A stretch of 33,835 nt of DNA from a virus: the IMG/VR virus record IMGVR_UViG_3300043539_001893, positions 1-33,835 of that record. One strand, given 5' to 3'. The position numbers were made by a program, and so were the translations under genes. The notes below the pieces were generated by a model. The model was given only the letters and a program-made list of their open reading frames with translations, searched no databases and was not told the DNA's origin. Shown here piece after piece: positions 1-33,835 of the stretch (within the stretch, counting starts at the first letter, position 1; each line of letters starts with the position of its first letter).

Positions 1-2
1 CA

Positions 3-1001
3 TTTACTAGAACAGGACATAAAACAAAATCATACATATCCGCAACTTTAGTTAAAGAAAGATTTTTAAGTGGTAGTGCAAAAGTAATATCAATTCCAAA
101 TGTATATGTTGGTGAGGGAATAAAAAAAGGGTCTGTTATTTTAAAGGATAATATTAATGAATTAGATGAAGTTTCATATTTTGATGATTCATTTGGAAAC
201 CTACAAGATGACAGAGACCAAATTAATATTTCTAGAATTGATATGGGTGATGGGCCCGGTAGTCAACTAATAAATTTTACAGATTTATCAGAATACGTTT
301 ATAGTGCGTCATTTGAAGAAATACCGGGTGATGCGGTTGATATACAATTAGGAACATTGGATATTATCTATAATGGGATACAACAACCAACAATACAATT
401 GGTTAGTTTAGATATCGAATCAGGTATAGCGATTGCCGAAGACATACCATTTTTACCAGAAGAGTCACAGGGTATAAAAATTGGCAATGTATTTTATAAT
501 CAAGGACTAATTGTATTAACTAAAGATTCAGCATTAAAATTACAAAATCAATGGACGTTGGATTATAAATCTACACAAACCATATATGAACATGAGTATT
601 TATTGATTGCCAATGAAGATGAATTTAATGTATCACAAAATCCATCAGCAATAGTGGAGATTGGTAAAATTACAGAATTTATAACAGGTTCGGATAATAA
701 AATTTATAAAACAACTACTAATCCAGGTGTAAAATATATTAAAAAGAAATCCATATTAGAAACGGGTGAAATATTAGATTATAGATTTGCATCAAATTAT
801 ACATCATCGGTTAGTGGTGGATTTGAACATTATGATTTAAGTGGTTCGGTAGATAGTACCGGCTCGTTCTTAACACCATTCATTACAACTATTGGATTAT
901 ACGATGATAATTGTGATTTAGTAGCGGTGGCAAAATTACCACAACCAATCAAATCGGAACCAGATTTACCGGTAAACTTTATTGTACGATTTGATACATA
1001 A
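3..1001 (+). CDS. Phage virion structural protein, C-terminal part (5' end outside window)
   Basis: The frame is open back to the left edge, so this is the C-terminal 332 residues of a longer protein. The ATG at 243 is internal, because the codons before it read on without a stop (… DQINISRID then MGDG). It has no recognisable catalytic motif. The composition is beta-rich, with many Ser/Thr/Gly, and the last ~60 residues contain an FITTIGLYDDNCDLVAVAKL-type stretch ending in NFIVRFDT. I associate that ending with virion proteins of environmental T4-like phages (from memory, not searched). It lies upstream of small genes and the replication module rather than directly beside the fibre gene. 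The role could be baseplate, neck or tail decoration, and I cannot choose among these. Confidence 0.6.
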   Translation, partial: FTRTGHKTKSYISATLVKERFLSGSAKVISIPNVYVGEGIKKGSVILKDNINELDEVSYFDDSFGNLQDDRDQINISRIDMGDGPGSQLINFTDLSEYVYSASFEEIPGDAVDIQLGTLDIIYNGIQQPTIQLVSLDIESGIAIAEDIPFLPEESQGIKIGNVFYNQGLIVLTKDSALKLQNQWTLDYKSTQTIYEHEYLLIANEDEFNVSQNPSAIVEIGKITEFITGSDNKIYKTTTNPGVKYIKKKSILETGEILDYRFASNYTSSVSGGFEHYDLSGSVDSTGSFLTPFITTIGLYDDNCDLVAVAKLPQPIKSEPDLPVNFIVRFDT

Positions 1002-1012
1002 TCTTATATTTA
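981..1012 (+). promoter_or_regulatory. Weak promoter candidate (ATTG-N20-TATATTTA)
   Basis: TATATTTA at 1005-1012 follows ATTG at 981-984 with a 20-base spacer. This is the same spacing and -7-like box as the three strong repeat promoters, but the TTTG is degenerate and the conserved GGTAATATCAAAT core is absent. It overlaps the end of the upstream gene and lies 18 bases before the ATG at 1031. In AT-rich DNA the match may be chance. Confidence 0.3.
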
Positions 1013-1030
1013 TATACAAAAACAAATAAT

Positions 1031-1330
1031 ATGGCTAAAACTATTTTAGAATTATACGCAGAACAAAAAGCAGGTGGATGGGAAGAAGGTAAACCTGCAG
1101 CAGCATTAGTAGATGCAAACAAAGCTAATGACAAAACAAAATATTCAGTAGGTATTGATTTCTCAGGAACAAAATCTGCAGATGATAAAGCAATTGCAGC
1201 ATTTGAAGCAATTTCACCGGCTAAAAGTAGATATGGTATAGCGGGTGGCCAAATTGGTGGTGGTAGTTCATATTTAAAAAATGGATATACCGATGTTAAA
1301 CCATATGGTAAATTGGATAGAACAAAATAA
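1031..1330 (+). CDS. Small Ala/Gly/Lys-rich phage protein of unknown function
   Basis: A 99-residue protein rich in Ala, Lys and Gly, with no membrane segment or signal peptide. Its composition is hydrophilic, with a glycine-rich patch near residue 75 (GIAGGQIGGGSSY). The start is the only ATG near the upstream gene's stop and is preceded by AT-rich sequence without a Shine-Dalgarno. It sits between a virion protein and the resolvase, 5 bases before the latter, so the two are probably co-transcribed. A small virion or head/tail accessory protein is possible, but nothing in the sequence proves it. Confidence 0.6.
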   Translation: MAKTILELYAEQKAGGWEEGKPAAALVDANKANDKTKYSVGIDFSGTKSADDKAIAAFEAISPAKSRYGIAGGQIGGGSSYLKNGYTDVKPYGKLDRTK

Positions 1331-1335
1331 ATTTA

Positions 1336-1761
1336 ATGGCTAAAAAAGTTACAAAAAAGAACAATCCAAAATGGGTTGCTCAAAAATATGGATTTAAGTC
1401 TGGTTTAGAAGAAACCATCTCTCAACAAATAGAATCACAAGGAATTAAAGTAGAATATGAAACCGAAAAAGTTCCATACATAATTCCTGCATCCACTCAC
1501 CACTATCATCCTGATTTCAAATTACCTAATGGTATTAGAATAGAGACAAAAGGTAGATTTGTGGCAGCTGACCGTAAGAAACACTTATTGGTTAAAGAGC
1601 AAAACCCAAATATGGACATTAGGTTCATATTTTCGAATTCAAAGAACAAAATCACCAAAAAGTCTAAAACGACCTATGGGGATTGGTGTGAAAAAAACGG
1701 ATATAAGTATGCAGACAAAATCATCCCAAATGAGTGGTTTTTAGAGGAAAATAGACCGTAA
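1336..1761 (+). CDS. T7 endonuclease I-type Holliday junction resolvase
   Basis: A 141-residue protein of the phage T7 gp3 (endonuclease I) family, a PD-(D/E)XK-type nuclease that cuts four-way and branched DNA so that replicating phage DNA can be packaged. The catalytic set is intact: E25 (SGLEE), D60 (YHPDF), E70 and K72 (IETKG). The spacings 35, 10 and 2 equal those of T7 E20/D55/E65/K67. Further family-like blocks are VPYIIPAS before the metal site, DRKKHLLVKEQNP after it, and the ending YADKIIPNEWF. The N-terminal ~12 residues are basic. It starts 5 bases after the previous gene and ends one base before a repeated promoter element. It likely works with the primase and Mre11-Rad50-like genes downstream in recombination-dependent replication. 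No truncation is seen. Confidence 0.93.
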   Translation: MAKKVTKKNNPKWVAQKYGFKSGLEETISQQIESQGIKVEYETEKVPYIIPASTHHYHPDFKLPNGIRIETKGRFVAADRKKHLLVKEQNPNMDIRFIFSNSKNKITKKSKTTYGDWCEKNGYKYADKIIPNEWFLEENRP

Positions 1762-1797
1762 AATATTTGGTAATATCAAATATTTGTCGTATCTTTA
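1762..1797 (+). promoter_or_regulatory. Repeated promoter/operator element, copy 1
   Basis: AATATTTG (1762-1769) and CAAATATT (1777-1784) are perfect inverted repeats around GTAATAT. TTTG at 1766-1769 is followed after 20 bases by TATCTTTA (1790-1797). TTTG/TAnnTTTG with about this spacing is the Bacteroidota sigma-A promoter pattern. The core ATTTGGTAATATCAAAT recurs at 2358 and 13344. It drives the SPFH gene, whose ATG is 17 bases after the -7 box. Confidence 0.68.
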
Positions 1798-1814
1798 TTA
1801 TATAAAATAAAGGT

Positions 1815-2354
1815 ATGTTAGATAAATTAGTACAAGTATTAGAAAGATTTGGTTATCAATTAATGCCATTCGTTATTATTGAAGAATGGAATGCCGGAGT
1901 ACATTTAAGAAATGGGAAATGGATTAATACATTATATAGTGGTTTACATTTTAAGATACCATTTTTTGATAATGTAATTGAAACACCTGTTATTACTCAA
2001 TCAGTTAATTTACCCTCACAAACCCTAACAACATTAGACGAACAAAGTATTGTATTGAAATCAATTATTAGATACAGAGTTAGTAATGTAAGAACCTATT
2101 TATTGGGTGTGATGCATGCAAACGATGTCTTAATTGATACGACACAGGGAATGATTAGAGATGTAGTGGAGTTAACAACGTGGGATGACTTAGTGGATGT
2201 AAACGAAACAATAACTGACAAGGTGAAAGAATATGTAGTAAAGTGGGGAATTGAAGTCGAAGCAGTAACAATAACAGATTTGGGAATTGTTAAAAGTTTC
2301 CGTATTTTTGGAGACGAAACACATAAAACAACAATATTACCAAGTGATATGTAA
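1815..2354 (+). CDS. SPFH (band 7/prohibitin/stomatin)-domain protein
   Basis: A 179-residue protein covering mainly one SPFH domain. The block NTLYSGLHFKIPFFDNVIETPV (about residues 38-60) is the G-H-F-K-I-P-F pattern of the family start. It is followed by the NLPSQTLTTLDEQSIVLKS strand pair, the RYRVSNV strand, and the helical TTQGMIRDVVELTTWDDLV region with VEAVTITDLGIV. Family members scaffold membrane microdomains or regulate FtsH-type proteases. Here there is no clear transmembrane helix and the long C-terminal coiled coil is missing, so it is shorter than cellular stomatins. It has its own repeat promoter upstream and a second copy just after its stop. A role at the host membrane or in protease control is possible (inference). 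The domain call is good; the function is open. Confidence 0.8.
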   Translation: MLDKLVQVLERFGYQLMPFVIIEEWNAGVHLRNGKWINTLYSGLHFKIPFFDNVIETPVITQSVNLPSQTLTTLDEQSIVLKSIIRYRVSNVRTYLLGVMHANDVLIDTTQGMIRDVVELTTWDDLVDVNETITDKVKEYVVKWGIEVEAVTITDLGIVKSFRIFGDETHKTTILPSDM

Positions 2355-2390
2355 AATATTTGGTAATATCAAATATTTGTCGTATATTTA
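2355..2390 (+). promoter_or_regulatory. Repeated promoter/operator element, copy 2
   Basis: Near-identical to copy 1 through 32 bases: AATATTTG (2355-2362), GTAATAT loop, CAAATATT (2370-2377), then TTTG at 2359-2362, a 20-base spacer and TATATTTA (2383-2390). The primase GTG at 2395 lies only 4 bases beyond the -7 box, so a transcript from here would be leaderless or would need a start slightly further in. Confidence 0.68.
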
Positions 2391-2394
2391 AAGG

Positions 2395-3336
2395 GTGTTG
2401 AAGCAAAATGATAAGAATATAGTCGTATCTACTCTAACCGGCGTGTTAGGTAGTCATCTTACCCTAAAAGGGAATGAGTTGGCATTTTACTGTCCTTTTT
2501 GTAATCACCATAAACAAAAACTACAAGTTAATACGGAAACCCAAAAGTGGCATTGTTGGACTTGCAATAGTGGTGGTAAGAAATTGACCTCATTATTAAA
2601 AAAGTTAGATGTAGATAGAAAGGTTATTTCGGTTATTAGAGAGATATACGGAGATAGCAATTATAACCCACTTTTAGAGGATGCCGATACAAAGGTGTTC
2701 ATTTCCCTACCAAAAGAATTTATTAGTCTTAGTGAGGTTCCTAAAGGGTTTAATCCAGAATATAAACACGCAATACATTATCTCAATCAAAGAGGTATTA
2801 CTGAAAAGGATATAATCAAATATAATATAGGATATTGTAAAGAAGGACTATATGGACAAAGAGTAATTATACCATCATATAATTCCGATGGGTCATTAAA
2901 TTACTTTGTTTCTCGTTCGTATTATCCGGACAACAAAATGAAATACAAAAATCCTCCAATCAGCAAAAATGTAATATGTTTTGACTCACAGGTAAATTGG
3001 AATGAACCGATTATACTTTGTGAAGGTGTATTTGATGCAATTACAATTAAAAGAAATGCAATTCCACTTTTAGGTAAGTTTCCATCCAGAATATTGGTTG
3101 AGAAAATCTTTATGAGTGGTATTACCGATATTATTATTTCATTGGATAACGATGCAATTAATGAGGCACTTAAAGCAGCCGAATATTTTAGAAAACAAGG
3201 TATTCATGTAAAAATGATGTACCTTAAAGATAAAGATGCCGCCGATATGGGGTATGAAAAATTCTACGAAGAACTAAAGAAAACTAAAGAGTTTTCATCC
3301 GAAGAATTATTGTTAAACAAAATAAACTCACTATGA
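2395..3336 (+). CDS. DNA primase (CHC2 zinc finger + TOPRIM)
   Basis: A 313-residue DnaG-type primase, the equivalent of T4 gp61 in role, making RNA primers for lagging-strand synthesis. The zinc-binding module uses C33, C36, C54 and C57 (CPFC … CWTC). The catalytic TOPRIM core shows E210-G-x-x-D214 (CEGVFDA) and D251-x-D253 (SLDNDA). No helicase domain follows, so a separate helicase is expected elsewhere. The start is non-ATG: GTG at 2395, or TTG at 2398; the nearest ATG (2408) is out of frame. The repeat promoter ends at 2390, which makes the true start uncertain. Its stop overlaps the next gene (ATGA), so translation is probably coupled to the recombination nuclease. Confidence 0.9.
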   Translation: MLKQNDKNIVVSTLTGVLGSHLTLKGNELAFYCPFCNHHKQKLQVNTETQKWHCWTCNSGGKKLTSLLKKLDVDRKVISVIREIYGDSNYNPLLEDADTKVFISLPKEFISLSEVPKGFNPEYKHAIHYLNQRGITEKDIIKYNIGYCKEGLYGQRVIIPSYNSDGSLNYFVSRSYYPDNKMKYKNPPISKNVICFDSQVNWNEPIILCEGVFDAITIKRNAIPLLGKFPSRILVEKIFMSGITDIIISLDNDAINEALKAAEYFRKQGIHVKMMYLKDKDAADMGYEKFYEELKKTKEFSSEELLLNKINSL

Positions 3337-6300
3337 GTAGTAAATTAAAAACAATTTACCACATTGCCGATGTACACATTCGTAATGTAAAAAGACACAA
3401 AGAGTATAGACAAGTATTTGAAAAAATGTTTGTAGAAATTCGTAAAAGAGGAACTGAAGATGCAATTATATATTTAGCAGGTGATATTGCCCACGCTAAA
3501 TTAGAAATGTCACCAGAATTAGTCAACGAAATAAGTTGGTTATTCAAAGAGTGTGCTAAAACTTGTCCTACAATTCTTATTACCGGAAATCACGATTGTA
3601 ATATGAACAATATGGATAGAATGGATGTTCTTACTCCATTGGTTGACGCATTAGAATTAGAAAACTTTTATTATTTAAGAGATACACAAGTATTTTCAAT
3701 TGGTGGTATTGATTTTTCAGTATTTTCAATTTTAGATAACAAAGACAATTGGATTAGTGCTGACAAAATGTTTGGTAATAAAAAGATTGCATTATTTCAC
3801 GGACCTGTTGATAATTCACAAACTGATATTGGATATGTGGTAAGTAGTAGACATTTTACAACGGATATATTTGATGGTTTTGATTTAGCCTTATTAGGCG
3901 ATATTCATAAGCGTCAAGAAATGATTAGTCCGAAAGGTTGTAAGGTAGTTTACGCGGGTTCTTTATTACAACAAAACTTTGGTGAGACATTGGATAGACA
4001 TGGATTTTTAGCATGGGATTTAGACACAATGACCTATGAGGAAATTGACATTCAAAATGATTATGGTTATTATACTATGGATATTGACAATGGTAAGGTT
4101 CCAGTTGTAAATGATATGCCAAAACATCCTCGTTTAAGAGTAAGATTGTCAAACACCGATACTGCGGACACTAAAAAAGTAATTGCGGAAATCAAAATGA
4201 AATATGGTGTTGATGACTTTACAATTATTAGAACAGACTCTCTATCAAAAAAGAAAACAGGAGATAGAGGTAATAAATTAGACTTTGAAAACATTGCAGA
4301 TATAAACTACCAAAACTCTTTAATAAATGAGTATGTGGAAAGAATGATGCCGTTTGTTGATGCAAAAGATTTAGGTGAATTAGAAAAGATAAACAGAGAT
4401 GTCAATAGTAGAATTACACATGAGGAAACTTTAAGAAACATTTATTGGAAACCGATTAGATTTGAGTTTTCTAATATGTTTAGTTATGGTGAGGACAATA
4501 AGATTGATTTTAGTAAGTTAAACGGATTGATGGGATTGTTTGCACCAAATGCACAAGGTAAGTCATCTATCTTTGACGCAATTTCATTCTGTCTTTATGA
4601 TAAGAGTAGTAGAGCATTCAAAGCACAAAATATCTTAAACAATAGAAAGCAAGATTTTAGTTGTCATTTACATTTTCAAATTGAAGGTATAGATTATCAT
4701 ATTGAAAGAACTGCAAAAACTATAAACAAAGGAAAAAATGTTAAAGTTGATGTTCAGTTTTATAGACAAGATGGTGATGATAAAACTTCTTTGAACGGAA
4801 CCGAAAGGAGAGACACAAATGCCGTAATTGAACAATATGTTGGTAAGTATGAAGATTTTGTATTGACCGCATTATCGTTACAAGGTAATAACTCTATATT
4901 CATTGACAAATCACAAAGTGAGAGAAAAGACCTACTAGCTCAATTTATGGGATTGAATGTTTTTGACAAATTATATGAAACAGGATTAGAAGATATTAAA
5001 GAAGTTTCAGTATTGATTAAAAACTTTAAGAGAAACGACTTTACTACCGAACTTGCAGATAAAGCAAATGACTTAAAAGAAAAGAAAGGTGAGTTAAAAG
5101 AATTAGATAAAGAATTAGCTAGATTGAATGCTGACAAAGATGGTTTGGATGGTGTTATATTAGATTTAAGTAGAAACCTTACTCCTATTGACTCTAATTT
5201 GGACTTACCTACATTAGAAGAAAAAAGAAAGGGTTTGGGTGAAGATATTCAAAACAATACAACTTTAATTGGAACAAAAGAAACATTCATTAAAATATTA
5301 GAAGGAAAAATTGAAGAAATTTCACAATCAATAGATGAAAAGAAACAATTAAATGGAATTGATATAGAAGTTGTGTATTCTAACTATAAAGAATATCAAA
5401 AGAAATTAGTTGATGAAACCAAAGTATATGATACTGCAAAATTGCATGTAAGCTCTGCAGAAGAAACAATTAAAAATTTGGATAATCATAAATACGACCC
5501 AAATTGTAAGTTTTGTTGTGATAATACTTTTGTAAAAGATGCAATGAGAGTAAAAGAATTATTACCTCAATTGAAAGAAATGCTTAGAGAAGCATTGGTT
5601 GATTGTACCGGTATTCAACAAACATTAGATACAATGGAAGGTGTTGAGGAACAATATAATGAATTGACAGACTTAAAAATAAAACTTGGACAATCCAAAG
5701 GTATATTAAAAACTGCTGAGGCTGAGTTAAAAGGTTTGGAAACAAAAGAAGAATTATTACAAACTCAATTAGACAAAGTAGAAGAAGATATTGAAAAGTA
5801 TTTTGAAAACGAAGAAACAATTCAAAGTAATAAAGAGTTAGAAAAACAAATCAAAGAATTAGAAGTAGAGAAAAAGAAAATTGAGTCTGACATTAAAGAT
5901 ATTACTAAACAAATAGCAACTACAAATGGTTCTATATCATCATTACAGACTTATATAGACAATATCAAACAAAAGATGAATGAGGTTAAGGACTTAGAGG
6001 AAAAGAACCGATTATACACCTATTATTTAGATGCTGTAAAGAGAGATGGTATTCCATATGAGTTAATTTCAAAAGCATTACCTGTTATTGAAAATGAGGT
6101 AAACAATATCCTTGCACAAGTTGTAGACTTTGGTGTTACAATGGAAATGGATGGTAAATCAATCAATGCAAAAATAGTTTACGAAGACCAAGAGTGGCCA
6201 TTAGAGATGTGTAGTGGAATGGAGAAGTTCGTTAGTGGACTTGCTATTAGAGTTGCACTTATTAATGTATGTAACTTACCTCGTCCGAATTTCTTAGTAG

Positions 6301-6482
6301 TGGATGAAGGATTTGGTACATTGGATGCAGATAACTTATCATCTTTATTTATGATGATGCAGTATCTTAAAACTCAATTTGATTTCATTTGGGTTATTTC
6401 TCACTTAGAACAAATGAGAGATATCGTAGATGGATTGATAGAAATAAAAAAAGTAAATGGGTTTAGTAAGATTGATTTCTAA
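3333..6482 (+). CDS. Fused Mre11-Rad50-type recombination nuclease (gp47+gp46-like)
   Basis: A 1049-residue single chain joining the two subunits that T4 encodes as gp47 and gp46 and E. coli as SbcD and SbcC. The N-terminal part is an Mre11-type phosphoesterase: D13-x-H15 (IADVHIR), G50-D51, G85-N-H-D88, a GDIHKRQ histidine motif and YAGSLLQQNFGE. The second part is an SMC/Rad50 ATPase: Walker A ending GKSS (G409-K410-S411), long charged coiled coils, the zinc-hook motif C725-K-F-C728, an SGME signature (961-964) and Walker B LVVDE (D991, E992) with a GTLD D-loop. It resects DNA ends for recombination-dependent replication. It is coupled to the primase by a 4-base overlap. The last 20 bases overlap the convergent small gene. 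Confidence 0.95.
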   Translation: MSSKLKTIYHIADVHIRNVKRHKEYRQVFEKMFVEIRKRGTEDAIIYLAGDIAHAKLEMSPELVNEISWLFKECAKTCPTILITGNHDCNMNNMDRMDVLTPLVDALELENFYYLRDTQVFSIGGIDFSVFSILDNKDNWISADKMFGNKKIALFHGPVDNSQTDIGYVVSSRHFTTDIFDGFDLALLGDIHKRQEMISPKGCKVVYAGSLLQQNFGETLDRHGFLAWDLDTMTYEEIDIQNDYGYYTMDIDNGKVPVVNDMPKHPRLRVRLSNTDTADTKKVIAEIKMKYGVDDFTIIRTDSLSKKKTGDRGNKLDFENIADINYQNSLINEYVERMMPFVDAKDLGELEKINRDVNSRITHEETLRNIYWKPIRFEFSNMFSYGEDNKIDFSKLNGLMGLFAPNAQGKSSIFDAISFCLYDKSSRAFKAQNILNNRKQDFSCHLHFQIEGIDYHIERTAKTINKGKNVKVDVQFYRQDGDDKTSLNGTERRDTNAVIEQYVGKYEDFVLTALSLQGNNSIFIDKSQSERKDLLAQFMGLNVFDKLYETGLEDIKEVSVLIKNFKRNDFTTELADKANDLKEKKGELKELDKELARLNADKDGLDGVILDLSRNLTPIDSNLDLPTLEEKRKGLGEDIQNNTTLIGTKETFIKILEGKIEEISQSIDEKKQLNGIDIEVVYSNYKEYQKKLVDETKVYDTAKLHVSSAEETIKNLDNHKYDPNCKFCCDNTFVKDAMRVKELLPQLKEMLREALVDCTGIQQTLDTMEGVEEQYNELTDLKIKLGQSKGILKTAEAELKGLETKEELLQTQLDKVEEDIEKYFENEETIQSNKELEKQIKELEVEKKKIESDIKDITKQIATTNGSISSLQTYIDNIKQKMNEVKDLEEKNRLYTYYLDAVKRDGIPYELISKALPVIENEVNNILAQVVDFGVTMEMDGKSINAKIVYEDQEWPLEMCSGMEKFVSGLAIRVALINVCNLPRPNFLVVDEGFGTLDADNLSSLFMMMQYLKTQFDFIWVISHLEQMRDIVDGLIEIKKVNGFSKIDF

Positions 6483-6648
6483 GAACGACCTTATCAGCCT
6501 TCAACACACTAGATTGTGGTTTTGAGACACCGACGTGTTTCTTGATTAGATTTTCAACTAGACTACCCATTTTAAACCCGTGTTCTTCACAATACCCTTT
6601 GAGAAGTTCATGGGTTTCTTTTTTGATTTGTAACATTGCGTATTTCAT
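6463..6648 (-). CDS. Small ribbon-helix-helix-like regulator
   Basis: A 61-residue protein and the only convincing minus-strand gene in the window. Its first 40 residues, a short strand (KYAMLQI) followed by helix KETHELLKGYCEEHG and helix MGSLVENLIKKHV, have the strand-helix-helix plan of Arc/MetJ-type DNA-binding proteins. The tail is basic and lacks a clear fold. The start could be M1 or M5. It fills the gap between the recombination nuclease and the fibre gene, overlapping the former by 20 bases tail to tail. Two 14-base direct repeats lie just upstream of its start, as expected for autoregulation and possible control of the fibre operon (inference). Small size makes the assignment moderate. 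Confidence 0.6.
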   Translation of the reverse strand: MKYAMLQIKKETHELLKGYCEEHGFKMGSLVENLIKKHVGVSKPQSSVLKADKVVLRNQSY

Positions 6649-6655
6649 AACTTAT

Positions 6656-6699
6656 TTAGTTTTCTTTAGTATTATATAATGTATATTAGTTTTCTTTAG
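6656..6699. repeat. Paired 14-base direct repeats upstream of the RHH-like gene
   Basis: TTAGTTTTCTTTAG occurs at 6656-6669 and again at 6686-6699, 30 bases apart, about three helical turns. On the minus strand this reads CTAAAGAAAACTAA and lies 8-51 bases upstream of the RHH-like start. RHH repressors commonly bind direct repeats in register, so an operator is the simplest reading. The intervening TATTATATAATGTATA is AT-rich enough to contain promoter boxes in either direction. Confidence 0.55.
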
Positions 6700-6727
6700 A
6701 TAAATATGACATAATTCTTTTTTTAGA

Positions 6728-6735
6728 GATATTTA
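6728..6735 (+). promoter_or_regulatory. Possible -7-like box before the tail-fibre gene
   Basis: GATATTTA lies 14 bases upstream of the fibre ATG, resembling the TAnnTTTA boxes of the repeat promoters. The same GATATTTAT is found just before the ATG at 27917. No TTTG is present at the expected distance. Low confidence in AT-rich DNA. Confidence 0.25.
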
Positions 6736-6749
6736 TTTAAAAAGATTAA

Positions 6750-9700
6750 ATGGCTGTTATACAAAAAACTTTATTTGCTAAAAACTTAGACAAGTACGCC
6801 GTATTAGTAAATGATACGGAACCTAATAGTAGATATTTTAAAATAACAGAATTGCCTGATACATTTACAGGTGGTAAGAATGCATTTTTAATTGCAGGTT
6901 CACAAGAATTAGTTCCAGATACTAAAATACAAATTGAATTAAAAGATTCGGCAGGTAATATAATTTATCACGAACCAGGTGAAGGATACTTTTCATCATC
7001 ATTTAAAGATACTAATGATAAACCCATTATAACCGAATATTATGAAGGTGTTTCAAAGGTAGTATCGGTTTATGTTTATCCCGATACGGCATTTGGGCCA
7101 TGTACACTTACTATATTAGGTGAGTTAAGTGAGTATCAAGATACAAATGGTATTACACTTCCCGTTCCTTTAGATTGGGAAAATAAATACAATGTTAAGT
7201 GGACAAAAACTATAAATGTAAATCCGGCATTAGCTAATACTACAAAGATTAGATTTTACCAAAGGCCACAAGCTACTATTACCGAATTACTTAGTCCACT
7301 ATATAGAATAGAAAATGATTTAAAAGTCGCATCTGCAGTTACACAATCCTTTGCAAATATTAAACTTTCAAAATTAGAAACATTTGCAGGTGATGTTAAA
7401 AGAGTAAAAGTATTTAGAACTTCTGAAGGTGATATTTCCGATTATGATTTGATACAAGATATATTGGTTGAGTCAAAAGAATTATTAACATCATATGGTT
7501 TGTCAGGAAGTGTAGTAGGCCAGACTGGAATACTAACATCGGAAACACTTAAAAATAATTGGAATACAGGTTCGTTAAATGCATATCTTACATCCAGTAG
7601 AGTTGAAAGTGGTGTTAGATTAACAGGTAGTGGGTATTTTACATATTCATCTTCTTTGGATATTAAAAGTTCAAATACATATGAATTAAATTTAGATGCA
7701 TTTTATTCATCATCTACTTCAAGTAATTTGGGAATATATTTAAATCAAATTACAACTTCAGTAGTAAATGGTGTAACGGTACCGACAACAATATCAAGCA
7801 GTATTTCAACATTAATAGGAACGCAACCTACAAAAAATTTATTAGATACGGTAATACCATTTAGGATAGATAGGGATTATCCATCTGCATCTTTATACTT
7901 TTCACAATCTCAAGGTGAATGGCATTTGGGAAATATTAGTTTACGATTATCACAGGATACCGCATTTTCTCCAGATGAGATTTCATTTGTTACTACAATG
8001 CCGACGGTATTAGGTAATGAAACTTATAATTTTAAATTTGAATTTTATGATGTAAACAATAACTATGTACCTGTTGCAGTAACACAATCTGCATTATTTA
8101 CAGGTGGTAACAATAATATAAATGGCACACTTACATTGATAAGTTCTTCTGCATCGGGTTCTTTAGCAGATTTAAATAGGGTATCATCTTCAATTAGTGG
8201 AACAGTAACATTAACAAGTTCATCTATTAGTGGTAGTTTGACTAGTGTAAGTTCATCGGTTAGTGGAACAATAACTACATTAAGTGGTTCGGTATCAAGA
8301 AGTGTTGCACTTACATTATCTGCATCTCTTTCAAATGTAAAATTATTAGCAGATGGTGGATATCCTGGAACATTTATAGAAAGTTCTTCAATTTATTCAC
8401 CAAATATAGCAGGTATAGACGGATATTTTAGTAATAAATTTCAAGTCGGTAAAACAAATCCAATTGTATTAGACGCATCTACTACAACTCGAAAAATATA
8501 TGTAGGAACAGGAACTTATAATAATGTAAATACATCCGTTTATATGGATAGTACAGGACAATTTTCTCTTAAAGATAAATTAACATTTGATACAAGTGGA
8601 AATCTTTCTGTAAATGGTACTATAAATGTAACAGCTGGTAATGCTGCTACACAAACTTATGCAAATACTATTGGAACAAATGCAGTATCATCGGGTTCAG
8701 TTTCAGCGGCAGCTGCACAAACCGCTGCAGAGTTATTTGCATCAAGTGCTGCAGGACGAGCCGTAACATCCGGTTCAGTTGCAGCAACGGCTGCACAACA
8801 GGCTGCGATTGCACAAGCAAAAGCCGATGCAAGTGCTTCTGTAAACTTATTAGCAGCTGGGGATTGGACGGGTGGTGGTACAACATTTATTAGTGCACGT
8901 TCTATTTCGTCTCCTGTTTTAGCTGGTAATGCGGGGTATATAAGTGAAATTCTTAAAGTAGGTCAAAATGGAATCACTTTGGATGGAGGAAATAAAAAGA
9001 TTTATGTAGGAACTGGTACATATGCAAATGCAAATACACCATTTTATTTTGCATCGGGTTCTACTAATGTATTTTCATTGGGCAGTAAACTAACTTTTGA
9101 TGGTGACAATTTATCTATTCAAGGTGGTATTACGGCAACATCACTAACACTAAGTGCGGGTGTAACGGTTCCAAACGCATCGGTTGCAGGACTTGGTTCT
9201 TTGGCATTAAAAAGTAGTGTATCGGCAACAGCGGATGTAACCGGTTTGGGTGCATTAGCGACACGTAGTTCGGTTAATGCAACTTACATAGACGATAATT
9301 CAATTAGTACTGGTAAAATAATAGCCGACTCAATCGTTGCGGAAAAAATTGCTTCATTAAAGTTTTTTGGTAGAGATGCACAATTTGATACCGGTTCAAT
9401 TGCGGGATGGAATTTTAATGGGAACTCATTATTTAAAAGTAATGGTACACATACTATTAAATTGAGTTCAACTGATGCTTCTTATTTTATTACAAGAGAT
9501 AGTACAAATCAAACAAAAGTAAAAATATCACCGGCAACAACTATTCCGGCAATAGCTGTTTCTTCGTTTGACTTTGTTAATTTTACATATGCAGCGACTA
9601 CAAGATTAACGGTTAGTGGTGATAGTTCTCAAGAAGAAACCAGAACATTAACCGCAACAAGTGGTAGAGGTGATATTGATGGTAGTCTAGGTTATAGGGG

Positions 9701-10760
9701 TACAGGTATCATATACTTAGAAAATCCTACCGAAGAAATTTGGGTTGATGGAGATGGGGTAAATGGTTTAACTTTATTACAATTCCTTGCTACTATTCAA
9801 GTTAATGGTGGAACGATTAATAATGATGATGGAGTACGTGCAAAGTATCAATTAACATTGGTTGCAGAAAAATATGCATCTTATACACACGCTGCCAATA
9901 GAACAAATTTAATTCAAACATATAGGTCAACTATTGTTGAAAATAATTTAGTAAAACTAGCAGGTAACACATTCAGTTATGCTGATTATTCATATGGTAT
10001 TTTTGGAGGTGGTTTTCAAGTAGATAGTAATCAAAACTGGTTTTATGTTTATTTAGAACAATATGTTCAATGCGCAACTAGTAATGGCGACCCATATGAT
10101 GACTCTGCATTAGTTTATATGAATGATTTTGGTTCAACTGTAAAAGTACAGTTTGGTAGAGTAGATAATGGATTTTCACAATTGGCACCTGCAGGATTAC
10201 AAGTGTATACAGGTGTTAGGAATTATATGAACGCATCTGTGTCGGCTGTATCCGGTGAAAACTTTTTTGAAGTAAAAGGAAAGTCTCAATTTTTGTCAGG
10301 ACTATCTGTTAATGGTACGTTTTCTGCGACTACTAAACAATTCCAAATTACACATCCATTAGATGAAAATAAATGGTTATATCACACTGCAATTGAAGGC
10401 CCACAAGCAGATTTGATTTATAGAGGTAAAATAAATTTAATAAATGGTGAAGGTAGTTCTAATATAGATATTTCTGCAAGATTAACAAATGGAACATTTA
10501 ATTCATTAACAAGAAATGCACAATTATTTTTACAAAATAATGATTCATTTGATAGAATAAAAGGTAAAATTGAAGATGGAAATGTATATGTTGTTAGTGA
10601 AAATCAAAATTCATCCGCATCGGTGGATTGGACAGTTATTGCTGAAAGATGTGATACGGAAGTATTGACGGGTGGTACATATGGCGGTGATGGTAAATAT
10701 AAAACCGAAAAGTGGAAAAGGGAATTTCGTGATACTTTAATGATAACGGGTTCAGTATGA
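6750..10760 (+). CDS. Long tail-fibre / adhesin-type virion protein
   Basis: A 1336-residue beta-rich, Ser/Thr/Gly/Asn-rich protein with no signal peptide, as expected for a fibre. N-terminal ~450 residues: fibre-like beta domains. Residues ~465-530: low-complexity SSxSG repeats with the spacing of a thin trimeric shaft. Then a duplicated domain: KIYVGTGTY occurs exactly at 582-590 and 750-758 (168-residue period), each followed by a SLxxKLTFD block, with an Ala-rich helical stretch between. Residues ~850-910 hold a TGKIIADSIVAEKI/GSIAGWNF block that I associate with tail proteins. Near residue 1200 an ITHPLDENKWLYHTAIEGP motif starts a C-terminal domain shared by many phage fibres. It likely binds the host surface. 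Its stop codon overlaps the first glycosyltransferase start (ATGA). Confidence 0.85.
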   Translation: MAVIQKTLFAKNLDKYAVLVNDTEPNSRYFKITELPDTFTGGKNAFLIAGSQELVPDTKIQIELKDSAGNIIYHEPGEGYFSSSFKDTNDKPIITEYYEGVSKVVSVYVYPDTAFGPCTLTILGELSEYQDTNGITLPVPLDWENKYNVKWTKTINVNPALANTTKIRFYQRPQATITELLSPLYRIENDLKVASAVTQSFANIKLSKLETFAGDVKRVKVFRTSEGDISDYDLIQDILVESKELLTSYGLSGSVVGQTGILTSETLKNNWNTGSLNAYLTSSRVESGVRLTGSGYFTYSSSLDIKSSNTYELNLDAFYSSSTSSNLGIYLNQITTSVVNGVTVPTTISSSISTLIGTQPTKNLLDTVIPFRIDRDYPSASLYFSQSQGEWHLGNISLRLSQDTAFSPDEISFVTTMPTVLGNETYNFKFEFYDVNNNYVPVAVTQSALFTGGNNNINGTLTLISSSASGSLADLNRVSSSISGTVTLTSSSISGSLTSVSSSVSGTITTLSGSVSRSVALTLSASLSNVKLLADGGYPGTFIESSSIYSPNIAGIDGYFSNKFQVGKTNPIVLDASTTTRKIYVGTGTYNNVNTSVYMDSTGQFSLKDKLTFDTSGNLSVNGTINVTAGNAATQTYANTIGTNAVSSGSVSAAAAQTAAELFASSAAGRAVTSGSVAATAAQQAAIAQAKADASASVNLLAAGDWTGGGTTFISARSISSPVLAGNAGYISEILKVGQNGITLDGGNKKIYVGTGTYANANTPFYFASGSTNVFSLGSKLTFDGDNLSIQGGITATSLTLSAGVTVPNASVAGLGSLALKSSVSATADVTGLGALATRSSVNATYIDDNSISTGKIIADSIVAEKIASLKFFGRDAQFDTGSIAGWNFNGNSLFKSNGTHTIKLSSTDASYFITRDSTNQTKVKISPATTIPAIAVSSFDFVNFTYAATTRLTVSGDSSQEETRTLTATSGRGDIDGSLGYRGTGIIYLENPTEEIWVDGDGVNGLTLLQFLATIQVNGGTINNDDGVRAKYQLTLVAEKYASYTHAANRTNLIQTYRSTIVENNLVKLAGNTFSYADYSYGIFGGGFQVDSNQNWFYVYLEQYVQCATSNGDPYDDSALVYMNDFGSTVKVQFGRVDNGFSQLAPAGLQVYTGVRNYMNASVSAVSGENFFEVKGKSQFLSGLSVNGTFSATTKQFQITHPLDENKWLYHTAIEGPQADLIYRGKINLINGEGSSNIDISARLTNGTFNSLTRNAQLFLQNNDSFDRIKGKIEDGNVYVVSENQNSSASVDWTVIAERCDTEVLTGGTYGGDGKYKTEKWKREFRDTLMITGSV

Positions 10761-11740
10761 TAGTACTTATTACAACAGGTTACGGAAAAAATGTTATAGG
10801 TGGTGCCGATTTATGGTGTAATAACTTTATTGAAAATGTTTTACCATTAGTCAAAGAAGATTACAAAATTATAATTGACGGCAGGCCATTGGTTAGAGAA
10901 ATTGATGCAATATACACTTTTGGAAACGAAAAAGAAGTTGATAAAATATTAGACGAATGTGATAAGATTATTTTCTTACATCATTCTTACAAACCAAATC
11001 CCATTATTAAAAACTATTTACACAAAACTTATCTTACATTTGTTCATGCTTTCATTCCTGATATGTTAGGATTGAATTCTGATTATGAAAATATAATGAC
11101 AAAAGTCGATTGGGAATGGCAAAAAGAAATATTAGATAATTCCGACAATGTAGTTTGGATAGGATATGAAAAAGATACAATACATAATGAATATCCAAAA
11201 ACAAAAACTATTACAAATTACTATGAATGGAAACACAATAAACCATTCACAGGAATTATAAGTAATAAGATTGGATATGCTGCAAGATGTGAAACCAGAA
11301 AAAATGCACATTATTTAGATTACATTCCATCAATTATATTTTCAAACAAGTATGATTACAAAAGAATGTTAGAAGGGTCAAAAACTAATTCGGATTATCA
11401 TAGGTTTATGGAATTTGATTATACATTTCATAATAAATTTTTTGAAAGTAATTTTCAAATATTTCATGGGTGTTATATAAAAGAACCATTTGGATATGCA
11501 ATATTTGATGCAGTTGATAATGGCAAAGTTCCAATTATACATACCGATTGGATGAAACACATTGATTACAAATATAGAGCAAATAGTAAAGGAGAATTTC
11601 ACCAAAGATATTTAGAATTACAAGAAGACGAATTTGAAAAAGTAAATTTAGAATTTTGTAAATTAAGAAATGCACTAGAAAAATATACAAATAAAGAGTT
11701 ATGGATACAAAAGATAAACAATTACTTAATACAAAATTAA
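10757..11740 (+). CDS. GT-B (GT4-like) glycosyltransferase
   Basis: A 327-residue protein. The N-terminal half begins with a Rossmann-like strand and glycine loop (MIVLITTGYGKNVIGGADLW). The C-terminal half has GYAARCETRKNAHYLD (about 173-188) and EPFGYAIFDAVDNGKVPII, the donor-site signature of GT4-type enzymes. The usual E-x7-E is here E243 … D251. It should move a sugar from a nucleotide donor to an unknown acceptor in the cytoplasm. The ATG overlaps the fibre stop by 4 bases, so it is translationally coupled to the fibre gene, which hints at fibre or virion glycosylation (inference). It is shorter than many GT4 enzymes (~370 residues). Confidence 0.75.
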   Translation: MIVLITTGYGKNVIGGADLWCNNFIENVLPLVKEDYKIIIDGRPLVREIDAIYTFGNEKEVDKILDECDKIIFLHHSYKPNPIIKNYLHKTYLTFVHAFIPDMLGLNSDYENIMTKVDWEWQKEILDNSDNVVWIGYEKDTIHNEYPKTKTITNYYEWKHNKPFTGIISNKIGYAARCETRKNAHYLDYIPSIIFSNKYDYKRMLEGSKTNSDYHRFMEFDYTFHNKFFESNFQIFHGCYIKEPFGYAIFDAVDNGKVPIIHTDWMKHIDYKYRANSKGEFHQRYLELQEDEFEKVNLEFCKLRNALEKYTNKELWIQKINNYLIQN

Positions 11741-12474
11741 TAAAAGAATATCTTACCAACAATCATAAAATAGATGATGAAGGTAATATAATTTTAGAGC
11801 CGGTAAAATATCGTTGGACACATGGTGCAACCGATTTACACTTAGGCGATGGCCTTTTGGTGTACTCTTTCATTCAATTTATTAGAGCAAAAGTATGCGT
11901 CTGTATTGGGTCAGGAGGTGGATTTATACCACGTCTTATGACACAAGCTAGGGTTGATTTATGGCATCAAAAAATATTTGATGGAAACGCTCAAATGGAA
12001 TGGGGAGATATTGGAACTACTATTATAATCGATGCAGCTAATGGTGTTGGAGGATTTACTGATTGGACAGAAGAAAATTCTTTTTTAAGACAACATTTTT
12101 CTCCACAAGTTATTTTAGAAACATCCGAAAAAACATTCTATGATTATTTTGTAAGACAAGATATTAAAATAGACTATTTACATATTGACGGAGACCATTC
12201 ATATGATGGTGTTAAAAAAGATTTTGAATTATATTCTACAATTATGTCTGAAAATGGAATTATTACAATTCACGATATAGACCAAAATTATCATGACACA
12301 TTTGTTGTAACGGAAAATTCAAAAGAAGATTTCGTTCCTTTTGATGGTCCCTGTAAATTTATTAAAGAATTGGAAGAGGATAAAAAATGGAATTTGGTAA
12401 ATTTAAAAAATTTTCGTATGTTTGATAAAAAAGTTACAAGCACTGGTTTAGCTTTACTAACAAGAAAGCTTTAA
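11701..12474 (+). CDS. Class I SAM-dependent methyltransferase (Methyltransf_24-like)
   Basis: A 257-residue protein. SAM-binding motif I is VCIGSGGGFIPRL (about 66-78), and the late motif YLHIDGDHSYDGVKKDFE (about 159-176), followed by GIITIHDID, is typical of the Methyltransf_24 group. That group includes metal-dependent O-methyltransferases and sugar-cassette enzymes. It probably methylates a sugar hydroxyl or a related small group (inference). The first ATG overlaps the upstream gene by 40 bases, longer than other junctions here. No later ATG exists before the SAM motif, so the overlap or a non-ATG start must be real. A paralogue of the same type lies at 16276. Confidence 0.78.
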   Translation: MDTKDKQLLNTKLIKEYLTNNHKIDDEGNIILEPVKYRWTHGATDLHLGDGLLVYSFIQFIRAKVCVCIGSGGGFIPRLMTQARVDLWHQKIFDGNAQMEWGDIGTTIIIDAANGVGGFTDWTEENSFLRQHFSPQVILETSEKTFYDYFVRQDIKIDYLHIDGDHSYDGVKKDFELYSTIMSENGIITIHDIDQNYHDTFVVTENSKEDFVPFDGPCKFIKELEEDKKWNLVNLKNFRMFDKKVTSTGLALLTRKL

Positions 12475-12495
12475 AAAAGATTAATAAAAAATTAA

Positions 12496-13344
12496 ATGAA
12501 TAAAATAAGATTAGTTACAGTTACTGGTAGTAGGGTAGAAACTTTGTGGCATATGCTGAATCATTATAAAGATTTGGTAGACGAAATGTATGTTGTAGTT
12601 TATGAGTGGGAGGGCTCTAGTACTTATAATGAAGTTTTAAAAATAACTAAACAATTTGAAAAAGCTAGAATAGTAGAAAGAGCAACAAAAGAAAAATTCA
12701 ATTGGGAATATGTTACTCAGTTATATAATGAAACTAAAATGTTATTTCCTGATGATTGGTGGGTAGTTTCAGACGATGATGAATTTCATATTTATTCAAA
12801 ACCATTAAAACAAATTATATCAGCTTGTGATAGAAATGGTTGGGAAATAGTAAGAGGTGGATTTATTGATAGAATAGGACAAGTTGGAGATTTCCCAAAG
12901 ATAAATAAGAAAGAAAATATATTTGAACAATTTCCAGTTGCAGGATTTTTTAGATATCCAATGAGTGGTGCATGTCCTAATAAGGTATGTATAGTGAAAG
13001 GATATATTGAAATTACATCTGGTCAACATTATGCAAAAATAGACGGACATACTACATGGAGATGGCAAGGTTGGAATCACCCTTTAATTGCACCCATTGA
13101 GGAATACAATGTTCAGGTTCATCACTTTAAATGGGACTCAACCTGTATAGAAAGAATCAAACAAGTTGCAGATATTAAAAAAGAGTATGCATCATCTGAT
13201 GAATATTTAAAAATGTATCAATCTTTAAGAAGTAATAATTTTGAAATAGATGTTACAAATCAGGAATATATGTTTGAATACATTGGAACGGAAATTGATT
13301 ATAAACAATGGAATCAATTAATTAAAAAAATAATATCAATATAA
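12496..13344 (+). CDS. GT-A-type glycosyltransferase (GT2-like)
   Basis: A 282-residue protein. The N-terminal ~110 residues form a GT-A fold pattern: strand RLVTVTG, helix, strand MYVVVYEW, then WWVVSDDDEFHIY with the metal-binding acidic cluster D93-D94-D95. Later W/H-rich segments (TTWRWQGWNHP, VQVHHFKWDS) resemble the acceptor side of uncharacterised GT2/GT92-like proteins that begin with a similar RVETLWHMLNHY block. It probably transfers a hexose to a glycan or protein. It starts 21 bases after the methyltransferase and is followed by a repeat promoter. The donor and acceptor cannot be read from sequence. Confidence 0.7.
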   Translation: MNKIRLVTVTGSRVETLWHMLNHYKDLVDEMYVVVYEWEGSSTYNEVLKITKQFEKARIVERATKEKFNWEYVTQLYNETKMLFPDDWWVVSDDDEFHIYSKPLKQIISACDRNGWEIVRGGFIDRIGQVGDFPKINKKENIFEQFPVAGFFRYPMSGACPNKVCIVKGYIEITSGQHYAKIDGHTTWRWQGWNHPLIAPIEEYNVQVHHFKWDSTCIERIKQVADIKKEYASSDEYLKMYQSLRSNNFEIDVTNQEYMFEYIGTEIDYKQWNQLIKKIISI

Positions 13345-13376
13345 TTTGGTAATATCAAATAAAAATAGTACATTTA
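13344..13376 (+). promoter_or_regulatory. Repeated promoter/operator element, copy 3 (inside the glycan cassette)
   Basis: Contains the same 17-base core ATTTGGTAATATCAAAT (13344-13360) as copies 1 and 2. TTTG at 13345-13348, a 20-base spacer and TACATTTA (13369-13376) keep the exact geometry, although flanks and spacer end differ and the stem is shortened to ATTTG/CAAAT. It reads towards the 62-residue gene and the two GT7 enzymes, splitting the cassette into two transcription units. Confidence 0.65.
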
Positions 13377-13391
13377 TAAAAATAAACAATT

Positions 13392-13580
13392 ATGACAGAA
13401 GAAGAATTATTATTAGAAACTAAGAAGGTTAAAGCTTTGGAAAAAATTGCTAACTCATTAGATGCTCTTACGGTTTGGTTTGAAGAAATCGATAAAGATG
13501 AGTGGAGTGATAGAGTTCAATACTATTTAGCAGAATTTCATAAATTAGTTCCTAAAGAGGAAACCGATAACAATGCATAA
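13392..13580 (+). CDS. Small acidic phage protein of unknown function
   Basis: A 62-residue acidic, mostly helical protein (EEELLLETKKVKALEKIANSL, then a WFEEIDKDEWSDRVQYYLAEF block). It has no cysteines, signal or membrane segment. It is the first gene behind promoter copy 3 and its last 8 bases overlap the following GT7 gene, so it is probably expressed with it. It may be a helper or antitoxin-like small protein, but no family is recognised. Confidence 0.6.
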   Translation: MTEEELLLETKKVKALEKIANSLDALTVWFEEIDKDEWSDRVQYYLAEFHKLVPKEETDNNA

Positions 13581-14865
13581 ACTTGGCGTAATCGTTCCAT
13601 ACAGAAATCGATACGAACATCTCATAGAATTTAAAACTCATATAGTTCAATATTTAAAATCTCATAACATAGATTTTGAGATTATAATAGTTGAACAAGA
13701 TGATGCAAAATTATTTAATAGAGGAATGCTTCTAAATATCGGATTTGAACGAGCTAAGAAGTTGGATTGTGATTATGTTGTATTTCATGATATAGATATG
13801 ATACCAATAGATGTAGATTATTCTTATTCGGATACCCCCACTCACCTAGCCACCGACAATATTCCATTTGAATCTTATTTTGGTGGCATCACATTATTTC
13901 CATCCGAATTATTTGAAAAAATAAATGGGTTTTCTAACTTGTATTGGGGTTGGGGATTTGAAGATGATGACTTAAGATATAGATGTATAAAACACAATGT
14001 TCCATTTCAAAATATTATAGATGATACATTTACAAACGAAAAATTACCCATTTTTAATGGAGTAGACGCATATGCAACGGTTCCAAATATTATAAATTAT
14101 AATAGAAGTTTTAAAATAGAATTAGATATCAATTTAGATAAAGTTATTTATGATGTAAACAAACAATTTGATATATTTCCAATTTTATCAATAAAAGGTT
14201 ACGATTTTAAACTTTTTTATAATTCTTTTAATAGATTTTATTTACAACTTTTTGATAAAAAAGGTAATTACTATGATGTTCATTCCGATATTGTAACAAC
14301 ATCAAAAAATAAAATAGTAATAGAATATAATAAAAAAGAAAATATAATTACTTTTGTGGTAAATAATATTGTGAATAGTATCAAACTTTCGGAATATATA
14401 TATAATTATTCCAATTCCGATGATATAATAATCGGTACCGATGGCACAAAAGAAAGCTTTTTTAAAGGAACTATAAATGAATTTTTATTAAAACAAAATG
14501 ATGAAATAACAATTCATTATAAAAATTATAATATTACAAAATATTGTTTTACCGACATTTCTGGTAATAAAAATGATGGTAAATTTTTTAATGTTTATTT
14601 AAATTATTTTAAATCATTTGTAAATCATTATTCATATATACCATTTAGGAGAAATAGTAAACTTTTAAAATTGTACCACAAAGATTGTGGATTTAATGAT
14701 GGTAGATGGCAAGATGATAATAGTAGATGGAACCAGTTGAGATATAATAATGAAGTACAATTTGGGTATCACGATAATATCGATGATGGCCTAAGTAATT
14801 GTCATTATACATTATATGGTAAAACAAAAGATAATAAAATAACTCATTTAAATGTAGGTATATAA
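13573..14865 (+). CDS. GT7 (beta-1,4-galactosyltransferase-like) enzyme with inserted LamG-like domain
   Basis: 430 residues. The N-terminal part carries the GT7 signatures: VPYRNR (8-13), FNRGMLLNIGF (48-58), the metal-binding HDID (D73, D75), YFGG and NGFSNLYWGWGFEDDDL (118-134). These match animal beta4GalT motifs such as WGWGGEDDD. The C-terminal ~80 residues resume the same fold: a basic strand ending in Y368-H369 (beta4GalT MIRH, whose His binds the metal) and a D405-G-L-S-N block followed by YTLYGKTKDNKITHLNVGI, matching DGLNSLTY … ITVDIG. Between them (~155-345) is a concanavalin/LamG-like beta domain starting FNGVDAYATVP and ending DISGNKNDG, with much more extreme AT content. It likely adds galactose or a similar sugar, with the insert perhaps binding acceptor glycan (inference). 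It overlaps the next gene by one base. Confidence 0.82.
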   Translation: MHKLGVIVPYRNRYEHLIEFKTHIVQYLKSHNIDFEIIIVEQDDAKLFNRGMLLNIGFERAKKLDCDYVVFHDIDMIPIDVDYSYSDTPTHLATDNIPFESYFGGITLFPSELFEKINGFSNLYWGWGFEDDDLRYRCIKHNVPFQNIIDDTFTNEKLPIFNGVDAYATVPNIINYNRSFKIELDINLDKVIYDVNKQFDIFPILSIKGYDFKLFYNSFNRFYLQLFDKKGNYYDVHSDIVTTSKNKIVIEYNKKENIITFVVNNIVNSIKLSEYIYNYSNSDDIIIGTDGTKESFFKGTINEFLLKQNDEITIHYKNYNITKYCFTDISGNKNDGKFFNVYLNYFKSFVNHYSYIPFRRNSKLLKLYHKDCGFNDGRWQDDNSRWNQLRYNNEVQFGYHDNIDDGLSNCHYTLYGKTKDNKITHLNVGI

Positions 14866-16283
14866 TGAAATTAGGAGTTTGTGTACCATATAGAAATAGA
14901 GAAGAACATATGAATCAATTTGTTCCTCATGTATCTAAATTTTTAGAAGAAAGAGGAATCGAACATACAATCTACTTAGCACATCAATGTGATAACGAAT
15001 TATTTAACAGAGGTTTAATGAAAAACATTGCAGCAAAACACGCATTTGATGATGGGTGTGATTACATTGTATGGCATGATATCGATATGGTTCCTGAAGA
15101 TGAGAGTTGTGATTATTCGTTTCCTAATGATAACCCACAACATATTGCAGTTCGTATTTCACAATCAGATTATCAATTAAAGTATGAAGAATACTTTGGT
15201 GGTGCAGTTGTATTCTCAAAAGAACAAGTAGAACGAACTAACGGATATTCAAACGACTATTGGGATTGGGGCATGGAAGATGATGATTTATTTTGGAGAT
15301 GTGTAATGGAAGGTTATGCAGAAGAAACAAAATTAAATTATAGTAAAGAAAAATATGTAGCAAATTTTAATGGTATAAATTCTAAAATACAATTAAGACC
15401 ATCCAGAGAACAAAAGGATTGTATTTCTAATTCACATACAATTTCTATATTAGTTAAAGCAGACCAACAAATTGAAAAAGTTCCTATCTGGTTAATCGGT
15501 GACCAAAATAGACAATTTATAGAATACCCAATATTTAGAAAACCAGGATATGATTGGGGGTTGTCATTTAATAATAGTAGAGCATATACACTCCAAATAT
15601 GGGATAGAATGAAAAATCATTTATATCAATGGATTAAAAGATATGAAAATCAATGGAGTTGGATTACTATGTCAGTAGATGCGGAAAATAAAAAAATACA
15701 TTTCTATTTAAATGGTAGAGAAAGTGATGCAAGATTGGGAACGGGAACACAATCACCACTTAGTTATAATGAACCATTGAAACGATATGGTATGGAGCCG
15801 TTTACAATTGGATATTCAAAATCTCCCAATGAAGTATTTTTTAAAGGAGGAATTGCTAGCATACAAATGTGGGATAGATGTTTAACATCCGATGAGGTAA
15901 AAAATCTACATAAAGAAATGCCCGAAGATAATTTGATATTAGATATATTCACTATGAATTTAGAATTTGGTCAAATGGAAAATATTGAATTAACAAAGGA
16001 AAAAATAGAAATACCACACACTATATTACCTTACAGAAAAAATGGTAAATTTAAATGCTTACCACATCAAACTGAAGGATTAATTAAAACAGGTGGAATT
16101 GATAAATGGGCAAAAGGTGAAACTACTGCAAGAAATGAAAGACGATATATCTTAGAAATGCAGCAAGGTAAAATAGATTATAAAAAAGATGGTATGTCAA
16201 ACATAAATGAAAAATATACCTTGTTGGAAATAGAAAATATATTTGGTAAACATAAACTTATAAATGTAAAAACCAATGGATAA
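14865..16283 (+). CDS. Second GT7-type glycosyltransferase with inserted LamG-like domain
   Basis: 472 residues, paralogous to the preceding gene. GT7 motifs: VPYRNREEH (7-15), FNRG (47-50), HDIDM (D72, D74), YFGG (110-113), YWDWGMEDDDL (132-142). The fold resumes near residue 385: YRKNGKFKCLPH, where H401 takes the metal-ligand position and C398 the preceding one, then D442-G-M-S-N followed by YTLLEIENIFGKHKLINVKTN. The inserted ~160-375 segment is a better LamG match than in the first paralogue: FNGINSKIQLRPS, TISILVKAD, WSWITMSVDAENKKIHFYLNGRE and FKGGIASIQMWDRCLTSDEVKNL. The 1-base overlaps on the operon suggest coupling. The two enzymes could add successive sugars. Sugar specificity is unknown. 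Confidence 0.82.
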   Translation: MKLGVCVPYRNREEHMNQFVPHVSKFLEERGIEHTIYLAHQCDNELFNRGLMKNIAAKHAFDDGCDYIVWHDIDMVPEDESCDYSFPNDNPQHIAVRISQSDYQLKYEEYFGGAVVFSKEQVERTNGYSNDYWDWGMEDDDLFWRCVMEGYAEETKLNYSKEKYVANFNGINSKIQLRPSREQKDCISNSHTISILVKADQQIEKVPIWLIGDQNRQFIEYPIFRKPGYDWGLSFNNSRAYTLQIWDRMKNHLYQWIKRYENQWSWITMSVDAENKKIHFYLNGRESDARLGTGTQSPLSYNEPLKRYGMEPFTIGYSKSPNEVFFKGGIASIQMWDRCLTSDEVKNLHKEMPEDNLILDIFTMNLEFGQMENIELTKEKIEIPHTILPYRKNGKFKCLPHQTEGLIKTGGIDKWAKGETTARNERRYILEMQQGKIDYKKDGMSNINEKYTLLEIENIFGKHKLINVKTNG

Positions 16284-16956
16284 GCATACAGACAAAGAAT
16301 TTTTGCAACAAGCTTTCGATGCAAATAAATTAATAAAAAAGCAGTATAATTTTCATACAATGCAATCATACAAAGACATTCCAGGATGGATTAATGACGC
16401 AGAGTGGATTTATGAGAAGATTGTAAATGAATCGGAAGATGGTGACAAATTATTAGAAATTGGTACTTTCTTCGGCCAATCCGCAGCACGAATGGCCGAA
16501 TTAATTAGAGATTCAAAGAAAAATATTAAATTCTATTCTATGGACATTTATTATGAAGTAGAATCATCATTAATGTTAGACAGACATCCAAAATCATTTA
16601 AAGATTTTAGAGAAAAACATAGATACGCAGATATCTATAATTTAGTAAAAGATATTCTTATTAAAATAGGTTTAAAAGAATATGTAGAACAAATTTGTTG
16701 TGATTCTAAATATGGATATAAATTATTTGATGATAATTATTTTAAAATGGTTTATATAGATGGAAACCATTATTATGACTATGTATATGCAGATTTAGTA
16801 AACTGGTGGCCTAAGATTAAAGAAGGTGGTTACATAATCTGTGATGACATTGCATACGACTCTGTAACAAAAGCTATTGATGACTTTATAGATTATTATA
16901 AATTGGACAAAACAAAATGTGAATACAATTATAATAGTTTTATATATAAAAAATAA
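16276..16956 (+). CDS. Class I SAM-dependent methyltransferase (Methyltransf_24-like)
   Basis: A 226-residue protein. Motif I is LLEIGTFFGQSAARMA (59-74), the acidic end of beta-2 is FYSMDIYY, and the late block is MVYIDGNHYYDYVYADLVNWWPKI (158-181), followed by GGYIICDDIAYD. This Methyltransf_24 arrangement with Asp residues after the IDGNH and CDD motifs suggests a divalent-metal-dependent O-methyltransferase. It starts 8 bases inside the preceding GT7 gene and ends 3 bases before the radical SAM gene, placing it within the glycan cassette. Sugar methylation is the simplest guess (inference). It belongs to the same group as the protein at 11701 but the two are clearly diverged. Confidence 0.78.
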   Translation: MDKHTDKEFLQQAFDANKLIKKQYNFHTMQSYKDIPGWINDAEWIYEKIVNESEDGDKLLEIGTFFGQSAARMAELIRDSKKNIKFYSMDIYYEVESSLMLDRHPKSFKDFREKHRYADIYNLVKDILIKIGLKEYVEQICCDSKYGYKLFDDNYFKMVYIDGNHYYDYVYADLVNWWPKIKEGGYIICDDIAYDSVTKAIDDFIDYYKLDKTKCEYNYNSFIYKK

Positions 16957-16959
16957 AAT

Positions 16960-18390
16960 ATGAGTGAAGAAAAAAAGCCTAATAATTATGGATTTGAAAA
17001 TCCTGTTTATGTAGAGACAAAAAATGAATTGGATAAAGTTGGGAAAGGAATGTGTTTAGCAAAATGGACACAGGTTACTATGCACTTACAAAATGGGCAC
17101 AATCACTCTTGTCATCACCCCAGAACACATAAAATATCTGAAACCGAAATTGCACGCAATCCATCGGCACTACATAATACGAGATATAAAAAACTTCGTA
17201 GAAAAGAAATGTTAAGTGGAGCAAGACCGGAGGAGTGTGATTATTGTTGGGGTGTAGAAGATAATTCCGATAGGTTTAGTGATAGAATTTTTAAATCAGC
17301 TGAAAGTTGGTCTAAACCATTTTATAATGAAATTGTTAATGCCGATTGGAGAGACGATTTTAATCCAAGATATGTAGAGGTGGCATTTAGTAATACTTGT
17401 AATTTTAAATGTTCATATTGCGGCCCTGCATTTTCTACACAATGGATGGAAGAAATGGAAGAATTTGGTGGATATAATACATCTACTAGTTTCAATGACC
17501 CAGTTTGGTTGACAAGAGAACAAAAAACACCAATAAAACAAAACGAACACAATCCATATAATGAAGCATTTTGGAAATGGTGGCCGGATTTATATAACGA
17601 TTTACATACATTTAGAATAACAGGAGGAGAACCTCTATTAGCCAAAGATACTTGGAAAGTTTTAGATTATATCATAGACCACCCAAATCCTAATAAAAAA
17701 TTAAATCTTTCTATTAATACTAACTTAGGTGCACCAGATGCATTGATTGATAAATTTATTGATAAAGTAAATAAGATAATCGATGAGGGAAGAATAAATG
17801 AATTTATTATTTTCACCTCTGCAGATGCATGGGGAAAACAGGCGGAATATATTAGACATGGAATGGAATTTAATCGTTTTTGGGGTAATGTAAATAAAAT
17901 TCTTACAAAATGTCCAAGAGTTGTTATTACATTTATGGTAACATACAATGCATTGAGTGTGTTTACTTATGATAAATTAATCAAAGGTGTATATGATTTG
18001 AAAAAAGAATATGGTTCATCGGATAGATATTGGCCATCCGCTGTAATGTTGGATAGTTCTTATTTAAGATTCCCATGGCATCAAACTGTTCAAATTTTAC
18101 CAAGTGATTTTAAAGAAAATATTTTAGAACATGCCAAATTAGCATTGTATTATGGTGTTCCAAAATTTGACCACAAATATATTGGTTATTCCGATGTAGA
18201 GATACAAAAATTAAAAAGAATATATGACTGGTCAACATCAACTGATATAGACCCTAAATTTATTTTACAAAGCCAAAAAGATTTTGGAATATTTGTAACC
18301 GAACACGATAAAAGAAGGGGAACCAATTTTGTAAAAACATTCCCAGAATTAGAAGAATTTTATAACTTTTCAAAAAATATTATTATATGA
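16960..18390 (+). CDS. Radical SAM protein with N-terminal twitch-type cluster domain
   Basis: 476 residues. The radical SAM cluster motif is C147-N-F-K-C151-S-Y-C154 (CX3CX2C), followed by RITGGEPLL, which binds SAM. N-terminal to it are four further cysteines, C32, C51, C93 and C96 (MCLAKW, SCHHP, ECDYCW), placed as ligands for an auxiliary iron-sulfur cluster, in the order seen in proteins annotated as N-terminal twitch radical SAM enzymes. These are widespread in phages and surface-polysaccharide loci, with no established substrate. The C-terminal ~170 residues complete the partial barrel. The 4-base ATGA overlap with the LamG-like gene suggests that the two proteins are made together. 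It could do radical sugar chemistry or peptide modification (inference). Confidence 0.85.
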   Translation: MSEEKKPNNYGFENPVYVETKNELDKVGKGMCLAKWTQVTMHLQNGHNHSCHHPRTHKISETEIARNPSALHNTRYKKLRRKEMLSGARPEECDYCWGVEDNSDRFSDRIFKSAESWSKPFYNEIVNADWRDDFNPRYVEVAFSNTCNFKCSYCGPAFSTQWMEEMEEFGGYNTSTSFNDPVWLTREQKTPIKQNEHNPYNEAFWKWWPDLYNDLHTFRITGGEPLLAKDTWKVLDYIIDHPNPNKKLNLSINTNLGAPDALIDKFIDKVNKIIDEGRINEFIIFTSADAWGKQAEYIRHGMEFNRFWGNVNKILTKCPRVVITFMVTYNALSVFTYDKLIKGVYDLKKEYGSSDRYWPSAVMLDSSYLRFPWHQTVQILPSDFKENILEHAKLALYYGVPKFDHKYIGYSDVEIQKLKRIYDWSTSTDIDPKFILQSQKDFGIFVTEHDKRRGTNFVKTFPELEEFYNFSKNIII

Positions 18391-19088
18391 TGAAAATAGA
18401 TTTTAAAAAACCATGGCAAATATGGCCATTCCAATCATATGGTATGGTTAAAAAAGATGCACTGATAGTCACCAACTCAGGAGATTTCACAATGTCCGTA
18501 TCCTTTAAATCAGGAGAAATATTTGAAGATACTCAATTGGGTGGAATTTGTTTGAGACCTGGTATGCATTCTGGTTTTATGATTTTAAAAGATAAAGAAG
18601 TAAGATATGATATTTGGTATAATGATGGTGTTGAAAATAAATTTATTTGTTTAAAAAAACAAATAAATGATATTAATTTTTTTAATGAATTTAATTTATT
18701 AACTATAACATTTTCAAGTAAAGAAAATAAATTTTCATTTTATGTAAATTCTAAATTAGAAGATAGTGTTATTATAGATGGTAAATATAACGATTATAAT
18801 AATTTACCAATTTTCTTTGGATGTGGTGCATACGATAGAGAAGAAAATACAAATTTTATGGAATGTTATTATGATTTTTATTTATTATGTGATTCTATTG
18901 TAGATATAGACGATGTAGTATATTTAAAAAATAATTTATATGAAAATTTAAATGAATATGATTATATTAAAAATAAATTTAATAAAAATATAGTTGTGTG
19001 TTATGATTTTTTAAAAAAAACTCCACACAAAGTTTGGGATTTTTCAGGAAATTCAAACTATTTAATTAAAGTAGAAGAAACTTGTTAG
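18387..19088 (+). CDS. Stand-alone LamG/concanavalin-like protein
   Basis: 233 residues, AT-rich coding. The beta-sandwich pattern: DFTMSVSFKSG (about 30-40), GGICLRPG, VRYDIWYND, then LLTITFSSKENKFSFYVNSKLED (strand-turn-strand with the typical FYVN), and a closing YDFLKKTPHKVWDFSGNSNYLIK that resembles the D-x-SGN end of LamG domains. It has no catalytic motif and no secretion signal. The same kind of domain is inserted in both GT7 enzymes upstream, so it probably binds the glycan being built, or is a relic of a third GT7 gene (inference). ATG at 18387 overlaps the radical SAM stop; ATG at 18390 is an equally possible start. Confidence 0.55.
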   Translation: MMKIDFKKPWQIWPFQSYGMVKKDALIVTNSGDFTMSVSFKSGEIFEDTQLGGICLRPGMHSGFMILKDKEVRYDIWYNDGVENKFICLKKQINDINFFNEFNLLTITFSSKENKFSFYVNSKLEDSVIIDGKYNDYNNLPIFFGCGAYDREENTNFMECYYDFYLLCDSIVDIDDVVYLKNNLYENLNEYDYIKNKFNKNIVVCYDFLKKTPHKVWDFSGNSNYLIKVEETC

Positions 19089-19089
19089 T

Positions 19090-20061
19090 ATGAAAATTTT
19101 AGTTACAGGAGGTGCAGGTTATTTGGGTTCGGTATTAGTTGGAAAACTATTAGAACAAAGTTATGAGGTTATTGTTTTGGATAAATTATTATTCAATCAA
19201 ACTTCCCTATTACAATACACATCAAAGTCAAAATTTAAATTTATACATGGTGATGTTCGTAATGAAACACTATTGGAAAAACTTTGTAATGAAGCAGATG
19301 TAATTATTCCTCTTGCTGCAATTGTAGGATTTCCTGCATGTGCACAAGACCCAAAACTTGCAAAAGAAATTAATTTTCAACAAATAGTTAATATTGTTAA
19401 ATTTACAAATGGAAAAGGTAAAAAGATTTTATATCCAAATACAAATAGTGGATATGGTTTAAGTACCGGTCAATTAGAATGTACCGAAGAATCACCACTC
19501 ACACCAATTTCAGTTTATGGTCAAACCAAATGTGACGCAGAAAACTTTTTAAGAACATCAACGGATGCAATCATATTTAGATTAGCAACTGTCTTTGGAG
19601 TTTCACCAAGAATGAGAACAGACTTATTGGTAAACGATTTTGTTTATAAAGCAATAACTGACAAATATATTGTTGTATTCGAAAAACAATTTAAAAGAAA
19701 CTTTATCCATATTCAGGATATTGCATTTACTTTTTGTTTTATGATTCAACATTATGACAAATATAAAGGTGAAGTTTTTAATGTAGGATTGAGTAATGCA
19801 AATCTTTCAAAACAAGAGTTATTGGAAAAAATACAATCTCATGTAAATGACTTTGCTGTGGTCTACGATGACTATTATGAGGACCCAGACAAGAGAAACT
19901 ACATTGTATCAAACAATAAGTTAGAAGCAACAGGATGGGGCCCACAATGGGATTTAGATAGAGGTATTAAAGAACTTATAATGGCATATCAAATGATAGT
20001 ACCAAAAATGGGTTTTGAATTTAGAAATGGTTTTCCTTTAGGATACGCAAATCAAACATAA
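19090..20061 (+). CDS. NAD-dependent epimerase/dehydratase (extended SDR), complete catalytic motif
   Basis: 323 residues. Rossmann NAD(P)-binding motif GGAGYLG (7-13), an acidic strand end (VIVLDK), HGDVRN, and the active-site Y133-G-Q-T-K137 (canonical YxxxK), then FRLATVFGVSPRMR in the nucleotide-sugar-binding half. It should epimerise, dehydrate or reduce a nucleotide-linked sugar in the cytoplasm. It starts 1 base after the LamG-like gene and 1 base before the RmlC-like gene. Pairing with an RmlC-type epimerase suggests a 4-keto-deoxysugar route. It is the only one of the three SDRs here with an intact YxxxK. Confidence 0.85.
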   Translation: MKILVTGGAGYLGSVLVGKLLEQSYEVIVLDKLLFNQTSLLQYTSKSKFKFIHGDVRNETLLEKLCNEADVIIPLAAIVGFPACAQDPKLAKEINFQQIVNIVKFTNGKGKKILYPNTNSGYGLSTGQLECTEESPLTPISVYGQTKCDAENFLRTSTDAIIFRLATVFGVSPRMRTDLLVNDFVYKAITDKYIVVFEKQFKRNFIHIQDIAFTFCFMIQHYDKYKGEVFNVGLSNANLSKQELLEKIQSHVNDFAVVYDDYYEDPDKRNYIVSNNKLEATGWGPQWDLDRGIKELIMAYQMIVPKMGFEFRNGFPLGYANQT

Positions 20062-20062
20062 T

Positions 20063-20608
20063 ATGAGTAACAAATGGGATGAGTTTCAAATTACTCCATC
20101 GAAAAAATTTGGTTATGAAGTACCAACATATACTCCATCAATTTATAGAGAATACAGAGGTGAGATATTTACAACTTTTCATTCGGAAGAACATCCTGTA
20201 ATGACACAAATACACTATGACAAAAGTGAGATTAGTATTCATGGTAGGTTTTCAAAATCATACAAAGGTGTATTGAGAGGATTACATTGGGATAGTAAGA
20301 CGTGGAAATTGGTTCAAGCTGCAGTAGGTGATATTTATTTAGTCGTTTTAGATATGAGATTAAATTCACCAACATCAGGAGAGTGGGAAGCATTTATTAT
20401 ATCCGAAAGAAATAGAAACCAAGTTCTAGTACCACCGGGGTTTGCAAACGGACACTACGCATTAACCGATTGTATGTTTCATTATAACTTATTTTATAAA
20501 GATGGTTATGTGGATGCAGATGAGCAAGGTGTAGTAAAATGGAACGACCCCGAATATCAAATGGAATGGCCAACAACAAACCCAATATTACAAAAAAGAG
20601 ACAGATGA
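20063..20608 (+). CDS. rmlC: RmlC-type dTDP-4-dehydrorhamnose 3,5-epimerase-like protein
   Basis: 181 residues, the normal family length. The cupin core shows GVLRGLHWD with catalytic His75, KLVQAAVGDIYLVVLDMR, then VLVPPGFANGHYAL with a second conserved His131, and FHYNLFYKDGY with candidate catalytic Tyr. RmlC enzymes epimerise C3 and/or C5 of a dTDP-4-keto-6-deoxyhexose. No RmlA, RmlB or RmlD partner is certain in the window, so the substrate may be supplied by the host or by the SDR upstream. A 3- or 5-only epimerase is also possible. The stop overlaps the next start by 4 bases (ATGA at 20605). Confidence 0.85.
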   Translation: MSNKWDEFQITPSKKFGYEVPTYTPSIYREYRGEIFTTFHSEEHPVMTQIHYDKSEISIHGRFSKSYKGVLRGLHWDSKTWKLVQAAVGDIYLVVLDMRLNSPTSGEWEAFIISERNRNQVLVPPGFANGHYALTDCMFHYNLFYKDGYVDADEQGVVKWNDPEYQMEWPTTNPILQKRDR

Positions 20609-21234
20609 TAAAAAATTTAGAACAATATCCAATAGTAAGAGATATTCAACAAACAAAGGAATCTTTAATTGATTTTGAAAATTTAATAGTAAAGCATTGG
20701 GAAGATGCAAAAATAAGAGGCCCGATTCATTTATCAAATGGCAATGAAGAACAATTGATTGAAATATTCAAACGAATTAAAACTTCGGATTGGGTTTTTA
20801 GTACATGGCGTTCTCACTACCATGCATTATTAAAAGAAGTGTGTCCTGTTTGGATTGAAGAAGAAATTCTTAAAGGAAAATCAATCACTCTTTGCAAGGT
20901 AAATGAAAAGTTTTATTCATCTGCAATTGTGGGTGGCACATTATCAATAGCATTGGGAGTTGCAATGGGAATTAAAGAAAAAGGTAGTGATGAAAAAGTA
21001 TTTGTATTTATTGGTGACATGTCTTTTGAAAGTGGTATATTTTATGAAGTGCACAAATACGCAAAAAACTTTGATTTACCAATTGTATTTGTGGTGGAAG
21101 ATAATGGAGTATCAACCTATACTCCAACCGAAGCAACTTGGAATAAAAAAAGAGAAATACCCGATGATGTTATATATTATTCATACGAATCAAAATTTCC
21201 ACATTACGGAACAGGTAAATGGATAGCATTTTAA
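20605..21234 (+). CDS. Thiamine-diphosphate enzyme, E1-alpha-like PP domain (minimal)
   Basis: 209 residues from the ATG at 20605. A longer in-frame read from 20539 would overlap the RmlC gene by 70 bases, so the ATGA start is preferred. The thiamine-diphosphate/Mg motif is G127-D128-M … E155-D156-N157 (GDxx … N), with FESGIFYEVHKYAKNFDLPIVFVVEDN between. The N-terminal half has the E1-alpha blocks IHLSNGNEEQ, VFSTWRSHYHALL and AIVGGTLSIALGVAMGIK. Pyruvate-dehydrogenase E1-alpha chains are ~320-400 residues, so this is a stripped version ending soon after the cofactor motif. The matching Pyr half is encoded at 27234, about 6 kb downstream. Probable role: C2-unit transfer onto a sugar (inference). 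Confidence 0.8.
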   Translation: MIKNLEQYPIVRDIQQTKESLIDFENLIVKHWEDAKIRGPIHLSNGNEEQLIEIFKRIKTSDWVFSTWRSHYHALLKEVCPVWIEEEILKGKSITLCKVNEKFYSSAIVGGTLSIALGVAMGIKEKGSDEKVFVFIGDMSFESGIFYEVHKYAKNFDLPIVFVVEDNGVSTYTPTEATWNKKREIPDDVIYYSYESKFPHYGTGKWIAF

Positions 21235-21235
21235 T

Positions 21236-22558
21236 ATGAAATTTATTTACGATAATTACGACCAAAAAAGAAATCACCCATATCCAAATTTATGGGATAA
21301 AACTTTAATAGATTATTTTGAAAAAAATGATGGAGATTATAATACTGCGAACCAAAATAAATTTCAATTTAGAACATTTCATTCAAATATATGGTGGTAT
21401 AATTCTTCACCAATAGGAAATCACGAATATATAAATAATGTTAAAGATGATGAAAAATATGTATATCCAATAGAAATATTTAGTCAAATAAATTATTTAA
21501 TAGGAGGACATCTTATAACAGATGATGGTATAGAATATTCATTTAATATAAAAAATATTTCAAAAGAAGCTATTAAATTAGCGTTAGAAGATAGATTGAT
21601 TTTTGCAATAAATTATTCACATGAACCATTTTTAAATTCGTTTAATTTTATTAAAAAATTAGAAATTGAAGTAAATAGCATGGGTTTAGATTTAAAAAAA
21701 CATTTTGTATTTTTTATGGGAACTTCCAATTTATTTGAACAAGATGAAAGATTTAAAAATTATAATTTTTATTTTGAAGATAATTTATTAATTGGGTTTG
21801 CACAAAGAATGGCATCACTAAAATCAGAACCAAATTATACATTGGGATATGAAACAAAGTGGATTAGAGAAAACGAAATTGATATAAAAAGAAATAAACA
21901 TTTTGTTTGTTTAAATAGAAATTCAAATAAAGATTTTAGATATACAATGGGTTGTTTTTTTGAAAGTAAAAATTTATGGGATAAATTATATGCATCGTTT
22001 TTATTTCATAATGAAGGAAAGCATCGGTTATATATTACAAATAATAAAACATTTGATAATGATATAAAAAATAGTGCAGATGGATTTGCATCAAAATTAA
22101 TAATGGAAATAGATACACATGGAAGTGATGATAAACAAGGATTTGAATGTGGTAAAGCTTATAAGAGGGAAGTATTTTTAGATTCATATATTTACATAGT
22201 TACTGAAACAAATTTTGAAAAAGATATTTTTATAACAGAAAAGGTCATAAATCCAATCACAACATTGCAACCATTTATATTAGTTGGAGCTTGTGGTTAT
22301 TTAAAATATTTTCGTTCTTTAGGATTTAAGACATTTGATGGATTTATTGATGAAAGTTATGATGAAATAGAAAATGATGGTGAAAGATATATTGCAATTT
22401 GTAATGAAATAGAAAGATTATCAAAGTTGGATTTAGATATAATACATGAGTGGTATTTATCTATAAAAGATATTTTGGTATATAATAGAAATCATATTTT
22501 ATTATGGGCAACTAAAAAAGAAAATGTATTTGTAGAAAATTTAAAAAAACACATATAA
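21236..22558 (+). CDS. GT-like protein of a widespread viral family (paralogue A)
   Basis: 440 residues, strongly AT-rich coding. The recognisable part is C-terminal: KHFVCLNRNSNKDFRY (about 222-237), then YIVTETNFEKDIFITEKVINPITTLQPFILVGACGYLKYF (about 318-357), RSLGFKTFDGFIDESYDEIEND, and a closing helix. I recall this TEK-x-P … PF-x-x-x-G … LGFKTF block in many cyanophage and giant-virus proteins of unknown function; it looks like the nucleotide-sugar-binding half of a GT-B enzyme (for example GT10-like), but that is inference. The N-terminal ~200 residues are unassigned. A clear paralogue is at 23556. It sits 1 base after the E1-alpha gene and overlaps the SDR gene by one base. Confidence 0.5.
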   Translation: MKFIYDNYDQKRNHPYPNLWDKTLIDYFEKNDGDYNTANQNKFQFRTFHSNIWWYNSSPIGNHEYINNVKDDEKYVYPIEIFSQINYLIGGHLITDDGIEYSFNIKNISKEAIKLALEDRLIFAINYSHEPFLNSFNFIKKLEIEVNSMGLDLKKHFVFFMGTSNLFEQDERFKNYNFYFEDNLLIGFAQRMASLKSEPNYTLGYETKWIRENEIDIKRNKHFVCLNRNSNKDFRYTMGCFFESKNLWDKLYASFLFHNEGKHRLYITNNKTFDNDIKNSADGFASKLIMEIDTHGSDDKQGFECGKAYKREVFLDSYIYIVTETNFEKDIFITEKVINPITTLQPFILVGACGYLKYFRSLGFKTFDGFIDESYDEIENDGERYIAICNEIERLSKLDLDIIHEWYLSIKDILVYNRNHILLWATKKENVFVENLKKHI

Positions 22559-23556
22559 TGGAATTTACAGGAAAAAAAGTTATTATAACCGGAGCAAACG
22601 GATTGGTTGGATTGCCGGCAGTTAAAAAATGTTTAGAAGAAGGTGCTGCAAAAGTATACGCAGTAGACCTTAGATTTAGTGAAAACTTAAACTTTCTAAA
22701 AGGACAATATAATGATAGATTGGAATTGGTAAAAACAGACTTAACATATCTTTCTCATTGTGAAAGTTTATTTGCAGATGAAAAAATAGATATCGTATTA
22801 CATATTGCAGGTGTAAAAGGTTCACCAGCAAGGTCATCAACTCAACCTGCAGATTACCTATTCCCAATGTTGATGTTCAATACTAATATGATTAAAGCAT
22901 CGTTTGATGCAAAGGTTGATTGGTTTGTATATCTTTCATCAGTTGGTGTTTATAAGCCGGCAGAAGTAATGAATGAAGAAGATATTTGGTCACAAGAAGA
23001 AACTTGGGCATCTACTCCATCTCGTTTGGATTGGCATCCGGGTTGGACAAAAAGAATGGGTGAATTGACATTGGATTCGTTGAGAGTTCAATATGGTTGG
23101 AAAAATTGGACAGTTATAAGACCTTCAAACATATATGGTATCAATGATAACTTTGCACAAGATGCAACTGTTATTAGTTCTAATATTTGGAAATTATTTA
23201 ATGTAGAAGGTGAAGAAATGGTATGTTGGGGAGATGGTTCATCTAAAAGAGACTTTGTATTTGGTGATGATGTTGCACAAGCTGCAATTGATGTAGTTAA
23301 AAAAGAAGTTAGTGATATTATTAACTTTGGATGTGCAGAAGCAGTAACTATTAAAGAAACAATTGAAACCATTGTTGAATGTTATAAAGAAATCACAGGT
23401 AAAACAAAACTTATTACATGGGATTCTACAAAAACAAATGGTGACCCAATTAGATGTTTAGGTGCAGATAAACAAAAAAAATATGGTATCTTACCACAAA
23501 CAACTTTAAAAGAAGGATTAAAAAAATCAATTTTAGAATATAAAAGTAGATTATAG
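22558..23556 (+). CDS. NAD-dependent epimerase/dehydratase (extended SDR) with altered YxxxK
   Basis: 332 residues, GDP-fucose-synthetase/epimerase-like. NAD-binding GANGLVG (12-18), VYAVDLR, LHIAGVKGSP, YLSSVGVYKP, and VIRPSNIYGINDNF with a downstream WGDGSSKRDFVFGDD block, all typical. At the active site the sequence reads DWHPGWTK165RMGE: the position four before the lysine is Pro161 rather than Tyr. A substitute acid/base or a shifted active site is needed if it is active. It lies between the two GT-like paralogues, with 1-base overlaps on both sides (TAATG, TAGTG). Composition is less AT-rich than its GT-like neighbours. Confidence 0.8.
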   Translation: MEFTGKKVIITGANGLVGLPAVKKCLEEGAAKVYAVDLRFSENLNFLKGQYNDRLELVKTDLTYLSHCESLFADEKIDIVLHIAGVKGSPARSSTQPADYLFPMLMFNTNMIKASFDAKVDWFVYLSSVGVYKPAEVMNEEDIWSQEETWASTPSRLDWHPGWTKRMGELTLDSLRVQYGWKNWTVIRPSNIYGINDNFAQDATVISSNIWKLFNVEGEEMVCWGDGSSKRDFVFGDDVAQAAIDVVKKEVSDIINFGCAEAVTIKETIETIVECYKEITGKTKLITWDSTKTNGDPIRCLGADKQKKYGILPQTTLKEGLKKSILEYKSRL

Positions 23557-24752
23557 TGTTATACAAAACTTATTTAAACAATAATTTTACAATATTATCA
23601 TTATCAGAAAAATATGATTGTTCATTTTTTACTTCAACAAATGGTGGAATTTCTGTGCAAAATAATTTTTATTCACTCCAAGAAAAAAATAAAAATTTTT
23701 ATAATATAATTTGCGTACATGGTTATTGGTTAGATTATGGTAAAAGAAATGAACTAGATATTGAAAAAATAAAAAATTTATCTTGTGACGATTTTGTGAT
23801 TGATTTTAGTGGAGAAGCTGATAATTTGGATAGTAGGTGTAAAGTATGGAGTGAATTTTTAAAAGAAAATAATATTTCATATAAGCGAAAAAAAATAATC
23901 ACACCATTAGATGTTATAAATTTTGACCAACAAGATTGGGAAATATTTACATACCCATTTTCAGGTCCTAGATTTTTTTGTGATAGTAATAATAACACAT
24001 TTCATAAGTATATAGAAATAAATAACGGAACCGATGTATGTCTTAATATAATTGGTGGTGTAAAATGGAATGAAAATAAACGAGATAAATTGTACATATG
24101 TTTAAATAATACAATGAGAGCACATAGAATTGTATTGGTTAATAAATTATTAAAATATAAAGATTTTGGTTATTTAAGTGCACAAGAATGTGAGTATCGT
24201 TCAATAAAAATTCCTGAATTAAAAGTAGATATAGACGACCCAAATTGGAAAGAATCTAATAATAGATTTAAAATACAAAATCAATTTGTTAATAAAGCTT
24301 ATGTTAATATAATAGCTGAAACAATTCCAACAAAAGTAAATTTTATAACTGAAAAATCTATAAAACCATTTTTAAATTTAGAATTTCCAATTTTATTGGG
24401 ACATACTAAAATAATTGAATATTTTAGAAGTTTTGGATTTGATATGTTTGATGATATAATAGACCATTCATATGATAAAATTGAAATAAATGATTTATCA
24501 AGTACTGATATGGAATATACTCCTTTATATTTAAAATGTAATTTAATTGCAAAAGAAATTGAAAGATTATTAAAATTGAATATGCATGAAATTTATTTAA
24601 AATGTAAAGATAGATTAATTGCAAATCAAAAAAGAGTTCATGAATTAATTATAGAAGATAATGATAGAACAAAAGAATTAATAAAATGGGTATTAGAAGA
24701 TAATGCATTTTATGAAATAAATAATTATAAAAAAGAAACAATATATATTTAA
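23556..24752 (+). CDS. GT-like protein of a widespread viral family (paralogue B)
   Basis: 398 residues, GTG start that shares its G with the upstream TAG stop. It has the same blocks as the protein at 21236: DKLYICLNNTMRAHRIVLVNKL (about 180-201), then VNIIAETIPTKVNFITEKSIKPFLNLEFPILLGHTKIIEYF (about 250-290), RSFGFDMFDDIIDHSYDKIE and a C-terminal helix. The order of blocks fits a GT-B donor domain, but the family is uncharacterised to my knowledge. It is AT-rich, and its N-terminal half differs from paralogue A, so acceptors may differ. It precedes an SDR gene by 9 bases, repeating the GT-like + SDR order seen at 21236-23556. Confidence 0.5.
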   Translation: MLYKTYLNNNFTILSLSEKYDCSFFTSTNGGISVQNNFYSLQEKNKNFYNIICVHGYWLDYGKRNELDIEKIKNLSCDDFVIDFSGEADNLDSRCKVWSEFLKENNISYKRKKIITPLDVINFDQQDWEIFTYPFSGPRFFCDSNNNTFHKYIEINNGTDVCLNIIGGVKWNENKRDKLYICLNNTMRAHRIVLVNKLLKYKDFGYLSAQECEYRSIKIPELKVDIDDPNWKESNNRFKIQNQFVNKAYVNIIAETIPTKVNFITEKSIKPFLNLEFPILLGHTKIIEYFRSFGFDMFDDIIDHSYDKIEINDLSSTDMEYTPLYLKCNLIAKEIERLLKLNMHEIYLKCKDRLIANQKRVHELIIEDNDRTKELIKWVLEDNAFYEINNYKKETIYI

Positions 24753-24761
24753 AACAAAGTT

Positions 24762-25754
24762 ATGAAAAAAACAGACAAGGTCTTAGTTACAGGAGCAAGT
24801 GGATTTATAGGTTCACATTTATTACGATTACTATACGAAAAGGGTTATAGAAACCTTCGTTCAACATCATTCAGTAGAGATTTGAGAAACGATTTCGAAG
24901 GAACGAATGAAGTAGAACACATCAAAGGAGATTTACAAACTGCAGAGTTTTGTGACCTAATCAGTAAAGATGTGGATGTAGTATTCCATTGTGCAGCAAA
25001 CACATCAAATGCATTAGATACCAAATTTAACCCACTATTACATGTTACTCCAAATGTGGAGATGAATGTAAACTTAATGGAACAAAGTTGGAAAAACAAA
25101 GTTAGAAAGTTTTTATTTATATCATCTAACACAACTTATCCTGATATGGGAACTGAGTTTTGTACCGAAGATATGAATATACATGCTACACCAATGCTAC
25201 CTGTTTATAAAGCAGTTGGTGGTATGAAAAGATATGGTGAAATGTTGTGTGATTTTTTTTCTAATCAGATTCACGAACCAATGCAGTGCTTGATTGTAAG
25301 ACCTTCAAACGCATTTGGCCCTAATGATAAATTTGATTTTGAAAAATGTCACGTTACTCCTGCAAATATTCGTAAAGTAGCAGATGGTTTAAACCCAATT
25401 CCTGTTTGGGGTGATGGCACGGAAGTAAGAGATTTATTACATGTTGAAGATATGGCAGATGGTTTTATCTTTGTAGCAGAAAATAACGATACATATGATA
25501 TTTTCAATGTATGTTATGGAGAAGGGTTTACAGTAAATGAAACACTTGCAACCATTAAAGAATTAGATGGTAATACAAATCCAATTGAATATGTTAATAA
25601 CAAAGCACCAATGATTCCTATTAGATTATTATCATCTAAAAAGATTAACGATTTAGGATGGAAACCAAAGAGAAATATAAAAGAAGCTTTAAAAGAAACC
25701 ATTGAGTGGTATAAAGCAAATAAGCATTTATATAATCCAAATTCTAAACCATAA
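24762..25754 (+). CDS. NAD-dependent epimerase/dehydratase (extended SDR) with altered YxxxK
   Basis: 330 residues. NAD-binding GASGFIG (11-17), a CAANTSNALDTKF block, FLFISSNTTYP, then LPVY149KAVGGMK156RYGE and VRPSNAFGPNDKF, with WGDGTEVRDLLHVEDMADG downstream. The tyrosine is seven before the lysine instead of four (V152 is at the usual Tyr position), so the canonical YxxxK is absent. Otherwise the protein is full length and well conserved in outline, and a nucleotide-sugar reaction in the cytoplasm is likely. The 1-base TAATG overlap couples it to the methyltransferase. It shares only the general SDR plan with the SDR at 22558. Confidence 0.8.
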   Translation: MKKTDKVLVTGASGFIGSHLLRLLYEKGYRNLRSTSFSRDLRNDFEGTNEVEHIKGDLQTAEFCDLISKDVDVVFHCAANTSNALDTKFNPLLHVTPNVEMNVNLMEQSWKNKVRKFLFISSNTTYPDMGTEFCTEDMNIHATPMLPVYKAVGGMKRYGEMLCDFFSNQIHEPMQCLIVRPSNAFGPNDKFDFEKCHVTPANIRKVADGLNPIPVWGDGTEVRDLLHVEDMADGFIFVAENNDTYDIFNVCYGEGFTVNETLATIKELDGNTNPIEYVNNKAPMIPIRLLSSKKINDLGWKPKRNIKEALKETIEWYKANKHLYNPNSKP

Positions 25755-26377
25755 TGATATTTGAAACAAATAATATTAAAATTTCATACGAACCACACTT
25801 AGATGGTGGTGGAACAACATTTGGTGTAAACGCATTGGATAGTGAAAACGTAAAAAAATTCATTAAGAAAGGAAATATTATGGAAATGTGTTCAGGCCCT
25901 GGATTTATGGGTTTCCACTTGTTGGCCAAAAAATATTGTGATGAATTATATTTAGTTGATATTAACAATGAAAATTTACAACATATAAACGAAACAATAA
26001 AAACAAACAATTTAAATAATGTTAAATTTATTCAATCAAATGGATTTAATGAATTGATTGCAAATAATGATATTGATACAATTATTAGTAACCCACCACA
26101 TTTTAAAACAATAAGACCTGGAGGATATAGAAGTAAACATGAAGAATTAATTTCATTAGACGAAAATATGAATTTTCATAAGAATTTTTTCAAAAATGTT
26201 AAAAATTATTTAAATAAAGATGGTGTTATAATTCTTGTTGAAAATTGTGAAGGTGTTACCGAAAACGATATTATTGAATTAACTAACGATGATTTTACAA
26301 TAGAATATGTTGAATATAATGATTATGGTTGGACTGGAAAATCTTTATTTTATACAATAATTTTAAAACTTAAATAA
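25754..26377 (+). CDS. Class I methyltransferase with NPPH motif (MTS-type)
   Basis: 207 residues. Motif I is MEMCSGPGFMGFHLLA (43-58), beta-2 ends LYLVDINNEN (66-75), and the catalytic motif is ISNPPH (111-116), followed by GVIILVEN. N/D-PP-Y/F/H is the signature of N-methyltransferases of the HemK/PrmC and RlmG type, acting on amide or base nitrogens. Within a sugar cassette it might instead N-methylate an amino sugar, or modify a protein glutamine in a virion component (inference). The N-terminal 40 residues have a DGGGTTFGVNA block, as in proteins that methylate release factors. It is coupled to both neighbours by 1-base overlaps. Confidence 0.78.
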   Translation: MIFETNNIKISYEPHLDGGGTTFGVNALDSENVKKFIKKGNIMEMCSGPGFMGFHLLAKKYCDELYLVDINNENLQHINETIKTNNLNNVKFIQSNGFNELIANNDIDTIISNPPHFKTIRPGGYRSKHEELISLDENMNFHKNFFKNVKNYLNKDGVIILVENCEGVTENDIIELTNDDFTIEYVEYNDYGWTGKSLFYTIILKLK

Positions 26378-27237
26378 TGAATGGAATTATATTCGCAGGA
26401 GATTCGTTTACTTGGGGACAGGGACTGCATCACTATTCTACATTACCAAATATAGTATTACCAAAAGATAATCAATTTGTAAAATCGGAATATACTGATT
26501 CACATTTAAATTTTATTAAAACAATTAGATTCCCCAGAATTGTTGCAAATTATTTTGAAACATTTGAAATAGTACATTTAGAAAATGGTGGTAATGAGGA
26601 TGTTTCATTTGAATTAATAAACCATTGTTTACAAATTGAAAATAATCCAATGAGAAATCATTTTTATAAAGAAAAATATAAATTTGAGGATATTGCGTAT
26701 ATTATTTTACAAACAAGCCAACCGGATAGAAATAAATTTAAATTTGTATTAAAAGGAAAAGAATATATTTTCAATGCAGGTTATGCATATAATAAACCTA
26801 AAAAAGATTTTGAACTAAACATGGCAGATTTTGACATATTTAACGAATGGTTGGAATCTAATAATAAAACATATGAAGAATGGCAATCTGTTGATTTATT
26901 AAATTATATTGTTAATAATATTAAAGAAAAATTTATTTTTTATGAAAAAATGGGTATAAAAACAAAATTACTTTCTTGGACACCCGATTATGTTAATATC
27001 ATAAAAAATGATAAATTTTTAAATGAAAGATTTATTACATTAAAATATAATGATAATGAATATAATTGTATACAGGATTTAACAACAGAAAATTCAAATC
27101 TTATTATAAGAAATGATTTTAAAAATTTAAAAAATCCACCCATGGATTCACATATATCAAAAGAATGCCATAACGTGATTGCAAATAATATTATAGAAAA
27201 TATAAATTCAACAAATAGATTTAATAAAATAAAATGA
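26377..27237 (+). CDS. SGNH-type hydrolase/esterase-like protein
   Basis: 286 residues. The N-terminus has IIFAGDSFTWGQG with nucleophile Ser10 (GDS block I). A glycine/asparagine motif occurs near 71-75 (ENGGNED), and the C-terminal MDSHISKECH gives candidate D257 and H259 of the catalytic triad. SGNH proteins remove or transfer acyl groups on carbohydrates. The middle is AT-rich and diverged. It may deacylate or acylate the sugar made by the cassette, or trim host surface polysaccharide (inference); no signal peptide is present, so it would act in the cytoplasm or in the virion. It overlaps the next gene by 4 bases (ATGA). Confidence 0.6.
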   Translation: MNGIIFAGDSFTWGQGLHHYSTLPNIVLPKDNQFVKSEYTDSHLNFIKTIRFPRIVANYFETFEIVHLENGGNEDVSFELINHCLQIENNPMRNHFYKEKYKFEDIAYIILQTSQPDRNKFKFVLKGKEYIFNAGYAYNKPKKDFELNMADFDIFNEWLESNNKTYEEWQSVDLLNYIVNNIKEKFIFYEKMGIKTKLLSWTPDYVNIIKNDKFLNERFITLKYNDNEYNCIQDLTTENSNLIIRNDFKNLKNPPMDSHISKECHNVIANNIIENINSTNRFNKIK

Positions 27238-27770
27238 ATACAAACGAAATATCATATAAAGATACATTAATAAATGTAATGACAGAACTGGCCAAATTGG
27301 AAGATACAATATTCATCGGCCAACAAATAGTTTATGCCGGAAATCCTATGAGTACAACTTTAACAAATGTACCAAAAGAAAAAATGATTGAAGTTCCTGT
27401 TATGGAAGAAACTCAAATGGGTATGAGTTTGGGTTTGGCAATGACTGGAAAAAGAGTTATTACATTCTACCCAAGATGGGATTTTATTATATCAGCAACA
27501 AATCAATTAGTTAATCACATTGACAAATATGAATTAATGACGGAAAACAAAGTCAATATACTTATTAGAGTTGGTAAAGGTGCGGACACACCATTAGACC
27601 CTGGCCACCAACATAAAGCAAATTATATTGAAGAATTTAAAACAATGTGTCCAAATATTGAAATACATGATTTAAAAACATGGCAAGATGTTGAATTATC
27701 TTATAAATATGCAATTGAAAATGGTGGTATTCATATATTAACGGAATACCCAGAATTATACAATAAATAA
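27234..27770 (+). CDS. Thiamine-diphosphate enzyme, E1-beta-like Pyr domain (minimal)
   Basis: 178 residues. It has the Pyr-domain blocks of E1-beta/transketolase: SYKDTLINVMTELAKLEDTIFIGQQI, then EVPVMEETQMGMSLGLAMTGKRVI, where E58 (or E59) matches the glutamate that activates the thiamine aminopyrimidine, and the helical DFIISATNQLVNHIDK block with VNILIRVGKGADTPLDPGHQH. Typical E1-beta chains are ~325 residues with a C-terminal transketolase domain; here the chain stops after the Pyr domain. The PP-domain partner is at 20605. Together they have both halves of the cofactor site, so they would form a minimal heteromeric TPP enzyme. Carboligation onto a ketosugar is a possible reaction (inference). 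Confidence 0.8.
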   Translation: MNTNEISYKDTLINVMTELAKLEDTIFIGQQIVYAGNPMSTTLTNVPKEKMIEVPVMEETQMGMSLGLAMTGKRVITFYPRWDFIISATNQLVNHIDKYELMTENKVNILIRVGKGADTPLDPGHQHKANYIEEFKTMCPNIEIHDLKTWQDVELSYKYAIENGGIHILTEYPELYNK

Positions 27771-27775
27771 AAAAT

Positions 27776-27895
27776 ATGAAAAAAATTATTAAAAAAATTA
27801 AAGATTGGTACAAAACCAGACAAAACAGAAAAAAGCTTCAAAAAAAATTAGCAGAATTAAAAAAAAGAGACCCATTCGTTTATAAGAGTTTCTAA
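27776..27895 (+). CDS. 39-residue lysine-rich small protein
   Basis: ATG at 27776, TAA at 27893. The protein starts MKKIIKKIKDWYKTRQNRKK and ends KKRDPFVYKSF. It is strongly basic and predicted helical, with an abrupt DPFVYKSF tail. It lies 5 bases after the E1-beta gene and 21 bases before the large polyvalent gene, filling an otherwise empty gap. The length and A-rich composition mean it could be chance, but a defined start, spacing and a structured tail favour a real gene. It may bind nucleic acid or membranes; no family is certain. Confidence 0.45.
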   Translation: MKKIIKKIKDWYKTRQNRKKLQKKLAELKKRDPFVYKSF

Positions 27896-27903
27896 TAATT
27901 TAG

Positions 27904-27911
27904 GATATTTA
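27904..27911 (+). promoter_or_regulatory. Possible -7-like box before the polyvalent protein gene
   Basis: GATATTTAT at 27904-27912 precedes the ATG at 27917, matching the GATATTTAT before the fibre gene at 6728. With so short a distance a transcript would have almost no leader. No upstream TTTG is seen at 20 bases. Low confidence. Confidence 0.25.
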
Positions 27912-27916
27912 TATAC

Positions 27917-30900
27917 ATGAATTTATTGAAAGAAGTAAATAAACCAATAGTTACACAAACTATTGTTATATATGGTGGTAGATTTCAACCATTCCACAAA
28001 GGACATTATGCGGCTTACGAAGATTTAGTTTCTAAATTTGGAAAAGCAAATGTATATATTGGAACCTCTAACGATACAAGTTCAGACAAATCTCCATTTA
28101 CATTTAAGGAGAAAAAAGAAATTGCAATTAAGATGTTTGGAGTACCAGCATCTAAATTTGTCAAAGTAAACAACCCTTACAGACCCGTAGAGATACTTTC
28201 TAAATACGATGGTAAGACTACTCAATACATTGCAGCAGTCGGAGAAAAGGATGCCAGTAGGTTAAAGAGTGGATATTTTAAACCATACAAAGGTAAAGCC
28301 GGATATGGTTATGATGAGGTTGGTTATTATTACCCAGTTCCTGCAGAAGCAAATCCAATAAGTGGAACTGATGTTAGAAAAAAATTAGGAAGTTCAAATA
28401 AAGAGGTAGCAAAAAAGTTTTTCTTAAAAGCATACCCATCATTTGATAGAGAAGTTTTTAAAATGATTACTTCAAAATTAAATGAAGATGGAATGCCGGG
28501 TGGAATAGGTGTTGGGTTAGTTTTACCAGGTGGATATATCAATGGTGCACCAACAGGTTCAGTAGAAGAAAGTAATAATACAAAACCTTCTTACGAAATG
28601 AGACCTGAACCACATCCTACAAGACATCAAACGGAACATCCATCAGATGAACCGGATTGGCATAAAAAGAACGACCCATATGACCCAATTGCAGAAATAA
28701 TTGGAAATACTATAACTAATGAAATGTTTGAGGAATGGTTAATGGAATATCTTAACGAAGTTCCAAATAAAAACTTAGATGTAGATATTACATATACAGC
28801 AGCAGATGGTAAACAAAAGAAAATTAAAGCAAGAAATGCTTTGAGATTACCAAAAGACCATCCGGCACATATTCAAGCTGCAAAAATACAAGGGCCCACC
28901 GATGCACCTGTAAATGAACCTAAGAAAAAAGAACAACCAGGAAAAGCAGCAACACAATCTGCCAAACCATCTGAACCTGGCCAACCTGTAAAACAAGGAC
29001 AAACGGCTCAAGGTAAGATGGATAAAGAAACACTTTCTACTACAAATCCAGAAGCAGGACAAGAACAAGGCCCATCACCTGAACAAAAATTAAGTGGTGT
29101 AGAATTAAAATCATCGGCAGAAAAAAATATAGAAAAAGAAAAGTCATCCGATTTTGCAAAAGGATATGTAAAAAGAATTGGTGATAAAATTAAAAGCTGG
29201 TCAGAAGAAGAAAAACAATTTTTTAAAGAAAAGTTACACAATGGTGGTTCTACCGAAAGAAGAAGTTGGGGTAAAGCAATAATGGATAAAGCAAAGGGTG
29301 CAGGTCTTGCAATTATGCGTGGTTTAAAACATGAAGCACAAGAATTTAAAGCAGCCGGACAGGGTGTAATGAAATTAATGAGTGGAAAGAAGTTAGATGG
29401 TCATGATAAAAAAGCAATGTTATCCGTTGGTAAAAAAATTGTAATAACAGGTTTAACTGCAGCTATCACAGGAGGTTTAGCACATGGTGCAGCTGCATTT
29501 GCAAAACACGTTGCAATTGAATTAATTCCACATGCTATTGGTGAGGTGACAATAGGTGGTGTTGCAAAGGCTGCAATGTTTGCAGAAGGTACAAACCCCG
29601 CAACCACACTTAATATATTCGCAGCTGCAATTGCAGAAAGAATGGAAAATATGAAAATAACTCCTAAAATAATGGAGGATATGATTGATTCTTATAATAA
29701 TAAAAAATTAGAATCAAAATTTAAACTAAACGAAAACCTTTCAGAATCAAAAGAAAATTCAATAAATCATTTTGTAGAATACGCAACTAAAAAATTAAAG
29801 TTAAAAGAAACTCCAAAAATTACTTTATTAAGTGGTAGAGAATATTCTGAAGCAAAAACCAGTTTAGGTGGATACAATCCAATGTCAAAAGAAATATATG
29901 TTGCAATAGAAGGTAGATTGACGGCAGACATACTTAGAACTCTTGCACATGAGATGGTTCATAGAAAACAAGATGAATTGGGTTTAGTTAAAGATGAAGT
30001 TAAAGATGGTGCAACGGGTTCTCCAATAGAAAACCAAGCACATGCGGTAGCGGGAATCTTAATGAGAAATTATGGTAAGATAAATAAACAAATTTACAAC
30101 GAAAGTATTAATATAGATGTTGACAAAGGTGATACTGTTTTGATGGGTAAATTTAAAAACAAAAAAGTTGTTGTAAAAGATATTGGAAAGGATGACTACG
30201 GAATGCCAACAATTAATGGTAAGAAAGCAACAACATTTAGATTGGGTGACAAAGGTCAAAATATATTTAAAAAAGATGAAAATATTGATGAAATGAAATC
30301 TACGGATGTACATTTTATGAATATGATAAAACTATATAGAGATTCAACTTTTAGAAAAAGAATAAATGCATATCTTTTTGGTAAACCAAATCAAAATAAT
30401 CCAAATGCGGTAGCAAAAGTACTTCGTAATATGAATTATGATGAAATAACTCAAATGGAAAAAGAATTAAATCTTAAACCAAGTTTTGATGAACAAATTG
30501 ATGAACTATATAATGATGTTGAAAATTTCATAAACAATTATTTGGGTGAAGTTAGTGTAAATACTGGAGAAGATGGTGTACCAGATGGTGGATATGTTCC
30601 TAAAGGAAAAAAAAGAAAATTAGACGGAAATGATGGTGTAAATAAATCAGAAGATTGGTATACAAATGGTGGATATACTCAAACTGATTTTCCAAAAGCA
30701 GATGCAATATTTGGTGACGAAGAAGGAGAAGAAAGAACGATTACATATAGTATCAAAAATTTACCAGAAGTAGATTATGTAGAAACAGAATTTATTAAAG
30801 AAGGATTATTATTAGAAGGTGGTGCATATGGTCACATGGCACATCCATTTGATGATATGGATTTGACATTTGGAGATTTAAAAAATATTATATCATCCGC

Positions 30901-32008
30901 ACTTAATGGTGATTTAGGAGTAGTTAGAGAAAAAACAGACGGACAGGCTTTGGCAATTAGTTGGAAAAAAGGAAGATTAATAGCAGCTCGTAACAAAGGT
31001 CACTTATCAAACGCGGGAGCAAACGCATTAGGAATAGAAGGGATTGCATCAAAATTTAATAATAGAGGTGGATTGACGGATGCATACAATTTTGCAATGA
31101 AAGACTTATCAGCAGCAATATCGTCTCTATCACAAAAACAAAGAGAAAAAATATTCGGTGAAGGTAAAAACTTTATGAACATTGAAGTTATATGGCCTAC
31201 ATCAGTGAATGTAATTCCTTACGGCCAAGCTTTATTGGTTTTTCATAATTGTATAGAATATGATATAAGTGGTAATTCAATTGGTAAAGTGGATGGTGCA
31301 GAGAGTACATTGGCAGGAATGATTAAACAAGTAAATGCGGATGTTCAATCAAAATATACAATCCAAGGCCCTCCAATTACATCTATTCCTAAAAATGATG
31401 ATTTAAATTCAAAAAAAGGAAAATATTTATCAAAATTAAATAAATTACAATCCGAATTTAGTTTATCCGATTCGGATAATGTTGCAGACTATCATCAAAG
31501 CTGGTGGGATTGGTGGATTACATCAAACGTACCTGTTAAGATTGATAAAATTACAAAAGAGTCATTGATTAGAAGATGGGCCTTTGGTGATAAAGGGTTT
31601 AGATTAAATACAATATCAAATCCAGAATTACAAAAGTGGGCAATACAAAATGATAAAGTTAATGTTGTAAAACAACAAAAAAATAATATCAAACCATTTG
31701 AAGAAATATTTTTAGGAGTAGGTGCAGATGTATTAGAATTTGTTGGAAGTGTATTAACTGTTCATCCTGATAACGCAATTAGAGCAATGAAAGACAAATT
31801 AAAGTCAGTTGCACAACAAGTTAGAAATGGTGGTGACCCATCTAAAATAGCTAAATTAAAACAAGAATTATCTAGATTAAATCAATTAGGTGGAATTGAA
31901 AAAATAGTAGCAAGTGAAGGGTTAGTATTTGTTTATAATGGTAAAACATATAAACTTACAGGTACTTTTGCACCATTAAATCAGATACTTGGCATTTTTT
32001 ACTCTTAA
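27917..32008 (+). CDS. Multidomain NMNAT-like / metallopeptidase / ligase-type nucleotidyltransferase protein
   Basis: 1363 residues. (1) Residues ~14-160: NMNAT/cytidylyltransferase fold, GGRFQPFHKGH with H27-x-G-H30, and the ISGTDVRK motif (148-155). (2) ~200-410: Pro/Gln/Glu-rich linkers, including QPGKAATQSAKPSEPGQPVK. (3) ~508-556: hydrophobic Ala/Gly/Ile segment (IVITGLTAAITGGLAHG), possibly membrane-seeking. (4) H678-E-M-V-H682: zinc metallopeptidase motif. (5) ~960-1363: DNA/RNA-ligase superfamily nucleotidyltransferase: motif I K1006-T-D-G1009, ARNKGHLSN soon after, a candidate motif III E1090 (MNIEVI), motif IV E1334-G-L-V and a closing K1343/K1346. Domain mix and position near packaging genes fit a polyvalent protein carried in the capsid and injected (inference). 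NMNAT makes NAD from NMN, which could serve a nucleotide-consuming ligase. Confidence 0.75.
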   Translation: MNLLKEVNKPIVTQTIVIYGGRFQPFHKGHYAAYEDLVSKFGKANVYIGTSNDTSSDKSPFTFKEKKEIAIKMFGVPASKFVKVNNPYRPVEILSKYDGKTTQYIAAVGEKDASRLKSGYFKPYKGKAGYGYDEVGYYYPVPAEANPISGTDVRKKLGSSNKEVAKKFFLKAYPSFDREVFKMITSKLNEDGMPGGIGVGLVLPGGYINGAPTGSVEESNNTKPSYEMRPEPHPTRHQTEHPSDEPDWHKKNDPYDPIAEIIGNTITNEMFEEWLMEYLNEVPNKNLDVDITYTAADGKQKKIKARNALRLPKDHPAHIQAAKIQGPTDAPVNEPKKKEQPGKAATQSAKPSEPGQPVKQGQTAQGKMDKETLSTTNPEAGQEQGPSPEQKLSGVELKSSAEKNIEKEKSSDFAKGYVKRIGDKIKSWSEEEKQFFKEKLHNGGSTERRSWGKAIMDKAKGAGLAIMRGLKHEAQEFKAAGQGVMKLMSGKKLDGHDKKAMLSVGKKIVITGLTAAITGGLAHGAAAFAKHVAIELIPHAIGEVTIGGVAKAAMFAEGTNPATTLNIFAAAIAERMENMKITPKIMEDMIDSYNNKKLESKFKLNENLSESKENSINHFVEYATKKLKLKETPKITLLSGREYSEAKTSLGGYNPMSKEIYVAIEGRLTADILRTLAHEMVHRKQDELGLVKDEVKDGATGSPIENQAHAVAGILMRNYGKINKQIYNESINIDVDKGDTVLMGKFKNKKVVVKDIGKDDYGMPTINGKKATTFRLGDKGQNIFKKDENIDEMKSTDVHFMNMIKLYRDSTFRKRINAYLFGKPNQNNPNAVAKVLRNMNYDEITQMEKELNLKPSFDEQIDELYNDVENFINNYLGEVSVNTGEDGVPDGGYVPKGKKRKLDGNDGVNKSEDWYTNGGYTQTDFPKADAIFGDEEGEERTITYSIKNLPEVDYVETEFIKEGLLLEGGAYGHMAHPFDDMDLTFGDLKNIISSALNGDLGVVREKTDGQALAISWKKGRLIAARNKGHLSNAGANALGIEGIASKFNNRGGLTDAYNFAMKDLSAAISSLSQKQREKIFGEGKNFMNIEVIWPTSVNVIPYGQALLVFHNCIEYDISGNSIGKVDGAESTLAGMIKQVNADVQSKYTIQGPPITSIPKNDDLNSKKGKYLSKLNKLQSEFSLSDSDNVADYHQSWWDWWITSNVPVKIDKITKESLIRRWAFGDKGFRLNTISNPELQKWAIQNDKVNVVKQQKNNIKPFEEIFLGVGADVLEFVGSVLTVHPDNAIRAMKDKLKSVAQQVRNGGDPSKIAKLKQELSRLNQLGGIEKIVASEGLVFVYNGKTYKLTGTFAPLNQILGIFYS

Positions 32009-32044
32009 TTTGATATATATTATAATAATAAACAGTTACAAAAA

Positions 32045-32050
32045 GGAAGA
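32045..32050 (+). promoter_or_regulatory. Shine-Dalgarno-like GGAAGA before 32056
   Basis: AAAAGGAAGA precedes the ATG at 32056 by 5 bases. This purine-rich ribosome-binding site is unusual in the window, where most starts have only AT-rich sequence, and it supports the 32056 start. Confidence 0.4.
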
Positions 32051-32055
32051 TTAGT

Positions 32056-32724
32056 ATGGCAAAAAGAAAAAGTTTTGATGAGAAAAACAAAAACATTCAC
32101 AAATCTCGTAAATTAATTATAGATACGGTATTTGGTAGAGAGGACAACAATAAAAAGTCGTTTGGTTATGAAAAAGAAACCGAACAAAAAAGAGAAGTTG
32201 GTGAAACGTGGGTAGATAGTGAAGGTAAAGAGTGGAGACAAGAAAAGGGATTTAAGACAGTCGTTACTGAAATGGACGATGTTAGAGATTTCTTACATAA
32301 ATTAAGTCATTGTTCTTCAGAAGATTGTAAAACGGTTCCATATAGTTGGGCAGACAAAAAGTTAATTAGTAAAACTGGTATGTGCACAACTTGTTTGGCA
32401 AAATTTGAAACTCAATTGAGAGCGGATGGTACATTTCCTTTTTATGAAGATTATAAAATAACAAATAATAAACTTGCGTATGTAAGGGATTATAAGGCTA
32501 AAATGGAAGAGGCATTGGGGGGTGTAAAACAACAAATGGAAATAATTACCGAAGATGGTAAAGTTGAAAAGTGGTCATGGGAAGTAGATATTGAGAAAGT
32601 AAAAGAAGATTTGAAAAAAGATATTGATGGTGCATTTGAAGCCATTGAATTATTAATAGAAAGAAAAAGATTATTAGAAGAAAAATTGGTTGAGTTAAAT
32701 CATCCAGAATTAGTAAAAAAATAA
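32056..32724 (+). CDS. Cys-rich (zinc-ribbon-like) phage protein with C-terminal coiled coil
   Basis: 222 residues. The middle has four cysteines, C86-x4-C91 and C110-x2-C113, spaced like a zinc-binding or structural ribbon. The N-terminal ~60 residues are highly charged (MAKRKSFDEKNKNIHKS). The C-terminal third is a Lys/Glu-rich helix (about 175-222) likely to coil. It stands between the polyvalent gene and a membrane-anchored protein, two genes before the terminase. It might be a DNA-packaging or head-assembly accessory protein, or a nucleic-acid binder (inference). No family is recognised. Confidence 0.55.
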   Translation: MAKRKSFDEKNKNIHKSRKLIIDTVFGREDNNKKSFGYEKETEQKREVGETWVDSEGKEWRQEKGFKTVVTEMDDVRDFLHKLSHCSSEDCKTVPYSWADKKLISKTGMCTTCLAKFETQLRADGTFPFYEDYKITNNKLAYVRDYKAKMEEALGGVKQQMEIITEDGKVEKWSWEVDIEKVKEDLKKDIDGAFEAIELLIERKRLLEEKLVELNHPELVKK

Positions 32725-32727
32725 AAT

Positions 32728-33369
32728 ATGAAAAAATTATTAAATTTAAAAAACATTGCAATAGCATTATTAATTGTAATAGTAGTTTTCCAACAATGTG
32801 GTGGAGACAAAACAAAAACGGGTGAAATTGTAAAAGTAGATGGTAAAAAGTACGAACTTATTAAGCATGAAATTGATACAATTGAAGTAGTTAAGACAAA
32901 GGTAGTAACTAAAAAAGGTGAAGATATTTACCATGAAACAATTAAGGAAGTAACTATTCCTGCAATTGTAGATACTCAAGCTTTATTACAAGATTATTTT
33001 GCAAAGAACATTTACAAAGATACATTACAATTACCAGATAGTTTAGGTATTGTATCTTTAATTGATACCATTACTCAAAATAAAATATTAGGTAGAACAT
33101 TTAATGCAAGTGTTAAACAAAGAACTATTAAAGAAACAACAATTGTAAAAGAATTACCAAAGACTAAACTATTTTATGGTTTTGAAGGTGGATTTAACAA
33201 AGCAGATGTAGTATCTCATTTAGGATTTGGTGTTTTAGTTAATACGAAAAAAGATAAGATGTTCCATTTAGGATTGGGAGTTGCAAATAGAACAACCGAT
33301 GGTACAAGTGGGGCATTATCACCTTATATTGGTGGTGGTGTGTATTGGAAATTGAAACTTAAAAAATAA
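32728..33369 (+). CDS. Membrane-anchored phage protein, possible lipoprotein/lysis-related
   Basis: 213 residues. The N-terminus has a Lys-rich start, a hydrophobic helix (about 9-22, IAIALLIVIVVFQQ) and Cys24 in VFQQCGG, a plausible but imperfect lipobox. The middle is charged and beta/helix-rich. The last ~70 residues alternate hydrophobic strands (FYGFEGGF, LGFGVLV, FHLGLGVAN, PYIGGGVYWKL), as in small outer-membrane beta-barrel ends. Such a protein could be a spanin-like or envelope-altering lysis protein or a superinfection factor (inference). Its TAA overlaps the terminase ATG by one base (TAATG), placing it directly before packaging genes. Confidence in the function is low. Confidence 0.5.
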   Translation: MKKLLNLKNIAIALLIVIVVFQQCGGDKTKTGEIVKVDGKKYELIKHEIDTIEVVKTKVVTKKGEDIYHETIKEVTIPAIVDTQALLQDYFAKNIYKDTLQLPDSLGIVSLIDTITQNKILGRTFNASVKQRTIKETTIVKELPKTKLFYGFEGGFNKADVVSHLGFGVLVNTKKDKMFHLGLGVANRTTDGTSGALSPYIGGGVYWKLKLKK

Positions 33370-33835
33370 TGGGAGTTCAAGGGCAACCTAAGAAGTCATT
33401 AAAAGAAATAATAGCTGAAGAATATCGTAAATGTGCGTTAGACCCCATTTACTTTATGAAGAAGTATTGTGTTATTCAGCACCCGGTGAGAGGAAAAATA
33501 CCCTTTCACCTTTATCCTTTCCAGGAGGAGTGTTTAACGGATTTTAAAGAAAATAGATTAAATATTATTCTTAAATCCCGTCAGTTGGGTTTATCAACAT
33601 TATCAGCAGGATTTATTCTTTGGAAAATGTTATTTAACCAAGACTTTAACGCATTGGTTATTGCAACAAAAGTAACTGTAGCAAAAAACTTAGTTGAAAA
33701 GGTAAGAGTAATGCACGACTTACTTCCTGTATGGTTAAGAGATGGTGGTAATAGTTCAGTAGAAGATAATAAACTTTCCCTTAAATTAAAAAATGGTTCA
33801 CAAGTAAAAGCAATCGCAAGTTCTCCAGACGCGGG
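33369..33835 (+). CDS. Terminase large subunit, N-terminal part (3' end outside window)
   Basis: The first 155 residues of the packaging motor ATPase/nuclease (T4 gp17-like). After a basic N-terminus there is HLYPFQEECL (47-56), a Q-motif-like adenine contact, then the Walker A-type ILKSRQLGLSTLSA (67-80). Its KSRQLGLST replaces a standard GKT loop, as seen in terminases. Later FNALVIATKVTVAKNLVEKV and KLKNGSQVKAIASSPDAG correspond to the next ATPase strands. The Walker B and nuclease domain lie beyond the edge. Start ATG at 33369 overlaps the preceding stop by one base, and no alternative start is nearby. Confidence 0.9.
   Translation, partial: MGVQGQPKKSLKEIIAEEYRKCALDPIYFMKKYCVIQHPVRGKIPFHLYPFQEECLTDFKENRLNIILKSRQLGLSTLSAGFILWKMLFNQDFNALVIATKVTVAKNLVEKVRVMHDLLPVWLRDGGNSSVEDNKLSLKLKNGSQVKAIASSPDA

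Follow-up and report, generated by a model that had tools for sequence, protein, structure and literature searches.

Two adjacent GT7 genes with an internal LamG-like domain

The window (the whole stretch that we analyzed, 33,835 nucleotides from IMG/VR virus record IMGVR_UViG_3300043539_001893) contains two neighboring genes on the + strand, P1 and P2, for GT7 galactosyltransferase-like enzymes. P1 (13573..14865) has 430 amino acids and P2 (14865..16283) has 472; the coordinates include the stop codons. The two proteins are 31% identical over almost their whole length (E = 4e-55). Each has two GT7 halves that are separated by an insert.

In P1, the N-terminal half (13573..13998, +, residues 1-142) contains the metal motif HDID, then YFGG, WGWGFEDDD (residues 125-133), and a helix; its boundary was placed from the alignment and the model, with a precision of about 5 residues. 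The LamG-like insert follows (13999..14640, +, residues ~143-356), and then the C-terminal half (14641..14862, +, residues 357-430) with the metal ligand His369 and DGLSN at 405. In P2, the N-terminal half (14865..15314, +, residues 1-150, boundary approximate) contains WDWGMEDDD (residues 133-141), the LamG insert spans 15315..16028 (+, residues ~151-388, with a match to Pfam's LamG_3 at 186-346), and the C-terminal half (16029..16280, +, residues 389-472) contains His401 and DGMSN at 442. Both reading frames, and all of these motif positions, agree with a preliminary description of the window.

In the predicted structures, the GT7 fold is broken after the helix that carries the catalytic base and before the strand that runs to the metal-ligand histidine. 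The models and profiles agree that the LamG-like domain lies inside the catalytic fold, just upstream of this strand and at the same point in both proteins, as the preliminary description had proposed.

The spacing of the motifs is consistent with this. The motif Glu and the His are 239 residues apart in P1, 263 in P2, and 28 in an insert-free relative from Simkania (L166; 45% identity in the best segment), so P1 and P2 have 211 and 235 extra residues. (The preliminary description had given a spacing of about 25 for animal beta4GalTs, which is close to the 28 in L166.) Other insert-free GT7s from bacteria and phages, such as those at the viral loci L192, L199, L216, L220, and L256, have the same two halves as well. 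We identified 371 distinct GT7 frames, and 34 of these, including 6 with the insert, had no C-terminal match and were excluded from the spacing statistics. Among the remainder, the gap between the halves averaged 249 residues with the insert (198-336, n = 306 proteins) and 2 residues without it (-3 to 6, n = 31 proteins). The distribution is bimodal, and none of the measured proteins had a gap of intermediate length.

Both halves belong to one GT7 fold

P1 matches Pfam's GT7N and GT7C at 77.3 and 62.8 bits, and P2 at 70.5 and 70.2 bits (the cut-offs are 27 and 23). The DxD metal motif, the (W)GxEDDD motif with the catalytic base, and the C-terminal metal-ligand histidine are present in both proteins. 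AlphaFold2 models of these two-domain chains had pLDDT of 94.6 (P1) and 94.2 (P2) and pTM of 0.90 and 0.89. The P1 model superposes on 4irq (Z = 26.1; 202 residues between positions 1 and 430 aligned at an rmsd of 1.9) and the P2 model on 1tvy (Z = 28.5; 214 residues between positions 1 and 472 aligned at an rmsd of 1.8). Foldseek aligned only about 150 columns to beta4GalT, and VIA-align was required to cover both halves.

If the C-terminal part were not GT7, then these proteins would consist of an N-terminal GT7 fragment, a LamG domain, and an unrelated tail. The Pfam GT7C match does end at position 63 of 78 of the profile in both proteins, and a sequence search of the PDB aligned only the first 138-157 residues. 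However, when we used hhalign to compare the profile of the family's C-terminal part with that of 25 bacterial GT7s that lack the insert, the match had a probability of 98.9 and E = 3.5e-17, and both models match beta4GalT structures over the full chain. Within the limits of prediction, these results rule out an unrelated tail, and we consider that reading almost certainly wrong. The C-terminal 74 residues of P1 and 84 residues of P2 are predicted to complete the GT7 fold. The structural check that the preliminary description had called for gave the outcome it expected: the joined halves match one beta4GalT fold, and the inserts match LamG and pentraxin domains.

The active site is conserved. 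The equivalents of R228, D252, D254, Y289, W314, E317, D318, and H347 of beta4GalT1 are each kept in 126 or all of the 127 aligned sequences of the P1 and P2 types. The equivalents of D254, E317, D318, and H347 are jointly intact in 126 of the 127 (alignment A1). R228 is a donor-choosing residue (PMC7185993). GT7 enzymes transfer Gal (or GalNAc) from a UDP-sugar with inversion. The conserved equivalents of R228 and Y289 suggest that the donor is UDP-Gal, and we predict that P1 and P2 are probably UDP-galactose-dependent.

The insert has a LamG-like fold and is under purifying selection

The insert of P2 matches LamG_3 (PF13385) at 41.5 bits, above the cut-off of 27.6. The insert of P1 scores only 15.0 bits, which is under the cut-off, so we call it LamG-like based on the fold of its model and its homology to P2. 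The modeled inserts of both proteins have the beta-sandwich fold of LamG domains and pentraxins. For P2, the matches include PAPP-A (Z = 20.5-21.5), the putative carbohydrate-binding protein 4dqa (Z = 19.4), and pentraxins (Z of about 17-18.6). For P1, they include PAPP-A (Z up to 17.7), laminin alpha2 LG (Z = 16.8), and perlecan LG3 (Z = 16.6). The matched part of PAPP-A is a laminin-G-like domain.

Two long strands lead into and out of the insert in the P2 model, so the orientation of the insert is probably fixed. The high pTM of both models also suggests a fixed arrangement of the two domains.

We estimated dN/dS for 11 pairs of proteins. Values for the insert were between 0.1 and 0.33, so the insert is under purifying selection; synonymous divergence was near saturation in several of the pairs. 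Constraint is weaker on the insert than on the GT7 part: dN/dS was higher for the insert in all 11 pairs, and dN was higher in 9 of them. We also considered whether the window's genes might be degraded, and rejected this because of these dN/dS values and the retained active-site residues.

Probably one insertion, followed by duplication

We built a tree with FastTree from 306 insert-bearing sequences, thinned by shared words to 133 (plus the two from the window), and 55 insert-free sequences, thinned to 44. It separates the insert-bearing and insert-free sequences cleanly, with support of 0.94. (After re-rooting, the node above the insert-bearing group was labelled 0.223, which we took for a label shifted by the re-rooting.) For a more careful tree, we reduced the 135 and 44 sequences by identity and fill to 38 and 27, and left out a long one (L208, length 1185). 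In this tree, one insert-free sequence, L168 from Planctomycetota, lies inside the insert-bearing group (84/84), and the presence of the insert requires two changes. Only 6% of 200 bootstrap trees had one clean side.

P1 and P2 sit in different supported clades within one insert-bearing group, which places the insertion before the duplication and led us to reject two independent insertions. Most likely, judging from these trees, P1 and P2 are paralogs that share one old insertion, so the two copies are not independent evidence. The preliminary description had argued from the same insertion point in both neighbors for a built-in glycan-binding lid, and this argument is not supported.

The position of L168 hints at a possible loss of the insert, with weak support.

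Insert-split GT7s in uncultured viruses

We found 306 distinct frames with the insert, including a few copies that were cut at the ends of loci, which rules out an assembly oddity of a single contig. Four of the 306 are in bacterial bins. Many uncultured viruses encode these enzymes, and these viruses are probably phages.

Neither P1 nor P2 (at E = 1e-5), nor the free-standing LamG protein described below or the Simkania GT7 (at E = 0.01), had a match in 50,697 phage records from INPHARED, so we found no cultured phage with the insert-split GT7 plan. Based on the other genes in the window, the nearest named phage is Microcystis phage Mel-JY01. In PHROGs, P2 had one weak match (E = 0.0049) and P1 had none. 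Among the 50 matches listed from BFVD, a library of viral structures, each covered about one domain, and none had a query TM-score above 0.35. We found no description of a LamG domain within GT7 in the open-access literature. The preliminary description's statement that no enzyme with this plan was known stands for that literature and for those 50 BFVD matches.

Among 167 genomes from the phylum of the bacterial genome G001, 86 had some match to alignment A1. Among the matches listed, only those in G001 and G002 were full-length, and nearly all of the others were to the LamG part alone.

Gene neighborhood and the role of the insert

We scanned loci that are anchored on P2 for homologs of the window's other genes. 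(The 80 loci in each scan were selected for their similarity to the query and include near-duplicates and contig ends; the counts are therefore not independent, nor do they amount to a census.) The usual neighbors are a GT2-like putative glycosyltransferase (12496..13344, +; 76 of 80 loci), a twitch-domain radical SAM protein (16960..18390, +; 79 of 80), and a free-standing LamG protein of 233 amino acids (18387..19088, +), whose homologs lie downstream in 65 of 80 loci by HMM or in 69 of 80 by HMM or BLAST. The GT2-like protein matches Pfam's Glyco_tranf_2_4 at 18.4 bits, under the cut-off of 27.5, and the radical SAM protein matches NCBIfam's NF033640 at 349 bits (the cut-off is 170). Other conserved neighbors are a Pfam Methyltransf_24 protein (11701..12474, +; 65 of 80), an NAD-dependent sugar epimerase/dehydratase (19090-20061, +; 59 of 80), and a protein of the dTDP-4-dehydrorhamnose 3,5-epimerase family (20063-20608, +; 50 of 80).

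The free-standing protein matches Pfam's LamG_3 at 18.3 bits, under the cut-off, and is homologous to the insert. The insert's HMM matches it with E = 7e-13, and an hhalign comparison of the two families gave a probability of 99.8 over 214 columns, nearly end to end.

Insert-bearing genes are often in tandem. Among 191 loci, which overlap, are redundant, and include the window, 112 have exactly two complete frames and 42 have three. In the third paralog, the four active-site residues are jointly kept in 5 of 18 sequences and decayed in the other 13. An insert of at least 150 residues is kept in all 18, but these sequences were chosen with a length filter of 420-560 amino acids, which favors insert-bearing proteins.

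We propose that the GT7 fold acquired its LamG domain in one ancestral event and that the insert is an acceptor-recognition module in the synthesis of a phage glycan. We put the chances that this is right at about even. In this scenario, an ancestral GT7 gene would have gained a whole LamG module between the catalytic-base helix and the metal-His strand, and the resulting gene would then have duplicated to give P1 and P2. With their active sites intact, the two enzymes would build part of a phage-encoded glycan. The insert, fixed in orientation, would most likely recognize the acceptor glycan or glycoprotein beside the active site. It would act from within the chain much as separate lectin domains, or alpha-lactalbumin, act for other transferases.

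The main alternative is that the insert serves mainly for docking to other proteins. Together with the free LamG protein and, in loci that have it, the third paralog, P1 and P2 would form a multi-enzyme complex by way of their LamG domains, and glycans would be recognized elsewhere. The tandem genes, the free LamG homolog downstream, and the third paralogs that keep the insert would all be expected. LamG domains have both glycans and proteins among their ligands, so docking is compatible with a role in acceptor recognition. We view docking in place of acceptor recognition as possible but somewhat unlikely. Decayed third paralogs that retain the insert fit docking as well as they fit the acceptor role.

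Another explanation is that the insert tethers the enzyme to a structure on the cell surface or the virion and does not affect the choice of acceptor. In jumbo phages, LamG3 domains occur on parts of the virion, tail fibers among them (PMC7824862). But a localization tag would not need to be inside the catalytic fold, and we consider this explanation quite unlikely.

Finally, the insert could be a tolerated passenger with no function. The faster evolution of the insert in the pairs that we compared would fit with this, as would the possible loss in L168. On the other hand, dN/dS for the insert was at most 0.33 in those 11 pairs, and the insert persists in all 18 third paralogs, including the 13 whose active sites have decayed (within the same length filter). 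A passenger seems very unlikely.

More tentatively, and with rather more doubt than confidence, we can extend the acceptor-recognition proposal. One insertion may have produced a GT7 lectin-transferase with the LamG domain as a rigid, acceptor-selecting lid. After duplication, one copy may have become a pseudoenzyme scaffold and, with the free LamG protein as a partner, the proteins may form a multi-subunit, LamG-joined machine for glycan assembly in uncultured phages, with occasional exchange with bacteria.

Comparison to known transferases

The animal GT7 enzymes B4GALT1 and B4GALT7 have the same fold as the models of P1 and P2 over both halves (Z = 26.1 for P1 and 28.5 for P2), and the metal motif, R228, Tyr289, Trp314, EDDD, and the metal histidine of animal beta4GalTs are at aligned positions. 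The animal enzymes, like the insert-free relatives, have a short connection from the helix to the strand with the histidine; P1 and P2 have a LamG-like domain instead.

Lactose synthase consists of B4GALT1 and alpha-lactalbumin, and the added protein sets the choice of acceptor. The structural matches of P2 include such complexes, for example 1nf5. In lactose synthase, acceptor choice is modified by a lysozyme-like protein that forms its own subunit, whereas in P1 and P2 the LamG domain is within the chain. Polypeptide GalNAc-transferases (GT27) have a C-terminal lectin domain of the ricin type, which lies outside the catalytic fold and not within it as in P1 and P2. GT27 is a GT-A family that is placed in one clade with GT7 and has lectin accessory domains (PMC7185993). 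The same paper describes the acceptor specificity of GT-A enzymes as evolving via three hypervariable regions that are added to a common core: HV1 (beta3-alphaC), HV2 (beta6-beta7), and HV3 (the tail after beta8). P1 and P2 also have sequence added to the common GT-A core. However, based on the models, we would name their insertion point alphaF-beta8, which is outside of HV1-HV3 as given there, and the addition is an entire foreign domain.

Implications

A whole lectin-like domain has been added outside of the three GT-A hypervariable regions, with the active-site residues kept, and this domain may choose what the enzyme decorates. The insert-free relatives, the insert-bearing enzymes, the decayed paralogs, and the free LamG copy are natural controls, so the effect of an inserted domain on the acceptor choice of a beta4GalT fold is directly testable. 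Enzymes like beta4GalT would join the glycan toolkits of phages, and P1 and P2 may serve as a template for building binding domains into galactosyltransferases.

GT7 identity of the two window proteins

The window is a viral record of 33,835 bases. Its adjacent genes P1 (13573-14865, 430 aa) and P2 (14865-16283, 472 aa) encode proteins that are 31% identical across nearly their full lengths. Each scores well above the Pfam cut-offs for GT7N and GT7C. In sequence searches, their best matches to beta-1,4-galactosyltransferase structures had E = 1.3e-28 (P1) and 6.1e-30 (P2), and these matches are limited to the initial 138-157 residues. The preliminary description placed a LamG-like insert after the W-x-W-G-x-E-D-D-D block, followed by a return to the GT7 fold; its motifs and residue numbers are correct. 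When we compared the family's C-terminal part to those of 25 natural GT7 proteins without the insert, which were gathered by genome scan, the profiles matched with a probability of 98.9 (E = 3.5e-17). In a control comparison of the insert profile with complete insert-free proteins, the probability was 0.1 out of 100.

AlphaFold2 models of the two proteins (pLDDT 94.6 and 94.2; pTM 0.90 and 0.89; input alignments of 145 and 104 sequences) resemble solved galactosyltransferases from end to end. P2 matches 1tvy, a chain of 272 residues, with Z 28.5 (214 residues aligned, rmsd 1.8), and P1 matches 4irq, a chain of 240 residues, with Z 26.1 (202 residues aligned, rmsd 1.9). Both alignments reach the first and last residue of the model. 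From the profile comparison and the models, we conclude that the C-terminal tail is part of the GT7 fold, as had been proposed.

The LamG-like insert and its place

Judging from the models, the insert is a LamG domain in both proteins, which upholds the original assignment; by sequence score this holds for P2 alone (Pfam LamG, 41.5 bits for P2 and 15.0 for P1, with a cut-off of 27.6). The P2 insert matches the laminin-G-like domain of PAPP-A (Z 20.5-21.5), 4dqa, which is a putative carbohydrate-binding protein (Z 19.4), and pentraxins (Z about 17-18.6). The P1 insert matches PAPP-A (Z up to 17.7), laminin alpha2 LG (Z 16.8), and perlecan LG3 (Z 16.6), as well as an acylase (8i59) and dimethylformamidase with similar Z.

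In the P2 model, the catalytic-base helix spans residues 138-148, the chain enters the sandwich via a long strand (152-169) and exits via another (375-389), and strand 391-398 precedes the metal ligand His401. If we have named these elements correctly, the insert lies between alphaF and beta8. PMC7185993 places variation among GT-A enzymes at HV1 (beta3-alphaC), HV2 (beta6-beta7), and HV3 (the tail after beta8), whereas the insert site would be at none of these. That pTM is high across two domains suggests a fixed orientation of one relative to the other.

Natural GT7s with and without the insert fall into two classes. The fetched loci contain 371 distinct GT7 reading frames, 34 of them without a measurable C-terminal part. 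The halves are separated by 198-336 residues (mean 249) in 306 insert-bearing frames, vs. -3 to 6 (mean 2) in 31 insert-free frames, and none of the 337 measured frames has an intermediate spacing. (Four of the 306 are from bacterial bins and six are under 420 aa.) Bacteria and other viral contigs also have GT7s that lack the insert. In the Simkania protein of locus L166, the motif Glu and the His are 28 residues apart, vs. 239 in P1 and 263 in P2; this protein shows the empty insertion site.

A probable single insertion, then duplication

We built trees from the two GT7 parts, excluding the insert. With FastTree, a single branch (0.94) parted 135 insert-bearing from 44 insert-free rows. In a second, more careful tree (65 rows), all 38 insert-bearing rows were in one group of 39 (support 96/92). 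The 39th row is an insert-free protein (L168), placed at 84/84, and the insert-bearing rows formed a single clean side in 6% of 200 bootstrap trees. A single insertion, to which one loss or one wrongly placed row may have to be added, is the best account of these data; this is likely but short of proof. P1, P2, and a third paralog from other loci form separate supported clades in the 65-row tree (97/90, 100/98, and 100/99), which implies that duplication came after the insertion. If so, P1 and P2, which lie inside one insert-bearing group, would share the insert by inheritance and not through two independent events.

Active site, selection, and the third paralog

The positions that align with R228, D252, D254, Y289, W314, E317, D318, and H347 of beta4GalT1 are each kept in 126 or 127 of 127 P1/P2-type rows. 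In PMC7185993, R228K is reported to switch the donor from Gal to Glc; with this position kept, the enzymes probably use UDP-Gal. The GT7 part would transfer galactose by the usual metal-dependent inverting mechanism. The LamG part, which lies beside the strand leading to the metal ligand, may recognize the acceptor.

Across 11 pairwise comparisons of the insert, dN was 0.06-0.25 and dS was 0.38-1.40, with ratios of 0.1-0.33. By this measure the insert is under purifying selection, but in all 11 pairs the GT7 part is under stronger constraint. We also saw that synonymous divergence in the P1 insert (13999-14640) was 0.33 to 0.60 of that in its GT7 part (13573-13998 and 14641-14862) in 6/6 comparisons; for P2 the ratio was 0.70 to 1.33. 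The low values for P1 hint at recombination of the insert or at a difference in codon usage.

The third paralog is absent from the window but found in many related loci (for example, L152:3210-4661, L154:2146-3594, and L034:1785-3233), and in 18/18 rows it is the first of three insert-bearing frames. All 18 have Tyr at the R228 position, and just five jointly keep D254, E317, D318, and H347. The insert is kept in 18/18 rows, which were picked with a length filter that favors insert-bearing proteins. Because the insert persists where the active-site residues mostly do not, it seems to be useful even without an active site, and the third paralog is likely a pseudoenzyme partner. The main alternative to acceptor recognition is that the paralogs and a free LamG protein dock to each other via their LamG domains.

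Gene neighborhood

A free LamG gene (18387-19088 in the window) is located downstream in 65 of 80 P2-anchored loci by the insert profile and in 69 by profile or BLAST. Neither method found one in the other 11, which include contig ends. Over 214 columns, the free LamG and insert families can be aligned nearly end to end with no change of order (probability 99.8), so the insert has roughly the same boundaries as a module that also occurs on its own. The free LamG protein (18999-19085) and the insert family consensus both end with a YDF/YD...D-x-S-(GN)-x-N stretch. Segments of this type are usually at the start of LamG_3 domains, which raises the possibility of a circularly permuted module.

Homologs of other neighbors are also common in these 80 loci: the twitch-domain radical SAM gene at 16960 (79), the GT2-like gene at 12496 (76), the methyltransferase at 11701 (65), the epimerase at 19090 (59), and the RmlC-like gene at 20063 (50). 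The gene that separates P2 from the radical SAM gene encodes a TylF-like methyltransferase (16276-16956). It has its own homolog in one of the 80 loci (L003, 100% identical to the window) and is perhaps a recent gain in this phage. In makeup, the cassette is like the surface-glycan clusters that PMC7824862 describes in jumbo cyanophages, with their 1-4 epimerases, cupin isomerases, and several glycosyltransferases. According to the same paper, phage virion proteins can carry LamG3 domains.

Phage relatives and bacterial copies

By its other genes, the window's nearest named phage is Microcystis phage Mel-JY01 (41.8% identity over the full length of the SbcCD-like protein), whose annotation has a capsid gene noted as "T4-like bacteriophage". 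We found no matches to P1 or P2 in the phage collection searched. Among the other window genes, the Dehydrogenase E1 component and Transket_pyr halves of a transketolase/E1-type enzyme are encoded separately (20539-21234 and 27234-27770), about 6 kb apart. A 1363-aa protein (27917-32008) has an N-terminal nucleotidyltransferase domain, about 1200 residues without a Pfam match, and a shorter relative in Mel-JY01 (37% identity, 43% covered). A 1336-aa protein (6750-10760) has no Pfam match at E = 0.01.

Two bacterial bins each contain a single full-length GT7-LamG gene. In "bacterium bin_47" (L165), it is followed by genes for a GT2 protein, an ABC transporter, and a HlyD-like protein whose match is under its cut-off (L165:4941-9900 and 10165-11073), which suggests glycosylation of an exported product. 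On a 3 kb contig from a Fibrobacter bin (L164), the frame after it is truncated and matches GT2 weakly. The L164 copy is nested within the P2 clade of the 65-row tree, which points to transfer between phage and bacteria, in one direction or the other. Locus L163, from a Pelagibacterales bin, shows the phage gene order and is probably phage DNA within that bin.

GT7 and LamG domains are each well known separately. The preliminary description knew of no enzyme with this plan, and we likewise found no description of the nesting in the open-access literature searched, no example among the 50 BFVD matches listed, and no single chain covering both parts among the PDB matches listed. What is new here is the domain plan of a GT7 enzyme, which is present in many viral contigs and is under selection.
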